Source: a virus. Taken from it: a stretch of 64,000 nucleotides of DNA. Below are positions 1 through 64,000 of this stretch, piece by piece. The notes under the pieces are model-generated. The model did no database searches, had not been told where the DNA came from, and saw nothing but the letters and a program-made list of their open reading frames with translations. The DNA lies in the IMG/VR virus record IMGVR_UViG_3300022699_000293, positions 23,131 to 87,130 of that record; one strand, written 5' to 3'. Numbering within the stretch: the first letter of the stretch is position 1; each line of letters opens with the position of its first letter. The translations under genes were made by a program, and so were the position numbers.

Positions 1-64
1 CTAACTTTGACGGCGAAATAGTCATTGTTTTGTCCTTAGTAATTACGCTGTTTACCTTAAAGTG

Positions 65-102
65 AAAAAAATGAGAGAGAGCTATAAGCTAACTCTCTCT
101 CA
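65..102 (-). terminator. Intrinsic terminator of the leftmost minus-strand gene
   Basis: A 10-bp perfect stem (72-81 with 93-102, alternating GA/CT) lies just beyond the stop of the minus-strand gene at 123. Read on the minus strand it is followed by a run of seven T. This is the classical Rho-independent layout. Confidence 0.8.
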
Positions 103-122
103 CGTATACTTACAATTGCGCT

Positions 123-1214
123 CTAAATGTTATCATCTTCCGAGTCAAATTCATCGTAAACATCTTGGGCTTTTTCTGAATTTGTAGAAGAAGAATCTTC
201 GTCCAGAGTATCTATGTCCACTTCAGCAGCACTATTGTAGATACTTGCTAAACCTGGCAGAATGAAATCGTGTTCTACAGTTGAGCAAAGAGCTGCACAA
301 AACTCGTTCAATTCTGGGGACATTGTTTCATCTTCATGTGCGTCAATACGCATAACGTGCCATTTAATACTAGCCCCGCCTCCACCTTGACGTTCGGCAG
401 AAGTAATACGGAAAAATCTCCTCCAAGGAACCAAGTCTTTCGCGACTAATTTTGATAACTGTCGTCCAGCTGCCTCGGATGTACGAGAAAAACGAACTAA
501 AACTAAGTCATCCAAATCCGGAGGAAGCATGAAAACAACGACATCATCATTGCAACGAGTTTTTTCTCCTTTATTCCAAGGACGTTCCGGACATGTTGCG
601 CAGGTGCCGTATTTCGAACCTACCTGACGATCCATTGAGGAGCAAAGAGGAGCACCTCTAGCCTCGTCAGCACCAGGCCACATAGTTCTTCCTTGCCAAA
701 GAGCAACTACGGCTCCTACAAATGCAGAACCAACATTACGTTTGGTTGTAAAGTAGAAATCACCAACACGGCAATTATCGGGACGATTTGGATCTGACCC
801 GGTACCTTGGTAAAGTCTTAGTTCTGTAAACTGGGGTCGATTGTCTGCTAGATACAGACCTGGCCGTTCTGTGTCCATCTTTTTAATCAGATTTACAACT
901 TTTTCATAATGCTCTTCCGACAAACCTTCTACTATGGTTGCAAAATTAGTTGTGGTAGGGCGTTCTATACGTTCGAGACGACTACCATACCGTTCCAGAA
1001 AAGCCGGATGTTTTGAATTTTTAGCGATATCCGCCAAAATTGGGGATTTGATTTTAGCCAAGTCTAGAGACGCATCAGTTACGTTTGCTAGTGTTGTTTC
1101 ATTTTTTGATGATTCTTTTTCTAAAGAGTTTTCTTCTTCTTTTTCTTCTGGTTGGTTTTCTAAATTTTCTGTAGTTTGTTTAGAAGTTTGTTTGTTTTTC
1201 TTTTTCGATGCCAT
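123..1214 (-). CDS. Conserved phage protein with Cys cluster and acidic C-terminal tail
   Basis: A 363-residue protein of unknown function. The first 50 residues are low-complexity Lys/Glu/Asn. The middle has a cysteine cluster (about residues 190-220, including a CATC motif) that could bind zinc. The last 30 residues are strongly acidic. An acidic tail plus a metal-binding core is seen in some phage single-strand DNA-binding proteins, but I see no recognisable OB-fold motif, so that is only a possibility. The start is well placed behind an AAGGAGG ribosome site. It is transcribed divergently from the sigma factor gene and ends at a strong terminator, so it is probably a single-gene unit. Confidence 0.75.
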   Translation of the reverse strand: MASKKKNKQTSKQTTENLENQPEEKEEENSLEKESSKNETTLANVTDASLDLAKIKSPILADIAKNSKHPAFLERYGSRLERIERPTTTNFATIVEGLSEEHYEKVVNLIKKMDTERPGLYLADNRPQFTELRLYQGTGSDPNRPDNCRVGDFYFTTKRNVGSAFVGAVVALWQGRTMWPGADEARGAPLCSSMDRQVGSKYGTCATCPERPWNKGEKTRCNDDVVVFMLPPDLDDLVLVRFSRTSEAAGRQLSKLVAKDLVPWRRFFRITSAERQGGGGASIKWHVMRIDAHEDETMSPELNEFCAALCSTVEHDFILPGLASIYNSAAEVDIDTLDEDSSSTNSEKAQDVYDEFDSEDDNI

Positions 1215-1224
1215 GTGCGGTCCT

Positions 1225-1300
1225 CCTTGGTATTGACATAGTTCTCAATGTACTCAATATGTGTGGACAAGTCAAACTAATTCTGATAAATTTTTTCACA
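1225..1300. promoter_or_regulatory. Divergent promoter region with sigma-70-like boxes
   Basis: On the minus strand TTGACT, a 17-nt spacer and TACATT precede the gene starting at 1214. On the plus strand there is a TTGACA at 1233-1238 and a second set, TGGACA, 17 nt, TAAATT, ahead of the sigma gene at 1331. These look like host sigma-70 promoters and differ from the TATAMTTG motif found elsewhere in the window. The boxes were read by eye; no start site is known. Confidence 0.45.
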
Positions 1301-1330
1301 GGTAATGACACAAAATAAGGATTTTATTCA

Positions 1331-2359
1331 ATGGAAAATGAAGATACTTTTACAGATAGAGTTTTACAAAATTACTACAAAGATTTAAGCAGGAATTCAA
1401 TTTTATCTTCTGAGGAAGAACGGAATTTACTTCAACGCTACAACTTTTGTAGCAAATGTAAAACTCGGATTCCAAATCGTGTACAGCGTAAATATTGTAT
1501 CGAGTGTGGTACGCCCATACTTAATGTAGTAGAACACCACACAACCATCTGCAAGGTATGTCGTGCTAAATTTGATACCTTCTATACTCCTTCTTATTGT
1601 ATTCAATGTGGCCAACCTCGAGATCTAGCTGCTCGCGACGAATTAATTAAAGGTAATTTACGTTTTGTAGTCAAGATGGCTAAATCTATTACAAAAGATC
1701 CTTACCGTATTAAACAATTAACTTCTGCTGGAAATCTTGGTTTAATGACAGCTATAGATAAATTCGATGTTGAACAACCTACACGATTTCTAACATACGC
1801 GGCCCATTGGATACGTAAAGAAATGTTTGAAGAAATTCAAAATAGTGATTTAGTTCACATACCTTCGCACAAACAAAAAACACAGCGTAAAATTGCCAAA
1901 CATGGAATTTACGAGTGTGTACATTGTGGCCTTCAGATTGAAGAGAAACATCCTACTAAAAAATTACCTCCCTGTGTTGAGGAAAAACATGAATTTATCG
2001 AAACCAAAGAGACAGAAAATTTAAATACTGTAGTACCTTTAGAACCTAAGTTAACTTCTGTATTACCTGTCGAAGATCAAACTGAAGAAACTATAGTAGA
2101 CGTGTCTGCAGCAAATTTGTTAAGAAAAGTATTAAGCAAAGTTAAAGCTAGAGCACGAGATAAATTTATATTATTACAATATTATAACGTTCCAGAAGAG
2201 TCCCGACGCACTTCTTCTAAAAGTCTACATCAGCTTGCAATTTTAGCAGATATCACGCCTGAGCGTGTACGCCAGATTAAACAACGTCTTTTAAAAGAAG
2301 TGCGTGGGGAATTATGTCGGATGGCTATCACAGATATGGATGATATTTACGGTATATAA
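1331..2359 (+). CDS. Sigma-70 family RNA polymerase sigma factor with inserted zinc ribbons
   Basis: A 342-residue sigma factor that should direct RNA polymerase to promoters, most simply the phage-encoded polymerase at 11.4-19.2 kb. Region 1.2 is visible at about residues 25-37 (LSSEEERNLLQRY). Region 2 spans about 103-175, including the YAAHWIRKEM stretch of regions 2.3/2.4. Region 4 spans about 255-335 with the helix-turn-helix ITPERVRQIKQRLLKEV. Between regions 1.2 and 2 lie two Cys4 ribbons (C40/C43/C56/C59 and C74/C77/C90/C93). A third Cys/His cluster (about 195-225) sits between regions 2 and 4. Such ribbons are not part of ordinary bacterial sigma factors. The start follows an AAGGA site. 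Confidence 0.9.
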   Translation: MENEDTFTDRVLQNYYKDLSRNSILSSEEERNLLQRYNFCSKCKTRIPNRVQRKYCIECGTPILNVVEHHTTICKVCRAKFDTFYTPSYCIQCGQPRDLAARDELIKGNLRFVVKMAKSITKDPYRIKQLTSAGNLGLMTAIDKFDVEQPTRFLTYAAHWIRKEMFEEIQNSDLVHIPSHKQKTQRKIAKHGIYECVHCGLQIEEKHPTKKLPPCVEEKHEFIETKETENLNTVVPLEPKLTSVLPVEDQTEETIVDVSAANLLRKVLSKVKARARDKFILLQYYNVPEESRRTSSKSLHQLAILADITPERVRQIKQRLLKEVRGELCRMAITDMDDIYGI

Positions 2360-2361
2360 GA

Positions 2362-3459
2362 CTACTCACGGAGCCCCGCGCAACGTTCGATTCCTCTTAA
2401 TTCACCTTTAAGAGCAATCTTAGTTTTGTCTGATGTCGCGCGGGATAAACGTTCCGCTACCCCTGCTAAGTATCCTTTTAGCTCTGTCTTGGATGCTGGT
2501 TTAATTTTAGCATCATCATACGCAACAGGAACACTTTTCTCAGGACGTCCACGTTTCTTAGTACCCTTAGAAGGTGTGTCTGTTTTACTGGATTTGGAAG
2601 ATGTTTTCTTCGTTGTATCCTTTCTGTCAGAGCTGTCTTTTTCTTTGGCTTTTCTTTTAGCTTCTTTTTCTCGTTGTTTTTCTTCGTAACGATCAAGATA
2701 TGTTATAGTTTTATCGTCCGCAGTTTGTGCATCTAATCCTTTATCGATCATTTGGTCAAATAGCTTATAAAAGAAGGCAGAATGTTCTTCAGCGTTTACT
2801 TTGCAAAGAACACGAGCTTGGGACATTGTAATTTGAGCTTTTTCAATAGCTTTTTGAACAGTGGTGTCTAAGTGTAGTAAAGCTAAATGTTGGGATACGT
2901 GTCCTTGCGACTTACCGTAAATTTGTGCGATGTCCCGATTGGAAATTCCATTTTCGCGGACTTCTTCGTACATTCGAGCCATTTCCATAGGGTTGTGAGC
3001 TTCCCTAACAATATTAGCTACACCGCTGCGCACGTAAGATTGTGTGTCGTCTCCTTCTGCAAGGGTGATGTGAGCTTGTTTAACTCCCAACTCTTGAAGT
3101 GCCATGTAACGACGACGCCCGTCAATTAAAATGTATTTATCTTTTGCGGTTGGATGCTTTCTTACAACCAGAGCTACAATTTGTCCAACAGCTTTAATGG
3201 AAGTTACCAGAGAAGCTAAATTTCCAGGAGATTTGCGATTCCATTTTTCAGGCAATACGATTTGAGACAGGTTAACAACGTAGTTAGATTCTTTCTCATT
3301 CAAAGGATCGGGGAATTGCAAATCTGCTTTTTTCTTAGGTGCCTCTTTTTTGTTAGAAGTTTGTTTCTTTTTAGTCTTAGGCGCTGCTGTCTTCTTAGTG
3401 TTTTTCTTTTTTGTCGTTTTCTCAGTTTTGGTTTTTTGTTCTGATTTACTCTTACTCAT
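2362..3459 (-). CDS. ParB-like nuclease/DNA-binding protein
   Basis: A ParB/Srx-superfamily protein of 365 residues. After a Lys-rich N-terminal tail it shows the ParB N-terminal domain (VNLSQIVLPEKW, then IDGRRRYMALQELG, which is the GxRR box) and the KorB/ParB helix-turn-helix region with SNRDIAQIYGKSQGHVSQHL. The C-terminal third is Lys/Ser-rich and disordered. Phage ParB-like proteins act in partitioning, regulation or DNA processing; which applies here is not visible. I chose the start at 3459, which has a GAGGAGG site. That site lies in a 12-bp palindrome (GGAGGTACCTCC) and could be occluded. An upstream ATG at 3516 is the alternative. It is the last gene of the minus-strand operon and its stop nearly abuts that of the sigma gene. 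Confidence 0.85.
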   Translation of the reverse strand: MSKSKSEQKTKTEKTTKKKNTKKTAAPKTKKKQTSNKKEAPKKKADLQFPDPLNEKESNYVVNLSQIVLPEKWNRKSPGNLASLVTSIKAVGQIVALVVRKHPTAKDKYILIDGRRRYMALQELGVKQAHITLAEGDDTQSYVRSGVANIVREAHNPMEMARMYEEVRENGISNRDIAQIYGKSQGHVSQHLALLHLDTTVQKAIEKAQITMSQARVLCKVNAEEHSAFFYKLFDQMIDKGLDAQTADDKTITYLDRYEEKQREKEAKRKAKEKDSSDRKDTTKKTSSKSSKTDTPSKGTKKRGRPEKSVPVAYDDAKIKPASKTELKGYLAGVAERLSRATSDKTKIALKGELRGIERCAGLRE

Positions 3460-3546
3460 TGGAGGTACCTCCTCTTGATTGACTGGTGCTTGATTGCTAT
3501 TTTTCGTTGCTTTCATTTTTGTTTTAGATCCTTTTTTTGAAAAGAA

Positions 3547-3777
3547 TTAATCGAAGTATTCTAATTCTTCTAGCAATGCTTGTTTCTGTATATTGTTAAG
3601 ATTTAATTCTTCAGGAGCGTGGCCTTCTAAGATTTCTCCGAGAACATGGAAAAGTTCAGTTGATTGTAAGATTAAACTATCCTCGTGGTTATAAACAATA
3701 AAATAAAGAGCTCGTATAATCCGCAATTTTTCTTCGGGAGACGTTTTGTCTAAGACTCGAAAGGTTGACTTCCGCAT
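3547..3777 (-). CDS. Small hypothetical protein
   Basis: A 76-residue, mostly helical protein (MRKSTFRVLDKT... to ...LLEELEYFD). I do not recognise the family. The start at 3777 overlaps the end of the upstream zinc-ribbon gene by 28 nt, suggesting coupling. A longer version starting at 3843 would overlap the zinc-ribbon gene almost entirely and is less likely. Confidence 0.6.
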   Translation of the reverse strand: MRKSTFRVLDKTSPEEKLRIIRALYFIVYNHEDSLILQSTELFHVLGEILEGHAPEELNLNNIQKQALLEELEYFD

Positions 3778-3920
3778 TGAGGACAAATTAGAACGCCTCC
3801 GGTTTTGTTTAGATTTTTTAATTTTTTTCCGCACGTGGGGCACTTCAATTCATCCGTTTTTTGCGCAGTTTTAGTTTTTTTTGTTTGACTCGAAACTTCA
3901 TCTACTCCGTATTTTTCCAT
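3750..3920 (-). CDS. Small zinc-ribbon protein
   Basis: A 56-residue protein with a textbook Cys4 zinc ribbon: CPTCG, about 16 residues, then CPQCG, after a Lys/Thr-rich N-terminal half. The start codon overlaps the stop of the upstream gene as TAATG, which supports translation. It could be a small transcription-related or regulatory protein. The function is unknown. Confidence 0.7.
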   Translation of the reverse strand: MEKYGVDEVSSQTKKTKTAQKTDELKCPTCGKKLKNLNKTGGVLICPQCGSQPFES

Positions 3921-4273
3921 TAGTCTTCAGATTCTTGCTTTGTAGTTTTTTTACGAGATACCCGGTGAATATCGTCTATTAAAGTATGCACGCGATTAAG
4001 GCAACCACTACGATTTCGTTTCTTAGTTTCGTCAGGCCCACAGAGAGTTGCCAAAGCTTTCACTTCCAAATAACCGTTACCTTGAGCGTCTTCCTTTCGT
4101 GTTAAGGTAATTGCTTCGGGTAAAGGATCCTCAAAACTTTCTACAAGTTCTTTTATTTCTTCCACAATTCTTTTGACTGCATCCTCTTCTTCAATTTTTT
4201 GACGCATAAGTGCCGCGTCAGCAGGGATGGTTACGGTTTTTCCACAACGACTACAAACTTCATTCAATTCCAT
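3920..4273 (-). CDS. Hypothetical protein with N-terminal CxxC
   Basis: A 117-residue protein with a CSRC motif near the N terminus and two later cysteines (LCGP, GCLN) that could complete a metal site. The middle is acidic and helical, and the C terminus basic. The ATG at 4273 is preceded by AAGGAG at 8-nt spacing. The GTG at 4282 overlaps the upstream stop but sits right on the ribosome site, so ATG is preferred. No family recognised. Confidence 0.7.
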   Translation of the reverse strand: MELNEVCSRCGKTVTIPADAALMRQKIEEEDAVKRIVEEIKELVESFEDPLPEAITLTRKEDAQGNGYLEVKALATLCGPDETKKRNRSGCLNRVHTLIDDIHRVSRKKTTKQESED

Positions 4274-4278
4274 GGCGA

Positions 4279-5499
4279 TCACTCCTTTTCAAAAGTTGCT
4301 AAAGCCTCACATGTGTTGGGTCCGGGTATTCCATCAATTTTCAAAGTGTGTGCATCATCTGGTTGCTTCATGTTATACATTGTTTGAAATTTAGCAACAA
4401 TTTTTTTAGTTTCTGGTCCGAAACTATCATCCACGTTGACCGAGTATCCGTGCTGATTTAAGTAACGCTGTACTTCGGAGATACCAAGTATTTTTTGTTG
4501 TTCTTCGTTACTATCTTTATCATGTGTAGGAGCATCAGAGCTATGCCCGTATTCGGGACTATCCGCCAGATACTGGGTTTCTAGATTCAACGTTTCTGCC
4601 TCAATATCAGTTAATACACCATCTTCCAAAGCTAAGTCATATTTGGAAAGTAATGAATATTGTTCTGGAGGAATAACATCGAACGCCGCATCGTTAACAT
4701 CTTTGAAAGGCCATAAAGGTCCCATATCTAACTTATATTTGCTCCATTCTTGATGTTGGCTAAAACGTTCTCTTGGTAATTTACCAGGTAAAGCAGCTAA
4801 AATAATGCGTTTGAGTAAAATATTGAGACGTATTTGACTCGCTGTAAAGGGTTGTAAAACATCAGCATTTCTAAACTTATGCGGTAATCTCACAGGGGGC
4901 AAAGAGTCAACTAATTTAGAAGGCAAGGGTGCTGTATACTTGCGGGGCCAGTAACACCATTTTCCTCCGTGTTGCTTTAGCTTCCCTGCATTGACCATTT
5001 CGATACTAATAGAATCCTTGTTTCTAGCAGGTAAATGCCAAGCCCCATGAGACAATGGGATGATATAAAAAGGATATCCTTGATATCCTAAAACAAAATG
5101 TGTAGAAGCCCCATGGTAGCGAAGTCGTCCTTTACGTTTAGATTTTTTAGAACTGAACCAACTTAAGGTAGACCATTTAGATATACCTGCGGTGTAATGG
5201 TCAATCCACCACAAATATGCGTCATTCTCTAATCTATTTTTTGAAAATTGCTGTGTAGGGTAGTACTTTGCTAAAGCTGCTGAATACTCTTTAATACGTC
5301 GATGACTGTCGATGAATAGCGCATCTAATCCTTGTATTGCTTCAAAAGAATTTAATCGTTGGTCAGCAGCTTTAGAAAAAATTTCGCGAACTGTTTGACG
5401 TGCTTGTTCTGCTTGTGAATCGACTAATTTCCAAAAATCTTTTTTTGTGTATTGCGTAGTAAAATCGGTTATTGAAATGTCCGTTTTGTTATGTATCAT
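4279..5499 (-). CDS. N-acetylmuramoyl-L-alanine amidase endolysin with C-terminal peptidoglycan-binding domain
   Basis: A 406-residue endolysin predicted to cleave the amide between MurNAc and L-Ala in the host wall. The catalytic domain looks like Amidase_2 (PGRP-like): an IDHYTAG histidine at about residue 95, then STHFVLG, then a GAWHLP histidine followed by SISIEMVNAG. The C-terminal 80 residues form a PG_binding_1 domain (ISEVQRYLNQHGYSVNVDDSFGPET and IDGIPGPNT). There is no signal peptide, so it would need a holin or other release route. The start at 5499 overlaps the upstream stop as ATGA and has a GAGG site. It sits inside a DNA-metabolism operon, not beside other lysis genes. Confidence 0.88.
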   Translation of the reverse strand: MIHNKTDISITDFTTQYTKKDFWKLVDSQAEQARQTVREIFSKAADQRLNSFEAIQGLDALFIDSHRRIKEYSAALAKYYPTQQFSKNRLENDAYLWWIDHYTAGISKWSTLSWFSSKKSKRKGRLRYHGASTHFVLGYQGYPFYIIPLSHGAWHLPARNKDSISIEMVNAGKLKQHGGKWCYWPRKYTAPLPSKLVDSLPPVRLPHKFRNADVLQPFTASQIRLNILLKRIILAALPGKLPRERFSQHQEWSKYKLDMGPLWPFKDVNDAAFDVIPPEQYSLLSKYDLALEDGVLTDIEAETLNLETQYLADSPEYGHSSDAPTHDKDSNEEQQKILGISEVQRYLNQHGYSVNVDDSFGPETKKIVAKFQTMYNMKQPDDAHTLKIDGIPGPNTCEALATFEKE

Positions 5500-6353
5500 T
5501 TTGGCCCTCGACACCTTTCATAGTACCCACAAAATTTAGAATCGCAACACCAATCTGTCGGATGGCAACGAGGAAATATTCCCCGTTTGATTAAATCTGC
5601 AGTTTCTTCGAAATCTTCAATTAAAAGTTTTGCATCTTGAGGAGTTCGCGTAGACCGTTCTTGGGTATATTTTGGCCCCGTTTTTTGGTTAAGTAGAAAG
5701 TCAACACGTACGCGGGGTAGTCCTTTTACATGAGCATACAAAGTTAACTGCGTGTCTTTACGCAATTTCTTGGGTGCCCATTTACGTCCTGTAAACTTTA
5801 AATCAGAAACTATTTCTGTTACTAGCGGTCCTTCGCCAGGAACTAAAATGTCTTTATCTCGTTCTAACAATATTTCATCAACTAGGTCTATAAAACCGAT
5901 AACAGGAACATTTCCTATATTGACTGCAAAAGCTTCTTCTACTGTCTTAGGACGGATTAAAGGAACAGCTTGGGTATAGTAAACTTTGTAATGCGCAAGA
6001 ATAGCATCTTTAATTACTCCAGGCGCGACATCTTCCCAATCTACAATTTGATCTTTTCTAAGTTCAAATTCGTCAGATACTATACTTTCTCCCTGCTCTA
6101 GAGGTAAGGGTTTTCCGTAATCTAAAGTATGTTGGTGTGTCTTTTCTGCACCTACATGCAATACAGAACCTTGAGTCATTGCTATGCCTGGAGGTTGTCT
6201 GATGTTTAAAATATATCTATACATGTATTGGCGCGGACACCTTTTATACATATTATATTGCGAGTGTGAGAAATATCCTTGACCCGGAAGTTTTAAATCT
6301 TTAAAATTTTCAGGAACTTTAATTTTTTTCCCATGAACATCGATTTCTGTCAT
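5496..6353 (-). CDS. PD-(D/E)XK nuclease, RecB/Cas4-like
   Basis: A 285-residue nuclease of the RecB/Cas4 (PDDEXK_1) type. Visible features are the N-terminal SHSQYNMYKRCPRQYMY, the metal-binding GFIDLVDEI and SDLKFTGRKW (D...xK), and a QLTLYA motif. It ends in a cysteine-rich segment (CHPTDWCCDSKFC...C). The first Cys plus the C-terminal set match the 4Fe-4S arrangement of Cas4/AddB enzymes. The likely role is DNA end processing in replication, recombination or host DNA breakdown. It is coupled on both sides by ATGA overlaps, downstream of the SNF2 helicase. Confidence 0.85.
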   Translation of the reverse strand: MTEIDVHGKKIKVPENFKDLKLPGQGYFSHSQYNMYKRCPRQYMYRYILNIRQPPGIAMTQGSVLHVGAEKTHQHTLDYGKPLPLEQGESIVSDEFELRKDQIVDWEDVAPGVIKDAILAHYKVYYTQAVPLIRPKTVEEAFAVNIGNVPVIGFIDLVDEILLERDKDILVPGEGPLVTEIVSDLKFTGRKWAPKKLRKDTQLTLYAHVKGLPRVRVDFLLNQKTGPKYTQERSTRTPQDAKLLIEDFEETADLIKRGIFPRCHPTDWCCDSKFCGYYERCRGPK

Positions 6354-6754
6354 AATTGTTCCTTCCCGTTTCGTGTAGGGGGTGGAGAAGCAGTAAATCG
6401 ATTAGACGTTTGTGATGCTTTTTGTGACGGAATGGGGGAAGCATCTTGCATGAGTTCTTCATTTTGGCGTTGTAATTCTTCCATAGTTAGCGGAGAATCA
6501 TCAGTACTTGGGAGAGATTCTGATTCGTCCTCAGCTTGCATAGTTTTCTTTGTTGCTTTTTCAGAATTTAAAATTTCTGTTTCCTTAGTTCCGACAAATT
6601 CATGTTTTCTTAAATATTGGGCTGCGTCCTCAATAATTGCTGAAATTTTATTATTGTCTATAACGCGTATTCTCACTTTTTGTGCACCCTCAAAAATTCC
6701 TAACGTGTCTGCGATTAGTATGCGAATATCCTCTTCGGATAAGATGATATCCAT
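6350..6754 (-). CDS. Hypothetical protein between helicase and nuclease
   Basis: A 134-residue protein with a folded-looking N-terminal half (MDIILSEEDIRILIADTLG...) and a disordered Ser/Thr/Pro-rich C-terminal half. The start overlaps the helicase stop (TAATG) and the end overlaps the nuclease start (ATGA), so it is co-translated with both and may be an accessory subunit. No family recognised. Confidence 0.75.
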   Translation of the reverse strand: MDIILSEEDIRILIADTLGIFEGAQKVRIRVIDNNKISAIIEDAAQYLRKHEFVGTKETEILNSEKATKKTMQAEDESESLPSTDDSPLTMEELQRQNEELMQDASPIPSQKASQTSNRFTASPPPTRNGKEQL

Positions 6755-8820
6755 TACGCATCCTCCTTTGTATCTTCTTGCAGTTCAATGATTCCCGCAC
6801 GTGTAGGTTGTTTTATTACATTTTTTTGTAAAATGCAATCATCACTCCAAGGTTCTATACCTTCTTTTAAACATTTAGAATATCGTGAACAAATTAAACA
6901 ATTGATATGTTGCGTTAGAGTGGATGCTATATCTTTTTTGGATCGCAAAGCACTTAATTGTTGTATTTCAACAGTGTGCCTCCCGCATAAGATATACACT
7001 ACGGTTTTTTCTTCCTGACCAATTCTATAATTACGATTTTGTGATTGTAACCAATTTTCTAATGACCAGTTACGTGAGTAGTAAATAGTATACTTAGCTG
7101 CTGTAAGAGTAATTGAAATACCTACAGATACTTGACCCAAAAATATGCGGCAACTTGGATCTGTTTGAAACGTTGATTCCATTAGATACATTTGACTTGT
7201 ATTTGTACCGTCAGCACGAACATACTTTAATTTTTTAGCTTGTAGTATTTTTTCTATATCGTCTAATTCAGCTATAAAATTAGCCCAAATAATAACTTTA
7301 TTGTTAGGGGCGTTAAGGAGATTGTCTAAAAATTCATTCAGGAATTCTAATTTAGGGTTAGGGGAATAGCGAACAATTTCTCTAGATTGTTGGGTTAGTT
7401 GTGTTTTATTGTACACACATTTAGATGATCCTGGTTGGGTACCTCGAGCTATGCATTGACGTAGATACGGACAATCATCACAAATGTCTGTAAGCTTATG
7501 AGTATCATAGTAAAAACCGCTACAAATCTGGAGAAGTTTAGACAAACAAATTGCATTATTTTGGATTTCTAAAGGATCGTGCAAATAACGAGTAATTGAC
7601 ATATCTGTTATAGCTTCGTTATAATCTTTACGCTGTTTTTGTGTCAAATCAAAATATAGAGGAACAAAAGTACGCTCAGGTAAGTCAACACAATCAGCCA
7701 ATTTTTTTTGGTCAGAAACCCAAGACACTAATCGGTTTAATTCATCTAGCTTCTTATACCCGACAACTATGGGTTTATTTTGATGTGCGTAAGCTATATG
7801 CTTACGACAAAATTTATCATATTGTGTAGGAAGTATATACGGAGCTAAAAACTTTAATTGAGGGTAAAGATCACGAGGATCTCCTAAACTTAGAGTACCG
7901 CTAAGTAAGTATCGACGAGAAAATTTAGCGGCAAGCCGCATACAAACCTTAGTTCGTTGACTTTCAATTGTTTTTATACGGTGGGACTCATCGGCTACTA
8001 TAATAGAAAATTCAGTTAACTGTGAAATCCATTGATATGAATCTCTTGTTAAATCTTTTACTTCTTCTTTAATGTCTTTAACTTCACGTCCTTTAATCCA
8101 ATCATCCATTAATTGCGTTTGTTTCTTAGGATCATTAACCATACGCAGTGCACGAGTTAGGGAAATAGGTTCTTCACGTTGCTTCTTTTCTAGTACCAAT
8201 TTTCGAGCTTGTCCAAAAACTGTAGGTATACCGTAACGACGTGCAGTATCATAAGATACTATTAGAAAATCTTTTTGAGCACAATTATTGAGTATTTTCA
8301 ATTTACGTTTGCGTGTTCCTGTCATGCCTACAGCTGAAAGAGTGCTATCAGTATGCTTTTCAACTTCTTTTAACCAGGTACCGATAGCTACAGGAGGACA
8401 AAGAACAAGAACTTTTTTACGGAGTAAATAAGCTAAATCGATTACAGGTTTAGTTTTTCCCGTACCCATTTCCCACTGCAAGATATACCTATAATTACAC
8501 AGAAGTCTACCTAACCCTTCAGACTGATGCTGATAACTTTTGTAAGAACCTGGCAATGTTACGTTTCGAGCATAGTCAAACCATTCTTCTTCCGTGTGTT
8601 GGTTATCTAAATAATTTTGAGCTTCTGGGGAAAAGTCCAAATGTTTGTAGACTTCTTCCAAATCGTGTAGTACTCTATCTAAAAATGGAGGAAATGCTGG
8701 GTAGCGCCAAAATTCTTTAGATTTATCCAAGGATGCTCCAAAAATTTTACTACCCAATGTTTTAGGATTTTTTGTTATGAATACAGGAAGTTTGTTGATA
8801 TATTCTAATTCAATTTTCAT
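6754..8820 (-). CDS. SNF2-family DNA helicase/translocase
   Basis: A 688-residue superfamily-2 Swi2/Snf2 ATPase. Motif I is EMGTGKT, motif Ia CPPVAIGTW, motif II ADESHRI, motif III LLSGT, and the second lobe has VIIWANF and the arginine-finger motif QSQNRNYRIGQ. Two cysteine clusters (CDDCPYLRQC...C near residue 450 and CLICSRYSKC near the C terminus) may bind metal. Phage SNF2 proteins remodel DNA in replication, recombination or counter-defence; the adjacent nuclease suggests joint DNA processing. The start at 8820 is chosen because the upstream 20 residues lack a ribosome site, whereas AAGGT precedes this ATG. It is the first gene of the minus operon and divergent from the portal gene. Confidence 0.9.
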   Translation of the reverse strand: MKIELEYINKLPVFITKNPKTLGSKIFGASLDKSKEFWRYPAFPPFLDRVLHDLEEVYKHLDFSPEAQNYLDNQHTEEEWFDYARNVTLPGSYKSYQHQSEGLGRLLCNYRYILQWEMGTGKTKPVIDLAYLLRKKVLVLCPPVAIGTWLKEVEKHTDSTLSAVGMTGTRKRKLKILNNCAQKDFLIVSYDTARRYGIPTVFGQARKLVLEKKQREEPISLTRALRMVNDPKKQTQLMDDWIKGREVKDIKEEVKDLTRDSYQWISQLTEFSIIVADESHRIKTIESQRTKVCMRLAAKFSRRYLLSGTLSLGDPRDLYPQLKFLAPYILPTQYDKFCRKHIAYAHQNKPIVVGYKKLDELNRLVSWVSDQKKLADCVDLPERTFVPLYFDLTQKQRKDYNEAITDMSITRYLHDPLEIQNNAICLSKLLQICSGFYYDTHKLTDICDDCPYLRQCIARGTQPGSSKCVYNKTQLTQQSREIVRYSPNPKLEFLNEFLDNLLNAPNNKVIIWANFIAELDDIEKILQAKKLKYVRADGTNTSQMYLMESTFQTDPSCRIFLGQVSVGISITLTAAKYTIYYSRNWSLENWLQSQNRNYRIGQEEKTVVYILCGRHTVEIQQLSALRSKKDIASTLTQHINCLICSRYSKCLKEGIEPWSDDCILQKNVIKQPTRAGIIELQEDTKEDA

Positions 8821-8873
8821 GAAATTTACCTTACACTTTGTTGAAGGTTGGATGGTTACAGGAGAGTAAGTAC

Positions 8874-10613
8874 ATGGCAAACGAATTTAATACTAGCGAT
8901 CCCTACTTGTTTACAGGTCGTCGCAATGTAGCGCCACATAGTAATCCTTATCACAGCTATACACAAGTTTTTAGTCCAAGACGTTTAAAAGACTTGTTTA
9001 AATGGTGTGAGTTTTTATTTGCTAATTCTGCCCATATCTATGCTGCTTTGCGGAAATTTGGGGAATACCCTATTACTGAAATTTTATACGAAACAAATAA
9101 TGAAACACTTAAAACCAAACATAAAAATATTTTAGAAAAAATTATACACATTCGTGAATTGCTTATTGAAATGACCTTAGATAAATACGTGTATGGGAAT
9201 GCTTTTCTTTCCATGTACCAACCATTTATCCGCTTTTTAAAATGTACTAAATGTCAAACATTGACGAACATTCAAAATGTTAAATATGAGTATAATTACC
9301 AAGCAATGAAGTTCACGTATGAGTGTCCTGCGTGTCATAAAAAAGTCGTTGCTACAGAAAAACATATTATAGATCGAAAAGTTTCGGTTAGTCGCAAAAT
9401 TAATTTTATTCGATGGGATCCTAAAAAAATAGATATCGACCATAACCCCCTAACAGGAGCTTCAGTTTATTATTACAATATTCCAGAATCTGTAAAAGAA
9501 AGCGTAAAAAAAGGACATAAGTTTTTAATAGACAGTATGCCTTTAGGCTTTTTGAAAGCAATAAAAGAAAAACAACAATTCAGATTTGCTCCTGGATATA
9601 TTTTTCATATGAAGATAGGAGGTCCCGCAGGTATTAATCCGCAATGGGGACTGCCTCCGTTACTTTCGACATTACAATTGTTCCATTATACCGCTATTTT
9701 AAGAAAAGCTAACGAAGCTATTTCTCTGGATTATTTAACTCCTCTTCGTATTGTCCACCCAGCACCGCAAAGTGGTAACGCAGATCCTGTCACTACAATT
9801 AGTTTACAAGAGTGGCAACAAAACTTAAAAGGAAATATAAAGGATTGGAGACAAGATCCTTTACATATGATGTTTGCACCTGTTCCTGTAGGAATGACGC
9901 AAGTAGGGGGACAAGGACGAGCATTATTAACTTTAGGAGAAGTGCAAGAAGCGGAAAAAAATATTGTAGCCGCTTTAGGAATTCCTCTAGAATTTCTTTA
10001 CGGAGGCTTAACGCGAAGTGGTATGGAAGCTACTTTAAGATTAATAGAGAATCAATTAGAGACACACATTAGTGATTTGAATGACTGCATACAATGGATA
10101 TCTGATAATTGTGCTAAGTTTTTGGGTTATGATAAAGTTTCTATGGAATTAGCCCCGTTCCGGATGATCGACGACCAAACACAAAAGAATATTTCGTTAC
10201 AATTATACCAAGCAGGACACCAACTAGGTCGGAAAATAATTTCGGAAAAAACCATAGCAGAACAGAACAACTTGGATTTAGACAAAGAAGAAGATCGCAT
10301 CAAACAAGAAGAGCTGGATGCTGTGCGGCGTGATGCAGAATTGCAAATCGAGATAAGTAAGCTACAAAACAACATGGCAAATCGAATTAGGCAAGAAACC
10401 CAACAAAGCGAAATGGCTATGGGTGGTGGTGGTGCTCCTACAGGTTATAACCAACAACAAGTAATTGCACAAGCTGATCAACTTGTAGCACAATGGGCAC
10501 AAATGGAAGAAGGGAGACGTAAAAGTATGATGGATTCTTTAATGAAAGAAGACTTCGTGTTGTACTCTGTAGCTATGCAACGTTGGGAAGACTTTGAACA
10601 ACAACAACAATAA
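8874..10613 (+). CDS. Portal protein with internal zinc ribbon
   Basis: A 579-residue portal protein, the 12-mer at the capsid vertex through which DNA is packaged. It shows the portal core: the FKWCEFLFANSAHIYAALRK start, a DKYVYGNAFLS strand, and a C-terminal stem region with EVQEAEKNIVAALGIPLEFLYGG. It ends in a Gln-rich coiled tail. Residues about 122-160 contain a Cys4 ribbon (CTKC...CPAC) not usual in portals. The start at 8874 follows an AGGAGAG site, so the upstream in-frame TTG is rejected. No terminase gene is seen in the window. Confidence 0.87.
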   Translation: MANEFNTSDPYLFTGRRNVAPHSNPYHSYTQVFSPRRLKDLFKWCEFLFANSAHIYAALRKFGEYPITEILYETNNETLKTKHKNILEKIIHIRELLIEMTLDKYVYGNAFLSMYQPFIRFLKCTKCQTLTNIQNVKYEYNYQAMKFTYECPACHKKVVATEKHIIDRKVSVSRKINFIRWDPKKIDIDHNPLTGASVYYYNIPESVKESVKKGHKFLIDSMPLGFLKAIKEKQQFRFAPGYIFHMKIGGPAGINPQWGLPPLLSTLQLFHYTAILRKANEAISLDYLTPLRIVHPAPQSGNADPVTTISLQEWQQNLKGNIKDWRQDPLHMMFAPVPVGMTQVGGQGRALLTLGEVQEAEKNIVAALGIPLEFLYGGLTRSGMEATLRLIENQLETHISDLNDCIQWISDNCAKFLGYDKVSMELAPFRMIDDQTQKNISLQLYQAGHQLGRKIISEKTIAEQNNLDLDKEEDRIKQEELDAVRRDAELQIEISKLQNNMANRIRQETQQSEMAMGGGGAPTGYNQQQVIAQADQLVAQWAQMEEGRRKSMMDSLMKEDFVLYSVAMQRWEDFEQQQQ

Positions 10614-10633
10614 TAAAGTTAAAAGGCAAGTAC

Positions 10634-11203
10634 ATGGTTAAGGACACACGACAAGATTCAACTTTTGCAACTTTGGTTCAATCAGCAAGAGACAAACCTC
10701 CTCGCATGTCTCAAGAAACAGAGATTCCTTCTTTATTTTCGCCACCATCCGACGATTCTTCAAAAGATTCGTTTGTAGCTAAAGAATTAACAAACAATAA
10801 ACCTGGACGACAAATACGTCTTGTAAGTTTTACGCGTACTTTTGTATTGTGGCGTCCTTGGGAAAAATGTTCTCGATGTTTGGAAATGTTAAAACAGGGA
10901 GAAATAGAATTACCTTCAATAGGGGATATGACTTGCCCCCATGTACAGCTTGCGGAGTATAAAGAAATTAAAGATGCTGTTCTCAGAGGTGACGGTATTA
11001 AAGAATTTGAAGAATACTTTCAATTACATGACGGTACTCGATGTGTTCAATTTTCTTGGTTGGAAGCTGATCCAGAATTTTTAGAAAAAATGAAAAAAGA
11101 AGCTCAAAAAAACAAGGATAGCGTGTACCCACCAAACCCTGAAAAAGTTTTTAACCAAAAAGAGGAGGAGACTCCGAATAATGATTCTGAAGTCTCCTCC
11201 TGA
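10634..11203 (+). CDS. Hypothetical protein downstream of portal
   Basis: A 189-residue protein with several cysteines (CSRC, TCPH, TRC) that may bind zinc in its middle part, a Ser-rich N terminus and a Lys/Glu-rich C terminus. No family recognised. It lies 20 nt after the portal gene in the same direction. A 10-bp inverted repeat (11164-11173 with 11191-11200) overlaps its last codons. Confidence 0.75.
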   Translation: MVKDTRQDSTFATLVQSARDKPPRMSQETEIPSLFSPPSDDSSKDSFVAKELTNNKPGRQIRLVSFTRTFVLWRPWEKCSRCLEMLKQGEIELPSIGDMTCPHVQLAEYKEIKDAVLRGDGIKEFEEYFQLHDGTRCVQFSWLEADPEFLEKMKKEAQKNKDSVYPPNPEKVFNQKEEETPNNDSEVSS

Positions 11204-11210
11204 CGGTTCT

Positions 11211-11296
11211 GGGGTGAGTTTGTCGACGGTTCTTAGGGATTTTTCAGACTACTTAAATAGTCTGAAGAATTCCCACAGGAGTTCGACAATCACCCC
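11211..11296 (+). ncRNA. Structured leader element upstream of the RNA polymerase operon
   Basis: An 86-nt segment that folds on itself in three stacked helices. The outer arm GGGGTGA/TCACCCC extends with TGTCGA/TCGACA. The middle is GGGA/TCCC. The apical helix is TTCAGACTA/TAGTCTGAA closing a six-base loop. There is no T-run after it, so it is not a simple terminator. It lies about 100 nt before the TATACTTG box of the RNAP genes, and could be a processing site, an attenuator for read-through from the portal genes, or a DNA-level site. Confidence 0.5.
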
Positions 11297-11396
11297 AGGC
11301 TTTTCGCCAGCATTCCCATTTTTATCCTCCTTGTAAAAAGCCGTCTACCGTCATCTTCTTTTACCAAAATGTCTTTTCGAATCTGAAAGAATGTTC

Positions 11397-11404
11397 TATA
11401 CTTG
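11397..11404 (+). promoter_or_regulatory. Putative phage promoter (TATACTTG) of the RNA polymerase operon
   Basis: TATACTTG lies 22 nt before the ribosome site AGAAGGAG of the beta/beta-prime fusion gene. It is one of at least ten near-identical boxes placed just upstream of genes in the window. Confidence 0.6.
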
Positions 11405-11425
11405 AACCGTTCAGAAGGAGAGCAA

Positions 11426-14400
11426 ATGCCTAAGCTAACACCTTTGATGATAGGTCCAGATCAACGTAGAACTCTTATTCACGAAAAAGTGAAAGAGGGT
11501 TTGAATGAATCATTTCCTATACAGTCTCGGAATAAGACATTGGAAGTGAAAGATCTTCGCATAATAAATAAAGACTATACGCCGACAGAACAGAAACGCG
11601 CAATTCTTTCTGGAGATTCTCTCTTTGAATCTGTTAAAGGAACTGTAAGTATAAAAGATAAGAAGGGTAAAATTTTAGATGAAGCCAAAAACTTTACTTT
11701 AGTCCGAATTCCTTATTTTACTCCTCGACATACTTTTATCATTGGGGGTAACGAACATTCTGTTTCTAATATGGTACGTCGTAAACCGGGAGTTTATTCT
11801 CGTAAAAGAGCTAATGGTATTTTAGAGGCAGGGTTTAACACCATCGGAGGATCTAATTTTCGAGTAAGCATGGATCCTTCTAAAGGACAGCCACAATTAG
11901 AATACGGGTCGACTAAAATTCCATTATATCCTATTTTACGTAAATCTGGAATTTCTCACGACAATATAGCTAAAGCGTGGGGGTCTAAATTAGCAGATAT
12001 TAATGAAAAAGAACTATCTTCTAAAACAGACAGATATATTGATAAGTTATATAACAAAGAAATTCCTCCTTATTTTAGAGACGAAACAAAAACTTCTCAG
12101 GAAAAAATGGAGGATATTTTAACACGTTATAAAGATGCTAAAATGGATCCTGAAGTTAATCAAAAAACTTTAGGACGTCCTCACACGCATGTTACTCCTG
12201 ACAGTTTGCTGGACGCGTCTACTCGTGTATTGAAAATATTTAACAAAGAAGAAGACGTGGACGATCAAGATAATTTGGGCTTTAAAACATTAATGTCTGT
12301 TGATGATTTTTTTAAAGAGCGTATAAAATTACACGCTAGAAACGTTGCTAATAAAACAGCGATAAAAATGGAAAGAACCCCGCAACTTAAGAAAGCATTA
12401 CCTCCAGGCCCATTTACAAAAGATCTGTTACAATTTATTTCTACTTCCTCTTTGTCTTCAATTCCAGATCAAACTAACCCTGTGGATTTGATTGACTCAG
12501 CTATGAGAGTAACGTCTTTAGGTGAAGGTGGAATCTCAACTGAACGTGCTATTCCTATCGAAGCTCGACAAACCCATGTAACTCAAATGGGTGCTTTAGA
12601 TCCTATTAGAACACCAGAATCTAGTCGTGCCGGTATTGATGTAAGAGCTGCAGTAACAGCTCAACGAGATGAAAATGGAGATATCTACGTTCCTGTTTAC
12701 GACGTAAAAAGTCAACGAGAAAAATACATTAAAGCAGGTCACCTCCAGGACTCTGTTGTAGCTTTTGCGAACCAACCCTTGAAAGGGTCTGTTGAGGCTG
12801 TCGCACGAGGTGTTGTTCGTCGTGTACCTGCACGAGAAGTAGACTACCAAATACCGCACCAATCTCGTTTATACAGTGCTACAACAAACTTAATTCCTTT
12901 TTTGGAATCGGCACAAGGCAATCGAGCTGTAATGGGTTCGAAAATGCAAGTGCAAGCGTTATCCTTGGTTAATCGTGACGCTCCTTATGTTCAAGTTGCG
13001 ACGCCTTCACAAAAATCTTTCGAACGAATGATAGGTAAGATTGTTAATCCCCATTCTCCAGTATCAGGCACTGTTAAAAAAATAGATAATGATTACATTT
13101 ACGTGTTGCCCGACCAAGAAAAACAAGCCGCAATTAACAAAGCTATTAAAATTCCTTATGACAATAATTTTCCGTTAGCTACCAAAACATATTTAAATCA
13201 TGATTTGTTTGTCAAACCTGGAGATAAAGTTAAGAAGGGTCAAACTTTAGGTACTTCTAATTTTACTAAAAATGGGGTTTTGGCACTAGGTAAGAACATG
13301 AGTGTTGCTTACATGCCGTATTACGGAAAAAATTCTAATGATGCGGTAGTGATTAGCGACAAAGCAGCAAAAAACTTAACGTCTGAACGTATGTATAAAA
13401 TCGTAGTACCTCAAGAACCCAACTTAACTTTAAACCAAAACAAACATAAAACGTATTACGGGCATAGATATAAAAAGGATCAATATAGAAGGTTAGACAA
13501 AGATGGAGTAATCGAAGCAGGTACTAAATTAACTCCACACGACCCATTGGTGGTAGGTGTTCGAAAAACTGAATTATCTCCGGATGACTTAATACTAGGA
13601 CGATTGCATCGTTCTCTTGCAAACCCTTACAAAGAATTTAAACACGAGTGGGATCACGATTATGAAGGAGAAGTTGTAGATGTAGTCAAAACACCTAAAC
13701 GTGTAACCATGACAGTTAAAACACGAGAACCTGCACGAATAGGAGACAAGTTAAGTGGGCGTTTTGGGAATAAGGGGGTTGTTTCTGAAATCATTCCTCA
13801 AGATGAAATGGTTAAGGATGAGGCTGGAAAGCCTATTGATATTATTATGACTTCCGCTGGTGTTGTGTCACGAATTAATCCTAGCCAAATTATAGAAACA
13901 GCGGTAGGGAAAGTTGCTGAAAAAACAGGAAAACCAATTATTGTAGATAACTTTACTAGAAAAGATAATGTTAAATGGGCAAGAAAATTATTAAAAGAAC
14001 ATGATTTAAAAGATAAGGAAACTGTTTACGATCCAAAATCAGGAAAAAAAATTCCTAACATTATGGTAGGTCGTCAATATCTTTATAAGTTATCTAAATC
14101 TACTGATACAAATTATAGTGCTCGAAGTATGGGTACTTATGACATGAATATGCAACCAACTCGGGGAGGAATTCAAGGAGCTAAGGCTTTAGGCAAAATG
14201 GAATTCGATGCTTTGCTAGGTCATAATGCACGCAATATTTTAAGAGAAGCTGCTACAGTTAAAAGTCAAAAGAATGATGAATTTTGGCGTGCTATTCAAC
14301 TAGGTCAAATGCCTCCTACACCAAAATCTATTTTTGCTTACGATAAATTTCTCAACATGTTGAAAGGTGCAGGTGTTCGCGTAGACCGCGAAGGTAGTAA

Positions 14401-15787
14401 AATGTCTTTAGCCCCCCTTACGGACAAAGATGTTACTGAAATGTCTTCCGGTGAAATCAAAGATGCTAAGATAGTACGCGCCAAGGATTTACGTCCGGAA
14501 ACCGGAGGTTTGTTTGATCCGGGAATAACTGGAGGTTTACGAGGAACTCGCTGGTCTCATATTTCTTTGGCTGAACCTATAATTAACCCTGTATTTAAAG
14601 AACCTGTTAGGCGGTTACTAGATATGTCTAACGCACAATTGACAGATACGCTAAAAACTAAAGGAGGAAATCATATTAAAAAAGAATTGGGTAAGATTGA
14701 TTTGGATGCTAAAGAAAAAGAGCTTAAACGACAATTAAAGAAAAAGAATCCAAGTCAAGTAGATAATTCTTTAAAACAAATAAAATACATACGCGCATTA
14801 AAAAAATTAAATTTAAAACCTGATGAAGCGTATACAATGACGAAAGTACCCGTTGTTCCGCCGGTGATTCGTCCTGTAGTACCCGGTAAAGGTGGGACAC
14901 AACTTGTTTACGGTGATGCCAATCCTTTATACCAAGATTTGATTTATATTAATAATCAAATGAAAGAAATAAAGGATCCTAAAAATCCTACACCTCCGGG
15001 TGAAGAAGAAAAACTTAGACCTTCATTGCAACAAGCTGTAGGCGCAGTTTATGGGACTGATGAGCCCGCCACAGCAAAATCTCGAGGACGAAAGCATAAA
15101 GGTTTTTTAACTTATATCTCGGGAGAGGGAGGACCAAAGCATGGATTTTTTCAATCAAAGTTGATGTCTCGAGCTCAAGATATGGCTGGGAGAGGAACAA
15201 TTGTTCCTGACAGTACTTTGGGAGTAGATGAGATTGGCGTACCTGAAGAAATGCTATGGACGATGTACCGAGATTTTATCATCAGGGGCTTAGTTCAAAA
15301 AGGTTTTCCGGCTATCCAAGCTCGTCAAATGGTGGAAGACAAACATCCAGCTGCAAAAGATACGCTAAACCGAATTATTAAGGAACGTCCTGTATTAATG
15401 AACCGCGCACCTACGTTACACAGGTACAACATTGTAGGAGCTAAACCTGTACCTGTACCAGGACGTACATTACGAGTTAATCCTTTTATAGAAGCGCATA
15501 TGAATGCAGATTATGACGGAGATGCAATGACCCTACATGTTCCCATCTCGCCTGCTGCTGTTAAAGAAGCGGAGGATATTACGCTTTCTAAACTTTTATA
15601 CGGGGATAAAACCAAAAATGACTTATTAGTTTTCCCACAGCACGAAGCGATAATGGGGATACACCAAGCTAGTGGCGCGGACGATAAGAATACAATACCT
15701 AAAAAATTTAAAAATCAGGGTGAAGCAATAGCAGCTTACAAACGTGGAGAAATTGGACTAGGAACTCGGGTAACTATTGGAAATTAA
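11426..15787 (+). CDS. RNA polymerase beta subunit fused to N-terminal part of beta-prime
   Basis: A 1453-residue fusion carrying the active-site halves of a cellular-type RNA polymerase. Beta signatures are EEDVDDQDNLGFKTL near residue 280, QMGALDPIRTPES near 395, LIPFLESAQGNRAVMG near 490, PYYGKNSNDAVVISD near 635 and GDKLSGRFGNKGVVS near 773. Beta-prime begins in frame at about residue 990 (GEIKDAKIVRAKDLRPETGG, then GLFDPGITGG). It continues with VPPVIRPVVPGKGG and NRAPTLHRYN. The catalytic NADYDGD lies at residues 1360-1366, with Tyr for the usual Phe. The beta-prime zinc-binding cysteines are absent and the beta lobes are short. It ends about 90 residues after the catalytic motif; the rest of beta-prime is encoded two genes downstream. 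ATG 11426 has an AGAAGGAG site. Confidence 0.95.
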   Translation: MPKLTPLMIGPDQRRTLIHEKVKEGLNESFPIQSRNKTLEVKDLRIINKDYTPTEQKRAILSGDSLFESVKGTVSIKDKKGKILDEAKNFTLVRIPYFTPRHTFIIGGNEHSVSNMVRRKPGVYSRKRANGILEAGFNTIGGSNFRVSMDPSKGQPQLEYGSTKIPLYPILRKSGISHDNIAKAWGSKLADINEKELSSKTDRYIDKLYNKEIPPYFRDETKTSQEKMEDILTRYKDAKMDPEVNQKTLGRPHTHVTPDSLLDASTRVLKIFNKEEDVDDQDNLGFKTLMSVDDFFKERIKLHARNVANKTAIKMERTPQLKKALPPGPFTKDLLQFISTSSLSSIPDQTNPVDLIDSAMRVTSLGEGGISTERAIPIEARQTHVTQMGALDPIRTPESSRAGIDVRAAVTAQRDENGDIYVPVYDVKSQREKYIKAGHLQDSVVAFANQPLKGSVEAVARGVVRRVPAREVDYQIPHQSRLYSATTNLIPFLESAQGNRAVMGSKMQVQALSLVNRDAPYVQVATPSQKSFERMIGKIVNPHSPVSGTVKKIDNDYIYVLPDQEKQAAINKAIKIPYDNNFPLATKTYLNHDLFVKPGDKVKKGQTLGTSNFTKNGVLALGKNMSVAYMPYYGKNSNDAVVISDKAAKNLTSERMYKIVVPQEPNLTLNQNKHKTYYGHRYKKDQYRRLDKDGVIEAGTKLTPHDPLVVGVRKTELSPDDLILGRLHRSLANPYKEFKHEWDHDYEGEVVDVVKTPKRVTMTVKTREPARIGDKLSGRFGNKGVVSEIIPQDEMVKDEAGKPIDIIMTSAGVVSRINPSQIIETAVGKVAEKTGKPIIVDNFTRKDNVKWARKLLKEHDLKDKETVYDPKSGKKIPNIMVGRQYLYKLSKSTDTNYSARSMGTYDMNMQPTRGGIQGAKALGKMEFDALLGHNARNILREAATVKSQKNDEFWRAIQLGQMPPTPKSIFAYDKFLNMLKGAGVRVDREGSKMSLAPLTDKDVTEMSSGEIKDAKIVRAKDLRPETGGLFDPGITGGLRGTRWSHISLAEPIINPVFKEPVRRLLDMSNAQLTDTLKTKGGNHIKKELGKIDLDAKEKELKRQLKKKNPSQVDNSLKQIKYIRALKKLNLKPDEAYTMTKVPVVPPVIRPVVPGKGGTQLVYGDANPLYQDLIYINNQMKEIKDPKNPTPPGEEEKLRPSLQQAVGAVYGTDEPATAKSRGRKHKGFLTYISGEGGPKHGFFQSKLMSRAQDMAGRGTIVPDSTLGVDEIGVPEEMLWTMYRDFIIRGLVQKGFPAIQARQMVEDKHPAAKDTLNRIIKERPVLMNRAPTLHRYNIVGAKPVPVPGRTLRVNPFIEAHMNADYDGDAMTLHVPISPAAVKEAEDITLSKLLYGDKTKNDLLVFPQHEAIMGIHQASGADDKNTIPKKFKNQGEAIAAYKRGEIGLGTRVTIGN

Positions 15788-17377
15788 ATGACTCATTCTT
15801 CACCAGCGCAGCGTACTGCAGCCTGGGCTAATCGGAAATACCCAGATGTAGAAAACTTGAATACTGTTTTAGTAGATAGTCCAAGTACTAGCCTACGAAT
15901 GACAAAAAAAGATGTATTAGATTATTATACAACACCAGAGGTGCAACGTAACTTGTTGCCCCAATTACGTCAAAAAGATTTAATTGCCTTAGTTGCTAGA
16001 GATCCTAACAATCCAATAATCAGAAGGTATCGTAGAAGAAAGGAACCTGTCCGCATATCTGATAAAAAAGACTTAGATTGGTATGCCAAGCGCAGATATG
16101 TTGAATTTCACCCAACGTTAAAATCCAAATCTAAAGAGTTGTGGGTAGACTTGGATGCGGGTAAGAATGTAGGTATCGACGAAATAAAACCTGCAGTTAA
16201 AGATGTACAAAAAGCTGTTTCTAAAATCCCCAACATTAAAAAAACGGACATAACATTTTCTGGTGGTCGAGGTTTTCATGTTCGAGGAGAGTTAAATAAA
16301 GAACAAAGAACAAGTTCCTTAGAAAAAGTTATCAAACGCGTTATGGCTCGTTTGGCACGACGAAATAAACGTTACACTACACGCCCTCCCAAAACCAATG
16401 AAATTCGTCTTGACACTTCTACGTTTCACGAACGAGGTTCAATACGCGCTCCTTTTTCACTTAATCAAAAAACAGGATTAGTTTCAGTTCCTGTAAAAAA
16501 TAATCATTTAAAATCTTTTGATCCTATTGCTCATGCTAACCCTTGGGCAGTGATTGCTGAATTACGACGTAAAAAGAAAACTTCGCGTGAATTTGCTCCA
16601 GGCATTCCCGAAAATAGAGCTATTAAATCTTTACCTAGCTTTAAACAACCTAAATCGTGGATTATGTCTGTTCAAGAGCATGACGCAAAAAAAGCAGGAA
16701 AACATTACGATTTACGTTTAGTGGATCCTTGGAGTGACTACGCTCACTCTTGGGCAATCCCTAAAAGTAAACTACCTCGAGCAGGAGAAAAACCTGTTCT
16801 AGCAATCCAAACTCCTACACATACATCGAACTATGCATTAACCTTTGGAGCTAAAAAACCTGAGCATATTGCCAAGGGCTACGGAGCAGGCACAGTACAA
16901 ATAAAACATAAGGAACCTGTACAATTAACTTCTTCTCCAGATTTTATTAAATTCAAAAGACAAAAAGGTCGTGGCCAAGAAGAAAATTTTGTGCTATTCC
17001 GAACTAAAGGAGATTCTTGGTTATTACGTAATGTGACAAAATCGGGAACAGTAAAGGAAGCTGTAATGAGTTCTTTATATTGGAATGGATTTGAAGAAAC
17101 GCTACAAAAATTAGGTATGTCTAATGAAGTGCGTGCGGCTATAAAACAACGTGGTCAATCGGAAAATATGCAACAATCTTTAGAAACAGAAGATCAAGGA
17201 TTACCTTCTGCGGCTTTAGCTAAACAACTACAGAAATTACCTGTACCTGAAATTGTACACAAAAATAAAGGACAAGATAGCGTTGAAAATAGACTAAATA
17301 GATCTGTATCTTGGGGACCTAAACAAGAAATTTCACATGAAGTTGCTACGGGACCTTCCCCGATAATGGGAATTTAA
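15788..17377 (+). CDS. Primase-polymerase (AEP) fused to LigD-type 3'-phosphoesterase
   Basis: A 529-residue two-domain enzyme. The N-terminal half is an archaeo-eukaryotic primase/LigD-Pol-like domain: metal-binding VDLDAG near residue 119, FSGGRGFHV near 158, LDTSTF near 208 and RGSIRAPFSLNQKTGL near 216. The C-terminal half matches the LigD 3'-phosphoesterase: VQEHDA, KHYDLRL, TPTHTSNYA and GYGAGTV keep the metal-binding His/His/Asp and the later His. There is no ligase domain and no Ku-like neighbour. The likely chemistry is nucleotide addition or primer synthesis plus removal of 3'-phosphate or 3'-ribonucleotide ends. It is wedged between the two parts of the RNA polymerase, starting at the base after the first gene's stop and ending one base before the next start, so it is certainly co-transcribed. 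Confidence 0.85.
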   Translation: MTHSSPAQRTAAWANRKYPDVENLNTVLVDSPSTSLRMTKKDVLDYYTTPEVQRNLLPQLRQKDLIALVARDPNNPIIRRYRRRKEPVRISDKKDLDWYAKRRYVEFHPTLKSKSKELWVDLDAGKNVGIDEIKPAVKDVQKAVSKIPNIKKTDITFSGGRGFHVRGELNKEQRTSSLEKVIKRVMARLARRNKRYTTRPPKTNEIRLDTSTFHERGSIRAPFSLNQKTGLVSVPVKNNHLKSFDPIAHANPWAVIAELRRKKKTSREFAPGIPENRAIKSLPSFKQPKSWIMSVQEHDAKKAGKHYDLRLVDPWSDYAHSWAIPKSKLPRAGEKPVLAIQTPTHTSNYALTFGAKKPEHIAKGYGAGTVQIKHKEPVQLTSSPDFIKFKRQKGRGQEENFVLFRTKGDSWLLRNVTKSGTVKEAVMSSLYWNGFEETLQKLGMSNEVRAAIKQRGQSENMQQSLETEDQGLPSAALAKQLQKLPVPEIVHKNKGQDSVENRLNRSVSWGPKQEISHEVATGPSPIMGI

Positions 17378-17378
17378 T

Positions 17379-19175
17379 ATGACTACACAAACTTTTGGGC
17401 GATACTTACTTAACCAACATATTCCTAAAGATTATCAATTGTCGGGAGAATCTGGGAAAAAAGAATTACGTACCAAAATGAACGCATTGGCAAAAAAAGA
17501 TCCGGTGGCTTATGTGAAAACAATTACAGATCTTAAGCGTGAAGGTGATTTCTTAGCTACAATGTCGGGACTTTCTGTGGGCTTGGATGATATTTCACCG
17601 GCACCGACACGCGATGAAGTATTGAAACCTTTGGTATCTGCTTTTAATCGCGCACAAACAGATAAACAAAGACGGCGTATTGCCGAACAAGCACAGGAAA
17701 AATTACTCAGTACTGTATCCAAACATCCAGGATCCATGACACAACAAGTAAAAAGTGGGGCTCGAGGAAAACCTGTACAGTATATGAAAATTGTCGCATC
17801 TCCTGCTGCAGCTAGAGATTCTTACGGATATACAGAACCTTGGTTGATTACTCGGTCATATGCCGAAGGTTTACGCCCTTCTGATTATTGGGTTGCGGGT
17901 AACGAAGCTATCTTAGACACTATCAAAAGCACTGTTTCAGTGTCTGAACCAGGGGAATTGACTAAAGTCCTTATGAGTAATATGGCAGATACGCTTGTAA
18001 TTGAAATTGATTGCGGCACACATAATGGTATTTCCTTAAATGTTAGTGACTCTAATATTTTAGACAGGTACTTGGCTCGAGATACCGGACGCTTTAAGCG
18101 TAATACTTTAATTACATCACAAGTACAAACGGCTTTAAAAAAAGCAGGAAAACAAAAAATCCTGGTACGTTCTCCTATGACTTGTGAGTCTGATGATGGA
18201 GTTTGTCAGAAATGCCAAGGGTTGGATGAGAAAGGTAATCCTCAAGAATTGGGTGTGAACGTTGGTGTGCGTGCAGCTTCTGCGTTAGGGGAACCTTTAA
18301 GTCAATTTGCCTTGGATGCTAAGCACGGAGTACGTACGGCTAAAGGAGATCGTGCTAGATTGCAAGGAGTTTCTGGCTTTCGTCAAATAATAGAATCGCC
18401 ACAACAATTTTTAAACAAAGCAACTCTTGCGGAACACGGCGGGAATGTAGATAAGATTGAAACTGCTCCTCAGGGAGGTCATTTCGTATACGTGAATGCT
18501 AAAAAACATTTTGTACCTCCTAATTTACAAGTAACAGCAAAAAAGGGGGATTCCATAGAACCAGGAGATTCTCTTAGTGAAGGCATTCCCAAACCTGATG
18601 AAATAGTTCGTTACAAAGGACTCGGTGCAGGACGGCAGTATCTTGTAAATACTTTGCGTGATTTGTATGCTAATCAAGGACGAGACTTAGATCAGAGACA
18701 TTTTGAATTATTAGCAAAGAACGAATTGAACCATGTGCGCGTTTTAGAAGATCCAGGTAACAATTTTTTAAAAGGAGACGTGGTATCTTATAATGCTCTT
18801 CGATCTACATTAGCTAAACAATCAAAAGAAATACCTATTAACGAGTCGTTAGGGCAAGTATTAGGAAAACCTTACTTTCATTTTTCTGTAGGTCAGCGTA
18901 TTACTCCAGCAGTTCTTCACTATTTAAAGAAAGAAGGTTTGAAATCTGTACTCATTGCTTCAAAAGCACCTAATGTAGAATTTATTATGAAACCTGCAAC
19001 ACGCGCACCCTTGTTAAACCCTGATTGGATGGCTCGATTAGGTCACAGGTACTTAAAAACAACTCTAAAGGAAGCTGCTCATTTTGGGGATATTTCTAAT
19101 TTACAAGGTACCCACCCTGTTCCTGCTTACGCTGCTGGCGTAAACTTTGGTCAGGGAAAACAAGGACGCTATTAG
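17379..19175 (+). CDS. RNA polymerase beta-prime C-terminal part (RpoC2-like)
   Basis: A 598-residue chain completing beta-prime. It begins in the funnel/rim region (FLATMSGLSVGLDDI), then QVKSGARGKPVQYMKI near residue 126, a diverged bridge helix, and DTLVIEIDCGTHNGI near 212. The zinc site follows at CESDDGVCQKC near 269, the trigger-loop lead GEPLSQFALDAKH near 304, and the C-terminal YLVNTLRDLY and clamp-type motifs. In E. coli numbering Arg933 aligns with Asp here while His936 is kept. The cut with the first RNAP gene falls close to the cyanobacterial rpoC1/rpoC2 boundary, but the chain is far shorter than cyanobacterial RpoC2, so the large trigger-loop insertion is absent. It must assemble with the 11426 product. 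Confidence 0.93.
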   Translation: MTTQTFGRYLLNQHIPKDYQLSGESGKKELRTKMNALAKKDPVAYVKTITDLKREGDFLATMSGLSVGLDDISPAPTRDEVLKPLVSAFNRAQTDKQRRRIAEQAQEKLLSTVSKHPGSMTQQVKSGARGKPVQYMKIVASPAAARDSYGYTEPWLITRSYAEGLRPSDYWVAGNEAILDTIKSTVSVSEPGELTKVLMSNMADTLVIEIDCGTHNGISLNVSDSNILDRYLARDTGRFKRNTLITSQVQTALKKAGKQKILVRSPMTCESDDGVCQKCQGLDEKGNPQELGVNVGVRAASALGEPLSQFALDAKHGVRTAKGDRARLQGVSGFRQIIESPQQFLNKATLAEHGGNVDKIETAPQGGHFVYVNAKKHFVPPNLQVTAKKGDSIEPGDSLSEGIPKPDEIVRYKGLGAGRQYLVNTLRDLYANQGRDLDQRHFELLAKNELNHVRVLEDPGNNFLKGDVVSYNALRSTLAKQSKEIPINESLGQVLGKPYFHFSVGQRITPAVLHYLKKEGLKSVLIASKAPNVEFIMKPATRAPLLNPDWMARLGHRYLKTTLKEAAHFGDISNLQGTHPVPAYAAGVNFGQGKQGRY

Positions 19176-19182
19176 GAATAAA

Positions 19183-19686
19183 ATGGATTACGATTTTTAT
19201 AAGTTAGGATGGGATGCAGCACTTGTAGACTTAGGCTTATGTAAAGAAGCTGCGTGGCCTAAAAGTTTAGCACGTGTGGGGAAATTTTTAAAAAGTAAGG
19301 TTCCTTCTAAAGCAGGTGTAAAAAAATTTTTTATAGGCAGTCCTAGACGTTTTATGCATGAATTTCGCAGTAAAAAATTATTGCAACCTGGAAGTACTTT
19401 GCGTGAGGGTTACAGAGCACGCAGTCCTCTGGAAAAAGCGCTGCTTTACGGTTTTCCATTGTACGAGGGAGGCCGTATTTTAACAGGAGACCCTGGACAA
19501 AGAGCTGAAAATATAGGAGGATTGCTGGGAGGTATGACTCTTGGTTTGGGTGCGTGGGGGCCTTCAGGTATGTTAGGCTCCATAGCTGCAGGTAGCTTGG
19601 GAGACTATTTAGGAAGAGGACTTGCCCGAACAGCTAAACATTCTTTGGGAGTAACCCCCGACGTAACGAATATATACAAAAAATAA
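19183..19686 (+). CDS. Small glycine-zipper protein
   Basis: A 167-residue protein beginning MDYDFYKLGWDAALVDLGL, an N-terminal helix type seen in several genes here. It is followed by a basic stretch and a Gly/Leu-rich hydrophobic segment (about residues 105-150) likely to insert in membranes. ATG 19183 lies 7 nt after the RNAP stop. Probably a virion or ejection protein by context. Function unknown. Confidence 0.7.
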   Translation: MDYDFYKLGWDAALVDLGLCKEAAWPKSLARVGKFLKSKVPSKAGVKKFFIGSPRRFMHEFRSKKLLQPGSTLREGYRARSPLEKALLYGFPLYEGGRILTGDPGQRAENIGGLLGGMTLGLGAWGPSGMLGSIAAGSLGDYLGRGLARTAKHSLGVTPDVTNIYKK

Positions 19687-19718
19687 AATTAAATCTTGGT
19701 AATTTTCACCGAATGCCA

Positions 19719-19726
19719 TATACTTG
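19719..19726 (+). promoter_or_regulatory. Putative phage promoter (TATACTTG)
   Basis: TATACTTG sits 27 nt before ATG 19753, with GGAGG between. It matches the recurrent box of this genome. Confidence 0.55.
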
Positions 19727-19752
19727 GCGTGAACACTTTGGAGGTAAATAAA

Positions 19753-20196
19753 ATGGATACAGCAACAGCTAACGCATTAATCAAAGCCGCTTATGCCGAA
19801 GGCGTGAAACAAGCATTAACTGAGCGTGGATTAGACGAAAAAACAGCGTCTATTCGAAGTGAAGTGTTTACAGAAGAAAAATTTGCCGGTATTGCAGATG
19901 TCGGACAAGCTATTCGAAGCGGTCTTGGTCGCGCTGGGCAAGCTGTAGGCGGGGCTGCTAGCCGTGCTGGGCAAGCTGTAGGCGGGGCTGCTAGCCGTGC
20001 TGGGCAAGCTGTAGGCGGGGCTGCTAGGTCTGCAAAAGAAACCGCAAGCATCCCTATTGAAAATTTGAAGCTTCTACGTGAAACCAATCCGGAAGCCTTT
20101 AATGCTCTTATGGGTGGTGGTATCATCGGTGGTGGTGCAGGTTTAGGTGCTGGAATTGGTGGGACGTTGGGTACTCAAGCTCTTTTAGAAGATTGA
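19753..20196 (+). CDS. Alanine/glycine-rich repeat protein
   Basis: A 147-residue protein. The N-terminal helix (NALIKAAYAEGVKQALTERG) resembles that of the gene at 40054. The centre has three copies of RAGQAVGGAAS. The C terminus is a Gly-zipper segment (about 115-140). This suggests a membrane-interacting or pore-forming virion protein. GGAGG precedes ATG 19753; the longer reading from 19696 has no ribosome site. Confidence 0.7.
   Translation: MDTATANALIKAAYAEGVKQALTERGLDEKTASIRSEVFTEEKFAGIADVGQAIRSGLGRAGQAVGGAASRAGQAVGGAASRAGQAVGGAARSAKETASIPIENLKLLRETNPEAFNALMGGGIIGGGAGLGAGIGGTLGTQALLED
19930..20028 (+). repeat. Three 33-bp tandem repeats
   Basis: Three nearly identical 33-nt units, differing only at synonymous or terminal positions, encode RAGQAVGGAAS three times. 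The near-identity at third positions suggests recent expansion, and the copy number may vary between relatives. Confidence 0.9.
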
Positions 20197-20228
20197 GTTT
20201 TTAAAAAAAGCAACCGGGAGAAAACACC

Positions 20229-21251
20229 ATGGGATTGTTCAAACGTGCACATGTAAGGGGCATCAATCATGAATTGGTACGACAAGGAATGATTGGATGG
20301 CCTTCTGAAAAAATTGCTGAAGAAGCAACTGATGTCATAGCCGACGAACTTGCAGAAGAAGAAATACCTGAAGTTAGCGGTGACGAAGGTTTGTCTGCTG
20401 AAGAAGCAGCAGCTATCATTGATCAATTGGTCGAAGTAGCAGAAGCTATTGCAGAAAAAACCGGACAAGTACATGATGATAACTTGTCTAAGATGGCTGC
20501 TTCAGTGAATTATGAAACAGCAGCATCAGCGCATGCTACGTCTTTGTTGCAAAAAGCAGCAGCCGAGGCAGGTACTGATGTTACAGGGGATGGAAGATTT
20601 CAGGAAACTATGATGGATGGGGGCATGGGGCATATTGATGCTCGAAAAGATCCTTCATCGGAAAAAGTTGGTCCTCAAGGTACTAGTACTTTAGATACTT
20701 CTCCTGGAGAGGTTGGAGCACAAACACCCCAACCCGAAACTATCGGTCCGGCAGAAGAAGTTAGTTCAGAAGTTTCTAAACTTTCGTCACGTATTGAAAA
20801 GTTAAATGACCTTCTGAACAAGCAGTCCAGTACCGACCCAGGGTCAGGAAATACAGGTACTCCTGCGCGAAAAGAACCTAAGGATAACCAAGAAATGTCG
20901 GGTGTAGCTCCGGCTCAAGGAAAAACTACACAACCTAAGGGTCCTCTAATGGGTTCGCAACAACCACAACCACGCGCAGAAAGCCCTGCTACTCCTGGTG
21001 AAGTAGCTAAACTGTCTTCTTTGCTTCAAAATGCCCTTAATAAGTTGTCTGGTGAAGTGCCTCCTGAGTTGAAAGAAAACGCAGAAGATATGAAACAACA
21101 AGAGGCTAAGGAAGAAAAGGCAAAGCAAGAGGGTAAAAAACCTCCTAAAGAAGAAAAAGACGATAAAGCTGATTCTGAAAAAAGCGAAGAAGAGAAAAAA
21201 GCTCAGTTCGCGCACGCGTTACAAATTTTACAGAACTATGCAGGAAGCTGA
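20229..21251 (+). CDS. Acidic, disordered hypothetical protein
   Basis: A 340-residue protein that is acidic and Ala-rich in its first third, and Pro/Gly/Ser-rich and mostly disordered afterwards. A short coiled-coil (KLSSRIEKLNDLLNKQ) and a related one later (KLSSLLQNALNKLSG) look like a degenerate repeat. It ends in a Lys/Glu-rich tail. Possibly virion-internal or scaffold-like from its place among morphogenesis genes. ATG follows AACCGGGAGAAAACACC. Confidence 0.75.
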   Translation: MGLFKRAHVRGINHELVRQGMIGWPSEKIAEEATDVIADELAEEEIPEVSGDEGLSAEEAAAIIDQLVEVAEAIAEKTGQVHDDNLSKMAASVNYETAASAHATSLLQKAAAEAGTDVTGDGRFQETMMDGGMGHIDARKDPSSEKVGPQGTSTLDTSPGEVGAQTPQPETIGPAEEVSSEVSKLSSRIEKLNDLLNKQSSTDPGSGNTGTPARKEPKDNQEMSGVAPAQGKTTQPKGPLMGSQQPQPRAESPATPGEVAKLSSLLQNALNKLSGEVPPELKENAEDMKQQEAKEEKAKQEGKKPPKEEKDDKADSEKSEEEKKAQFAHALQILQNYAGS

Positions 21252-21283
21252 AAATCTTCCTTTCCTATCTTCGAATTCAACGG

Positions 21284-21291
21284 TATAATTT
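21284..21291 (+). promoter_or_regulatory. Putative phage promoter (TATAATTT)
   Basis: TATAATTT lies 39 nt before ATG 21331, a one-base variant of the recurrent box. GGAAGGGAG follows as ribosome site. Confidence 0.4.
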
Positions 21292-21330
21292 AAATCAAGA
21301 ATATAAACCCTTTGGAAGGGAGAGATACCT

Positions 21331-23946
21331 ATGCCTATGATTACGCCCCAAGCACAACAGGGTATTCCAGCTGCGCCTGCAGCAGAACAAGCTGAGCAGA
21401 TGCTTAAAGAGCGTTTTTCACAAACAGCTTATAGTGTACTGTTCTCTAAATTTCCTGATCTGGCGCAAAATGTTGTGACTTTCAAAATTTTGGAAACTGA
21501 CGGAGAAAAAGGTAATGGGGTAGGGGCATTCATAATTTTACAGGATCAACTTCCCTTTTATATTCCTGTTGTTTTGGTGGATGGGCAACTGAAACCGTTA
21601 GAAATGTTTTATTATAAGCCTTTAAATATTTTCTTGCCTTTAAACAAAAAATGGATTGACGAAATTGGAAAGATGACTCTTGAAGAAATGGGAGAATCTG
21701 AGAACGCACCGGATGTTGTACCGAAAGATATGAGTGTGCGTAATTTAGTTTTACCTCCAATGACGACAGGGAGGTTTGGGTACGCGAGTGTTTCTGAAGA
21801 AAATTTAGAACACGGTGTAAATTCAATGATCAAAGCAGCGGAAGATCATTCCTTGGATACCCATCCCCAATTTTTAAATATTCTTCAAGAAGGAAATCGT
21901 TTATTACTAGATGGCGTAAAAATAGCTTTTGAGCAACATCCTCAATTGTTGCAAAAATTAGCTTCTGTTTACGGTGTAAAAGAATTAATACAAGCATTTA
22001 ATAAAGGATACGCCAAAGCAGAACAAACAGAAAAGATTGCAGAAAAACACGAACCTGAAAACCCTGCTTTAAAAGTACTTACGATAGACGCGTCTCCAGA
22101 AGAGTTACAAGAATCTTTTGGGGATTCAGCGAAGATTGCTTTTCAAAATATTTTAAAACATGGTTACGATGCTGCTGATAACCGAGATAAAAATGATCTG
22201 AACCGTGTCGTAAAAGTAGAAGGAGAACGTTTTCTACAGGAACCAGGACCTGAAGGAGGCTGGTACCGTCTTTATTTTGTGGATACGAATCCTGAAATTT
22301 ACTACGTAATTCCCTGGCCTGTAGAATGTACAGGAGAAACAGGATTTGTAGAAAATTCAAAACAAAGACCTATAAAATATCTTGCGATACGTAAAGATAC
22401 ACAAATAGCCTTTGTCGTATCTCAATTGATGGGCGAGCCTGTACACTTAATGGATAAAACAATTACGAAATCTCCTCTGTACAAAATTTTGACAGAAACT
22501 TCAAAAAACTCTACTAAACCTAAACCAGATGTTTACGGATGTTTTATAGTACCTTGTGACAAAGGTGCTCAGGCTACGGCTCCTACATGGATAGAACAAG
22601 CTATTTCCGACAATGGAAAACAACGTTACATTTCAGCATATGGAGATGTTACATATATCCTTGATGACGATCCTACACGAAAATATATACAAAGAGTACC
22701 ACCGGCAACGGAAGACAGGTATACAGATTTAATATTTCTTCCAGCAAATGCTAAATGGATTCCTTTAGGATCTTTTTCTAGAGATACAAAAGCTCCTGAA
22801 CTAAAGTATGAACGTAAGCGAAAAGTTGAAAGTAAGCAACGAAGACATTCTATCATTCGGGATCCTCGTTTAGTAACTCGCTGGTTAGATGCTAAATTAC
22901 AAAAAGAAGGTGCTCAAGTTATTAATGTTCGAAGTGATGGTTCTAGTTTCTGGAGAATAGAAGATGATTCCCTATCATATCCTTTTAAAAATGCTTTGGA
23001 GAAAGTAGCTTTACAATACCATATAAGTGTACCCGAAGCCGAAGAAGTCTTAAAAGAAGCTCAACAGTATGGGCGTGCTCCCGTGCGTTTAGTTAAAGGT
23101 GGTAATGTATTGGAAAATTTTTTTGAAAACATTGGCAAAGAAGCACAAGCACCAATGCCTATAGCTACCCAACAAATGCAACAAATACCTGCTGGAACTA
23201 TGCCACCGGGTGGGATGTTACCTCCTGCAGGAGGTCAACAGCAGCAACCAGCTGTAGACCCAACAGATTTAGCTATTACAGAAGCTATACAAAATCTACA
23301 ACAACAAAACCAATTGCAAACGCAAGAAATGCAAGCACAGGCTGAACAATTACAGCAAGCTACACAGCAACAAGCACAACAAACACAGCAGTTAGTTGGT
23401 GTTTTACAAGGGATACAACAAAGGTCAGCAGAGATCGGACAAGCTACAGGCGGAATGATTCCTCCAGAAGCTATGGAAGCTCCTGCAGCTGCTGCTGAAA
23501 TGTTAGCACCTACTCCACCTCCAGAGAGCGTACCTCCGCCAATGCCGATAATGGATGAAGACACTGAATCGGTTACACCCGAAATGGTGGCGCAACAAAT
23601 TAATCCATTTTTAGTTGATCAAGCTGAAGAGTTACAAGATAACCAAATATTCGATACAGCTGCCATCTCCATGTTGGCAACGTCGCCAATTTTACAAAAC
23701 ATTGTTTCTATTTATGTTCCTAATATGGAAAAATGTTTAGATAATTTAGGAAGAGTTTTACTAACTCTATGGCTAACTGAGGAAGAAACTAAAAAAGCTA
23801 TAGGTGATGAGGCATTTATTTCTTTAGAAGATAAATTACGAGCTGTATTCAAATCTTTAGGAGACATAATTATTAACTTGAGTCAAAACGCAATTAGTAC
23901 TAGCCCTGAAATGCAAGCACAGCAAGGGCCTGCTACTGGGGTATAA
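21331..23946 (+). CDS. Large virion-associated hypothetical protein
   Basis: An 871-residue protein. The N-terminal 570 residues look globular and mixed alpha/beta (FYIPVVLVDGQLKPLEMFYYKPLNIF). A Gln/Pro/Met-rich linker at about 600-740 holds repeated QQ and PP runs. The last 130 residues are helical. I recognise no family. Its size, position between RNAP and capsid genes and strong ribosome site suggest an abundant structural or internal head protein. Confidence 0.75.
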   Translation: MPMITPQAQQGIPAAPAAEQAEQMLKERFSQTAYSVLFSKFPDLAQNVVTFKILETDGEKGNGVGAFIILQDQLPFYIPVVLVDGQLKPLEMFYYKPLNIFLPLNKKWIDEIGKMTLEEMGESENAPDVVPKDMSVRNLVLPPMTTGRFGYASVSEENLEHGVNSMIKAAEDHSLDTHPQFLNILQEGNRLLLDGVKIAFEQHPQLLQKLASVYGVKELIQAFNKGYAKAEQTEKIAEKHEPENPALKVLTIDASPEELQESFGDSAKIAFQNILKHGYDAADNRDKNDLNRVVKVEGERFLQEPGPEGGWYRLYFVDTNPEIYYVIPWPVECTGETGFVENSKQRPIKYLAIRKDTQIAFVVSQLMGEPVHLMDKTITKSPLYKILTETSKNSTKPKPDVYGCFIVPCDKGAQATAPTWIEQAISDNGKQRYISAYGDVTYILDDDPTRKYIQRVPPATEDRYTDLIFLPANAKWIPLGSFSRDTKAPELKYERKRKVESKQRRHSIIRDPRLVTRWLDAKLQKEGAQVINVRSDGSSFWRIEDDSLSYPFKNALEKVALQYHISVPEAEEVLKEAQQYGRAPVRLVKGGNVLENFFENIGKEAQAPMPIATQQMQQIPAGTMPPGGMLPPAGGQQQQPAVDPTDLAITEAIQNLQQQNQLQTQEMQAQAEQLQQATQQQAQQTQQLVGVLQGIQQRSAEIGQATGGMIPPEAMEAPAAAAEMLAPTPPPESVPPPMPIMDEDTESVTPEMVAQQINPFLVDQAEELQDNQIFDTAAISMLATSPILQNIVSIYVPNMEKCLDNLGRVLLTLWLTEEETKKAIGDEAFISLEDKLRAVFKSLGDIIINLSQNAISTSPEMQAQQGPATGV

Positions 23947-23950
23947 TTTA

Positions 23951-24664
23951 ATGCATGTACTACACACTCCAGATCCATGTTGGCGTTGGAACATGCTGCG
24001 CAAGTGTGTGGAAGAGGGTGCACCTCCTAACGAACCTTATTTAAAAGAGTTTTATACTATAATTGTCCAACAACAGGGAGATACAGAGAAACAATATGCC
24101 TTAGATTTAGTTCGTAAAAGACTACACCGAGAAATTTTGCAAGCTTTTTTTCTTTGCAACTCTAAATTAGAATTAATTTCAGATACTTTAAAAATAGAAA
24201 TAGATGTATTAAATCATGTAAAATTACTGGTTGCGGATACCTCAGAATTTAGGAATCGTTTAGAACATTTTAGCTATGTTCAAGAGTTACTAGAAAACCC
24301 TAACGCATTAACGGATTCGGGTAAAAAGTATCTGTTTATGGCAATGACACACGGTCCCGAGTTTATGGCAAATCACTTCAACATTGGTGATGAAAAATTT
24401 GTAGTTACGCCTAAAAAGTTAATAGAGAAATTTATACAAACAGCGTATCATTTAGGTGCGAATGCACAAGGAAATTCTGTGACAGCTGATGTAACAAAAC
24501 AAGCACGTTTGTGGATGTTGGACGGTGTGAAGTATTTGGAAGCGTATAAAGATGCCGAAGGTGGAGGTGATGTAGACGATGATCCGCTAATGGCTATAGA
24601 AGAACGTAAACGTACGATTTCTGTCACAGATTTAGATGCTAGTCCTGAAGATATCATTCATTGA
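23951..24664 (+). CDS. Hypothetical helical protein
   Basis: A 237-residue, mostly helical protein starting five bases after the previous stop. The central part (IDVLNHVKLLVADTSEFRNR) has the feel of a helix-turn-helix region, but no family can be assigned. The C terminus is acidic. A packaging or head-assembly role is possible from context only. Confidence 0.75.
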   Translation: MHVLHTPDPCWRWNMLRKCVEEGAPPNEPYLKEFYTIIVQQQGDTEKQYALDLVRKRLHREILQAFFLCNSKLELISDTLKIEIDVLNHVKLLVADTSEFRNRLEHFSYVQELLENPNALTDSGKKYLFMAMTHGPEFMANHFNIGDEKFVVTPKKLIEKFIQTAYHLGANAQGNSVTADVTKQARLWMLDGVKYLEAYKDAEGGGDVDDDPLMAIEERKRTISVTDLDASPEDIIH

Positions 24665-24685
24665 TCGGGGAGATAGAGGACAACA

Positions 24686-25513
24686 ATGTTAACGAAAAAT
24701 GATTTTGAAAAAGCTGCTGAAACAATAGCTAAACAATACATGCAAACTGAAGGAAATAAGACAATAAATCAGTTAGCAAAAAAAATAGCATCTGATAACA
24801 ATCTGAATCCTGATCAAATTAGAACTATGGTTCGACTAGCTAACGTGTCTGTGTTTGGCAAGCTATTTCAAACCAAGACGGGAGAAGATAAGAACATCCA
24901 ATTTGAAACTGGTGATCCAGAAGTGGTGATTGACGCTCTTTATGATGATACGAAAACTTTGAAACTTGCTAGCAACGCTGACACGTATGATCAGACTTTA
25001 GATTTTTACGGAGATATGTATACTGTAGAGCAAGCTGAAAAAACGGCAGCTGCTGAAGAAGATCCTGATGAAACAAAGCCTATCAAGTTAGGATATTCTA
25101 AAAAAGAATTGGTGATGCAATTAAAACGAGCATCTGACCGCTTTGATATACGTAGCAAACAAGCAGAACAACGATGGAAAACATGTATGGAAACTGCTAC
25201 ATCAATGTTTAATAAAACTGCAGGAATGGAAAAAACTTCTCATTTTTCTAAATTTGAAAAAGATGTCTTAGCAGCAAATACCGAATTAATACCAGAAGTC
25301 CAAGCATTGCGGGTAATGTCCATGCGTGGTAAAGTTGCATCACCTACAAAGGAAACTCTTGAAAAAATCGCTAATACGCATGTAGCTAATTTACAAGGGG
25401 ATACTAAGGAAATTTTTGAACACTTAAAACAGGCTGCTGCGGCTCGTTTGGACTACCAAGAATGTCGGGAATGCTTAACAAAAATAGATGATAGTATTTT
25501 GAAATTGTCATGA
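24686..25513 (+). CDS. Hypothetical protein
   Basis: A 275-residue Lys/Ala/Glu-rich helical protein with no recognised family. Several short KTA/KLA-type stretches recur, as in neighbouring morphogenesis genes. Its stop overlaps the next start as ATGA, so the two are coupled. Confidence 0.75.
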   Translation: MLTKNDFEKAAETIAKQYMQTEGNKTINQLAKKIASDNNLNPDQIRTMVRLANVSVFGKLFQTKTGEDKNIQFETGDPEVVIDALYDDTKTLKLASNADTYDQTLDFYGDMYTVEQAEKTAAAEEDPDETKPIKLGYSKKELVMQLKRASDRFDIRSKQAEQRWKTCMETATSMFNKTAGMEKTSHFSKFEKDVLAANTELIPEVQALRVMSMRGKVASPTKETLEKIANTHVANLQGDTKEIFEHLKQAAAARLDYQECRECLTKIDDSILKLS

Positions 25514-26283
25514 ATTTTGAAACTGTAGAAAAATTAGCAACTCCTGGAACAGGAAAAACGGCTAAATCTTTGCTAAGCCGAATAAAAAATTTGTACCGAA
25601 CACACCCAAAAAAAATGATGGCAGGGACTGTTGCAGGAGTAGGCGGAGCAGGAATGTTAGCAGCACTGCCTAAAGCACGACGAGAAGGACAAAGATTGGA
25701 GGCTGAAATGGCTGAGGCGTATACAGGAGCTCCGGGAGGTAAATATGTTTTTGCGGCACTAGAAAAGTTCGCAGAACGCAAACAATATTTAAGTGAAAAA
25801 ATAGCGATGGTAAAGAAAGCTTATAACTTTGCACAACCTGCTTCTAATTATCCCGGGAGACGGGAACGTCCATCTTTTGCTGAAAACGTTGAAGGAGGCG
25901 TTGCAAAAGCGTTAGGTGGGGGGATAGCTCAAGCAGGTATTTCTGCGTTGGGTAAGCTTATTAGCGGTACTGCAAAATCTCTTAAAGAGCGCATGGTTCT
26001 AGACAAGAAAAGAGAAGCTATTGTAGACCACATTATGGAGCATGACCCCATCGTTTCTGTTCAGGAAGAACTTAACCCGGGATCTACTATTCAAGCATAT
26101 TCGACCATGGTCAAGTTTGCTCCTCGCTTAAGTACGGACCCAAACGTAGTAACATCATTTTTACGTGAAGCTTCTCAATCTGAAGGTGGGATTAATCCCT
26201 TGACGGTTCAACAATTAGCTAAGACTGAATCAGCCATTAACCAGATTTACGGCCCCTCCGGAGGCGGCGGTAAAGGTCGATAA
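25510..26283 (+). CDS. Hypothetical protein with glycine-rich membrane segment
   Basis: A 257-residue protein with a short Gly/Ala hydrophobic stretch at about residues 38-55 (MMAGTVAGVGGAGMLAALP) and a second Gly/Ala helix near 135-160. The C-terminal half looks globular. It belongs to the glycine-zipper group of this genome. No family recognised. Confidence 0.75.
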   Translation: MNFETVEKLATPGTGKTAKSLLSRIKNLYRTHPKKMMAGTVAGVGGAGMLAALPKARREGQRLEAEMAEAYTGAPGGKYVFAALEKFAERKQYLSEKIAMVKKAYNFAQPASNYPGRRERPSFAENVEGGVAKALGGGIAQAGISALGKLISGTAKSLKERMVLDKKREAIVDHIMEHDPIVSVQEELNPGSTIQAYSTMVKFAPRLSTDPNVVTSFLREASQSEGGINPLTVQQLAKTESAINQIYGPSGGGGKGR

Positions 26284-26298
26284 AGAAGGAGATACGTC

Positions 26299-26517
26299 AT
26301 GGACGAATTTAAATTATTAGACACGTTATTGCCTGCTAATTTAAAATTAGCGATGCTGACGGGGAATGCTGACAAGATTGCAACAGCATGTACAGGTTTA
26401 GACAAATTTGAATTTAGAGATGTGGCACAGTATGTCGGTACTAAACTTGCCGAACATGGACGGCATTATCAAAAAATAAGTCGTGGATTGTTAGCACTTG
26501 AAAAGTTAAAAGGTTAA
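26299..26517 (+). CDS. Small hypothetical protein
   Basis: A 72-residue helical protein (MDEFKLLDTLLPANLKLAML...), preceded by AGAAGGAGATACGTC. It sits between two larger genes of the same direction with 5-15 nt gaps. Function unknown. Confidence 0.7.
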   Translation: MDEFKLLDTLLPANLKLAMLTGNADKIATACTGLDKFEFRDVAQYVGTKLAEHGRHYQKISRGLLALEKLKG

Positions 26518-26522
26518 TCACC

Positions 26523-26897
26523 ATGCAACGTAAATTTGCAAAAGACGTATCTTGTGCTGTACATGAATTAGGGCAGTTAGAAACTATTGCAGTTAAAACA
26601 GCATCAGAAAATGCCAGCGCAGAAGCACAACGAACTATCTCAATGGCAGCTAGCGGTATTTACGACGTAATACAACAAAAAGCTGCGGAAGAATGTGCTG
26701 GTGATTTTTGTCAATGTGTCGACAAAGTAGCAACAACTTTACAAAAGCCCAAAATGTCTGTAGACGCTAAAACTAAATTAGCGGCAGCTGTTGCTGTAGA
26801 TACTGTATTAACGGAACAACCGCAAACAGAGAAAATTGCTCGTGCTCGGGCTTACGGTCGAGAATTTATAGCAGAGTTTCTGAGAGAAATTATTTAA
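26523..26897 (+). CDS. Small hypothetical protein
   Basis: A 124-residue helical Ala/Lys-rich protein with a CAGDFCQC motif near residue 62. It ends one base before the capsid protease gene. Function unknown. Confidence 0.7.
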   Translation: MQRKFAKDVSCAVHELGQLETIAVKTASENASAEAQRTISMAASGIYDVIQQKAAEECAGDFCQCVDKVATTLQKPKMSVDAKTKLAAAVAVDTVLTEQPQTEKIARARAYGREFIAEFLREII

Positions 26898-26898
26898 A

Positions 26899-28980
26899 AT
26901 GCTTTCAAAAATATTACATTTAGATTCGCATTTCCCTACAGGCGAGTTAACAGTACAGCCTGTATTTTTGTGGGCTAATGGAAAAGCATGTCTTGAAAAT
27001 ATAAGCAAGTATGCAAGTGTGGGTCACGATTACTTCAAAACAATTGAACCTATTCCCGGACACTCCGTTGTTTATGTTCTTGCTGTTAGTGGTTGGGAAA
27101 CTTACGGAGAAAATAAAAATGGGGACGGTTTTCCTGAATTCCCATATAAAGAAGATTCTTCTCCACCATGGATTGCTCCTGATGAAGTTCTTCCGTTACA
27201 TTATAAATCTTTTGAAAAACACGGAAATAACTTTCGACATCATCAAAATAAAGATCCTAAAAAAGCTGTAGGGAAAGTTATAAAATCTTTTTGGAATCCT
27301 ACAATGCACCGAGTTGAACTTCTAATTGATTTAGAAGATGAAAAAGCTCCAGATTTAGCGGAAAGAATTGCTTCCGGTGAATTCCCTCCTGTTAGTATGG
27401 GAACTCGAGTTAGGTACGATGTTTGTAACATTTGCGGTAATCGCGCACCTACTCGTGCTCAATATTGTGACCATCTTAAATTTCAAATGAAGCAGACACT
27501 ACCAGACGGTAGAACTATTTGTGCTTTAAACCCTAATCCTAAATTTTTTGATATTAGTTGGGTTTTTAAACCAGCAGACCCGACAGCGTATATGCTAAAA
27601 AAAGTAGCTGATAACGAACCTTATGAGTTGTCAGGTGCAGCTGCAGGAGAGTACTTAGACAAGATGGCGGAACGAAAATTAGCCGCTAAAAAATTAGCTG
27701 TAATTGACAAACTTATTCAAGGTTATCCTCTAGACGCTAAATGCGAAGGATTTAATCCCTCCGATATACATAACATTCAAGCTATAAGAGATCTTGTTCT
27801 ATCCGTAGTAGACGACATTCCTGAATTCTCAGACGATACTTTGAAAGAATTGTCGATCCACCCTCTTAACAAAATTTTTTCTACTTTGTTTTCAGGAGGA
27901 ATTTCTCTTTCTACTCCGGAGTTAGTAAAAATAATCGTCTATAAAAATTATCCTAATACGGAAATAGGGGATGATATTTTAGACAAGTGCGTTATTATGC
28001 AACAACCTTTAAGGGAATTTATTGAAGATTGTCCCCAAATTATGGATCAGTTTGAAAAAGATGGGTACTTTGACTTAGGTATCGATAAAGTAGATACCAA
28101 AATAGCTTCAATTGTTGATCCTTATTTTGAAAAACGTTCTGGTATTCCTCAATATTTAAAACGACAATTTGTACCTTCAAAATATCGAGATGTGCCTGAG
28201 CCTAAAACAACACCTCTTACCGTTAGTGATCCAGTTACAGGAACTCGATACCAAACTACACGAGGTGCTGCTCTAACGGCACATGACGAAATAGCTAAAA
28301 AGAATTTAATGAAAGTTTTGGGGGGTGCTGCTTTGTTGGGCGGTGCTTATAAGTTACTTGGAACAGGTTTAGAGCATATAGGGAAACGAAAATTAAAACC
28401 ACTATTAGGGTTATCTTTAGCAGGTTTAGGTGTTAGTCAGTGGCCTGATATGGGTCCGCATTACAGGACAGACCAAGGCGTTCCTGTGCCGACATTGACT
28501 GAAATGGTACCTAAGCAGGCAGCTATAACATCTTCTTTAGCATTGCCTGCTTTAGGTACTTTAGCAGCTATGACTGCTTTGGGCTTAGACTATAAATCTC
28601 GATTACGGCGAGGAGAACCTATAGGGCATCCTGCATTACCTTTATCTCGACGACTATTGGATAGGGTTGAACGTTTTACTTATGAGCACCCTGTAGTTAC
28701 TGCTATTGGTGGAACAGCTGCCTTGAAAGGTCTTGGAAAAATTCCTCTTGTGCAGAAAGGTATGGGTTATGCCGGACGTGCAGGAGAATATGCAAAAAGA
28801 AAAGCTCAAGATGCTGCTTCAAATGTGCGCGATGCTTTTCGTACTATGGCTCGGGAACGTGTAAAAGTATCTGAACTTCTCGAACCAGATTTACCAACAC
28901 CTACAGGTACAGTAGAATTGCCCCCTATAGATTTGGATAAAATAGCTACAAAAATTGGTTATCTAATTTGGGAAGGCTAA
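26899..28980 (+). CDS. Capsid maturation (prohead) protease with long C-terminal extension
   Basis: A 693-residue protein whose first 250 residues look like a phage prohead protease. They include the substrate-site strand ENKNGDGFP, a histidine in NNFRHHQNKDPKKAVGKV, and a candidate nucleophile serine in FPPVSMGTRV, followed by a small CNIC...YCDH metal motif. Such enzymes cleave scaffold and capsid N termini during head maturation. The remaining 440 residues are extra. They hold helical regions and Gly/Ala hydrophobic segments near 475-495 and 545-565, which could be membrane-active or a fused head protein. It precedes the scaffold and capsid genes, the usual order. Confidence 0.75.
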   Translation: MLSKILHLDSHFPTGELTVQPVFLWANGKACLENISKYASVGHDYFKTIEPIPGHSVVYVLAVSGWETYGENKNGDGFPEFPYKEDSSPPWIAPDEVLPLHYKSFEKHGNNFRHHQNKDPKKAVGKVIKSFWNPTMHRVELLIDLEDEKAPDLAERIASGEFPPVSMGTRVRYDVCNICGNRAPTRAQYCDHLKFQMKQTLPDGRTICALNPNPKFFDISWVFKPADPTAYMLKKVADNEPYELSGAAAGEYLDKMAERKLAAKKLAVIDKLIQGYPLDAKCEGFNPSDIHNIQAIRDLVLSVVDDIPEFSDDTLKELSIHPLNKIFSTLFSGGISLSTPELVKIIVYKNYPNTEIGDDILDKCVIMQQPLREFIEDCPQIMDQFEKDGYFDLGIDKVDTKIASIVDPYFEKRSGIPQYLKRQFVPSKYRDVPEPKTTPLTVSDPVTGTRYQTTRGAALTAHDEIAKKNLMKVLGGAALLGGAYKLLGTGLEHIGKRKLKPLLGLSLAGLGVSQWPDMGPHYRTDQGVPVPTLTEMVPKQAAITSSLALPALGTLAAMTALGLDYKSRLRRGEPIGHPALPLSRRLLDRVERFTYEHPVVTAIGGTAALKGLGKIPLVQKGMGYAGRAGEYAKRKAQDAASNVRDAFRTMARERVKVSELLEPDLPTPTGTVELPPIDLDKIATKIGYLIWEG

Positions 28981-29006
28981 ACCTTGTAAAAATAAAAAAC
29001 TTACCC

Positions 29007-29014
29007 TATCATTA
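29007..29014 (+). promoter_or_regulatory. Putative phage promoter variant (TATCATTA)
   Basis: TTACCCTATCATTA lies 31 nt before ATG 29045. It shares the CCC-TAT context of the recurrent box. A CTTGTA is found 18 nt upstream of the box, as at 43170. Confidence 0.4.
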
Positions 29015-29044
29015 GGGCATCGTAACCTGAAGCGAGGTACTAAA

Positions 29045-29806
29045 ATGGAACTGGAAGCAATCATCAATGAACTGAAAAAAGATCCGGAGACTGAGAAAGT
29101 CGCCAATGACAACAGTTCAACAACCCCTGCTCAATCCCAGGACAAAAGTGCGGAAGAATTGAGTGATGCGTTAAAGGATGCCCTCAAAACGGGGGAACCA
29201 AATAAGCAAGCTTCTGCAGAAGAAGAAAATCCTGTGGAAGCTTTGATGAAAATGGCGAGTGAAATGTCTAGCATGGACAAAGAAGCAGAAGAAGCCACTG
29301 TACGAAATTTAGGTATTGCTTTTGCAGATAGTGCACACCGCCGATGGAACGAGTTAAATGAAAAAGTAGGTAACGTTTTAGATCCTCTGGCTGAAGCAGT
29401 GAAAATTGCAGCTATGCAGGGTTACGAGGATACTAATACCGCTTTAGGAAAACAAGCAACACTTCAGCAAGGTTACGAAGATACTGATCTTGCATTAACA
29501 AAACAAGCAGCACTCCAACAAGGTTATAGTGATGCTAACGCTACTTTAGATGGCTACCAAAAAACAGCGGCGGGACAGACTGACGTGTCTGACGAACAAG
29601 TATTAGAGCAACTCGTAAAGCATGCAGAAGCTGGTGACGCTGAAGCTCAGCAATACTTACAAAAAATTGCAGAAGAATATGAAGCTGGTAGTCAAGCTGC
29701 ATTGCAAATGGCTCACAAGGTAGCATCTGAAGAATTTTTAAAGGGTGCGGCAGAAGTTCAGGTTTTGCTTAACGCTCTGCGAGAACAACAACAGCAACAA
29801 CAATAA
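29045..29806 (+). CDS. Probable capsid scaffold protein
   Basis: A 253-residue acidic protein, helical, with a Gln-rich end. Three 17-residue repeats (QGYEDT...LxKQA) lie at about residues 125-173. Its placement directly after the protease and before the capsid gene, together with high charge and helix content, fits a scaffold. This is a positional inference, not a recognised family. Confidence 0.6.
   Translation: MELEAIINELKKDPETEKVANDNSSTTPAQSQDKSAEELSDALKDALKTGEPNKQASAEEENPVEALMKMASEMSSMDKEAEEATVRNLGIAFADSAHRRWNELNEKVGNVLDPLAEAVKIAAMQGYEDTNTALGKQATLQQGYEDTDLALTKQAALQQGYSDANATLDGYQKTAAGQTDVSDEQVLEQLVKHAEAGDAEAQQYLQKIAEEYEAGSQAALQMAHKVASEEFLKGAAEVQVLLNALREQQQQQQ
29414..29566 (+). repeat. 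Three 51-bp imperfect tandem repeats
   Basis: Three units of 51 nt inside the scaffold-like gene encode 17-residue repeats built on QGYEDTxxAL-KQA. Copies differ at several positions, so they are older than the 33-bp array at 19930. Confidence 0.8.
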
Positions 29807-29807
29807 A

Positions 29808-29894
29808 ATGTACGATTCAAGTACCATAAAATTCTATACTGAATTGTACAAACAGGCATATGAGATTGCTGCTAAAAGGTTTAATACACTATGA
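29808..29894 (+). CDS. Tiny protein coupled to the next gene
   Basis: A 28-residue reading frame (MYDSSTIKFYTELYKQAYEI...) placed between the scaffold stop and the next ATG. Its stop forms an ATGA overlap with the gene at 29891, the same coupling used elsewhere here. This supports it being translated. Function unknown. Confidence 0.5.
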   Translation: MYDSSTIKFYTELYKQAYEIAAKRFNTL

Positions 29895-30142
29895 AACGTG
29901 TACCTAATGTGCGAGAAGTTATGGACGCTGTTCAGACTGCTGTCCAAACATCTTCTCAAGAAAAATTGGCTGCTGACATAGATGCACCTTCTAATTTCGT
30001 TGTGGAAACATCACAACAATTAGAAAAATTGGCTAGAAAAATTAGACGTGGAAATTTTGCGCCAGTGACCTATAATGATGTTATGGAATTCGGCTCGTTT
30101 GTTAAAAAGGCAGTGAATCGTGAAAGCCACGGAACAACTTAA
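29891..30142 (+). CDS. Small hypothetical protein
   Basis: An 83-residue Lys/Val-rich helical protein. It overlaps both neighbours (4 nt upstream, 23 nt downstream). Function unknown; probably part of head assembly by position. Confidence 0.65.
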   Translation: MKRVPNVREVMDAVQTAVQTSSQEKLAADIDAPSNFVVETSQQLEKLARKIRRGNFAPVTYNDVMEFGSFVKKAVNRESHGTT

Positions 30143-30275
30143 AAAATTTGCTCAAGAACTTCGCGAAGTGGCGCAAGAAGTAGAGCAAGAAAAAATGCGC
30201 AAATGTGCGCAAATTCTTGTGGCGGCTCAAGGACTGTCAACTTTACAAACACGAATTACGGGAGATGTGGATTAA
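30120..30275 (+). CDS. Small helical protein (GTG start)
   Basis: A 51-residue frame starting with GTG (GTG AAA GCC) inside the end of the previous gene. It ends in TAATG, which is the start of the next gene. It is a charged helix (EQLKKFAQELREVAQEVEQE). Overlaps at both ends support translation. Function unknown. Confidence 0.6.
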   Translation: MKATEQLKKFAQELREVAQEVEQEKMRKCAQILVAAQGLSTLQTRITGDVD

Positions 30276-30625
30276 TGCAAGTCGATTCTACCATGCTGTC
30301 TAAAATTGCTTCAGTCATTGAAAAGACTGCAGAGTATATTGAACGGCGCGAAGCACAAACGGTCACAGAACAACAAGAAAAGCGTGCAGAAGAGGCTAAA
30401 CGCATCGCAGATAAGTTGTCTTCTCTTACGGGTGAAGACTTAGATAACAGTATTACTGAAAAATTAGCAGAAATAGATCCTAGGATTGTCAACGTTCTTG
30501 ATAGGATTACGGGAGACGATGTTGAAATCGACTCTATGGGTGGCCCTGGTACTGCCAGGGAAAAAGTAGCATCGAGCATAAGATCCGCTAATGATGAGTT
30601 TGTTGAGTGGGTCACGGGACCGTAA
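30275..30625 (+). CDS. Small hypothetical protein
   Basis: A 116-residue protein, helical and charged, with a C-terminal part (GPGTAREKVASSIRSANDEFVEWV). It starts at the TAATG junction at 30275. No family recognised. It is immediately upstream of the head decoration and capsid genes. Confidence 0.7.
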   Translation: MQVDSTMLSKIASVIEKTAEYIERREAQTVTEQQEKRAEEAKRIADKLSSLTGEDLDNSITEKLAEIDPRIVNVLDRITGDDVEIDSMGGPGTAREKVASSIRSANDEFVEWVTGP

Positions 30626-30640
30626 ACGGAGGAAACTGAA

Positions 30641-31138
30641 ATGAGTCTACTGAACAACAATTTCGATATCATCACAAAGGACCCGCATCCTAATGCCTTG
30701 GCGAGTCTTATGGTTATTTTGGATGTTTCTGGTGCTCCTGGCCCAGCACCGTCCGGAACACCTACTCCAGGTACGATTGAACCTGGGCATATCGTCATGA
30801 TGGACGCAACAGGCGAAGCTGTTTTGGGTGACCGTGCTGCCTGGACTACAGCTACCCCCATTATGTATATGGCTGCGGTAGATGGTGATATGGATATGGA
30901 CGGTGCATTTTTACACCGTATTACATGTCTCCAAGGTGGTTTTGAGATGACCACAGAACAATACGTTGCTGCTGCGTACACTCCAGGTCAACCTTTGACT
31001 GTAGGTACAGGCGCAAACGTAGGTCTGTTAGAAGGGTTGACGTTAGCAGGACAACCTTTATATGGTTTTGTAGGACCGAGAGGCGTAGGGTCTGACGGTA
31101 CGTTAGATGTAATTGTACCTCAGAGTAATGGCCGCTAA
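30641..31138 (+). CDS. Probable head decoration/structural protein
   Basis: A 165-residue beta-rich, Gly/Pro/Thr-rich protein with no charged tails, preceded by CGGAGG. It is immediately upstream of the capsid gene, which is the usual place of a decoration protein. Its codon choice is more GC-rich than that of its neighbours, as is the capsid gene's. The family is not recognised by motif. Confidence 0.6.
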   Translation: MSLLNNNFDIITKDPHPNALASLMVILDVSGAPGPAPSGTPTPGTIEPGHIVMMDATGEAVLGDRAAWTTATPIMYMAAVDGDMDMDGAFLHRITCLQGGFEMTTEQYVAAAYTPGQPLTVGTGANVGLLEGLTLAGQPLYGFVGPRGVGSDGTLDVIVPQSNGR

Positions 31139-31152
31139 TAAGGAGGGCAGCC

Positions 31153-32064
31153 ATGGATTATAACGTTGAAACACCTGAAGCAAGCGCACAGCTTATTAAT
31201 TCTAGTTTCGTACGGAAGCTCGAAGAAGGTCGTGTGAAGGAAGCCGCAGACCAGAGTACAGCTTTTATTCGCGAAAAGCTACGTCAAGAAGCTGCCGTCC
31301 GAGAATTAATGGCTCCGGAAGGTATTTCTGAAGAAGAAATCGACCGGGACGAAGACACGGACCAACCAAAGAAAATTATCGACAAAGAACCGGACTCGTA
31401 CGCTACATTCGTACAGTTCCAAGGTTCTGGTCCGCGCACATGGTTTAAAGGACCCCGTTACGCTATTTATTTTGGTAAGGTAGAATCTCAGCGCTTTACC
31501 AAGAATAAATGGGAATTAATGTCCTATACCAGCGACATTAGGAAGATTCTGTCTGACAATTCTGTAAAGGACATGGCAGACGAGGAAGATTCCAAGTGGA
31601 ATAATCTCGTAACCGACATCATTAACGGGAACCCGCTAGAACAACGTACGGCAGGACCATTTCAAAGTACCACGTTTAAGCGTGCTATGCAGAAAATGAT
31701 CGGTCGTCGGCGTCCTATCGGTAAGATGCTAATGACGAAATATCGTTATTTCGATGCTTTAGATCTTCCCGCTTTGAGCGTTGGTGATGATATTGCTACG
31801 CGTCATTTTGACGAGGGTATCGAAGCTTCTGAAAAGTTATGGGGTCTTCCAGTAGTAACTACTATCAAGGGAGACATCTACGACGAAAGTAAAGCGTGGA
31901 TCTTTTCACCGCAAAAGCCTAATAACTATTTAGGGAACTTTTACCTTCTGCAAGATGCTACATTGTTTATCAAGCAAGAAGCAGATGTCATCATGTTCTG
32001 GAGTTACGAAGCTCCGGGTATTGGAATAGGTAATCGTTTATCGATGCAAGAAATTCAGTTCTAA
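31153..32064 (+). CDS. Probable major capsid protein
   Basis: A 303-residue protein with a helical, charged N-terminal 70 residues. The remainder is mixed alpha/beta (FQGSGPRTWFKGPRYAIYFGKVESQRFTK and ...IFSPQKPNNYLGNFYLLQDATLF). It follows protease, scaffold and decoration genes, has a strong AAGGAGG site and uses more GC-rich codons than most genes here, as expected for the most abundant virion protein. The HK97 fold is inferred from length, layout and position. Confidence 0.7.
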   Translation: MDYNVETPEASAQLINSSFVRKLEEGRVKEAADQSTAFIREKLRQEAAVRELMAPEGISEEEIDRDEDTDQPKKIIDKEPDSYATFVQFQGSGPRTWFKGPRYAIYFGKVESQRFTKNKWELMSYTSDIRKILSDNSVKDMADEEDSKWNNLVTDIINGNPLEQRTAGPFQSTTFKRAMQKMIGRRRPIGKMLMTKYRYFDALDLPALSVGDDIATRHFDEGIEASEKLWGLPVVTTIKGDIYDESKAWIFSPQKPNNYLGNFYLLQDATLFIKQEADVIMFWSYEAPGIGIGNRLSMQEIQF

Positions 32065-32103
32065 TAGTGTCTTGTCACAAAAGTCTACTAAGGGAGTTTA
32101 ACT

Positions 32104-32595
32104 GTGAAGTACGTTAAATTGGAGAATTTAACTGATAACCGTCTTTCTTTTTCTGGTTTACGTGACGGTGAAGGTCGACCCTTACGTATCGAACCTCGTC
32201 AAGTTGCGCTAGTTCACCCTCGAGTTCCTGACCACCCTAAAGTAAAAGGATTGCTAGGTACTCTTGTCAAAGTTGTTAAATCTGGAAATGAAGCAAAAGT
32301 TAAAAATAAAGAAACTGCTCCTATTAAAGAAAAGCCAGAACTCAATGATAAAGAAAAGTTACCTGTAAAAGAAAAAACGGTTAAAGAAGAAGACGAAAAA
32401 GAATTGACGGAATATGTTCCAAAAGAACTATATCTAGAAGCTCCTGGAATTACTGAAAAAAACGTTGATTCTGTTTTTGGTAAATTTTCTAATCTAAAAG
32501 AATTAGCGTCAGCCAAAGAAAAAGATTTAGTTGGTTGCGGTGTGCAAAAATCTTTTGCTGGGCGTGTGATTGATTGGGCAAAAGAACAAGCCTAA
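32104..32595 (+). CDS. Hypothetical protein with C-terminal helix-hairpin-helix-like region
   Basis: A 163-residue protein. The N-terminal 60 residues are beta-rich (RPLRIEPRQVALVHPRV). The middle is a Lys/Glu-rich linker. The C terminus (YLEAPGITEKNVDSVFGKFSNLKEL) reads like a helix-hairpin-helix. The start is GTG at 32104 behind AGGGAG. It is probably a head-tail junction or decoration protein by context. Confidence 0.65.
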   Translation: MKYVKLENLTDNRLSFSGLRDGEGRPLRIEPRQVALVHPRVPDHPKVKGLLGTLVKVVKSGNEAKVKNKETAPIKEKPELNDKEKLPVKEKTVKEEDEKELTEYVPKELYLEAPGITEKNVDSVFGKFSNLKELASAKEKDLVGCGVQKSFAGRVIDWAKEQA

Positions 32596-32662
32596 GCATA
32601 TAATTATTTCGTTAAATTCTTTTGTACTTTAATCTCCCTTATAGTTGCCGTATCCTTATAAT

Positions 32663-32938
32663 ATGGCAACGAAAGTAGACCATAATTACCCAACGGTTGA
32701 CGCTCTAACTGTTACAGATTCTGAAACATTAGAACCTGTACAGTACGCAATCATTAGAATTTATCATGCTGACAGCTATCCTACTACCTCAGATTCTTAT
32801 ACTTGGGTAGGAGGTACGATTACAAATGAAAGGGGGCGATGGGCAGATCCTATTTTTTTGGATGATGGTCTTGAGTGGGTAGTCGAAATTACTCGAGAAT
32901 TAACATACGACACGCAAACAGTGAACATTACAACATGA
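32663..32938 (+). CDS. Small beta-sandwich-like protein (tandem paralogue 1)
   Basis: A 91-residue protein sharing VDHNYP...L.V.D...VxYAxIRI with the next gene, so the two are tandem duplicates. The strand pattern (LEPVQYAIIRIY, GTITNERGRWADPI, LEWVVEI) resembles a small Cna-B/transthyretin-like fold. The ATG directly follows TATAAT at 32657 and lacks a ribosome site. Confidence 0.65.
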   Translation: MATKVDHNYPTVDALTVTDSETLEPVQYAIIRIYHADSYPTTSDSYTWVGGTITNERGRWADPIFLDDGLEWVVEITRELTYDTQTVNITT

Positions 32939-33204
32939 GTGTTACAGTAGACCATAATTACCCACATCGAAATGATCTAAAAATTGTAGATCATGCAGGT
33001 GCTCCTTTAGAAAATGTAGAAATTAGGATTTTTGCTTTAGAGAAATTTTTGGCTTGTGACACAAATGTACCTGTCGCACAAACAACTACTAACCATAAAG
33101 GTGAATGGACGGACAGTATCGAATTACCAGACGGTCGCTCATGGGTTGTACATTTTCAAAAATTAGGTGTAGTTGGTCCTGCACATCGTGAAATTATTAC
33201 TTGA
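32935..33204 (+). CDS. Small beta-sandwich-like protein (tandem paralogue 2)
   Basis: An 89-residue paralogue of the preceding gene (VDHNYPHRNDLKIVDHAG... NVEIRIF... GEWTDSIELPDGRSWVVHF). It starts in an ATGA overlap with it. Probably a virion surface or head-tail component. Confidence 0.65.
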   Translation: MSVTVDHNYPHRNDLKIVDHAGAPLENVEIRIFALEKFLACDTNVPVAQTTTNHKGEWTDSIELPDGRSWVVHFQKLGVVGPAHREIIT

Positions 33205-33213
33205 GGTGCTGTT

Positions 33214-33813
33214 ATGTCTTCTTCGAGTTCCACACCCCCTTCTACTTACAGGCTTGGTAACAATGGAAGTGCTTATAAATGGATTGAACGAGAATTGCAA
33301 CGTCTTGATAAAGGTAAAACAGATAAATCCCATTGCACACCTACAACAAGCGCTATAAATGGAAAATTGAAAGATCTAGGACGAGAAATTCATGATCTAA
33401 AACAAGAACTAGACAAGGACATAACAGGAATACAGGATGTAGCTTCCGAAGCTCGTAAAAAAGCTATCAATCTTGTTTGTCCTAATGAAGCAAGGGTGAA
33501 TGCTATGGAAAAAACCGTAAGTCTTTGGAGCTCATGGTTAATTAGAGGATTGGCAACTATTATTATCTTGTTACTGACTGCTGGTGGAGGTTGGGTTTAT
33601 TCTTATGTACGCTTAGAAGAAACCGCTAAAACTGCCAGTAAAGCTGTAGACTCTTTCAAGGGTACTGTTGAGCATGTGCGCATGGAACAGAAAAAACAGC
33701 AAGAAACTCTTGAACGCATAGAACGTACGAATGATATTGCTTCTAACAATTTAAAAGATGTTTTGAAGCAAGCTCTTGCAGAAGCTCTAGAAAAAGCAGA
33801 TGAAGATTCTTAG
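33214..33813 (+). CDS. Single-pass membrane protein with coiled coils
   Basis: A 199-residue protein with a disordered Ser-rich start, a coiled coil at about 45-95, one transmembrane helix at about 110-132 (LIRGLATIIILLLTAGGGWVY) and a second long coiled coil to the end. It could act in host membrane contact during ejection or in lysis control. No family recognised. Confidence 0.7.
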   Translation: MSSSSSTPPSTYRLGNNGSAYKWIERELQRLDKGKTDKSHCTPTTSAINGKLKDLGREIHDLKQELDKDITGIQDVASEARKKAINLVCPNEARVNAMEKTVSLWSSWLIRGLATIIILLLTAGGGWVYSYVRLEETAKTASKAVDSFKGTVEHVRMEQKKQQETLERIERTNDIASNNLKDVLKQALAEALEKADEDS

Positions 33814-33821
33814 AAATAGGC

Positions 33822-33829
33822 TATAATGT
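33822..33829 (+). promoter_or_regulatory. Putative phage promoter (TATAATGT)
   Basis: GGCTATAATGT lies 35 nt before ATG 33857, with AGAGGAGG as ribosome site. It is a variant of the recurrent box. Confidence 0.45.
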
Positions 33830-33856
33830 AATTAGAAATAATTAGAGGAGGCTCGA

Positions 33857-34660
33857 ATGCCCAAAGTCATACCCACACGTACGCTAGATTCTAATACACT
33901 TGTAGGCCACGCTCTTATAGGAGTGCGCCAACGTGTTGACGGTACTAAACAAATTACGGGGGTATCTCCAACTATAACCGGACCCCCTGCAATACGTCCT
34001 TGGGACGGAGTTATGTTTAATAAAGATTTGTACACTTATGCAGACATACAATCCGAATGTTTAGTCGGGGATTCTGCAAACATTAATGCTCAAGTTATTC
34101 TAAAGGCTCTAGACGAAACTGTAGACGCACAAAAAATGACAGTAACTGTCGCGGAATCCACGGCCGCTTCAGTTACAGTAGTCGGGCGTGTGATTAGAAT
34201 CAATTTTGTTCCTGGAGTCACTACTTATGCTAACATTAACGCTATGCTTGGAGCGCATCCTGATTTACCTCTTAGTTTAGCTTTTATTTTGCCAGGGACA
34301 GGAGCTCCTAATGTGTTTGCGCAAGATAAGCTATATTTCAAACAACCAGCATTAACGCAAGCAGTCCAGGATGACGGGGGGATTTTCAGGTTCGCGGAAA
34401 CAGAACGTTGCTATACCTTACAAGCAATTAGCTTAGTGTGCGGAGCAGGGTCTACTGTAGATGCGTATATCCAAGATGCGGGTGGTGGGCATCCCAGAAA
34501 AATTTTAGCGGGTGTCAGCGGAGTAGCCGACGACCACCAAATAGACTTACCTCTTTTATCTAATGAAGAAGTACTAATCGAAGAAACTGTATCAGGAGGT
34601 CCCGCACCAGGAACCGATAAATATATAACACTTTACCTCGTAAATACTAATTCAAGTTAA
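33857..34660 (+). CDS. Virion structural protein, unassigned
   Basis: A 267-residue beta-rich protein with low Lys content and many Gly/Pro/Thr turns. It is in the neck-tail gene block, ending three bases before the next gene. The family is not recognised. Confidence 0.65.
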   Translation: MPKVIPTRTLDSNTLVGHALIGVRQRVDGTKQITGVSPTITGPPAIRPWDGVMFNKDLYTYADIQSECLVGDSANINAQVILKALDETVDAQKMTVTVAESTAASVTVVGRVIRINFVPGVTTYANINAMLGAHPDLPLSLAFILPGTGAPNVFAQDKLYFKQPALTQAVQDDGGIFRFAETERCYTLQAISLVCGAGSTVDAYIQDAGGGHPRKILAGVSGVADDHQIDLPLLSNEEVLIEETVSGGPAPGTDKYITLYLVNTNSS

Positions 34661-34662
34661 AA

Positions 34663-35166
34663 ATGGCTACTTCATTAAATCCGAATGCTGCTCCTCTAAC
34701 AATGGACGTGATCCGTATGTTCTTACGGGATCAACCAGAAAAAAATCCTTTGTTGGAAGATGTTGAATGGGAACCAGAAGAGATCAATAACGCAATAGAT
34801 TTAGCTGTATCTAAATACAATGCTATGACCCCTATTACCCGCACTTATCCGGAACAAATGAATGCTTGGTTGTTGTTGAGTGGTGTGTGCTGTATTTTAT
34901 TTCGCTCAGAGGGAGCGCGACAATTAAGAAACCAAGTTCAGGCGCAAGATGGCGGTATCGCTCCTGTTGGTCTGGATGAAAAAGAATCTCTGTATATGCG
35001 TTGGGCTGACTGGTTCTGTCAAGAATTCGAACATTTGGCTCGAGGTATAAAAACTCAAGCTAATATGGAAGGTGGATGGGGAGGTTTGACAAGTGGGGGT
35101 GGTGGTGCATATGGTAAAGTGTCTTCAGGGTATCGTTGGACAGGGCGATGGTATCGTAGGAGTTAA
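34663..35166 (+). CDS. Probable neck/connector protein
   Basis: A 167-residue protein with a helical N-terminal 125 residues (EEINNAIDLAVSKYNAM... MNAWLLLSGVCCILFRSEGARQLRN) and a Gly/Trp/Arg-rich tail. The helical pattern and position after the capsid recall head-tail connector adaptors, but this is inference. Confidence 0.6.
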   Translation: MATSLNPNAAPLTMDVIRMFLRDQPEKNPLLEDVEWEPEEINNAIDLAVSKYNAMTPITRTYPEQMNAWLLLSGVCCILFRSEGARQLRNQVQAQDGGIAPVGLDEKESLYMRWADWFCQEFEHLARGIKTQANMEGGWGGLTSGGGGAYGKVSSGYRWTGRWYRRS

Positions 35167-35177
35167 GGAGAATTTTT

Positions 35178-35489
35178 ATGAATCCGAAATTACGTGAAAA
35201 AATAGCACAATTTTTAGAACAACAAGGTGTATTTATTAAAGAGGCGATATCCTCTAGAGCTGTTGGGTCTGCGGGAGAAAGTCTAGGCGGACTTTTAGCA
35301 AAACATAGAGGAAAGATAGGATTAATTGGTGGTTTAGCAGGGGGTGGAGGTACCGCAGCAGGTGTAGCAGCATTAGGTAAAGAAGAATTGCAGAATCAAC
35401 AAGAAGCCGCAGAACTGAACCAATTGTTGGAAGCCTATCCTGAATTGCTATACACAACACCTACAACACCTTATACGCCACCTCAGTAA
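35178..35489 (+). CDS. Small glycine-zipper protein
   Basis: A 103-residue protein with an amphipathic N-terminal helix (LREKIAQFLEQQGVFIKEA), a Gly-rich hydrophobic segment at about 50-72, and a short Pro/Thr-rich end. Same design as the proteins at 19183, 40054 and 58970. Probably membrane-interacting. The start follows TAAGGAG. Confidence 0.65.
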   Translation: MNPKLREKIAQFLEQQGVFIKEAISSRAVGSAGESLGGLLAKHRGKIGLIGGLAGGGGTAAGVAALGKEELQNQQEAAELNQLLEAYPELLYTTPTTPYTPPQ

Positions 35490-35502
35490 GGATTAATCTT
35501 TT

Positions 35503-36366
35503 ATGGGAACTCCTTATTCCCAGACTTACGGGAAGCAACGTACTCCCGCATTGCCTAAAAACTTTAGTGTAGAAATTACACGCACTGTAGCGGCTTATCC
35601 TAAACAAGTATTTGTTCAGTGGACATTAAGAAAACCTCCTTCAGGTACAGGATTCACGTTTGATATTTACCGCTCAGGATCCTCAGAAGGTCCTTGGGAA
35701 GAGTTAGCTACAGATTTAGTAGATACTTTTTTTTATGTTGATGCTAAGTTTGGAAAAAAACACGATGCAAATCTTTTTTCTATCCAGCGTGTTATCTACT
35801 ATCGCATAGTCTGTCATTATACAGACGTAACTGTAGAAGATATTAGACAACTAGAGCCTGGTTTAGACCGGAGGAGAAAAGGTATACGCCGTAAATTAAT
35901 TCGAGACGCGTCTAAAGCTCTTAAATTAGTGACGGGAACCGAAGTAGCTATTTTAAAAAAACGTCGTTGGGGCGAACGTTGTACCCATTGTGTTTCTAAG
36001 GGAACTTCTCAAAATGTTCGTGCCCATTGTGCTTATTGTTGGGGTACAGGATTTCTCCATGGTTATTGGGATCCTGTATACGGTTACGCGCAACGTCGTA
36101 GAGTTCCTGTACAGACACAAATAGCTCCAGAAGGAAACGTAGAAACGCACAGAATAGAGATCCTAATGCTGAATGTGCCTAAAGTAGAACCTGGAGATTT
36201 GTTGATTTTTCTCAGAGACGACACCAGATATTTGGTAGAAATGTCCAACCCCACACAGTTACACTCTGTAGACGTACACCAAGAAGTACAAGTTTCTGAA
36301 TTATCTAGATCTTCGAGAGAATATGGGCCTCCCGTTGATCCTTGGCATGACCCTGTATGGTTTTGA
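35503..36366 (+). CDS. Neck/tail protein with fibronectin-like start and zinc knuckle
   Basis: A 287-residue protein. Residues 20-110 look like a fibronectin type III-type domain (QVFVQWTLRKPPSGTGFTF, FDIYRSGSSEGPWEELA, YYRIV). Residues about 160-195 hold two CxxC pairs (CTHC...CAYC) forming a likely zinc site. The C-terminal part is beta-rich. Probably a neck or tail-terminator protein by position before the sheath. Confidence 0.6.
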   Translation: MGTPYSQTYGKQRTPALPKNFSVEITRTVAAYPKQVFVQWTLRKPPSGTGFTFDIYRSGSSEGPWEELATDLVDTFFYVDAKFGKKHDANLFSIQRVIYYRIVCHYTDVTVEDIRQLEPGLDRRRKGIRRKLIRDASKALKLVTGTEVAILKKRRWGERCTHCVSKGTSQNVRAHCAYCWGTGFLHGYWDPVYGYAQRRRVPVQTQIAPEGNVETHRIEILMLNVPKVEPGDLLIFLRDDTRYLVEMSNPTQLHSVDVHQEVQVSELSRSSREYGPPVDPWHDPVWF

Positions 36367-37100
36367 ACATGGGTGGTATAGTTATAACTCAGCCAGAAAA
36401 TTCTCCTCGTTTACGAGGAGAGCATCAAGACATTGTACCGGGTACTCCCCTGGCTGTTATTGGTGTGTGGTTAGCAGCTCTGCGTTATAGGTTTAACGAC
36501 AATCGTGGAGAACCTCTTCCGTGGGTTTGGGATCCTGATTTACGTCCTGAGGATGATGAAAATGCTCAACCTAGAAATGAAGAAAATGGAGAACCTCGAA
36601 AATTACTGATTGAAGCAGCTTTTCATACAGAAAAAGAAGTTAGAAATTACCGGCCAGCTATTTATGTAGATCGAGGTACTATTACGCCTATGAAGCACCA
36701 CGTAGATAACTTCGTAGGCAAGTACATTCCTACAAATTATAAAGCTTTTCATGCTATGGCGGACATGCCCATTTCGTTTTTGGTGGATTCCGAATCAGCT
36801 GGAGAATGTAGCTTAATTGCAGATACTGCTTGGTTTTTTGTTTTAGCCACGCGAGATATTTTCAGAAAAGACTTTGGTTTTCATGAAATTTCCAATCCCG
36901 TAATGGGGCCTACACAACCCCAACCAGCACAAGATAAAACTGTATGGCAAACTTCCATTGACTTTAATGTACAATTTGATTTGCGTTGGACTACAAAACC
37001 CGTTGCTCCATTCTTGCAAGACATCAGTTTAAAAATTAAAAAATCGTCGGATGCACAGTTACTTTACCACGAGATAGCACTACGCGAATCTCAAGAATGA
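36357..37100 (+). CDS. Tail/neck structural protein
   Basis: A 247-residue protein, mixed alpha/beta, with a disordered acidic patch at about 65-80. It overlaps the previous gene by 10 nt; the ATG at 36369 is an alternative start and neither has a clear ribosome site. Its place directly before the sheath suggests a tail completion or neck protein. No family recognised. Confidence 0.6.
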   Translation: MVLNMGGIVITQPENSPRLRGEHQDIVPGTPLAVIGVWLAALRYRFNDNRGEPLPWVWDPDLRPEDDENAQPRNEENGEPRKLLIEAAFHTEKEVRNYRPAIYVDRGTITPMKHHVDNFVGKYIPTNYKAFHAMADMPISFLVDSESAGECSLIADTAWFFVLATRDIFRKDFGFHEISNPVMGPTQPQPAQDKTVWQTSIDFNVQFDLRWTTKPVAPFLQDISLKIKKSSDAQLLYHEIALRESQE

Positions 37101-37104
37101 CCGT

Positions 37105-37112
37105 ATAATTGT
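37105..37112 (+). promoter_or_regulatory. Putative phage promoter (TATAATTG) of the tail sheath gene
   Basis: CCGTATAATTG lies 39 nt before the sheath ATG at 37151. It is an exact match to the recurrent box at a gene expected to be strongly and late expressed. Confidence 0.6.
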
Positions 37113-37150
37113 GCGCGTAGACAAGAAGTTTCAGACGTGGAGGATATCCC

Positions 37151-40054
37151 ATGGCTATGCAACGACCTAACGTACTTGTTTTCCAAGAATACGAATCTAT
37201 TACTGTAGCTCCGGACATCCCTGATTTGGATGTCCTCGTTGTGGGTTACGCGTATCAAATTTTAGATTACTTAGATGATAAATCTGATTGTCAAGCAGAA
37301 TCAGACTATGGAACAGAAAAAGGGGATATCCCTGTAGCCGGTGGTGACAACTATACCTCACCTTCTCAAGTTGTTTTATCCGACCCTCCCAATGTAAAGG
37401 CTGGAGGGGTATTAGTAGAGGATAGTGTTTCTATTTATTTTGATAGCGTAGAAGCTGTTATTGCAGAGCATGATGGTGCGGCCAACTCTTACGGACGATA
37501 TCTCACAGGAGATAATCTTTTTTGGGCTAACAGTACAGATGGTTCGTCTCCCCTTCCAGGCGCAACAGGACAACATCTAGGTCAAGCGGGTATCGCACCT
37601 GGTGACTTATTGTTTGTACAACAAAACGCCGGTGGTTCCGCAGATATTCAGAAAACAGTGAGAGAGTTATGTTACACATTTTACGATGGTAGTGTCTCTG
37701 CTCTTCAATTTGTGACTAACGGTGTTTCTCCTGGAGACACTATGACCGTTTGGAATGACGGGGCTGGAACGTCTAGAGACGGGGAATACACAGTAAAACG
37801 TGTGTTAAGTGAAACTGTTTTAGAAGTTGAAGAAACTATCCCAGGTGCGGGGAATCTAGCAGCGGCACCAAACTGTTATATCCGTATTCAAGCTCCTTCA
37901 GGCACAATTCGAGTAGAGAACACAACTCCTGCAGACGGAGCTCTGTACGATTGGTGTAACGCGCGTACAAATTCAGATTTTGGGTCTGATTATGTAGGTC
38001 CTCCTCCGGGAGCATCGTCAGAAAAATGGCGTTTTGAAAGAGAGTTAACGGATGTAGAGTTAGGTGATTCAGATTATTCAATTAGTGATAATACCATCAC
38101 TCTTAATGGAAGTATCACAATCGATGTGAGTCCTTCATTGTTAGGTTGTGCCGTTACGTACTCAAAAATTTATGTCGAGTATCAAGCGTTAAGAACAGAC
38201 TTGCAAGACGTTACAACGTTATCATCGACATCTGAAATGGCCTCTACATTGGGTAAGTTAGATGCTCGTAACCCACTGTATGTCGGGGCTCATGTAGCTA
38301 TGGCCAATACAACTACGCCTATTAAAATTTACGGTCTAGGAAATTTTGCTAGTGAGTTATTGGCTTATCAGGACTTTATTGACCGTATTAGTTCAGAACG
38401 AAACGTGTACGCTATTGTTCCACTCACGTATAGTTCTTCCGTATACGGTGCTTTGAAAGCCATGACGGAAAACTTAGCAGACCCTAATTACGTTTTAGAT
38501 AACGGTGTACGTCAAAAATTCCGGATGATTTTGGGTGCGATTGAGTTAGAAACCAAAAAAGTTGTTGATGACGTTACTGGTGGCGCATCTACCCTTCAAA
38601 AAACAGGGACTAAACCTATTCCTGCAACCAATGATGACTATCTGACAGCTAAACTATCAGGTACTATCTTGCCTGCTCTAGGGGACGCGGGTGCTAAGCT
38701 GGTACCTGGAGATATTTTTGAAGTTAAGTTGTGGGACGGTGCCGCAAACCATACGTATCAATTTACAGTCGCACATTACAACGGATTGAATGTAGGTGTA
38801 GAAAACTTAGAAATCGATTTACGTGCATCGGAACCTGTAGGACAACAAGCATTACCTGTATGGGGTGGTGCTCCAGGAACATGGAATGATTGGTCTGCTC
38901 CGTATGATTTGGACAATACGGGAATTCCTGGAGGTAGCGAACAGCATATCGATATTTTGGATGGTTCGACAGGGCTGACAAAAATAGGCGGGCCAATTGC
39001 CCCGGGAGCTGCGGCTGGTGAAATTATTGTTGAAGCAGACGAGTTAGATGACTACTACTTGATCTTAAAATCTCCAGGTGCGACTTTCATTTCTGACGGT
39101 GTTACTCCGGGAGATTTGCTACAAATGGCCGTTAACTGTGAATCTGATCCTGGAGATTGGGACGATGAAGCAGTGTTGCAAGAATGGACTATTAATACAG
39201 TACTCAGTGAAGAACGTGTAGAAATTGTAAATGAAGGTTCGAATACTTCTACCGTGGCTAACGAATTACCCCATAATTTCAAACGTTCTCTAGTGAGCGG
39301 TGTATTGGAAGAGGTGACTAACGGAGATATTTACTTCCGTATCATGCGAGATATGGATAAGACAGAACAAGTCGACAATATGGTATCGGTCGCATCTAGT
39401 TTCTCGAGTCAAAGATTAGTTCTCGCATATCCGGATTCTGTGGATGTTTCAAACCTAGTTGATGGAAGCAAAGACCGTTACGGTGCAAATACTGCTGCAG
39501 AAGCAGATCCTCAACCAGGTTACTATTTATCTTGTGCTATCGGGGGACAAACTGCTGGACAACCTTCACAGCAAGGTTTTACTAATTTAGGAATTAACGG
39601 AATTTCGAAAATCTACAATTCTCGAAATTATTTTACAGAAAAGCAACTTACTGATTTGTCCAATGGTGGTGTGTACGTGTTTGTGCAAGATACGCCAGCA
39701 GCATTGCCGTACACTATTCACGAAGTGACTACTGATACGACAGCTATAGAGACTGGCGAATACATGAACATCAAGAATTTTGATTTCATTTCTTGGACAT
39801 TTTTAGATACGTTACTGCCATTCTTAGGTATTTGGAACGTTACTCCAGAAACTATCGAGTATATCCGTCAAGCCTTACGTACCGTTCAAGAAAACTTAAA
39901 AGCTCGATACGTAACTAAAATTGGTCCACCTTTAATAGATGCTGTAATCGATACAGTTGAAGAATCAGAGTTAAGTAGTGATCGTATAGAAGCATATGTC
40001 AGCGTGGATTTACCTGCAGTATTGAATACAATAGGTCTACATTTAGTAGCGTAA
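37151..40054 (+). CDS. Contractile tail sheath protein
   Basis: A 967-residue tail sheath, which defines the phage as a myovirus. The N terminus (QRPNVLVFQEYESITVAP) and the C-terminal core (DLSNGGVYVFVQDT, then YTIHEVTTDTTAIETGEYMN, then ETIEYIRQALRTVQENLKAR) follow the phage sheath pattern. At nearly 1000 residues it is longer than T4 gp18. The extra length is in beta-rich central insertions (about 150-340 and 480-680) that would decorate the outer tail surface. GGAGG precedes ATG 37151. Confidence 0.8.
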   Translation: MAMQRPNVLVFQEYESITVAPDIPDLDVLVVGYAYQILDYLDDKSDCQAESDYGTEKGDIPVAGGDNYTSPSQVVLSDPPNVKAGGVLVEDSVSIYFDSVEAVIAEHDGAANSYGRYLTGDNLFWANSTDGSSPLPGATGQHLGQAGIAPGDLLFVQQNAGGSADIQKTVRELCYTFYDGSVSALQFVTNGVSPGDTMTVWNDGAGTSRDGEYTVKRVLSETVLEVEETIPGAGNLAAAPNCYIRIQAPSGTIRVENTTPADGALYDWCNARTNSDFGSDYVGPPPGASSEKWRFERELTDVELGDSDYSISDNTITLNGSITIDVSPSLLGCAVTYSKIYVEYQALRTDLQDVTTLSSTSEMASTLGKLDARNPLYVGAHVAMANTTTPIKIYGLGNFASELLAYQDFIDRISSERNVYAIVPLTYSSSVYGALKAMTENLADPNYVLDNGVRQKFRMILGAIELETKKVVDDVTGGASTLQKTGTKPIPATNDDYLTAKLSGTILPALGDAGAKLVPGDIFEVKLWDGAANHTYQFTVAHYNGLNVGVENLEIDLRASEPVGQQALPVWGGAPGTWNDWSAPYDLDNTGIPGGSEQHIDILDGSTGLTKIGGPIAPGAAAGEIIVEADELDDYYLILKSPGATFISDGVTPGDLLQMAVNCESDPGDWDDEAVLQEWTINTVLSEERVEIVNEGSNTSTVANELPHNFKRSLVSGVLEEVTNGDIYFRIMRDMDKTEQVDNMVSVASSFSSQRLVLAYPDSVDVSNLVDGSKDRYGANTAAEADPQPGYYLSCAIGGQTAGQPSQQGFTNLGINGISKIYNSRNYFTEKQLTDLSNGGVYVFVQDTPAALPYTIHEVTTDTTAIETGEYMNIKNFDFISWTFLDTLLPFLGIWNVTPETIEYIRQALRTVQENLKARYVTKIGPPLIDAVIDTVEESELSSDRIEAYVSVDLPAVLNTIGLHLVA

Positions 40055-40773
40055 TGGCAATGTTGGATACCAAAGATTTGATTAAAATAGCACAGCTTTT
40101 AGGAACAACTAGGGCTTTGTTAGATGCCGGTTATTCTGAAAAAAATGTAAAGTTAGCTTTCATGCAAACTGACATTTTTTCTGAATACGTAGCTGAGACT
40201 TTTACAAAAGAAGCTTCTGGAATAAGTTCAGAAGATTTGATGGTTAAAGAAGCTTTATGGGGTGCAGTAGCCAACATAGGATCTAAAATTTTACCCTGGT
40301 TAACCCGCACTGGGAGTAAACTTGTAGGTAGTGCAAAAACTATAGGTAGCGCTACCGGAAAAGCACAAAGACGTTTGATGCAAGGCGGTAAAATACCTCG
40401 ATTAGCTGGAAAAGTAGTTGGGGGAGCCGGGCACATTGCAGGAAAAACTACTAAAGGGTTGGGTAAAAAAACATTTCAAGCTACCCAAGCTTTACGCCAA
40501 GCTGGTCGAGGTATGCAAACAGCTCCTTTTAAAACTTTAGGAAAAGGTATGCTTAATTTCGGAAAAGGTGCTGTTATTGGTGGAGGGAAAGGTATTGGAG
40601 GCACTCTAGGCAAAGGTACGCTTTACGGGGGATTGGCCTATACAGGAGCTTCTATGTTGGGGGGTAGTAGTGGGGGTAGACAAATCCCACAAAATATGAG
40701 AAACTTACCACAGATAAGTCCAACGACTGCGCAACAATATGGAAGTGCAGGTCGTAGCTTTTACGGAGGATAA
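40054..40773 (+). CDS. Glycine-zipper protein of the tail region
   Basis: A 239-residue basic protein. The N-terminal helices (DLIKIAQLLGTTRALLDAGY...) resemble those of the gene at 19753. The C-terminal two-thirds is Gly/Lys-rich with several GxxxG helices. It starts in an ATG overlapping the sheath stop. Possibly ejected with DNA or associated with the tail lumen. No family recognised. Confidence 0.65.
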   Translation: MAMLDTKDLIKIAQLLGTTRALLDAGYSEKNVKLAFMQTDIFSEYVAETFTKEASGISSEDLMVKEALWGAVANIGSKILPWLTRTGSKLVGSAKTIGSATGKAQRRLMQGGKIPRLAGKVVGGAGHIAGKTTKGLGKKTFQATQALRQAGRGMQTAPFKTLGKGMLNFGKGAVIGGGKGIGGTLGKGTLYGGLAYTGASMLGGSSGGRQIPQNMRNLPQISPTTAQQYGSAGRSFYGG

Positions 40774-40774
40774 G

Positions 40775-41548
40775 ATGCCAGGGCAAGTACCATTAGGGAT
40801 AACTAAAGGAATCGGTAACTGGTTTTCACAACAACATTCAGTAGAACGTGTCATGGATAATGCTGCATATACTTCAGCACATCCCGACGATACGTTAGTA
40901 CTTGCCGGGCCTCCACGTAAATTGAGTGTGCAAGAACAAGATACAGCAGGATGGCAAAGTTTATTAGCTGTTGGAATGATGCAAACATTTCAAATAACGT
41001 CTCAAAAACCAACACAACCTATGATGGCCTTGGGTTCTGGGCGTACTTTTTTCGTTAGTGGAAAAACTCAAAATACGTGGAGAATTGGGCGTTTGTTTGC
41101 AAACGGGAGGAATTTACTACGTGCGCTCTACCACAATGCTGTAGCCGGGGGTGTTGAAACTCAAAAATTTGACGATCCTGCTGCGGAAAATCGTTTGGAT
41201 AATATGTTTGCTAACTTGGATTCCGAGCTTTACTACGTACCCTTCGGTCTTGGTGCTATTTTTAAAGATAAAATACAAGATTTAATTGGAGGGTTTTACG
41301 CAGAACTTTGTATGATCAATAGTTATACTGTAGGATTTACAGCAGGACAAAATATGGTCATGGAAGACGTGGGAGGTATGTGTGATAGGATATTACCTTT
41401 CCGACCTACGTCAGTCGCACAAATGGCCAACGTACCTCGTTCAACCATTGACCAAGTAATCGGATTTGCGCATAGCGATCCTAGCGAATTAACTCAAAAC
41501 ACAGGCATAACAGACGATGATTTAAATAAAACTGATGAATATCCATGA
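40775..41548 (+). CDS. Probable tail tube protein
   Basis: A 257-residue protein with a mixed fold (MALGSGRTFFVSGKTQNTWRIGR, LYYVPFGLGAIFKDK). In contractile phages the tube gene normally follows the sheath gene, and length and single-domain character fit. ATG 40775 follows GGAGGATAAG. This assignment is positional. Confidence 0.55.
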   Translation: MPGQVPLGITKGIGNWFSQQHSVERVMDNAAYTSAHPDDTLVLAGPPRKLSVQEQDTAGWQSLLAVGMMQTFQITSQKPTQPMMALGSGRTFFVSGKTQNTWRIGRLFANGRNLLRALYHNAVAGGVETQKFDDPAAENRLDNMFANLDSELYYVPFGLGAIFKDKIQDLIGGFYAELCMINSYTVGFTAGQNMVMEDVGGMCDRILPFRPTSVAQMANVPRSTIDQVIGFAHSDPSELTQNTGITDDDLNKTDEYP

Positions 41549-41569
41549 TTTTCCTGATATAAAACAATA

Positions 41570-43138
41570 ATGCCATCCAAAAAAAATTTTAGCCATCTGG
41601 ATTCTTCTGAAGAAACCAAAAGAACCGCTTTGGGTGAACAACCCATGCGTGACAATCTTTTTGGGTCTTCTAAAAAAGTACTTGCTGACGTTAAACAATA
41701 CGATCCTAAGTCCGACACATATCGTGTCGTTACTCGAGGCGCAGGTGGAAATCCTAACGATCCCGGAGGAAGAAGTTGGGGAGGTGTTCCTAGAAAAGTA
41801 GAAGATCCGGGCACTATAGCACCTCTAGAAATAGGTACAGCTGTAGTCGTAGATACCTCTTTAGGTTTTCCCTACATTGATGGAGTTTTGAATATTAATG
41901 CAAGTAGGTCTAAAAGAGACCGTTCTCCTGTTGCTGGAAAACTAGCAGGAGCTCAGGGGGAAGTTATTACTGAAGCCACACAATCTTCAGGGATGCCGGG
42001 ATACTACAAAAATATTCAAACACCTGATGACGTAGTTCCTGGAGATTTTGTTCGTATGTCTCCTGACCAAAATTATATCGCAGTTTTACGCGGTAAAGAA
42101 ACTCGCTTATTTGGTAGCGAAAAATGCCAAATTACAGCTATAGGTCTTAATGATCTTCTTCGTGTTATTTGTGAGGATTACGAACATATTAACGGTTTTG
42201 GTACTTTTAGAATTACTAACGCTGAGGGTCGAGGAAATATAGAAATTAGAGGTGGGGCAGATCAACTTACTGAAACGGGGGGTTCTGAAGAAGAATGGAC
42301 CTTTCATTTAGATGTAGGGGATAGTGGTGAGCTACTAGATTTACGTGTTACTTCCCCAGAAGGTAAAACTCTTTCTCAAATTAAGTTAACTCCAGACGGC
42401 CAGATTCGTTTAATGGCAGTTAAAGGTATTGAGTTGGTTAACGCTGATGGAGCTCCTAGAAGTGAAGAAATTGGAGGAGATCATTATCGTCGTGTACTAG
42501 GAAGCACTAAAGATACTATTTCCGGGTCTAGTCGAAAAACTGTAGAGGGCTCTCAAACTGATAAGATTTCAGAAACTAAACGTACTGTCATTGGTAATGA
42601 CGATGTTAAATCTGTAAATCGTCACCAACAAGTGCAAGTAGGAGGGAACCTAACAAAGACAATTACTGGGGGAGATCCTCTCACAGCCAAACCAACTAAT
42701 AAAGCTGCAGATGTTCAAGTTTTGAATGGGAGTTATTTCTTGGAGTTAGGTAATCCTACGGCTGGAGCTAATCCCCAAGCAATGGCTAGTTATAATGTTT
42801 TTGTAAATAACGGGGCAATTAATCTAGGAGAAAACCCTAGTCCCTTTGCTGTACCTGCATCTCTCGCAACAGTTAATTTAAATACGACAAAACCCGAAAC
42901 CATAGCATTAGGGGGGACAATCGAACCTGGCTCGAACATGGCTACGCAACACGCCATGTTGTTCGAACCTTTTTCGTCTATGATGACGCAATTAATTAGT
43001 TTGTTAGATTCGCACACACACTCAACTGCATGGGGTCCATCTAGTCCTGCGATGGCTCCCAACCCTGGAGGTTTTTCTTCGGCCTTATCAAGTATGGTTC
43101 CTAATATTTCTAGTATTCGAGTAAAAATTGGTGCGTAA
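41570..43138 (+). CDS. Baseplate spike / gp5-VgrG-like protein
   Basis: A 522-residue protein. A basic disordered start is followed by an OB-fold-like region (about 75-140, GTAVVVDTSLGFPYIDGVL). A long beta-prism stretch of alternating polar residues (about 240-360, GDHYRRVLGSTKDTISGSS...) forms the needle. The C terminus contains the typical LDSHTHSTAWGPSSPA segment. Such proteins pierce the outer membrane after tail contraction. The metal-binding HTH triad fits a spike tip. Confidence 0.7.
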   Translation: MPSKKNFSHLDSSEETKRTALGEQPMRDNLFGSSKKVLADVKQYDPKSDTYRVVTRGAGGNPNDPGGRSWGGVPRKVEDPGTIAPLEIGTAVVVDTSLGFPYIDGVLNINASRSKRDRSPVAGKLAGAQGEVITEATQSSGMPGYYKNIQTPDDVVPGDFVRMSPDQNYIAVLRGKETRLFGSEKCQITAIGLNDLLRVICEDYEHINGFGTFRITNAEGRGNIEIRGGADQLTETGGSEEEWTFHLDVGDSGELLDLRVTSPEGKTLSQIKLTPDGQIRLMAVKGIELVNADGAPRSEEIGGDHYRRVLGSTKDTISGSSRKTVEGSQTDKISETKRTVIGNDDVKSVNRHQQVQVGGNLTKTITGGDPLTAKPTNKAADVQVLNGSYFLELGNPTAGANPQAMASYNVFVNNGAINLGENPSPFAVPASLATVNLNTTKPETIALGGTIEPGSNMATQHAMLFEPFSSMMTQLISLLDSHTHSTAWGPSSPAMAPNPGGFSSALSSMVPNISSIRVKIGA

Positions 43139-43169
43139 TAATCACCTTGTACGCCCCTGTAAGTTACCC

Positions 43170-43177
43170 TATACTTG
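43170..43177 (+). promoter_or_regulatory. Putative phage promoter (TATACTTG)
   Basis: TTACCCTATACTTG stands 50 nt before ATG 43227. CTTGTA is 18 nt further upstream. The gene has an ACGGAGG ribosome site. Confidence 0.6.
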
Positions 43178-43226
43178 GAACAGTAATTGAGGTGAGCTAA
43201 AAAGTCCCTAAACGGAGGGTTAAACG

Positions 43227-44144
43227 ATGAAACTGCTAGCGACTGCTTTAGTAAATGACCTAGTTTTGCAAGATCCCTATCCTTCAGATGGAAAGAAAGT
43301 CATTACACTTCCCATCACAACACCCACTACAACTGTTGAAACGGAAGTTACTCGAGGCCAGTTAGAACGGTTGCGCCCTCAATTAGTATCTTTCGAAGCT
43401 AAAGGTCTGGTACATTGGGCAGTAGAAGCTTCGGATGAAGATGATCGTGTTGATGAGTTTGGCTATGAAGGTTTACCTATGATACAACTCATCGACACCA
43501 ACGCTAACCCCCTATCAGTCGGTGGTGGTGTCGCAGGTGGAACAATTACTGGAATTAATTTGCTTGGTGGTCAAGTAAAGGACCATGTGACTGTAGGAGA
43601 TACTACAGACCCTAATAATTGGATGCGTGTGGATTTAAATACTGCAGCTTATCCTGAAAGTGGTGACAGTAATACAGGCGGATTTTTTACTTTTTCAATT
43701 GTGGATGCAGGTGTAGGTAATCCTATTGCTGTAGACACATATAATCCTGCAGTAGGTACTGATCCTTACGATCCTACTTTCGTGCCTGCTGAAATTATCA
43801 TGGAAGTAGACTTCGCTAATGCCGCACACACGTGGGCAGCTTTAGGAGCTGCCATTAACGCTGCGGCAGGGCCTGGTCCGGCAGATATTGTTCGAGCGGT
43901 ATGGGATGTTGGTACAGATCAAGCAAACATTGCTACAGCCGCTACGCGTTCTTCCGGATTGCTGAATGGAGCAGGGCACAGTTTATTAATTGGAGGAGCT
44001 CCCGCGACCATCGATTTTATTGATAACACTACCTTAACTTATTCAATTGCCGCACCTATCGTGGGTGCTGCGGGTGATTATGTCATGCTTGACTTGCGCA
44101 CTAATAACAAACTTGCCCAATTAGGCGCTGTCCTAGCTGCGTAA
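43227..44144 (+). CDS. Virion protein, possible tail fibre or decoration
   Basis: A 305-residue acidic protein, beta- and Ala/Gly/Thr-rich in its last 200 residues, with very few Lys/Arg there. This composition is common in fibre or decoration proteins. It has its own promoter-like box and is followed by a bidirectional terminator. No family recognised. Confidence 0.6.
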   Translation: MKLLATALVNDLVLQDPYPSDGKKVITLPITTPTTTVETEVTRGQLERLRPQLVSFEAKGLVHWAVEASDEDDRVDEFGYEGLPMIQLIDTNANPLSVGGGVAGGTITGINLLGGQVKDHVTVGDTTDPNNWMRVDLNTAAYPESGDSNTGGFFTFSIVDAGVGNPIAVDTYNPAVGTDPYDPTFVPAEIIMEVDFANAAHTWAALGAAINAAAGPGPADIVRAVWDVGTDQANIATAATRSSGLLNGAGHSLLIGGAPATIDFIDNTTLTYSIAAPIVGAAGDYVMLDLRTNNKLAQLGAVLAA

Positions 44145-44156
44145 TTCAAAGCCAAA

Positions 44157-44195
44157 AAAAGAGGGTATACCTTTTAAATAGGCATACCCTCTTTT
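44157..44195. terminator. Bidirectional terminator between convergent genes
   Basis: The stem AAAAGAGGGTAT (44157-44168) pairs with ATACCCTCTTTT (44184-44195), giving a T-run on either strand. It separates the plus gene ending at 44144 from the minus gene ending at 44205. Confidence 0.85.
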
Positions 44196-44204
44196 AACGT
44201 TATT

Positions 44205-44573
44205 CTATTTTTCTACATCCTTTTCCGCACTAAATGCATCTTGCTCATAGGGATTATTGTCTGTATCTCCCGATAAGAGCCATGCTTTGATCATCTGATA
44301 GTAATACCTAGGAAGAAAATTAAGCAGCCCTCCGTATCGACGAATTTGTTCACAATGGCGCAATTCATGACGTAGCACGTCGGGTGTAAAGTCTTCGTCT
44401 GACCTGTACACAATCAAATCGCCCAAAGCAAATGCTGCTTTATTTTTATGTTTTTTATCCCATAGGTTAATATTTTTATACCTAAAAAGTTCTACACCTT
44501 CTTCTGTTATACCCTGATAGCTAGCTCGGGTATGTGCCCAAAGATGCAATATGTCTAAAAACCACCCGTCCAC
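44205..44573 (-). CDS. HExxH zincin-like protein
   Basis: A 122-residue protein with DVLRHELRHCEQIRRYGG. The HELRH is an HExxH zinc-protease signature, and a downstream Glu (YEQDAFSAE) could be the third ligand. There is no signal peptide. Small proteins of this kind are often annotated as peptidase-like without proven activity. The start is GTG behind GGGAGG. It lies 14 nt after the upstream minus gene. Confidence 0.65.
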   Translation of the reverse strand: MDGWFLDILHLWAHTRASYQGITEEGVELFRYKNINLWDKKHKNKAAFALGDLIVYRSDEDFTPDVLRHELRHCEQIRRYGGLLNFLPRYYYQMIKAWLLSGDTDNNPYEQDAFSAEKDVEK

Positions 44574-44586
44574 ACCACCTCCCTCG

Positions 44587-45195
44587 TTAAGGAAGCAATT
44601 CTCGGTTCAAAAATTCTTCATAAAATTCATCAAGTTTGGCGTATGCATCTTCTTGCTCTACGTAAAATTCTTCTTCTGGATATAAATACACAGGTGGAGA
44701 CGCTATTTCTTCTAACTCTGCTACCCACTTAATTCTCTTAGTTCTTCTCTTGATATTTAATCTACGTATTAATATAGTTGAATCTTCTAATTCTTTATCC
44801 GAAAGTTGGCTTAGCTCAACTACTTTACCTTCTGAGTTCATCCATAGGTCAAAATCATCTACCCATTGCCAACTTTCCGATACTTTCTTCTCTGGTGACT
44901 TGCATTGTAATTTTTCCTCTGGTGTATACACGTATATCTCTCGAGAATCTACAGATAAAATTTTTTTACCCTCTTTTATACGTATTTTCTCAATTCTATC
45001 CGCTGTTCCGTTACTTTCTATACTGGCTTTAACAGAATGAACAAATGCCGCATGTTCTAAGCATCCTGGAATTTTTACATATTCTCCATTTTCACATTTT
45101 GCTGTAAGTTCCACGCAACAATCGCTAGAACACCCTTCTACAGCACACCCTACATATTTGGACTTATGGTGTCGTTGTTTTAGGTAGTACCCCAT
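44587..45195 (-). CDS. Hypothetical protein with N-terminal Cys/His cluster
   Basis: A 202-residue protein with cysteines at about 17, 22, 26, 27, 34 and 45 plus HH near 9 (GCAVEGCSSDCCVEL...C...PGCLEH), probably a metal-binding start. The rest is acidic mixed alpha/beta. No family recognised. It is followed closely by the HExxH gene. Confidence 0.65.
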   Translation of the reverse strand: MGYYLKQRHHKSKYVGCAVEGCSSDCCVELTAKCENGEYVKIPGCLEHAAFVHSVKASIESNGTADRIEKIRIKEGKKILSVDSREIYVYTPEEKLQCKSPEKKVSESWQWVDDFDLWMNSEGKVVELSQLSDKELEDSTILIRRLNIKRRTKRIKWVAELEEIASPPVYLYPEEEFYVEQEDAYAKLDEFYEEFLNRELLP

Positions 45196-45216
45196 CAGTA
45201 AAATCTTTCATACAAA

Positions 45217-45266
45217 AAAAAGGCGTGCGAACCGGGAGGTTTCGCCGGTGGTACGCACGCCTTTTT
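45217..45266. terminator. Bidirectional terminator
   Basis: A 13-bp perfect stem (45217-45229 with 45254-45266, core GGCGTGCG) with A-run on the left and T-run on the right. An inner helix ACCGG/CCGGT lies in the loop. It separates the small minus genes upstream from the gene ending at 44587. Confidence 0.85.
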
Positions 45267-45278
45267 GAAGAAGAAGAG

Positions 45279-45407
45279 CTACTTGCTCTTCTCCTTCTTC
45301 TGCTTCTTCTTCTTCTGGTGGCGGCGTATTGCCGCCACCCCGGCTTCGCCTCCCCTGAGGACCATATAGGTCCCCACGGGGATTATCAGATTTTTCAGAA
45401 ACTGCAT
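45279..45407 (-). CDS. Very small membrane-associated protein
   Basis: A 42-residue protein with a hydrophobic start (MQFLKNLIIPVGTYMVL) and a Lys-rich tail. ATG 45407 follows AAAGGAGAATGGC. The longer in-frame reading to 45485 lacks a ribosome site. Function unknown; the size and layout would also fit a holin-like or toxin-like peptide, but nothing proves it. Confidence 0.55.
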   Translation of the reverse strand: MQFLKNLIIPVGTYMVLRGGEAGVAAIRRHQKKKKQKKEKSK

Positions 45408-45426
45408 GCCATTCTCCTTTCTTGGT

Positions 45427-45639
45427 TCAATTTCTTGTACCGTTTTCACCCCCCTTTTTTTGATTTTTTGTAGATTCTTTTTCAACCTTTTTTTCTGACT
45501 TATCTGGTCTCTTAGATTTTACCCATTCAAAGGCTCGTTTTGATACTTCTTCACCTAAAACAGCTGTAAGTGTCAGCCCAATTTCCATCAACGTACGTTT
45601 CCAAGTTCCTCCGGACGATGTTTCTGTAGTTTTTCCCAT
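45427..45639 (-). CDS. Small hypothetical protein
   Basis: A 70-residue protein with an amphipathic helix (TLMEIGLTLTAVLGEEVSKRAF) and a Lys-rich tail, preceded by AAAGGAGC. It is divergent from the gene at 45663 and upstream of the 42-residue gene. Confidence 0.6.
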   Translation of the reverse strand: MGKTTETSSGGTWKRTLMEIGLTLTAVLGEEVSKRAFEWVKSKRPDKSEKKVEKESTKNQKKGGENGTRN

Positions 45640-45662
45640 TGCTCAAAGCTCCTTTCCTTGTT

Positions 45663-45902
45663 ATGCTTTCAAATATGTCGTGGCAACAAAAACCACATTC
45701 GTCTGAATTAGAAAAATTAGGTAAAATGACTGTACGTTTATTACGCGTTGTTACTTATGAAAAATTAGCTAGAGCTCAAGCTCAATTACGAGCACAAGGA
45801 ATAAAAACAGATTTTGTAACACCTTTTAAACATCACGCTGCTCGAGATTTAGAGCGTTTAAAAATTGATGGAACTTCAAGCCAAACAAAAAGCAAAACGT
45901 GA
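45663..45902 (+). CDS. Small hypothetical protein
   Basis: A 79-residue basic helical protein (SELEKLGKMTVRLLRVVTYEKLARAQAQLR...). Its end overlaps the next gene by 35 nt. ATG 45663 is chosen as the first ATG clear of the divergent gene; 45675 is an alternative. Confidence 0.6.
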   Translation: MLSNMSWQQKPHSSELEKLGKMTVRLLRVVTYEKLARAQAQLRAQGIKTDFVTPFKHHAARDLERLKIDGTSSQTKSKT

Positions 45903-46581
45903 TAAAACTCTATATACTAGAGCTCAAAAACGTTTTGGAGGAATTATTTCATCTTTGCGCGGAGGCGCGCCTATAGGCTTATCAATAGGACATGTTCTTA
46001 GAGTAAATCCGAAACTCGAAAAAACCCCAGCAATAAAAAAAGATAGACGCCGTGGCTTTATGAAAGCTTCTTATTCTGAAGCACGTACTTTAAATATTTC
46101 TTTTGAACAACTTGACGACGAATCAACTTGCGCTTTTATTTATAGTCGAGAATTAAATAAGTCTGCTACATTTCTTTATACCACATACGGACACTTATTT
46201 ACGAAAGCTAGTCGAGACCTTTGGAAATGTGCTTACTTACGCACCACGTTAGGAGATTCTGTGTTTAAATGGTTGTGGGATAAGGCGTGTCCTACGATTA
46301 CAACTACAGAAGAACCTGTTTGGAAAACTTCGGGAAATTGGAAAATTGAAACTAAAACTGTCAAAGATTCTTCTAACGATGTATACGGTGATATTTTACA
46401 AGCTACTGAAAAACTAACATCTGCTCCTGCGGGACATAAAACGACACCATTTAAACACTTGATTTTATACGACTGTAATTATGTTTTTTATCTATGGAAA
46501 TTGTACGGAGCCGGTACGTTTTCCTTGGGTAAATTACCTGTATTAAGTACACAACAAATGCGTCTTATCATGGATAGGTAA
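45868..46581 (+). CDS. Hypothetical protein
   Basis: A 237-residue protein, basic at the N terminus (KQKAKRDKTLYTRAQKRFGG), with a globular centre and several Trp residues. It is followed four bases later by the large structural gene at 46586. No family recognised; a tail or baseplate role is possible. Confidence 0.65.
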   Translation: MELQAKQKAKRDKTLYTRAQKRFGGIISSLRGGAPIGLSIGHVLRVNPKLEKTPAIKKDRRRGFMKASYSEARTLNISFEQLDDESTCAFIYSRELNKSATFLYTTYGHLFTKASRDLWKCAYLRTTLGDSVFKWLWDKACPTITTTEEPVWKTSGNWKIETKTVKDSSNDVYGDILQATEKLTSAPAGHKTTPFKHLILYDCNYVFYLWKLYGAGTFSLGKLPVLSTQQMRLIMDR

Positions 46582-46585
46582 TTTT

Positions 46586-48406
46586 ATGGGATGGAAAAAA
46601 TGGGAATTAAATCTTCCTGATTTAAGTCCTGCCGAGGACTTAGCGGAGATTATAGACAAGATACGAGAATATCTAGAAACCATTGTAGGTATCTTAGAAA
46701 CTATTTTAAATTTTCTTGTTGCTTTTAGTGACCCTCTAGCGGAAGCTATAAAAAGTTTAATTGATGCTATAAAAGAAGTTATCGAAGGTTTCCTAGAAGA
46801 CGTTGGTCTTTATGTTTTACACGTACCTGTACGTAAACGTTTTATGACCAATTTTTTGGATTTGGGAGATATTACTCCTGGCTGGGCAGGCGATCTAGGC
46901 ATTTTTGGCGAAGGGGTTGCTGACACTGATAATCCGGGAAATGAAGATCAAATAAAACCTCCATGGCAAGATGACAGTTTGAATGATTTTCTTGTTAATG
47001 CCAACAGATACAATGGAGGAAATTTTGGATTCTTTAAAACCGTAGTAGACTCTCTATACGATAATGGGGATATTAATCGTCCTCAGTTTTTTGATGAAGA
47101 TGACTACATCGGAGGAGTAGTTTTTCTGGTAGGGACCAATTTCGATCCTTTAGGATTTCTTGACGACATATGGAAACTTTTTGGGTTATTTGATTTAGGT
47201 GTAGACGGCGTACCCAAAGCACCCCGTCCGAAAAACCTACAAGCTCGCGCTATTACACCTATAATTAAAAGTTCCGCAAATTCTTCTGGAGGAACTTTCA
47301 GTGCTTACTTAGAATGGGATCCTATGGAAGTACCTATTACTACCTTAGCCGATTTGGGTGGTATGATTCTTTACCCTCAACGTTATGCTATTTTACGAAG
47401 TAAAAATAACGTTAATGCTTTATCCGCCAATTCCATTCCGGATTTGATGGGATCTCGAACACTTTCCCAAGGGGACAAATTCGAATCTACTGAAGTAATT
47501 TATGAAGGCCCTTACGATATGGCAGCGGTGACTCACTTAGATGAGAATATTCACGCTGAACCTGACGATTCTTTTTATTACACCGTAGCTTGGAAATTGA
47601 AAGGTTATAATAAAGACGATAATAGACTAGATTCTTCTGCGGGAAAAGAATACGAGTACTGGTACACCTCTAATGTCGCACGCGTTGTTCCGTATCCTAC
47701 ATTACCTGCTAGTACGCCTCCAGATTGGATCCGCACACCTTCCGTAGCTTCAATATTTCCTCAATTTGCTTATTTCCTACGTTTAATGGTTGCGGAATTG
47801 GAAAAGTTAGCCGACAAAATTACAGGAGGTTTGGACTTACTTAAAGAGTACGTGGATTTTCTTAAATCCGAAATTAACAGATACGAAGCTCTAGTTAATC
47901 GAATTTTAGACGCTATTGAAAAATTGCAAATTAAATTTCAACTTCCTGATGCAGGAGTTTATTACCGTTTTTTCGAAGGAAAAGGAGGTAATACATTTTT
48001 GATTCAAGATTTGGCCCTCTCTTTAAGAGAGTCTTATAAGTCAGCACCTCCTTTTCATGAAGGTGATGAATATGTCACAGGTATAGTTTTATTGACTGGG
48101 GGACCTACGGCAAGTTCCGAGTTGGGAGAAGGTGTGAGTTCCGGAAAAGAATCAGTTAAAACTTTAATAACTCTTTTAGGGTGGTTGTTTGGGAGTGGTT
48201 CTAGCAAACTAACTCCAGTTCTTGAAAACTTAGATACTGCGGTAAATCAAATTGAAGAAAAGTATTTCGAAGAAGATATGTCCGTTGGTTCTCCTCCACC
48301 TCCTAGCGAGTTAGATTTAGCACCAACATTATGCGAAGAACCGCAACCCGCCCCACAAAAAACTTTTAATTCCGATATGTCTATAGAAACGGAGACAAGT
48401 GAATGA
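46586..48406 (+). CDS. Large tail-associated structural protein
   Basis: A 606-residue protein. The N-terminal 70 residues form an amphipathic Ile/Leu-rich coiled helix (EIIDKIREYLETIVGILETI). The middle contains fibronectin-like strands (RPKNLQARAITPIIKS, SAYLEWDPMEVP). A further coiled coil lies at about 395-455. It is probably a baseplate or tail-fibre-related protein. Its stop overlaps the zinc-ribbon gene start. Confidence 0.65.
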   Translation: MGWKKWELNLPDLSPAEDLAEIIDKIREYLETIVGILETILNFLVAFSDPLAEAIKSLIDAIKEVIEGFLEDVGLYVLHVPVRKRFMTNFLDLGDITPGWAGDLGIFGEGVADTDNPGNEDQIKPPWQDDSLNDFLVNANRYNGGNFGFFKTVVDSLYDNGDINRPQFFDEDDYIGGVVFLVGTNFDPLGFLDDIWKLFGLFDLGVDGVPKAPRPKNLQARAITPIIKSSANSSGGTFSAYLEWDPMEVPITTLADLGGMILYPQRYAILRSKNNVNALSANSIPDLMGSRTLSQGDKFESTEVIYEGPYDMAAVTHLDENIHAEPDDSFYYTVAWKLKGYNKDDNRLDSSAGKEYEYWYTSNVARVVPYPTLPASTPPDWIRTPSVASIFPQFAYFLRLMVAELEKLADKITGGLDLLKEYVDFLKSEINRYEALVNRILDAIEKLQIKFQLPDAGVYYRFFEGKGGNTFLIQDLALSLRESYKSAPPFHEGDEYVTGIVLLTGGPTASSELGEGVSSGKESVKTLITLLGWLFGSGSSKLTPVLENLDTAVNQIEEKYFEEDMSVGSPPPPSELDLAPTLCEEPQPAPQKTFNSDMSIETETSE

Positions 48407-48672
48407 CTGTTATGTACGATTTTGAATGTCTTGCTTGTGGTAAAATTTTTGAAGAAGTTGTAAATTCTTCCAAAGAAAGCGTTTCTTGTCCTTATTGCGG
48501 TAGTGACACTACTCAAAAAATCTGGATTAAGAGTCCTTCATGCTTAACTGAAATAATTCCATCTTATCCTGGATGTAAAAAACAAAAAGCGGGATACGTT
48601 CATACACATGGAAATCGACCTGCAACTAAAATAATGTCGGGTCCCGGGGGAGTTACAACACCTAAAAAATAA
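48403..48672 (+). CDS. FmdB-type zinc-ribbon protein
   Basis: An 89-residue protein opening with the FmdB/CxxC-CxxC-SSSS ribbon (YDFECLACGKIFEE ... SCPYCGSD). It starts in an overlap with the previous stop. The C-terminal 45 residues are basic and disordered. Such ribbons are usually regulatory or of unknown role. Confidence 0.75.
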   Translation: MTVMYDFECLACGKIFEEVVNSSKESVSCPYCGSDTTQKIWIKSPSCLTEIIPSYPGCKKQKAGYVHTHGNRPATKIMSGPGGVTTPKK

Positions 48673-48677
48673 AAAAA

Positions 48678-48704
48678 GGGGGAGACCCGGAATTAGTCTC
48701 CCCC
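48678..48704 (+). terminator. GC-rich hairpin after the zinc-ribbon gene
   Basis: GGGGGAGAC (48678-48686) pairs with GTCTCCCCC (48696-48704). An A-run precedes it and no T-run follows on the plus strand, so it may stop transcription weakly or protect the mRNA end. It stands six bases after the stop codon and before a new promoter box. Confidence 0.55.
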
Positions 48705-48767
48705 CAGGACGGTCCACTAGTTTCCAAACCAGGGTTAGTCCCTCTTCTTTTACCATGAAAAATGCCC

Positions 48768-48775
48768 TATAATTG
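48768..48775 (+). promoter_or_regulatory. Putative phage promoter (TATAATTG) directly at a start codon
   Basis: GCCCTATAATTG is only five bases before ATG 48781, so transcription would begin at or beside the start codon, giving a leaderless message. It is an exact match to the recurrent box. Confidence 0.6.
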
Positions 48776-48780
48776 AAAGC

Positions 48781-49416
48781 ATGACGCACGGTTTATTAAA
48801 AAATGCGTACCCCGTTTGGACACGAATTCCAGGTACACCGTTTACCTTACCTGGACGTCCAGACTATAGAGAACGTTTAACGGGTATGACTGAATGGGCT
48901 CCTCGACCTATGGTAGAACGTATGGGTAGAGGTTTAGAGCAAGGTCGATCTGTAGAAGACTTGGTTCAAGACGAAAAAAGTCGAGGTTTATTGCGCCATG
49001 TAGGTATTGGCACACTAGGTGGAGGAATTATTGGAACTGCTGCAGGCCGGATAATGGGTGGTGAAGCAGCATCGCGTCCCTGGAAAAATATCTTAAAATC
49101 TGGTATTAGTCGAAGTACTTTGGCTAAGTTAAAGAATATTCCTCGTGTAGGTAAGATAGCTCCTCTCATAGGAGCCGGGGCTGGGCTGCTTACAGGTGCA
49201 GGATTGTGGAAAGGACAAGAATCTGAACGGCAGCAAAAAGCTCAAGAAGTTGCAAGAGGACTCACAGCAGAACGCATTTTACAACGTAATGCATTGCAAC
49301 AAGCACTGCTAGGTAGTACACAACCTACAAGTCAACCTCTTTTACGAGGTGTTCCTCTTACGTCCGCCACTTCCCAAGTACCTCTTGCAGTAACTTTAAG
49401 TAATTCTGGATTATAA
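48781..49416 (+). CDS. Glycine-zipper membrane-interacting protein
   Basis: A 211-residue protein with two Gly-rich hydrophobic helices at about 76-95 (IGTLGGGIIGTAAGRIMGG) and 125-140, and a Gln-rich end. It has no ribosome site, as expected of a leaderless message from the box at 48768. Member of the same design group as 49418, 56790 and 58970. Confidence 0.65.
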   Translation: MTHGLLKNAYPVWTRIPGTPFTLPGRPDYRERLTGMTEWAPRPMVERMGRGLEQGRSVEDLVQDEKSRGLLRHVGIGTLGGGIIGTAAGRIMGGEAASRPWKNILKSGISRSTLAKLKNIPRVGKIAPLIGAGAGLLTGAGLWKGQESERQQKAQEVARGLTAERILQRNALQQALLGSTQPTSQPLLRGVPLTSATSQVPLAVTLSNSGL

Positions 49417-49417
49417 C

Positions 49418-50362
49418 ATGTTCGATTTGTTAGAAAAAATAGCAATACCTGAAGACGCCTTTTCGAAACGACTCAAAGCGCGTGAACGTGCTTTAGCCGA
49501 AGCTCGAGGAATGGCTCATAAACCTCCAGGTTCTAGAATTTCTGGAGTAGGTTCACATCCTGTTTTAGAAAAAGAGATTATAAAACAAACAGGACCTAGT
49601 ACAGGACAGAAAATCAAATACCATACGCTGGGACGTTTAAAACGTTTTTGGGGCCAACCAGGAAAATATAAATTATTACGCCGTGCTGGCGTGTTAGGAG
49701 GGTTAACTGGTTTGGGGTTATTAGGAAAAGCTTGGTATGACGCAGCACAAAATGAGAAAGTATTGAAAAATTTACAAGCACAACAAGCGCTACGAAAATT
49801 TAGTGCCAAAAAAGATTACCGTCCAGAAGCTCCCGTAACACCTAAACCTCCAGGATACCCATCAGAGCCTGCTCCTATGAGTACATCTGCGGGACCCCCG
49901 AATACTCCGCCGCCCCCAGAAAGTTTGGAATACGCTGAGAAATCTCAAAAACCTCCGAAACCTCCTAAGTTAAAAACAGCAGAAGAGGTTATTTCAAAAA
50001 TAGCATTTTTAGAAGAAGGTGCTACTCCCTGGCTTGCCGGTGCGGGTGGGGGTGTGGGAGGTTACCTTCTAGGTAAGAAAGTTGTTGATCCTTTACTTAA
50101 AATGAAACAAGAATCTATTTTAAACAATATACGTAAAGGACGTAAGATCGTTGAAGGTTTAGAAAAAAGTAGAAAAATAGCGCCTCTCGCGGGTGCTACT
50201 ATCGGAGCTCTTCTCTTAGCTGCTTTGACTGCTAAAAAAGCTAAAGATAAGCAAATAGAAGATATGTTGCGTATACAAGCAGCGGGAGGGCCAGGGCAAG
50301 AAGGTTTTTATCCCTATAATGTACGAAGTGTACGAGATCCGAGAGCAGCGTACTATGGCTGA
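49418..50362 (+). CDS. Glycine-zipper membrane-interacting protein
   Basis: A 314-residue protein starting one base after the previous stop. It has Gly-rich hydrophobic helices near residues 92-106, 200-218 and 255-275, separated by Pro-rich linkers. The sequence TAEEVISKIAFLEEG at about 188 looks like a second N-terminal module, suggesting fusion of two such proteins. Function unknown. Confidence 0.65.
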   Translation: MFDLLEKIAIPEDAFSKRLKARERALAEARGMAHKPPGSRISGVGSHPVLEKEIIKQTGPSTGQKIKYHTLGRLKRFWGQPGKYKLLRRAGVLGGLTGLGLLGKAWYDAAQNEKVLKNLQAQQALRKFSAKKDYRPEAPVTPKPPGYPSEPAPMSTSAGPPNTPPPPESLEYAEKSQKPPKPPKLKTAEEVISKIAFLEEGATPWLAGAGGGVGGYLLGKKVVDPLLKMKQESILNNIRKGRKIVEGLEKSRKIAPLAGATIGALLLAALTAKKAKDKQIEDMLRIQAAGGPGQEGFYPYNVRSVRDPRAAYYG

Positions 50363-50495
50363 ACCTACAATATATCGAAGAGCTACCATCACTCTTCCAG
50401 CAAAACAACCAAAAAAAAGAGATTTAGAAAAATGGTATAAGCATCGAAAACATAAAAGTCGTTCCTTAACCCCTCCCCGTTCTCATAAAAATTAG
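50355..50495 (+). CDS. Small basic protein
   Basis: A 46-residue Arg/Lys-rich protein (MAEPTIYRRATITLPAKQ...) starting 8 nt before the end of the previous gene. The overlap and the absence of competing frames support it. Function unknown. Confidence 0.5.
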   Translation: MAEPTIYRRATITLPAKQPKKRDLEKWYKHRKHKSRSLTPPRSHKN

Positions 50496-50554
50496 TTGAA
50501 AAACTAGATATTCTCTGGTACAAGAAAATCACAGGAATGGATCTTTGATATTTC

Positions 50555-50938
50555 GGGGGTGACACGGTTTCTACGTTTGTGCAGGCCATGTTTTAGGTGC
50601 ACGTCCCGCTTTGTGTATTTCAGCGGGTTAAAAAGAATACACAAGTAAAGTTGGCAACAACGTAATTCCTTTCCCGAAGGTTGCAGCGACACCCGTCGCC
50701 AAAGCTGCCTGATGTGGGAATGTTCTGCGCGTAAGGTGCTCAAGTAGCGCGTAGGGCAACATTCACTTGAGCTAAGCTAAAGGGATCTCTGCTATCTTTA
50801 GTCGAAAAACAAGCACGCAGAGCAATGCTGTTTCACATTCGTTTGCTTGTGTGTAACAGTAAGGAAAAGCAAACTAAACGTGTGAATGACCTGGGCATAA
50901 CCCACAGGCGGACTCGGGTTCGACTCCCGACACCTCCA
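50555..50938 (+). ncRNA. ssrA: tmRNA (ssrA)
   Basis: A 384-nt transfer-messenger RNA that would rescue stalled ribosomes and tag the incomplete product. Its 5' end GGGGGTG (50555-50561), followed by the typical ACACGGTTTCTACG, pairs with 3' CACCTCC (50931-50937). The T arm CTCGGGTTCGACTCCCGA is complete and CCA is not encoded. The tag frame at 50653-50712 reads GNNVIPFPKVAATPVAKAA and stop. That peptide resembles cyanobacterial tags (ANNIV-F...APVAA type). It opens the tRNA cluster. Confidence 0.9.
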
Positions 50939-51094
50939 CTAGTTCTTTGACAACATAATACCATGATTTCCTCTGTCCCCTCACGAAACATCCTTAATAA
51001 GGATGTCTCAGATCTCCTGACTGACGAGTTGAGGGGACAAAGCAGTTAACTGATCTGCTTATCAATAACAGTTGGTACAGTGATTTCTGTGGAA

Positions 51095-51128
51095 AAAAAG
51101 TTTAAGGTCTACGTACTTTAACCTTTTT
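51095..51128 (+). terminator. Intrinsic terminator downstream of tmRNA
   Basis: A 14-position stem (AAAAAGTTTAAGGT with ACTTTAACCTTTTT, one mismatch and one G-T pair) closes a six-base loop and ends in five T. It is likely to end the tmRNA transcript. Confidence 0.65.
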
Positions 51129-51129
51129 G

Positions 51130-51208
51130 GGAAATTAGTCGACGGACTAAAAAGGGAGACATTGCAATTGTCGCCTGGAGGTTCGAACCCTCACGCTGTA
51201 TCCGAAAA
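51130..51208 (+). pseudogene. Degenerate or unusual tRNA-Cys(GCA)-like sequence
   Basis: A good anticodon arm (GACA-TTGCAAT-TGTC, anticodon GCA at 51164-51166) and a T arm around TTCGAAC (51182-51188) are present, but no normal D arm and no local 5' acceptor strand. The 3' strand CGCTGTA could pair with TACAGTG at 51075, on the far side of the terminator. It is either a decayed tRNA or a gene interrupted in its 5' half. Confidence 0.3.
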
Positions 51209-51264
51209 TAAGTAAACTTCGGCAACTTGTTTTCCCTGTTAACAATTTGCCGAATAAAGAAAGA

Positions 51265-51348
51265 GCCGGGATGGCGGAATTGGTAGACGTGAGGGACTTA
51301 AAATCCCTTGGGCAATTACCCGTGCGGGTTCGATTCCCGCTCCCGGTA
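51265..51348 (+). tRNA. tRNA-Leu(TAA)
   Basis: Acceptor GCCGGGA pairs with TCCCGGT. The anticodon loop CTTAAAA carries TAA, a long variable arm is present, and the T arm is GCGGGTTCGATTCCCGC. The 3' CCA is not encoded. Confidence 0.93.
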
Positions 51349-51357
51349 TTGTCATAT

Positions 51358-51431
51358 TGCAGGGTGGAGCAATTCGGTAGCTCGCCAGGTTCATACCCTG
51401 GAAGTTGCGGGTTCAAATCCCGTCCCTGCTA
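51358..51431 (+). tRNA. tRNA-Met(CAT), initiator-like
   Basis: D arm GAGC/GCTC with an A11-T24 pair, anticodon arm CCAGG-TTCATAC-CCTGG, T arm GCGGG-TTCAAAT-CCCGT. The first acceptor pair would be T1-T72, a mismatch, as expected of bacterial initiators; the other six pairs form. The three G-C pairs of a classical initiator anticodon stem are reduced to two. Confidence 0.88.
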
Positions 51432-51664
51432 ATGTTCGTTGGCAGCGAACTAGTCATGGTAGGGAGACTCTAAAGATCAGGAATGCTAATTCCTTGCCCC
51501 CCCCCTACCCAGCTACTAGAGCTGAAATTTTCACTGAGTATTCTAGTCCCTGCTCAGTGTGCTGCTACAAATAAATAATAAAGTAAGCATATTCCCATCT
51601 TTCCCAAACTGTTTCTTTAACTCGCAGTATGTTACGTACTGCAGAAAAATCCTAGGAGGAAATC

Positions 51665-52309
51665 ATGACACAACAACAGAAAACAACTTTAGCAGAACTC
51701 CTACTCCGGAGAAAGGAATTGAACGTTCTGTATAACACGCGGGCGTTCGCCGTATCCAATCTTCGGGATCAATTGCGTAGGAGGCAAGTCTCCGACGAAG
51801 TGGACCAGTTGGAGGGACAAGTGTCCCTTGTAGATCCCGAAGAGCTGGAAAAGGAGACCAACTACTACGCACATCAGCGCCGGTTATCAGACAGCGTGGT
51901 CCAACAAGCCAATTGGACAACAACGCTTGAGGTGCCTCAAGCGTTGATGGATGACGAAAACACGGACGGAACCATGTCCTGCAAGCTGGCAGAACTCCTC
52001 GTGCGTCGCAAGGAACTCGACAGCGCGACACATTCGCGGAGCGTCGATCTGGGAGTCGTGGGACCTTACGTCGAGCAAAACGGCGTCTGGAAGCAAGTCA
52101 ACGAAAGAATCCCCGTGGAGAAGGGACTAAGCGAACTCTACCAGAAAGTAGAAAGGAAAGGACCGTCCCAGATCAGGGCGTTCATGCTGGTAGACACGTG
52201 CCAGAAGAAACTGCGTCTTCTGGACACCTACATCCAGAAGACAAACTGGGACACCGTGGTGGAGGTGCCCGCCACGGTCTTCGAGCCCTACCAACCTCAG
52301 AACTTGTAA
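51665..52309 (+). CDS. Two-repeat helical protein, DIP1984-like
   Basis: A 214-residue protein made of two related halves. LAELLLRRKELN... ending NWTTTLEVPQAL is mirrored by LAELLVRRKELD... ending NWDTVVEVPATV. The pattern (LAELLxRRxEL near the start, helical hairpin, xTNW near the end) resembles the DIP1984 family, whose function is unknown. Base composition is markedly richer in GC than neighbouring genes, suggesting recent transfer. AGGAGG precedes the ATG. It lies inside the tRNA cluster. Confidence 0.75.
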   Translation: MTQQQKTTLAELLLRRKELNVLYNTRAFAVSNLRDQLRRRQVSDEVDQLEGQVSLVDPEELEKETNYYAHQRRLSDSVVQQANWTTTLEVPQALMDDENTDGTMSCKLAELLVRRKELDSATHSRSVDLGVVGPYVEQNGVWKQVNERIPVEKGLSELYQKVERKGPSQIRAFMLVDTCQKKLRLLDTYIQKTNWDTVVEVPATVFEPYQPQNL

Positions 52310-52318
52310 ACTTTTCTG

Positions 52319-52382
52319 ATGTGACTCAAGTTGCCTGTAGTGGTTTTCTCGAGAAAGCTCACTGCAGGCAACTTGCTCACAT
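52319..52382 (+). terminator. Long hairpin after the DIP1984-like gene
   Basis: Nested helices ATGTG/CACAT, CAAGTTGCCTG/CAGGCAACTTG and AGTG/CACT lead to a TTCTCGAGAA cap. The 11-bp middle helix is perfect. No T-run follows. It may be an RNA processing or protection element at the gene's end. Confidence 0.5.
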
Positions 52383-52674
52383 GGAGCAAGCGTAGCGTAC
52401 AGGATAAGGGGTTTGCACAGCACCCCGCCCCAAGCTGTAGTGTTGCTGGTAACACGTTGCATTCAGGAACATGATAAAGATGTTCATCATACGAATTTTG
52501 AGACTGCGTGAATTCCGATTGACCGACTGACCTTTTCTAGTTGTTAGTACTTACATTGAAACTCGCAACCAGATACCTCCAGAACATCCGATTGGAACCG
52601 AAAAATTGAACTTCCGCGCATACCCGATTACCCGAATTCCGAATTACCATATCCTGGGACGCTTGTTCCTTTTT
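52383..52674. other. Non-coding gap before tRNA-Gln
   Basis: No convincing gene is seen. There is a small hairpin GGGGTTTGCACAGCACCCC near 52408 and another (GTGTT/AACAC) near 52440. The rest shows no recognised element. Confidence 0.5.
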
Positions 52675-52745
52675 TGGGGTGTCGACAAGTGGCAAGTCGC
52701 AAGGTTTTGGTCCTTGTATCGCAGGTTCGAATCCTGCCACCCCAG
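52675..52745 (+). tRNA. tRNA-Gln(TTG)
   Basis: Acceptor TGGGGTG pairs perfectly with CACCCCA. The anticodon loop TTTTGGT gives TTG. T arm GCAGG-TTCGAAT-CCTGC. No CCA encoded. Confidence 0.93.
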
Positions 52746-52748
52746 CTG

Positions 52749-52817
52749 GTATGCTCTACGTAGCTTAGGTTTTCTTTGCTATTTTCCTTTCTCCTTCCTA
52801 GGCTACGTAGAGTATAC
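52749..52817 (+). repeat. 21-bp inverted repeat between two tRNAs
   Basis: 52749-52769 and 52797-52817 pair along all 21 positions (two as G-T), around a T-rich 27-nt loop. The hairpin fills the whole gap between tRNA-Gln and tRNA-Glu, so it is a likely processing signal in the tRNA precursor. Confidence 0.8.
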
Positions 52818-52891
52818 GGCCCCGTCGTCTAACTGGTTAGGACATTGGCCTTTCACGCCAAAGACTGCGGGTTCAAATCCCGCCGGGGTCG
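52818..52891 (+). tRNA. tRNA-Glu(TTC)
   Basis: Acceptor GGCCCCG pairs with CGGGGTC. The anticodon loop CTTTCAC gives TTC. T arm GCGGG-TTCAAAT-CCCGC. Confidence 0.93.
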
Positions 52892-52984
52892 CAGACCACG
52901 TTTTTCACAAGGGAATCCAAGTACTCTAACAAACAGTTAGAAGAAAGGGCAGTATTCTCTTCTGGACGTATCCCAGTACGTACA

Positions 52985-53208
52985 GTGACAGAAAAACTAG
53001 CACAAAGATGCCGTTCGCTTTGTGTGAAGGTCTTTAATAGCCGTAACGGCACGGCTACGGAGTGAGAAACTCAAGGAAAGTCTTTAGAAACTCTGCGGAA
53101 GTTTCTAAAGTAAGCTGCTAGGAAGCATGTGTCAGCCTAAGCAGTAAAGCAAGTACGCAGATATTTGAGCGCGACGCCGGTAGCGACGACACAACCGGCA
53201 CTTTTTCT
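52985..53208 (+). ncRNA. Candidate structured non-coding RNA
   Basis: A gene-free stretch in the tRNA cluster with five successive helices. These are CACAAAG/CTTTGTG (53001-53024), TAGCCGT/ACGGCTA (53038-53057), CTTTAGAAACT/AGTTTCTAAAG (53082-53110), CTGCTAGG/CCTAAGCAG (53115-53144) and GCCGGT/ACCGGC (53176-53199). The last is followed by TTTTT, a Rho-independent end. It matches no RNA class I know by motif; order and sequence argue against RNase P RNA and group I introns. Confidence 0.45.
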
Positions 53209-53257
53209 CTTTTCTAAATCAAGTAAAATATACCTTTGGTTTAATTAAAGAACATTC

Positions 53258-53326
53258 GTATACTTCGATTAGGCAGCAGATTGTGTAGGTTTGTTCCCCC
53301 GCTTCCTATTCAGTTTGCTGCCTTTT
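53258..53326 (+). promoter_or_regulatory. TATACTTC box and 12-bp hairpin ahead of tRNA-Ser
   Basis: TATACTTC (53258-53265) is followed by GGCAGCAGATTG (53272-53283), which pairs along its length with CAGTTTGCTGCC (53311-53322, two G-T pairs), then TTTT. It could be a promoter with an attenuator-like leader for tRNA-Ser. Confidence 0.4.
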
Positions 53327-53337
53327 AGTATCTTTTA

Positions 53338-53421
53338 GGAAGCGTGGCCGAGTTGGTTTAAGGCGGCGGTTTTGAAAACCGTTGAACTAACGTTCCGTGG
53401 GTTCGAATCCTACCGCTTCCG
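53338..53421 (+). tRNA. tRNA-Ser(TGA)
   Basis: Acceptor GGAAGCG pairs with CGCTTCC. The anticodon loop TTTGAAA gives TGA. A long variable arm and T arm around TTCGAAT are present. Confidence 0.93.
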
Positions 53422-53484
53422 TCAATTTTTTTGGTAAAGATAATTTTTCGATAATTTTTAATTGTAGTAAGTTTACGCATATCG

Positions 53485-53492
53485 TATACTTG
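53485..53492 (+). promoter_or_regulatory. Putative phage promoter (TATACTTG) with near-leaderless gene
   Basis: CGTATACTTGGAGGT runs straight into ATG 53498. The box overlaps the only ribosome-site-like bases, so the message would be nearly leaderless. Confidence 0.5.
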
Positions 53493-53497
53493 GAGGT

Positions 53498-53914
53498 ATG
53501 AAAAAGACAGCCAAAGAATTAGCAGTTCAAGTACTGTACAAAGTTGCGCGTACGCGTCAAAATATTGTAGGCGTTAGTAACCCTCAGGACGTTGCAGCGT
53601 TATCACGTGCGTACCAGGAAGGGGATTATGACGCTCCCTGGGAAATGCAATCTACAGATCCCAATCCTGTAACAACTTGGATTAAACGCTATAAAGCGAA
53701 AAACTTTGGAGAAATGCCTTCAGACATTGCGTTTGATCAGATGTACCCATACGGAATTTCTCCCGTAACAGGAAGTGAAGTTCCAGGATACGTGAAGCGG
53801 GAAGGATTGTTGAAAGCTCTAAGAGGCAGTGAGCACAAAGAACAGTCAAAACAACTTCTGGAACAACTTGAAGCAAGCGACTATCCATACTTCACCTCTA
53901 CCGAATTGGGTTGA
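53498..53914 (+). CDS. Hypothetical protein
   Basis: A 138-residue protein with a helical N terminus (KELAVQVLYKVARTRQN) and a Tyr/Pro-rich middle. It lies between tRNA-Ser and tRNA-Pro. No family recognised. Confidence 0.65.
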   Translation: MKKTAKELAVQVLYKVARTRQNIVGVSNPQDVAALSRAYQEGDYDAPWEMQSTDPNPVTTWIKRYKAKNFGEMPSDIAFDQMYPYGISPVTGSEVPGYVKREGLLKALRGSEHKEQSKQLLEQLEASDYPYFTSTELG

Positions 53915-53941
53915 TCTAATCTTCTCAAATAGTTTTTTCTA

Positions 53942-54015
53942 CGGGGCATAGCGCAGTCTGGTAGCGCGCCAGCTTTGGGAGCTGGATGTCGTAAGTTCGA
54001 ATCTTACTGCCCCGA
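53942..54015 (+). tRNA. tRNA-Pro(TGG)
   Basis: Acceptor CGGGGCA pairs with TGCCCCG. Anticodon arm CCAGC-TTTGGGA-GCTGG. The T loop is TTCGAAT. Confidence 0.93.
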
Positions 54016-54066
54016 CAAAAAACAAATGACCGAAAATCTTGTTAAACACAAAGGAGTTTAAAATTC

Positions 54067-54309
54067 ATGAAAGATCCGAAGGTGGGAGATACTGCATACG
54101 TCGAAGATTGTAACGGAAAATGGACGCAATATTACTATAATGGGAATAATTGGATTTCCTGTCGAACTACGCAAACTACCGCTACTCCGACAATACCTCT
54201 AGAATTTCGTACCAACGCGGATAAGGATAAACATATTGGAATGAATATATTGAAAACTACCAAAGTTGCTCACAATCCACGCCTTTCAAAAAATGGTGAA
54301 GAAAAATAA
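54067..54309 (+). CDS. Small hypothetical protein
   Basis: An 80-residue protein, Asn/Tyr/Thr-rich (GDTAYVEDCNGKWTQYYYNG), possibly a small beta domain. AAAGGAG precedes the ATG. Function unknown. Confidence 0.65.
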   Translation: MKDPKVGDTAYVEDCNGKWTQYYYNGNNWISCRTTQTTATPTIPLEFRTNADKDKHIGMNILKTTKVAHNPRLSKNGEEK

Positions 54310-54323
54310 ACGGAGGTGTTTTT

Positions 54324-54656
54324 ATGGGTTTGGTGACGCCTATCCTGATCAGAAATGATAGTTTGAATCATATTAAAGGAGATAAGGAAGAATTTGTAAA
54401 AAAGCTGTTGAATGCAGCTCAAACAGTCTCCTCTAAAACTTTAAGAGCAGGAAATTTCGTAAATGCTGCTGACTCGTTAGGAGCGCGCCATGCAAGCGTA
54501 ACTAGAGTGTTGGTAATATCTGAGAACACCATAATAGACCTCACAGAATTAATCTACGGTCGTCCTGATAAATCGTTGCACAAATTTCCACGCAAATTTA
54601 TAAAAAAATGTTTGAAAACAGTTAGACAACTGGTAAAAGATGCTCGAGGTTTGTAG
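54324..54656 (+). CDS. Small hypothetical protein
   Basis: A 110-residue basic helical protein (FVKKLLNAAQTVSSKTLRAG ... FIKKCLKTVRQLVKD), with CGGAGG before the ATG. It sits just ahead of tRNA-Asn. Function unknown. Confidence 0.65.
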   Translation: MGLVTPILIRNDSLNHIKGDKEEFVKKLLNAAQTVSSKTLRAGNFVNAADSLGARHASVTRVLVISENTIIDLTELIYGRPDKSLHKFPRKFIKKCLKTVRQLVKDARGL

Positions 54657-54670
54657 GTAATAATCTTTGA

Positions 54671-54744
54671 GGCTCAGTAGCTCAACGGACAAGAGCGACG
54701 GCTTGTTAAGTCGTGGGTTGCAGGTTCGAATCCTGCCTGGGCCG
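54671..54744 (+). tRNA. tRNA-Asn(GTT)
   Basis: Acceptor GGCTCAG pairs with CTGGGCC (one G-T). Anticodon loop TTGTTAA. T arm GCAGG-TTCGAAT-CCTGC. Confidence 0.93.
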
Positions 54745-54796
54745 TTTTAATAGTCCAAAAAACATAACTGCAAACTTTAAATCGAAGGAGAAAAAA

Positions 54797-55054
54797 ATGG
54801 AAACAAACGGAAAATTGTTAGTATCGTGTACAGATCCTTATCAAGAACATCATAGTTGTGAGTGTTATTCCAGTAAAGGCCAAACAGCAATAAAGTTTGT
54901 AAACCACCACAGTAGAACTCAAGAATCGGGTTTTTCTAAAAAATGCGAATTTGCGACCATTGTTGACAAAAAGCATTTTTGCGAACATCCTTCAGTAGTT
55001 TCCCAATGTGTAAAAGATATTTTTCAAAATGAACTACACAAAAAAGCAACGTAA
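54797..55054 (+). CDS. Small Cys/His-rich protein
   Basis: An 85-residue protein with 6 Cys and many His (HHSCECYS, KKCEF, FCEHP, QCVKD), so probably metal-binding. ATG 54797 follows GAAGGAG. The longer frame through the tRNA is an artefact. Confidence 0.6.
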   Translation: METNGKLLVSCTDPYQEHHSCECYSSKGQTAIKFVNHHSRTQESGFSKKCEFATIVDKKHFCEHPSVVSQCVKDIFQNELHKKAT

Positions 55055-55190
55055 AGAACTTAAACAAAAATTAGAATTTTATAAAAATGATCCAATTTTC
55101 AATTTTCGAATTGACGAAGCGACCGTGTTAGCTTTGATAGAAGATTTGGAATTATTGGAATCACAAATTGAAAAACAATTTACTGGGTAA
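55029..55190 (+). CDS. Small helical protein
   Basis: A 53-residue frame overlapping the previous stop by 26 nt and ending four bases before the next ATG. It is Lys/Glu/Leu-rich and helical. Tight placement supports translation. Function unknown. Confidence 0.55.
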   Translation: MNYTKKQRKELKQKLEFYKNDPIFNFRIDEATVLALIEDLELLESQIEKQFTG

Positions 55191-55194
55191 ATTT

Positions 55195-55494
55195 ATGAAA
55201 TTGTGGATAGGCCCAGAACCTCCTTTGGACAACTCTTCATGGATTTGGGCACGTACTTTTAAAACTGCCATGCGTCTACTAGAACAAACTGATTGGATGT
55301 TTGACATAATTAGTACTGATTATTACTTGGGAGGAGAAAAAACAGGTTACCACATTTTAGAAAAAATATTACAACGCGTATACCTGAATAAACGTCCATT
55401 TCCTTTGATAGGCATACACGCAAAAAAACGCGAAGAACAGGCTACTTTACAACTGATGGCTGCTAGAATAAATAACGCTAAAATGAAACATTAG
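55195..55494 (+). CDS. Receiver-like protein (cyclic-phosphate processing receiver type)
   Basis: A 99-residue protein that reads like a small CheY-type receiver of the cREC class. KLWIGPEPP stands at the first strand, ARTFKTAMRLLEQ is the first helix, DIISTDYYLGGEKTGYHIL lies at the phospho-site loop, and PLIGIHAKK is the late strand. The first Asp pair of that family is only partly kept. These phage domains have no settled function. Its stop codon is immediately followed by tRNA-Thr with no gap. Confidence 0.55.
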   Translation: MKLWIGPEPPLDNSSWIWARTFKTAMRLLEQTDWMFDIISTDYYLGGEKTGYHILEKILQRVYLNKRPFPLIGIHAKKREEQATLQLMAARINNAKMKH

Positions 55495-55568
55495 GCCGTC
55501 CTAGCTCAATCAGGTAGAGCAGCTGGTTTGTAACCAGCAGGTTGCAGGTTCGATTCCTGTGGACGGCT
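55495..55568 (+). tRNA. tRNA-Thr(TGT)
   Basis: Acceptor GCCGTCC pairs with GGACGGC. Anticodon arm GCTGG-TTTGTAA-CCAGC. The T loop is TTCGATT. It begins at the base after the preceding stop. Confidence 0.93.
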
Positions 55569-55582
55569 TATCTTTCTTATTG

Positions 55583-55590
55583 TATACTTA
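55583..55590 (+). promoter_or_regulatory. Putative phage promoter (TATACTTA)
   Basis: TATACTTA is 39 nt ahead of tRNA-Met and differs by one base from the recurrent box. It may drive the Met-Val-Ala tRNA trio. Confidence 0.45.
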
Positions 55591-55629
55591 TTTTATTCAA
55601 AATTAGCTAAAGCCGCAGTGCTGGTTTTC

Positions 55630-55703
55630 GGGTCCATAGCGCAACTGGCTAGCGCTCCCGGCTCATAACCGGGTGGTTCTCGGTTCGATTCCGAGTGGAC
55701 CCA
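55630..55703 (+). tRNA. tRNA with CAT anticodon (Met elongator or Ile)
   Basis: Acceptor GGGTCCA pairs fully with TGGACCC. Anticodon arm CCCGG-CTCATAA-CCGGG. The D stem is GCGC/GCGC. The paired first base and D stem exclude an initiator. Elongator Met and lysidine-type tRNA-Ile cannot be told apart by eye. Confidence 0.9.
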
Positions 55704-55721
55704 AATGCTGGTATTGGTTTC

Positions 55722-55794
55722 AGGCGGATAGCTCAGTTGGAAGAGCACAGCCCTTACAAGGCTGGGGTCGCAGGTTCGAACCCTGTTCCGCCTA
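55722..55794 (+). tRNA. tRNA-Val(TAC)
   Basis: Acceptor AGGCGGA pairs with TCCGCCT. Anticodon arm CAGCC-CTTACAA-GGCTG. The T loop is TTCGAAC. Confidence 0.92.
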
Positions 55795-55801
55795 TTGCTC
55801 A

Positions 55802-55874
55802 GGGCCTGTAGCTCAGTTGGGAGAGCTCCGGCTTTGCAAGCCGGTTGTCGTCGGTTCGAATCCGACCAGGTCCA
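55802..55874 (+). tRNA. tRNA-Ala(TGC)
   Basis: Acceptor GGGCCTG pairs with CAGGTCC (one G-T). Anticodon arm CCGGC-TTTGCAA-GCCGG. The T loop is TTCGAAT. Confidence 0.93.
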
Positions 55875-55915
55875 TTCCAGGTCCCTACAAACCAAAAAAA
55901 CAAACGGAGGAAAAA

Positions 55916-56278
55916 ATGAAAATTAGAGAAGGTATTCGCTACAAACATTACAGAACAAAGTACGACGGTGCTGTGACCGTAGCGTACGAAACAACACCAA
56001 ACAAAAATAAAGACAATGTTCACTTATGTATCGGTTTAGCGTGGTGTTCTCCCCGCGATCAATTTTGTAGAGCTAAAGGGCGTTTGATCGCAGAAGGCCG
56101 TTTAAAGTCTGATAAAAGTTGTATAGGAGACATGTACGAACGTAAAATCTTAGAAGAACAACCCGTACAAGATGTTGTGTTTTCTCTCATTGAGACTCAT
56201 GCTTCTGTCCCCAATTGGTATATACTTATGAAAACAACTTTACAATATAACCAAGAAACTAAAGACAGCAATTGTTGA
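55916..56278 (+). CDS. Hypothetical protein
   Basis: A 120-residue protein (MKIREGIRYKHYRTKYDGAV...), beta-rich at the start, with 4 Cys. ATG 55916 follows CGGAGG; upstream in-frame sequence runs through tRNAs and is not coding. No family recognised. Confidence 0.65.
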   Translation: MKIREGIRYKHYRTKYDGAVTVAYETTPNKNKDNVHLCIGLAWCSPRDQFCRAKGRLIAEGRLKSDKSCIGDMYERKILEEQPVQDVVFSLIETHASVPNWYILMKTTLQYNQETKDSNC

Positions 56279-56291
56279 TATGTTCTGTAAT

Positions 56292-56374
56292 GCGAGTGTG
56301 GCGGAATTAGGTAGACGCGCTGGATTTAGGTTCCGGTGGGATTTCCCGTGGAGGTTCGATTCCTCTCGCTCGCA
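56292..56374 (+). tRNA. tRNA-Leu(TAG)
   Basis: Acceptor GCGAGTG pairs with CGCTCGC (one T-G). Anticodon loop TTTAGGT. A long variable arm and T loop TTCGATT are present. Confidence 0.93.
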
Positions 56375-56415
56375 TTTTTTTTCTTTCCAAACCAATCAAA
56401 TTGGGAGAATTTTCT

Positions 56416-56706
56416 ATGTCAAACAAAAAAGAACCAACGCGTAGTGAAGCAATGTTAGCAATGTGTCATGAGTGTTGTGGACACTATCAAGATGGAAAAG
56501 TCGATTGTGAAAATCCTAGGTGTCCTCTCTACAAGTGGATGCCCTACCGTAAACAGGAACCTATACTTGCCTGGACGGAATACAACCCGAAAGCTAAAGG
56601 TAAAGTTTTAAAAGCAGAAACAAAAAGAGAAATATCAGAAGAAAAGAAAAAAGAATTAGCAGAACGTATGAAAAAAGCTAGAAAAGCTAGGAAGAAAAAC
56701 ACCTAG
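56416..56706 (+). CDS. Small zinc-binding phage protein
   Basis: A 96-residue protein with CHECCGHYQDGKVDCENPRC and PLYKWMPYR, a compact Cys cluster that recurs in phage proteins of unknown role. The last 35 residues are Lys/Arg/Glu-rich. ATG 56416 follows GGGAG with 8-nt spacing. Confidence 0.7.
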   Translation: MSNKKEPTRSEAMLAMCHECCGHYQDGKVDCENPRCPLYKWMPYRKQEPILAWTEYNPKAKGKVLKAETKREISEEKKKELAERMKKARKARKKNT

Positions 56707-56789
56707 ATTTACCTTGTAAAATACCCTAAAATACAAAGTAGATAAATTTTTGGTACACGTTGTTGTGCAGGATTCAAAGGTGGTATTCT

Positions 56790-57482
56790 ATGAGCTTTTT
56801 AGGTACTTTCATCAAACAAGCCGTAATAACAGATGAAGACGTTGCTGCTGGTCTTGCAGGCTTAGGCAGGCAAGGTATTACTCCTGAAGAAGTAGAGGGT
56901 TTAGCTAGTAGACATCGAGAACTGGCAGCAGAATCCGCCAAGAACTATCCTTATGCAGGAGCGGGAGTAGGTGGTGCGTTAGGTGCTTTGGGCGGAATTT
57001 TGTTAGGAGCATCTCAAAAAACACCTTCGTGGTTAGGTAAAGCTACAGGAGCAGGATTAGGAGCATTGGCAGGTGGTGGTTTAGGAGCTCTTGGCGGTTT
57101 AGGAGGAAAAAAATCACGTACAGAAAAAGCACGTACTTTAGGACAAACTTTGGGCGAAATAGCTCGGGAAGGACGGGTTCCTTCAGACTTACCTAAAGGT
57201 GTATCTCCTGAAGCTCTAGTACCTTATGCTCGAGGAATCCAAGAACAAACCGCATCCCCTTTATCTCCGACAGAATATAGTACTATACGTTCCGCACTTG
57301 CACAACAACTTGGACCCCAAGCACAAGCAACCGGAACGTTTATAGATCCTGAAGATCCAGCTACAGGTGCTTTATTTGCTGCAGGTGGGTTAGAAGAAGC
57401 TAGAGATAAAGCTAACATGTTAGCAGATTTATATGAGAGAGGTTACGGACAATTAGCTGCGAAGATTTACGAAAGATTGTAA
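56790..57482 (+). CDS. Glycine-zipper membrane-interacting protein
   Basis: A 230-residue protein with a short N-terminal helical region. A long Gly/Ala/Leu segment at about 50-105 has repeated GxxxG steps (GAGVGGALGALGGILLGAS and GLGALAGGGLGALGGLGG). The C-terminal part is helical. It probably inserts in membranes. Confidence 0.65.
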   Translation: MSFLGTFIKQAVITDEDVAAGLAGLGRQGITPEEVEGLASRHRELAAESAKNYPYAGAGVGGALGALGGILLGASQKTPSWLGKATGAGLGALAGGGLGALGGLGGKKSRTEKARTLGQTLGEIAREGRVPSDLPKGVSPEALVPYARGIQEQTASPLSPTEYSTIRSALAQQLGPQAQATGTFIDPEDPATGALFAAGGLEEARDKANMLADLYERGYGQLAAKIYERL

Positions 57483-57485
57483 TCA

Positions 57486-57695
57486 ATGACTGTACACCAT
57501 GCAGATTACTATCAAAGTCCTTACTATCGAATTCATTGCTCTAATAAATGGGTCGAGACGGAATTTGAAAAAGACCCATCTCCTTTAGATGAAGTGTACA
57601 TGACAGTTGAAAATCTAAAATTCAGTCCTGTAGAAAAGTATGTAACTTGTTCAAAATGCTTGGAACTCATTCGAGAAGACGAACCTTCCGATTAG
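57486..57695 (+). CDS. Small hypothetical protein with CxxC
   Basis: A 69-residue protein with HC near residue 18 and TCSKC near 57, possibly one small metal site. It starts four bases after the previous gene. Function unknown. Confidence 0.6.
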   Translation: MTVHHADYYQSPYYRIHCSNKWVETEFEKDPSPLDEVYMTVENLKFSPVEKYVTCSKCLELIREDEPSD

Positions 57696-57715
57696 ATTTT
57701 TCTTCGTTTCTGCCC

Positions 57716-57723
57716 TATAATTG
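57716..57723 (+). promoter_or_regulatory. Putative phage promoter (TATAATTG)
   Basis: GCCCTATAATTG lies 26 nt before ATG 57749, with TGAGGAC as a weak ribosome site. It is an exact match to the recurrent box. Confidence 0.6.
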
Positions 57724-57748
57724 TTCCTGAAAACTCAATGAGGACGTT

Positions 57749-58309
57749 ATGGCAGAAACAAGCATACCTGGCGAATTTCCCAATCCTAATACACTTCCTT
57801 CAGGGGCAAGTGTTTTATCGACGGAATTATCTTCTACGTTCGACTTAGGAAACGACGAAGATCGCGACGCTGTTTGGCAAGAAGCAATCGAGGATATCGA
57901 ATACAATACGATGTTCTCGAGAGAGTATGAATTCGATCCTAGCACTACTCACTATTATATGGATTCCGCTACCGGACTGTATTCCGCCTACCCTATTTTT
58001 AAACCGGCATATACTTACGAGGACACCCCTGGCGTTCAGGGATACTTAGTGGCCTTGTTAATTAAATGTACTAAGGGTTCCTGTGTACTTATAAATGATG
58101 GAGGAAACGGCAAATCCATTCAGTATTTACCGTATCCCATGCACGTTGGAGACTTTCTTTTTTGGGCGGATCCACACGAACCTTTGGTGGGAATCAACGA
58201 AGACGGTTCATCCGATTCAATTTTAGGTCTTTTGGGAATAAAGGCAGCTACAGATGTAGGTGTTAGATTATCTGTGTATTCGTTTTATAGATTTGTGGAG
58301 AAGTCATAA
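57749..58309 (+). CDS. Beta-rich virion-like protein
   Basis: A 186-residue acidic protein, beta-rich, with codon use more GC-rich than the adjacent small genes, like the capsid gene. It overlaps the following gene by one base. It is probably a structural protein with the 58309 product. No family recognised. Confidence 0.6.
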   Translation: MAETSIPGEFPNPNTLPSGASVLSTELSSTFDLGNDEDRDAVWQEAIEDIEYNTMFSREYEFDPSTTHYYMDSATGLYSAYPIFKPAYTYEDTPGVQGYLVALLIKCTKGSCVLINDGGNGKSIQYLPYPMHVGDFLFWADPHEPLVGINEDGSSDSILGLLGIKAATDVGVRLSVYSFYRFVEKS

Positions 58310-58956
58310 TGGGAAGTACACCGTCCCCAGCATTCGAAATGTCCCATCTCATAGCTCTGTACGGGGACAATTCAGGAGAAGTAAAAACCGAAGGACAGAT
58401 TACTTTCCCTTTCGGTGACGAATCTTCCGGTTCCAGAAATCCTGTACTGCACATGGATATCGACACCGATTACAAGTCTCGTATCGCTACCACACTCGAC
58501 ATAGGTCCCACAAATCCCACACGCGACTTGTCAACATTTCCTTCTTACGATTCCAACAATATTTCAATATATATTGATCCAGGCTGGCTGGACGTAGTAT
58601 TGGGTATGGGGACTATCGAAACTCAACCAGCATGGGGCGGACAATTATTTCTTCGTCATCTTGTCATAAAATGTGAAGCAGGAGCTATCTCTCTTGTTTA
58701 CGGTGCGTTAGACCCTTACAACGATACTGCCATGAACTCTCCCGCAGAAATACGTCCTTTTGTACTGCAAGAAGGTGGCGTATTCGCACAATCGTTTACA
58801 GGTACTCGCGCACCCACCACAATTATAGATCCTGGCCCGTTGGGAACTCATTTAACTCCTACAGTACAAGGAGTTCCTTCTCTTGTAATGCAGACCTTCG
58901 AAGATTTGAATCGTATAAAAATTTTAGCATTCGTACAACGCCATAATTTAAGGTAA
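58309..58956 (+). CDS. Beta-rich virion-like protein
   Basis: A 215-residue beta-rich protein, Pro/Ser/Thr-rich, with no long disordered region. It shares the general character of the preceding gene (LLIKCTKGSCVLIN there, LVIKCEAGAISLVYG here), so the two may be diverged paralogues. A decoration or fibre role is plausible. Confidence 0.6.
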   Translation: MGSTPSPAFEMSHLIALYGDNSGEVKTEGQITFPFGDESSGSRNPVLHMDIDTDYKSRIATTLDIGPTNPTRDLSTFPSYDSNNISIYIDPGWLDVVLGMGTIETQPAWGGQLFLRHLVIKCEAGAISLVYGALDPYNDTAMNSPAEIRPFVLQEGGVFAQSFTGTRAPTTIIDPGPLGTHLTPTVQGVPSLVMQTFEDLNRIKILAFVQRHNLR

Positions 58957-58969
58957 AAGAAAAGTAAAG

Positions 58970-59626
58970 ATGCCTCAACCACGCTCCCATTTTTACGATT
59001 TCCTGGCGGGAATAGACCCGACAGGAACGAAAACATTCCAATACGGAATGGAAGATATTGAGCATGGAAAACCTTCAGGTGCTCGTGGAGCCAGTAGAGC
59101 TATCGGTACAGTTGGAGGAATTCTCGGCGGTGCCGCTGTAATACCTGGAGCAGTAGGAGGAGTTATAGGCGGTACTAAGGGTTTGTTGATGGGCCGAGGA
59201 GGATGGAGAGGACGTTTACTGGGAGCTGCTCGAGGTTTGTTGAGTGGTGCAAAAAAACCTTACACGTCTTTATACCGGGGCGGACAAGCTAAACGAGCAC
59301 TTGGCGCACATCAAGCAGGAAAAAAATTAACAAAACAACAAGCAGAACATATTCGTAAATTTGTTAAAGAACAATTACCGGAAAGTGTTGCTCGAGCAGG
59401 AAATATACATCCTAGCGCAATTCAACAAGGTCTTAATCGACTTTCTCCTTCCCAATTAGCCAAAGTTCATAGAGAGTTAGGGAGTGAGCTGGGTGCGGGA
59501 GCAGCATCTCTAGGATTGTCCGGAGCTATTAGTGGCGGCAGTGCCTATGCACAGTATGGTAAAGGCGTAACTACCGGACAACGAAAAAAAACAAACACTG
59601 GTTTGTTGCGACACAAAATTAAATAA
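58970..59626 (+). CDS. Glycine-zipper membrane-interacting protein
   Basis: A 218-residue basic protein with a Gly-rich hydrophobic helix at about 43-70 (AIGTVGGILGGAAVIPGAVG), a basic middle and a second Ala/Gly helix near 185-200. It follows the two structural genes. Same design as 48781 and 56790. Confidence 0.65.
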   Translation: MPQPRSHFYDFLAGIDPTGTKTFQYGMEDIEHGKPSGARGASRAIGTVGGILGGAAVIPGAVGGVIGGTKGLLMGRGGWRGRLLGAARGLLSGAKKPYTSLYRGGQAKRALGAHQAGKKLTKQQAEHIRKFVKEQLPESVARAGNIHPSAIQQGLNRLSPSQLAKVHRELGSELGAGAASLGLSGAISGGSAYAQYGKGVTTGQRKKTNTGLLRHKIK

Positions 59627-59863
59627 AAACGCATCAGTTTTTCTAGCGCACATGCAAAATTTTCATGCGTCCTTAGATATGTCTATTTTGCGTGTTTTCT
59701 AAGGAAAAATAGTTCGTTACGAACTCTGAGACTGTTAATTAACAAGCATATTAGGTAAAGTTTTTAATAAGTTATATTATCATTATTATGTACCATAATA
59801 ATAATAATACTAACTTATTAAAAGACTTAATAATTCAAGTGATGCGTCACTTAAGTTCTATGC
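59627..59863. other. AT-rich palindromic gap before tRNA-Lys
   Basis: No gene is seen in this stretch. It holds several inverted repeats: CCTTAG/CTAAGG near 59671-59705, TAGTTCGTTACGAACT at 59710-59725, a near-perfect 30-bp AT-only-type hairpin at 59764-59827 with a three-base loop, and AAGTGATGCGTCACTT near 59838. This could be a replication or regulatory site. Confidence 0.6.
59764..59827. repeat. 30-bp near-perfect AT-rich inverted repeat
   Basis: The left arm TTTTTAATAAGTTATATTAT... and the right arm ending ...ACTTATTAAAAG pair along about 30 positions with one bulge and one or two mismatches, around the loop TAC. T-before-A polarity argues against a terminator. Confidence 0.8.
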
Positions 59864-59871
59864 TATAATTG
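59864..59871 (+). promoter_or_regulatory. TATAATTG box abutting tRNA-Lys
   Basis: GCTATAATTG ends on the first base of tRNA-Lys. A normal start site would fall inside the tRNA, so either the spacing of this promoter class is very short or the match is fortuitous here. Confidence 0.35.
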
Positions 59872-59944
59872 GACCCGTAGTTCAGCCAGGAAGAATAGCG
59901 GACTTTTAATCCGTAGGTCGTGGGTTCGAATCCCACCGGGTCCT
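59871..59944 (+). tRNA. tRNA-Lys(TTT)
   Basis: Acceptor GGACCCG pairs with CGGGTCC. Anticodon loop CTTTTAA. T arm GTGGG-TTCGAAT-CCCAC. Confidence 0.92.
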
Positions 59945-59990
59945 CCAAAAACTCGAAAAGAAAAACTGACAAAAAAACAAGGAATACAGC

Positions 59991-60188
59991 ATGAAAGTAC
60001 GAATCGAATTTAACATGGACAACGCAGCTTTCGAAGACAACGGTTTTCAAGAAATACGTCGCATTACCCATAAAGCTGCAGTAAAGGCAGATGAAATGCT
60101 GCACAACCACGAATACGTTTCCGGTGCTTTGAAAGATACTAACGGTAACACTGTAGGTTCTGTACAACTTCTTGAAACAGAGGAGTAA
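59991..60188 (+). CDS. Small hypothetical protein
   Basis: A 65-residue protein (MKVRIEFNMDNAAFEDNGFQ...) with an alpha/beta look (IEFNMDNAAF, then a His-containing helix, then VGSVQLLETE). The pattern recurs in phage proteins of unknown role. Confidence 0.65.
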   Translation: MKVRIEFNMDNAAFEDNGFQEIRRITHKAAVKADEMLHNHEYVSGALKDTNGNTVGSVQLLETEE

Positions 60189-60191
60189 CTC

Positions 60192-60413
60192 ATGTTTATG
60201 AATGATCGGAAAAAACAACAAGAAAAAAAGCGTGACTATCATGCGTTGTGGCTATTTTTATGCGTAACCTTAATAGCTATGCTTTTTACTAATTTCTACA
60301 TAGGGTTGGCACTTGGTAGTATTATTACAGCTTTATATTGGTCAACTGCAACAGAAGAAATAAGGGAAGAAGAACGACAACGTAGACTATACGAGCAAAA
60401 AAGAAATTTCTAA
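60192..60413 (+). CDS. Small two-helix membrane protein
   Basis: A 73-residue protein with a basic start, two adjacent hydrophobic segments at about 17-50 (LWLFLCVTLIAMLFTNFYIG, then LALGSIITALYW) and a charged tail. Size and topology would suit a holin-like protein but equally other small phage membrane proteins. Confidence 0.65.
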   Translation: MFMNDRKKQQEKKRDYHALWLFLCVTLIAMLFTNFYIGLALGSIITALYWSTATEEIREEERQRRLYEQKRNF

Positions 60414-60830
60414 TTCTTCTAAAATTTTAAACAAACATGTTAGCTAAGACTTTCCAGTGTAGTTCGTTACGAACTATGTATTCAATGAATATACTCTATT
60501 TACACAATATTTTTTTTGCAATACCATATGCTTGTCCAAGCGCTTTCACTGGGGATGACCCCAGTGACGCACCGACAAGCATATACTTGAATTCAAGTAA
60601 CATGTTTCACGTATTGGTTTAGTGTGTAGACTTCACTAAGTCGAGCGTTACGCTCGAGTTCTAGTCTTTAAGTATCCCTAGAAGAGATTTTTCAAAGTCG
60701 TTGGAAAATTTGCTTACGGCTCCTTCTTTTTATTTAGGACCTCGAAGAGCTGACTAAATAAAAACAAAGAGCCCGACGCAAACTTTTCCATACACTTTGA
60801 AAACTAATTCAAGCAATACGGAGAACAACT
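60414..60830. other. Palindrome-rich non-coding gap
   Basis: About 415 nt without a credible gene. It holds TAGTTCGTTACGAACT (60460-60475, identical to 59710), a two-tier hairpin (ATATGCTTGT/ACAAGCATAT at 60526-60584 enclosing TCACTGGGG/CCCCAGTGA), and TATACTTG at 60582-60589. TCGAGCG/CGCTCGA lies near 60643, and TTTTTATTTAG/CTAAATAAAAA at 60727-60764. It is likely a structured RNA or control region. Confidence 0.6.
60582..60589 (+). promoter_or_regulatory. Putative phage promoter (TATACTTG) overlapping a hairpin arm
   Basis: The box shares bases with the right arm of the 60526-60584 hairpin. Transcription from it would cover the following palindromes and then the gene at 60831. Confidence 0.4.
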
Positions 60831-61109
60831 ATGGCAAAGAAAATGACTCTTAGAAAGTGTACTACTCCCGGATGTAACATTCTAATCGAAGTCCTTAAAA
60901 CTACACCTTTGAATGCCCGACGCTATTGTTCTAAGTGCATGGCTGAAAAAAGAAAGAAAGGTTGTGTGGTTTGCGGTGCTTTTGCAGGAAACCGACGAGA
61001 ACTAGTTTGGTTCAAAGGTGCCTACTATTGTCGGGAACATGTAAATACTCCTTACAAACCGGAAACTCTTCGAACTCGGCGTTGTAGTAGCTTGGCTTCT
61101 GCAATATAA
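60831..61109 (+). CDS. Small zinc-binding protein
   Basis: A 92-residue basic protein with two probable zinc sites: CTTPGCN with CSKC, and CVVCG with YYCREH. ATG follows ACGGAGAACAACT. It may bind nucleic acid. No family recognised. Confidence 0.7.
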   Translation: MAKKMTLRKCTTPGCNILIEVLKTTPLNARRYCSKCMAEKRKKGCVVCGAFAGNRRELVWFKGAYYCREHVNTPYKPETLRTRRCSSLASAI

Positions 61110-61129
61110 TCGAACGCACGGAGGAAACC

Positions 61130-61510
61130 ATGAAGTCGTCGGAATACGTTAAAAAGTGTGTTGTTACTGAATCCTACGATCTAGAAGAGATAAGAAGCCG
61201 GTTGCAAGACGAGAGCTTGATCAGGGTACTGCATGCGGCTTTGGGCTTGGCGACAGAAGCAGCAGAGATACTTGACATGGTAAAGAAGCACGTATACTAC
61301 GGCAAGGAACTAGACTTGGTTAATCTGAAAGAAGAGTTGGGAGATTCTAATTGGTATCAGTCAATTCTCGTAGATCTTTTGGACTTGTCTTGGGAAGACA
61401 TATGGGAAACTAATATAGAAAAACTACAAAAAAGATACGGAAACAAATTCAGTAAAGAAAAAGCTTTGAACAGAGACTTGGAAAAAGAAAGAAAAATTTT
61501 AGAAAAATAA
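61130..61510 (+). CDS. MazG-like nucleotide pyrophosphohydrolase
   Basis: A 126-residue all-alpha NTP pyrophosphatase. ALGLATEAAEILDMVKK supplies the first acidic metal ligands, LKEELGDSNWYQSILVD the second (EELGD), and the end (IEKLQKRYGNKFSKEKALNRD) matches the conserved MazG-like tail. Phage MazG-type enzymes hydrolyse NTPs or alarmones and may adjust host stress signalling. ACGGAGG precedes the ATG. Confidence 0.85.
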   Translation: MKSSEYVKKCVVTESYDLEEIRSRLQDESLIRVLHAALGLATEAAEILDMVKKHVYYGKELDLVNLKEELGDSNWYQSILVDLLDLSWEDIWETNIEKLQKRYGNKFSKEKALNRDLEKERKILEK

Positions 61511-61528
61511 TTTTGGAGGTCTGAAGTG

Positions 61529-61897
61529 ATGAAGAAAAAATTGAGCGAATTGTGGGGATGGTACAGAAAACTTCCTTGGTGGGGGAAGTTGTTATGTATT
61601 CTCCCTGTTGTGTTGTTCGCGGGTGCTTTGGTGTTTTACTACGTCTTTGCACCTAGCGGCATTGGTCGTGGCAAGTCTGACGAGAAACACGAAGAAGTAG
61701 TAGACGAAGCTTTAGACCGCAATGAAGAACTTATCAACACTTTAGACCACCTTGTAAAAACCAAAAAAAAAGAAATAGCCACCAAATTAAATCAAGCTCA
61801 TGCTGTAGATACGGATACACTTAAAGCAAGAGAAAAGATACAGCAGGCCAACTCTATGGAAGAACTTCTAAAATTACAAAAGGAGCTAGGGTTATGA
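61529..61897 (+). CDS. Inner-membrane coiled-coil protein, possible i-spanin
   Basis: A 122-residue protein with a short cytoplasmic start, one transmembrane helix at about 19-40 (LLCILPVVLFAGALVFYYVF) and a charged coiled coil. This N-in, periplasmic-coil topology is that of i-spanins. The next gene overlaps by 4 nt and carries a signal peptide. No lipobox partner is evident, so the role is tentative. GGAGGT with 8-nt spacing supports ATG 61529. Confidence 0.55.
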   Translation: MKKKLSELWGWYRKLPWWGKLLCILPVVLFAGALVFYYVFAPSGIGRGKSDEKHEEVVDEALDRNEELINTLDHLVKTKKKEIATKLNQAHAVDTDTLKAREKIQQANSMEELLKLQKELGL

Positions 61898-62358
61898 AAC
61901 TCCTAAGTTTTATGTGTGTTTTGTTATTTGCTTATCCTGCAGTGGCAGAAGAACCCTACACTCAATTGTACAAGTTACCTGTTCCTGAAAAATGTAACGT
62001 AGAGGATGAAGAAAAGTGGTGCATAGACTTAGATGACTGGAAAACAATCGTCCTTATGGCTAACGATTATCGTGGTCTCTTTATGTGGCGCTTGGAAATT
62101 TCCGGAGCTTTAGACGCACATGAAGATGTCATCATGGGCTATGACCTCAAGGTACAAGCTTTAGAAAACTCTTTAAGTATCCTGCAAAAAGAACGAGATT
62201 ATAAGAATACACGCATAGAAGAACTCGAAAGTTATTTTCGGCAAGGCAATCGAGAACACAAGTTAGAAAAATGTTTGATGTGGGGGGTAATTCTTGTAGA
62301 AACTATAGCTATTGGAGCTTTGGGAATTTCAGGGTTTGCGCATACCGTGAACAACTAG
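61894..62358 (+). CDS. Secreted/membrane coiled-coil protein
   Basis: A 154-residue protein with a signal peptide (LLSFMCVLLFAYPAVAEE), two periplasmic Cys, a coiled coil at about 80-115 and a C-terminal transmembrane helix at about 128-148. It is coupled (ATGA) to the preceding gene; the pair could form a spanin-like or other envelope complex. Confidence 0.6.
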   Translation: MKLLSFMCVLLFAYPAVAEEPYTQLYKLPVPEKCNVEDEEKWCIDLDDWKTIVLMANDYRGLFMWRLEISGALDAHEDVIMGYDLKVQALENSLSILQKERDYKNTRIEELESYFRQGNREHKLEKCLMWGVILVETIAIGALGISGFAHTVNN

Positions 62359-62732
62359 TATCTCGAGCGATACCGTTGCCCATAACCGATTGCCTGTAAT
62401 TCCGGATTTGTGTTGTAGTTGTCATACCGGCTAGGTTGGTCGTCATTCTCTTTACCGTGTAATAAAGCTGCTCCCCCTAACAAACCAGCTCCAGCACCTA
62501 AGCCAATTTTCGCGGCCAAAGGTAAACCCTTCACTTTAGACCATATTCTACGAAAAACTCCAGACTTGGGTTGTTCGCGAGCGGGTATGTGGACCAATCC
62601 AGGTGTTCCAGGAGGTCGTGGTGGCCGTGCACCTGGCGGAAGCCAATCTGATATAGGTACGTCAGCACCTAATTTAAATAGAGTCCAAGTATCCGCAAAA
62701 CCATGTTGAAACGATGTTGATAGCTTATACAT
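62355..62732 (-). CDS. Small glycine-zipper protein
   Basis: A 125-residue protein: an N-terminal amphipathic part (ADTWTLFKLGAD), a Pro-rich linker, then a Gly/Ala/Leu hydrophobic helix at about 75-95 (AAKIGLGAGAGLLGGAALL). It is convergent with, and overlaps by 4 nt, the plus-strand gene. A TATATT box and AAGGT precede it. Confidence 0.65.
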   Translation of the reverse strand: MYKLSTSFQHGFADTWTLFKLGADVPISDWLPPGARPPRPPGTPGLVHIPAREQPKSGVFRRIWSKVKGLPLAAKIGLGAGAGLLGGAALLHGKENDDQPSRYDNYNTNPELQAIGYGQRYRSRY

Positions 62733-62793
62733 ACCTTAAATATAGGCTATTCGCTGGTACAAGACAATAGTTTCCAAACAAGGGGAGGTTGGT

Positions 62794-62982
62794 TTGACGG
62801 AAGAAGGACGGTACGCGATCCGGTATGATGGGCATCTAAACAATAACGGAAAGGAGGTAATTCGAGGTGGGGCGCTGGAGACGCCCGAGGAACGATTTGG
62901 ACTGGGTTGTTTGCAGGAGGAAGAGGCGGTAGTGTTCCAATTACCGGAAGAAAAAAATTGTTTTTTCGACCCCCTTCTGTAA
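62794..62982 (+). CDS. Possible small protein (TTG start)
   Basis: A 62-residue frame starting with TTG behind GGGGAGG. The region is richer in GC than its surroundings. The peptide (MTEEGRYAIRYDGHLNNNG...) is acidic. Only the ribosome site supports it, so confidence is low. Confidence 0.35.
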   Translation: MTEEGRYAIRYDGHLNNNGKEVIRGGALETPEERFGLGCLQEEEAVVFQLPEEKNCFFDPLL

Positions 62983-63008
62983 TTTAACAATATTTTCGTA
63001 TTGCGATG

Positions 63009-63034
63009 GAGGGGCTTCGCGCCCCTCTTTCTTT
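63009..63034 (+). terminator. Intrinsic terminator
   Basis: GAGGGGC (63009-63015) pairs with GCCCCTC (63021-63027) around a five-base loop, followed by TTTCTTT. It ends transcription just ahead of the promoter box at 63039. Confidence 0.8.
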
Positions 63035-63038
63035 GGCC

Positions 63039-63046
63039 TATAATTG
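63039..63046 (+). promoter_or_regulatory. Putative phage promoter (TATAATTG)
   Basis: GGCCTATAATTG lies 5 nt after the terminator T-run and just before a long leader hairpin of the gene at 63147. It is an exact match to the recurrent box. Confidence 0.6.
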
Positions 63047-63050
63047 AAAT

Positions 63051-63122
63051 GAGTGCTCAATTCGTTACGCGGAGTTTTGATTTGGCGGTCACTCCTCCTT
63101 GGGCTAACGAATTTGAGCACTC
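63051..63122 (+). promoter_or_regulatory. Leader hairpin ahead of the gene at 63147
   Basis: GAGTGCTCAATTCGTTA (63051-63067) pairs with TAACGAATTTGAGCACTC (63105-63122) with a one-base bulge. A short GGAG/CTCC helix lies inside. It occupies nearly the entire 5' leader, so it may control stability or translation. Confidence 0.6.
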
Positions 63123-63146
63123 TTTAGTATCTAAAGGAGATTCTAA

Positions 63147-63440
63147 ATGCAAACACTAAAAGAAGTTTTCTTACACGAACTGAAAAATAAAGAAAAACAG
63201 TGTACGGAATACGACAAAAAATTAAATAAAGAACCCTTGGATACATCTCCTGAACAAGCACTCATGTGGCGAAAAGCTTTTAAATATGTAAAATTAGCAA
63301 GAATGCATTTACTCAGTGCTAAGCATAAGCTTCAGTTGAACGATTATAATGCATTTCCTTATACTTTCGGACAAGCCTGTTCCAATCTAGGAAGAACTTA
63401 TGAAATCTACGAACAAATCCGCAATTACAATCAACTTTGA
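63147..63440 (+). CDS. Small hypothetical helical protein
   Basis: A 97-residue helical, Lys-rich protein (MQTLKEVFLHELKNKEKQ...). AAAGGAG precedes the ATG after the leader hairpin. It overlaps the next gene by 41 nt. Function unknown. Confidence 0.65.
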   Translation: MQTLKEVFLHELKNKEKQCTEYDKKLNKEPLDTSPEQALMWRKAFKYVKLARMHLLSAKHKLQLNDYNAFPYTFGQACSNLGRTYEIYEQIRNYNQL

Positions 63441-63711
63441 GTCTCCCGAGAATGCCGAAGATTTTGTTGACAACATCGTTCTTCATATAACCACCAATGA
63501 TGACGGTAAGCCTATAGTCTCCCTGGGACAGCTTTTAAACATTTTAATAAGGTGTACCGCTGTGTTAACTTTAATTTCTTGTAAAAAATTAGAAGACGTT
63601 TACCATAACGCCTCGCACTTTAGTAGCTTTATTGCCGACGCTATTCAAGAAGCTTTGGAAAACAAATTTCAAGTAAATATTAATATACAAGATCGTACGG
63701 ACGTAAATTAG
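63400..63711 (+). CDS. Small hypothetical protein
   Basis: A 103-residue protein with a beta start (AITINFESPENAEDFVDNIV) and helical remainder. ATG 63400 follows AGGAAGAACTT within the end of the previous gene. Function unknown. Confidence 0.65.
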   Translation: MKSTNKSAITINFESPENAEDFVDNIVLHITTNDDGKPIVSLGQLLNILIRCTAVLTLISCKKLEDVYHNASHFSSFIADAIQEALENKFQVNINIQDRTDVN

Positions 63712-63760
63712 GTTGTTTTAGCGGTACAAGAATATGAACTCTAACAAGAAAGGTTGTCTG

Positions 63761-64000
63761 ATGACTGAGCGATACGAAGTCAACGGTGAGACTGTTCTGG
63801 ATACCGCCACTGGCCTGGAGTGGCAAACCGAGGCGGCTGAGCCGATGACTCGGGACGCGGCAACAACATATGCCGCATCCCTCGGCGACGGCTGGGAGTT
63901 ACCGACAGCTCAAGAGCTGTTTGAGCTGCCCGTCGACTGGGCGGCCTGGGGGTACAACAAAAATCAGTTTTGGTCGTCATCGGTCTACCCGGGCTATCCA
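63761..64000 (+). CDS. DUF1566-like protein, N-terminal part (cut by window end)
   Basis: The first 80 residues of a protein that runs past the window. VLDTATGLEWQTEAAEPMTR, AATTYAASLGDGWELPTAQE and NQFWSSSVYPG follow the DUF1566 (Lcl-type) pattern TGLxWQ, WxLPTxxEL and FWSSS, a C-type-lectin-like fold. Such domains act as adhesins and are frequent targets of diversity-generating retroelements. GC content is far above the phage average, pointing to recent acquisition. AAGAAAGG precedes the ATG. Confidence 0.65.
   Translation, partial: MTERYEVNGETVLDTATGLEWQTEAAEPMTRDAATTYAASLGDGWELPTAQELFELPVDWAAWGYNKNQFWSSSVYPGYP

Follow-up and report, generated by a model that had tools for sequence, protein, structure and literature searches.

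In the window, that is, the whole stretch of 64,000 nucleotides of viral DNA analyzed here, the gene between the two RNA polymerase (RNAP) ORFs encodes a LigD-type primase-polymerase domain (Pol) fused to a 3′-phosphoesterase domain (PE), without a ligase domain and followed by a C-terminal tail that is homologous to a small protein of the RNAP cassette. The features of this Pol-PE gene and of its neighbors are summarized in Table 1, where the position between the RNAP ORFs is called the slot. Both domains were already known; what is new is a viral, ligase-less Pol-PE fusion carried on a protein of the RNAP cassette. In the open-access papers searched, no viral Pol-PE lacking a ligase, located in an RNAP cassette and joined to a cassette protein was found described. 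The main text of the paper on IMG/VR phages with multisubunit RNAP, which likely belong to the same broad group as the Pol-PE phages, mentions neither primase, ligase, LigD, nor virion.

Table 1. Pol-PE gene, its domains, and neighboring genes of the late cluster (window coordinates)
Feature	Position	Strand	Basis or remark
Pol-PE gene, 529 aa: LigD-type primase-polymerase, 3′-phosphoesterase, C-terminal slot-protein tail	15788..17377	+	Start codon ATG
Pol (AEP) domain, residues 36-262: H108, motif I D121/D123, motif II S158...H164, motif III D209, R220	15893..16573	+	Pfam; hhalign 96.2%; Foldseek; 24 homologues
3′-Phosphoesterase domain, residues 288-418: Q296, H298, H306, D308, R310, S321, H345, Y349	16649..17041	+	Pfam; hhalign 97.8%; PDB 3p4h/3p43; 24/24 homologues
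C-terminal tail, residues 424-529, starting with the tag YWNGFEETLQKLG	17057..17374	+	Homologous to the stand-alone ~100-aa slot protein of sister phages (tail HMM)
RNAP ORF 1: fusion of beta and the N-terminal half of beta′; carries NADYDGD	11402..15787	+	Pfam Rpb2_6 1.2e-49, Rpb1_2 4.9e-25, Rpb1_1 1.4e-14; 35% to Arash Gp206
RNAP ORF 2: C-terminal half of beta′ (beta′-C)	17379..19175	+	Pfam Rpb1_5 9.5e-16; 31% to Arash Gp216
Portal protein, same late gene cluster as Pol-PE	8838..10613	+	30% over 555 aa to Arash portal Gp204
Conserved 189-aa protein 5′ of RNAP ORF 1	10634..11203	+	Position common to most relatives examined
Conserved protein 3′ of RNAP ORF 2; FYxxGWxxALxxLGL tag near the N-terminus resembles the Pol-PE tail	19147..19686	+	Relatives' loci; tag scan
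Late protein, partial similarity to Arash virion protein Gp218	21331..23946	+	E 6.8e-13

Pfam searches assigned residues 80-262 to LigD_Prim-Pol (3.1e-15) and residues 296-373 to LigD_N, the PE family (5.6e-8), both above the curated cut-offs, and identified no ligase domain in the 529 aa. The best NCBIfam model was that of mycobacterial-type LigD (PRK09632/NF007210), with both domains covered. An initial annotation of this DNA had named three AEP motifs (VDLDAG, residues 120-125; SGGRGFHV, 158-165; RGSIRAPFS, 216-224) and three PE motifs (QEHDA, 296-300; HYDLRL, 306-311; GYGAGTV, 364-370) as well as the lack of a ligase domain; all six motifs are in place, the lack of a ligase agrees with Pfam, and the HMM search and the structure prediction of the protein alone, both proposed there as checks, support the assignment. 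With hhalign, LigDs from plasmids aligned to residues 15-242 through their Pol domain (E 2.5e-9) and to residues 293-419 through their PE domain (E 1.1e-12). An AF2 model of the core (residues 36-420) built on 21 diverse alignment rows had a pLDDT of 92.9, against 36 with a shallow alignment of six rows and three distinct sequences. Foldseek returned the Pol domain of Mycobacterium tuberculosis LigD as the top PDB match (3pky, E 5.7e-12), with Prim-PolC and then the archaeal NHEJ polymerase next in rank; archaeal PE structures were matched as well, and the viral structure library gave only weaker matches, which were AEP-type or without name. Since hhalign, AF2, and Foldseek agree with Pfam, the domain match is not due to chance, and by both its model quality and its LigD Pol match the protein has an AEP fold. 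As in DNA ligase D, Pol and PE lie in a single chain; an ATP-dependent ligase domain was detected neither in the 529 aa nor elsewhere in the Pol-PE records searched, most of which are fragments.

In the PE domain of LigD (Pseudomonas aeruginosa numbering), H42, H48, and D50 bind the metal, R52, H84, and Y88 are needed, and Q40 and S61 lie in the site (PMC8656161). The corresponding residues of Pol-PE are H298, H306, and D308 (metal ligands), R310, H345, and Y349 (phosphate and transition-state residues), and Q296 and S321; all eight are intact and invariant in the 24 distinct homologues described below. In the Pol domain, motif I (hhhDhD/E; WVDLD with D121/D123), motif III (hD/E; RLD209), S158, and R220 are likewise invariant in 24 of 24, and the region of motif III is PriS-like (SIRAPFSLN..TGLVSVPV). 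The same holds for H108, which hhalign aligns with the histidine of the LigD EFH/ELH motif and which, from this alignment, we take to be the histidine tied to ribonucleotide preference in a LigD review (PMC8656161). Motif II is defined as sxH and is needed in characterized AEPs (PMC4538821). Its histidine is found in 11 of the homologues, including that of the window (GFH164), and is replaced by tyrosine in the remaining 13, both forms occurring inside the single Pol-PE clade; polymerase activity may be changed in the 13. For close pairs with estimable dS, dN/dS was 0.03-0.09 in both Pol and PE, Tyr-variant pairs included, which indicates purifying selection on both domains. Because the Tyr types keep the metal ligands and also show the low dN/dS, catalysis by their Pol domain is probably altered but retained.

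The Pol-PE ORF begins at 15788, directly after the stop of RNAP ORF 1 at 15787 (0 b), and its end at 17377 is separated by 1 b from the start of RNAP ORF 2 at 17379, so that the abutment reported in the initial annotation is exact in coordinates and frame. The gene also lies between two RNAP halves as stated there, but the flanks are not simply beta and beta′: the first is a fusion of beta with beta′-N and the second is beta′-C. Salmonella phage Arash and Vibrio phages D69 and D181 have the same fusion and separate beta′-C, as well as a similar gene order around the portal, SNF2 helicase, and head genes. Arash and the window contig are mostly collinear over a stretch that runs from PolA by way of the sigma factor, SNF2 helicase, and portal to the RNAP and head genes. 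Unlike the window phage, the genomes of Arash, D69, and D181 were found on searching to contain neither Pol-PE nor PE anywhere. An insertion splitting an intact beta′ was rejected, since Arash, D69, and many phages with adjacent RNAP ORFs and no Pol-PE have the split too. In Arash virions, the orthologue of RNAP ORF 1, Gp206, was the most detected protein (3516 spectra), and the orthologue of RNAP ORF 2 (Gp216, 1210 spectra), the helicase Gp217 encoded beside the RNAP ORFs (1148 spectra), and Gp218 were also detected by mass spectrometry; its authors considered that abundant enzymes were perhaps mere carry-over into the virion preparations (PMC10585845). Scans for sigma-70 promoters and terminators did not rise above shuffles.

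Some further features of these genomes were observed. The window encodes a sigma-70 region 2 protein with double zinc-ribbon matches (1331-2359), presumably a phage sigma factor, and a cluster of 13 tRNA genes (51265-59947). In D69 and D181 (L002:12001-19052 and L003) the split RNAP is annotated as "hypothetical protein", and RNAP ORF 1 of D181 is interrupted by a homing endonuclease. RNAP ORF 1 of L005 (14111-15694), L036, L042, and L043 contains an insertion of ~1.3-1.6 kb at or close to the active-site region with NADYDGD; the L005 insertion keeps the reading frame and matches LAGLIDADG_3 (intein-like), and in L043 a second one lies near residue 785.

With an HMM of the tail (residues 424-529), 30,687 ORFs of viral loci were searched. 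Outside the Pol-PE loci, all matches with E <0.01 for which both RNAP genes were in view lay between those genes, most of them in an ORF of ~100 aa ending 45-70 bases 5′ of the beta′-C match. Such ORFs were matched in L178 (2.5e-8) and L177 (1.2e-5), and also in L205, L187, L175, L089, and L170, while a short extra match was seen in L007, in a small ORF directly 3′ of RNAP ORF 1. As these matches are confined to the RNAP slot, Pol-PE has, judged by homology, become fused to the cassette's own protein, and the homology of its tail to a stand-alone slot protein of sister phages without Pol is new here. The tag at the start of the tail, (F/Y)xxGYxxALxKLG, also occurs near the N-terminus of the protein after RNAP ORF 2 and in small slot ORFs; it is a weak motif, the loose pattern giving 36 matches where eight were expected, and a scan of Arash, D69, and D181 gave no match. 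Small late proteins with the tag were seen at window positions 19147-19686 and 19696-20196 and at L005:16001-16683 and L007:6409-6744.

A scan with a mixed alignment of Pol-PE and LigD sequences recovered the family; single-protein and within-family scans returned close kin only, or nothing. In total, 24 distinct full-length homologues were identified in IMG/VR, every one of them located between the RNAP genes in the surveyed loci, so the absence from this position in all relatives that the initial annotation had named as counting against it did not occur. In 21 of the 22 listed loci, the stop codon of Pol-PE and the start codon of beta′-C overlap or almost touch. In a beta′-C tree (84 rows, quick method), Pol-PE is restricted to one clade with a support of 100 and is present in 25 of its 26 rows. 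The sole exception, L156, holds other slot cargo and retains the tail; its slot (L156:3280-9000) is enlarged with an SNF2-like helicase and further ORFs, and the catalytic domains of Pol-PE are lost. The Pol-PE phages are all metagenomic and mostly known from fragment records. A PE-domain query found no match in 50,697 phage records and matched 495 plasmid records, and tblastn of the Pol-PE protein returned nothing from plasmids at E 0.01. A published search for NHEJ parts in ~3,000 actinobacteriophages found none (PMC7719229).

Several sister phages carry predicted PE-ligase fusions in or near the slot in place of Pol-PE, which is also new here. In L175, L187, and L205 the slot is occupied by a fusion of PE with a domain of the ATP-ligase type (motif KxDG), while in L204 and L206 the PE-ligase lies slightly 3′ of beta′-C; PE-ligase fusions at both positions point to end joining. 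In L134, a PE-SNF2 helicase fusion is located between the RNAP ORFs (14379-17212, minus strand), beside a divergent DNA-ligase-like ORF on the other strand. A PE beside the RNAP is seen in several separate RNAP lineages, and elsewhere in IMG/VR we identified PE-ligase in L047 and L050 and PE alone in L049 and L051. The slot cargo of relatives is varied and includes PE-ligase, small virion-like proteins, HNH-like ORFs, and an SNF2 helicase. Two unusual architectures were observed in addition: a 939-aa slot protein with PE, ligase, DUF4269, and peptidase C39 domains (L187:4258-7077), and PE fused to a family X DNA polymerase (PolX: HHH, palm, thumb) on a 235-kb viral contig (L048:7986-9113).

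A complete NHEJ system was set aside because it is not seen in the Pol-PE records searched, most of which are fragments. In these records, we found neither Ku (records up to 170 kb) nor an ATP ligase or a member of the divergent slot-ligase family (records including those of 144-179 kb), nor an NAD ligase in the subset searched for it. The window contig encodes PolA and a 1136-aa DnaG-type primase, the latter on the other strand. Of the 14 Pol-PE records searched, 10 contained a DnaG-type primase gene; the four that did not are short contigs (18-48 kb). A replicative primase was rejected as the main reading of Pol-PE because PolA and a DnaG-type protein are encoded on the window contig; with a DnaG-type gene in the same genome, Pol-PE would not be the sole replicative primase of its replicon, as is expected of PriS. 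Other genes seen, in L012, were a class II ribonucleotide reductase (L012:692-3322, minus strand) and a PolA with 3′-5′ exonuclease and a weak UDG-like N-terminal match (L012:15960-18980, minus strand).

Among known systems, the phage protein shares with bacterial LigD of the mycobacterial order (Pol-PE-Lig) the sequence of Pol then PE, the PE site, and the Pol metal ligands. It differs from LigD in having no ligase domain, a phage-specific tail, ~26% identity to a Rhodococcus LigD over Pol-PE, tyrosine in motif II in about half of the homologues, and a PriS-like motif III; nor was the Ku of the LigD system found in the Pol-PE records searched. The stand-alone NHEJ polymerase and phosphoesterase of archaea (Methanocella paludicola 5dmu and 5dmp; 3p4h and 3p43) have the same two folds without a fused ligase, but they are separate proteins, whereas the phage domains are fused and lie inside an RNAP cassette. 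Pol and PE also occur as separate co-operonic domains in many species (PMC4538821). Prim-PolC of Mycobacterium smegmatis (6sa0, 5op0), the second structural match, is a gap-filling AEP, an activity also predicted for the phage Pol; unlike Pol-PE it has no PE, is cellular, and partners LigC. A precedent for the use of NHEJ parts by phages is provided by mycobacteriophages Omega and Corndog (cited in PMC7719229), which bring Ku and borrow the LigD of the host, whereas here the phage brings Pol-PE and Ku was not found.

The reading we prefer, and to which we give an even chance, is that Pol-PE is a LigD-like enzyme for 3′ ends and gaps that is tethered to the virion-RNAP cassette, is probably packaged, and conditions DNA ends for a host ligase. 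A LigD-family enzyme with two end-processing activities would thus be joined to a small protein that belongs to the cassette. LigD Pol extends primer ends with ribonucleotides preferred, and LigD PE trims away 3′ ribonucleotides and 3′ phosphates, which leaves a ligatable end (PMC8656161). By homology, the phage Pol domain would fill gaps by nucleotide addition, preferentially of ribonucleotides, and PE would remove excess 3′ ribonucleotides and 3′-phosphates, giving 3′ ends that a host ligase could seal. The tail may link Pol-PE to the RNAP complex or to a packaging route into the capsid. The gene sits in the late portal-RNAP-head cluster, and Pol-PE would be made late, packaged, and injected together with the polymerase, whereupon it could heal nicks, gaps, and blocked 3′ ends of the incoming genome. 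Its packaging is suggested by analogy, the virion data being those of the RNAP orthologues of Arash, a phage without Pol-PE.

The initial annotation had considered a functional link with the RNAP, either as repair of 3′ ends made by the polymerase or as supply of primers from it. A link to the cassette is supported beyond adjacency by the tail homology to the slot protein and the conserved stop/start overlap with beta′-C; of its two forms, primer supply appears disfavored and repair of polymerase-made ends is one option among several. That Pol-PE is a primase starting phage DNA replication, or supplies primers from RNAP transcripts, would fit its membership of the AEP superfamily and the resemblance of its motif III region to eukaryotic PriS. 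We nevertheless regard this as very improbable, since DnaG-type primase genes are present in these phages and PolA on the window contig, so that no priming role is needed; moreover, the best matches are the LigD Pol and Prim-PolC repair enzymes, and the neighbors are portal and head genes, not replication genes. It is unlikely that Pol-PE acts in transcription, whether by editing or extending RNA 3′ ends in the RNA:DNA hybrids that the phage RNAP makes or by coupling repair to this RNAP during elongation. Such a role would suit the conserved tight coupling with the beta′-C gene, the fusion to a cassette-specific protein, and the ribonucleotide preference of LigD Pol together with the 3′-ribonucleotide removal by LigD PE (PMC8656161), but contact with the RNAP is a supposition, the late gene cluster is equally compatible with packaging, and pairing of the same PE with a DNA-ligase-type domain in sister phages points to DNA. 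Because sister phages fuse this PE to a ligase, processing of DNA ends and gaps for a ligase fits better than repair of RNAP-made 3′ ends.

We also doubt that only PE works, with Pol serving as a nucleic-acid-binding scaffold in a protein that heals or unblocks 3′ ends of DNA or RNA. The PE site is invariant in all homologues whereas the motif II histidine is replaced in more than half, and sister phages have PE without Pol; against this, D121, D123, D209, S158, and R220 are invariant, dN/dS is as low in Pol as in PE even among Tyr variants, and histidine and tyrosine within one clade look like tolerance, not decay. Pol-PE could, finally, be an ordinary repair gene in a permissive slot of the late operon, its RNAP neighborhood having no functional meaning. 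The varied slot cargo of relatives speaks for this, but we think it improbable in view of the retention of Pol-PE in the slot throughout its clade save one row, its fusion to the slot's own protein, and the recurrence of PE beside RNAP in separate RNAP lineages.

Extending the preferred reading of a tethered enzyme for DNA ends and gaps, we propose tentatively, and with some doubt, that the split virion RNAP carries a packaged gap-filling and 3′-healing module into the cell on an adaptor native to the cassette, that repair of the incoming genome would be coupled to its first transcription, and that in related lineages a ligase takes the place of the polymerase on the PE core. This Pol/ligase swap on one PE core, and the tyrosine at an AEP-essential residue in 13 of 24 homologues, are biochemistry that is open to testing. 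LigD-type end-processing enzymes are unexpected in phages, yet they recur beside a multisubunit RNAP whose orthologue occurs in virions. This raises the question whether virions import their own DNA-end repair with the polymerase that starts infection, and suggests that in large uncultured phages a repair tool travels with the transcription machine.

Follow-up and report, generated by a model that had tools for sequence, protein, structure and literature searches.

Does a stretch of phage DNA encode an intact tmRNA, and does the cyanobacterium-like peptide tag of this RNA tell which host the phage infects? Both questions arise from a locus in a 64,000-nucleotide stretch (here called the window) of an IMG/VR virus record of 87,130 bases, which is probably a fragment. 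A covariance-model search (cmscan) finds a complete one-piece tmRNA (ssrA) gene at window positions 50555-50941 on the plus strand, matched full length by RF00023 over model positions 1-374 with 100.1 bits (E 6.6e-38), against a curated Rfam cut-off of 47 bits. The sequence-only reading, which had proposed a phage tmRNA at 50555-50938, is thus confirmed, down to a 3' end that falls exactly on the discriminator base A50938. The bases that follow (50939-50941) are CTA at the CCA site, so that the CCA end is not encoded and has to be added to the window tmRNA; the tmRNA genes of four relatives encode it. The match is colinear and in one piece, and does not show the permuted arrangement of RF01851/RF04321, in which the acceptor piece lies upstream of the coding piece. 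Searched as a joint pattern, the tmRNA 5' end and the tag core occur once in the window and in none of 100 shuffles. ARAGORN called 13 tRNAs in the window and missed the tmRNA; as it calls tRNAs alone there, an annotation based only on this program would overlook the gene. The tmRNA starts 193 bases past a 314-aa ORF with no assigned function (49418-50362), and a tRNA-Leu lies 324 bases downstream. The noncoding DNA between the tmRNA and this tRNA (50942-51262) folds well above shuffles (z -4.3) and matches no Rfam family; a long hairpin starts there near 50974.

Table 1. Elements of the phage tmRNA gene, in window positions.
Feature	Positions	Strand	Remarks
tmRNA (ssrA)	50555-50938	+	5' end to discriminator base A50938; RF00023 match
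Acceptor stem, 5' arm	50555-50561	+	pairs with 50931-50937; 7 pairs, 100% paired, 3 compensating; third pair G-U
Helix P2, 5' strand	50595-50604	+	pairs with 50878-50892
PK1	50605-50643	+	stems 50605-50609/50623-50627 and 50612-50619/50636-50643
Tag frame GNNVIPFPKVAATPVAKAA + TGA stop	50653-50712	+	resume codon GGC; from translation; frame conserved in relatives
PK2	50718-50772	+	95% (inner stem) and 90% (loop stem) paired, with compensating changes; outer stem of 7 bp unconserved (49%)
PK3	50777-50822	+	4 compensating pairs in the loop stem (86% paired); hairpin stem 44% in this register
PK4, single ordinary	50828-50874	+	3 compensating pairs in the loop stem (50841-50846/50869-50874, 100% paired)
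T arm (TCGGG-TTCGACT-CCCGA)	50914-50930	+	5 pairs, 100% paired, 2 compensating
Acceptor stem, 3' arm	50931-50937	+	partner of 50555-50561

The relatives of this gene come from two sources. A close relative of the window RNA polymerase gene is present in seven viral contigs, three of which carry the tmRNA, the rest being shorter fragments, and scanning 2.9 million viral contigs for the tag pattern gave three further tmRNA-bearing contigs and one chance protein match; an earlier scan whose pattern fixed the codons yielded zero matches, because the relatives use other codons. The tag frame, which runs GGC AAC AAC ... GCT GCC TGA in the window, is kept in the relatives despite differing DNA. The tags read GNNVIPFPKVAATPVAKAA in the window, as the sequence-only reading had translated it, ANNVVPFPTASVTPVAKAA in relative G005, ADNVVPFPTPMASPLAVAA in G001 and G006, ADNVVPFPTPMATPVARAA in G008 and G009, and TNNVIPFPKAKVTPVAKAA in G010, and they share the pattern [AGT][ND]NV[VI]PFP.....P[VL]A[KRV]AA, a family that is unseen among the sampled cellular genomes.

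The predicted fold comprises an acceptor stem, a T arm, helix P2 and four pseudoknots, PK1 before the tag frame and PK2-PK4 after it. The structure was set on the window sequence and checked on an alignment of six related phage tmRNAs, where 86% of the cells are paired, a figure somewhat inflated by the derivation from the window, as against 37-49% when slid, with none of 500 shuffles as high. Compensating changes are unaffected by this derivation, and 33 pairs have both sides changed across the six phage tmRNAs, compared with 3-7 when slid. In the alignment the loop stems of PK2, PK3 and PK4 are conserved, and some of their hairpin stems are weak. The G3-U70 pair, which is the alanine identity element, is present in all six RNAs.

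We therefore assign a probability of roughly three in four to the reading that this is an intact one-piece phage tmRNA, charged by the host AlaRS and carried by the host SmpB, which would tag stalled proteins for a host Clp-type protease with a peptide whose N-terminal half is cyanobacteria-like. Once expressed, as we infer it to be, the RNA would most likely be charged with alanine by the host enzyme via G3-U70, and the host SmpB would bring it to ribosomes that stall in the course of infection. That this partner comes from the host is implied by the search for an SmpB gene, which found none in nine phage records, themselves incomplete, although its positive controls matched. The peptide (A)GNNVIPFPKVAATPVAKAA would then be appended to the stalled protein, freeing the ribosome, and the tagged product would be destined for a Clp-type protease of the host. 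The N-terminal half of the tag fits either a cyanobacterial host or an earlier acquisition from such a host.

The phage tag does resemble cyanobacterial tags. In global alignment the window tag scores 45 against Cyanobacteriia (z 5.5, 0 of 300 shuffles), 25 against other Cyanobacteriota (z 1.4) and 13 against Pseudomonadota (z 0.4), and all five phage tags behave alike. The form approached is ANNIVPFARK... of photosynthetic Cyanobacteriia, from whose common version the V-I/V order and the PFP of the phage tags depart. A phage-derived tag pattern, whose required GGTTTC[GT]AC 5' end is unused in many phyla and thus makes the scan an uneven phylum survey, matched at least 116 stretches at at least 80 loci in 84,980 species genomes; among the matches listed (80 loci), 78 are cyanobacterial tmRNAs, all with ANNIVPFAR... 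tags, and 2 are not tmRNAs. With a looser pattern, 299 Pseudomonadota genomes gave 16 matches, none of them tmRNA-like. The idea that a cyanobacterium-like tag marks the host thus holds in its first part, the tag aligning better to photosynthetic Cyanobacteriia than to the other groups tested, and is not supported in its second, given that the cyanobacterial PK4a/4b is absent, the body identity is not higher and none of the genes found links the phage with a cyanobacterium as host.

It could well be that the phage infects a photosynthetic cyanobacterium, although we would not go so far as to assert it. The tmRNA would then be of cyanobacterial descent, its tag matched to the proteases of the host and its single PK4 a product of reversion or retention. 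The z score above speaks for this, as does ANNVVPFARKAAALAA, which occurs in two cyanobacterial genomes and is nearer to the phage tag in its V-V order, and known cyanophages bear host-type tags. The architecture of the RNA body argues in the other direction. In one-piece cyanobacterial tmRNAs, two small tandem pseudoknots (PK4a/4b) are described as replacing PK4 (PMC1168896). A simple pseudoknot search preferred the tandem form in 31 of 51 Cyanobacteriia, a rough detection that missed it in the other 20, in 0 of 19 other Cyanobacteriota, in 1 of 20 Pseudomonadota and in 0 of 6 phages. All six phage tmRNAs have a single PK4 of about 41-47 nt, and the covariation in this element (helix 14) is stronger evidence for the single form than the search. 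The identity of the phage body reaches at most 0.48 with Cyanobacteriia and 0.51 with Pseudomonadota. A tree sampled from Cyanobacteriota, Pseudomonadota and one mycobacteriophage only does group the phages with Cyanobacteriia even when the tag columns are left out (ultrafast bootstrap 100%); however, both grouped branches are long and the identity is not higher, and since long-branch attraction is possible the tree was set aside as proof of cyanobacterial origin. The search for a prophage or relative in cyanobacterial genomes was likewise discarded as a route to the host, the terminase being found in 0 of 386 Cyanobacteriota genomes in a search without positive control. No photosynthesis gene is among the families listed for G010, and tRNA 3' ends, tried as host evidence, were mixed.

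Nearly as probable an account is that the host belongs to a phylum outside the sample whose tags are of the NN[VI][VI]PF kind, the cyanobacterial likeness being coincidence or distant homology. This would agree with the single PK4, a generic form that Pseudomonadota and the non-photosynthetic Cyanobacteriota also have, and with the isolated relatives, which infect Salmonella and, probably, Vibrio; moreover, the case of Melnitz indicates that a phage tmRNA can mismatch its host (PMC9004378). Against it, a tmRNA with such a tag was found in 0 of 299 Pseudomonadota genomes, and the tmRNAs among the matches listed at the 80 genome loci are all cyanobacterial. Among isolated phages the best relatives, with 35% identity in the RNA polymerase and 28% in the terminase, are Salmonella phage Arash and Vibrio phage D181, the host of the latter being read from the phage name only. 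Both are too distant to give the host and carry no tmRNA, which makes the tmRNA an accessory rather than a core gene. Phage tmRNA tags are sometimes taken as host markers; here tag and RNA architecture point different ways, so that the tag alone is weak host evidence and does not by itself identify the host.

Sigma factor, portal and polymerase genes are ordered in Arash as in the window phage, whose sigma factor lies at 1331-2359 and whose RNA polymerase gene order is also like that of Arash. One window ORF (11402-15787) combines the beta domains of a multisubunit RNA polymerase with the initial part of beta', the catalytic motif being NADYDGD and not NADFDGD; the end of beta' is in the ORF 17379-19175, and a LigD-type primase-polymerase ORF (15788-17377) lies between the two polymerase ORFs. 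Beyond the window, the same phage record holds on the minus strand a gene with a reverse transcriptase domain (RVT_1; L149, 7457-8593), which may be part of a diversity-generating retroelement.

The tag type is not confined to this lineage. G010, a T4-like contig of 176 kb, encodes a Gp23 capsid protein of the T4 type, while the genes of the window phage include those for a gpA-type terminase, a ribonucleotide reductase of class II and DNA polymerase A. Judged from these gene families, the two phages appear unrelated except for the tmRNA, and the presence of one tag type in both suggests either tmRNA transfer or a common host group. Isolated phages gave zero matches to a 484-aa protein encoded by the T4-like relative, and BLAST of the tmRNA against phages aligned just 30 nt of the T arm, with mycobacteriophage Kumao. 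Among the 30 tRNAs that ARAGORN calls in G010 (loci L151-L159), one has the anticodon TTA, which reads the UAA stop, and is a possible suppressor tRNA.

The C-terminal end of the tag had been described as a Lys insertion before the final AA. Comparison with the relatives corrects this view: the window tag ends in ...PVAKAA*, the conserved form is ...P[VL]A[KRV]AA* with a hydrophobic C-terminus, and the third residue from the end is a variable column, where the window, G005 and G010 have K, G008/G009 have R and G006 has V. An effect of the changed end on protease recognition is plausible by analogy, because variants in the last three residues of E. coli ssrA alter degradation (PMC9382460). That the phages have altered the tag for slower degradation, or degradation by a different protease, so that ribosomes are rescued without feeding the host ClpXP, seems unlikely to us. 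K or R stands third from the end in 4 of 5 distinct phage tags, as against V, A or L in the 78 host-type cyanobacterial tags among the matches listed, and ANNIV-tagged marine phage contigs also vary C-terminally (ATA, ATV, VTA, VAV, ALV); but one relative keeps AVAA, VAA is retained in S-CAM1 and S-CAM3, and KAA ends are used by cells too (ANDETFAGGEAIKAA in Pseudomonadota and ...NVALKAA in one genome of the Cyanobacteriota sample). If the changed C-terminus does alter degradation, phages would tune host ribosome rescue at the proteolysis step. Rather less probable still is the broader proposal of a phage-specific tmRNA class in two apparently unrelated lineages, with a cyanobacteria-like tag core, a generic body and a basic residue at the protease-reading end, which would free ribosomes and change the fate of tagged proteins. 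A non-functional relic, or a decoy titrating SmpB after the manner of the tmRNA-inhibiting form of phage DS6A, which has little beyond the tRNA-like domain (PMC4131195), is highly improbable, as the window RNA is full-length where that of DS6A is a tRNA-like domain alone, and compensating changes maintain helices and tag frame among the phages.

The intact one-piece tmRNA that we favor has to be set among known systems, since phage tmRNAs have already been described in print (PMC9004378, PMC4131195, PMC7162821). With the one-piece tmRNA of Cyanobacteriia it shares the one-piece gene, an NN[IV][VI]PF tag, an alanine-rich end and an unencoded CCA in the window gene; it differs in one PK4 instead of PK4a/4b, in a tag of 19 residues instead of 14-17, in the PFP and the frequent K/R third from the end, and in low body identity. 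The tmRNAs of marine Synechococcus phages (RF01851/RF04321) are also phage-borne, with a cyanobacteria-like tag of variable C-terminus. The isolated phages S-CAM1, S-CAM3, S-SSM7 and Sf-FS3 have permuted cyanobacterial-type tmRNAs (RF01851) with the tags ANNIVAFSRSTVAA, ANNIVAFSRILTREFARTDELVTA and ANNIVAFSRTRELATA, unannotated in their records; in S-SSM7 an annotated 'hypothetical protein' (SSSM7_025; L371, 570-788) sits within the tmRNA. A scan for ANNIV-F-R tags gave, among 80 matches, about 70 IMG/VR contigs with a tmRNA of this type. One viral contig (L252, 1705-1955) has a permuted cyanobacterial-type tmRNA whose tag is ANNIVAFSRSKSTALV; it lies within a cluster of tRNAs that includes a manA RNA motif. 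L258 (10658-10754) and about a dozen other viral contigs show a possible very short permuted tmRNA with the tag LNNIVSFRRTAVAV, in which a piece resembling a T arm and acceptor immediately precedes a GGGG(A/G)TGA...tag piece; L258 has 0 matches to Rfam tmRNA models at cut-off.

The Synechococcus phage RNAs are permuted and two-piece, have ANNIVAFSR tags and belong to Kyanoviridae (three of the four so classified), whereas the window tmRNA is one-piece, and the lineage to which it belongs is Arash-like and has a multisubunit RNA polymerase of its own. Bxz1-type mycobacteriophages, Kumao, Bacillus phage G and Melnitz likewise carry a complete ssrA gene on a tailed-phage genome, with another tag and architecture; that of Melnitz is two-piece with a glutamine riboswitch, and is an exception among marine phage tmRNAs, which mostly follow the host lineage (PMC9004378). 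Phage tmRNAs, those of cyanophages included, are thus already known, and the novelty of the window gene is its unusual tag.
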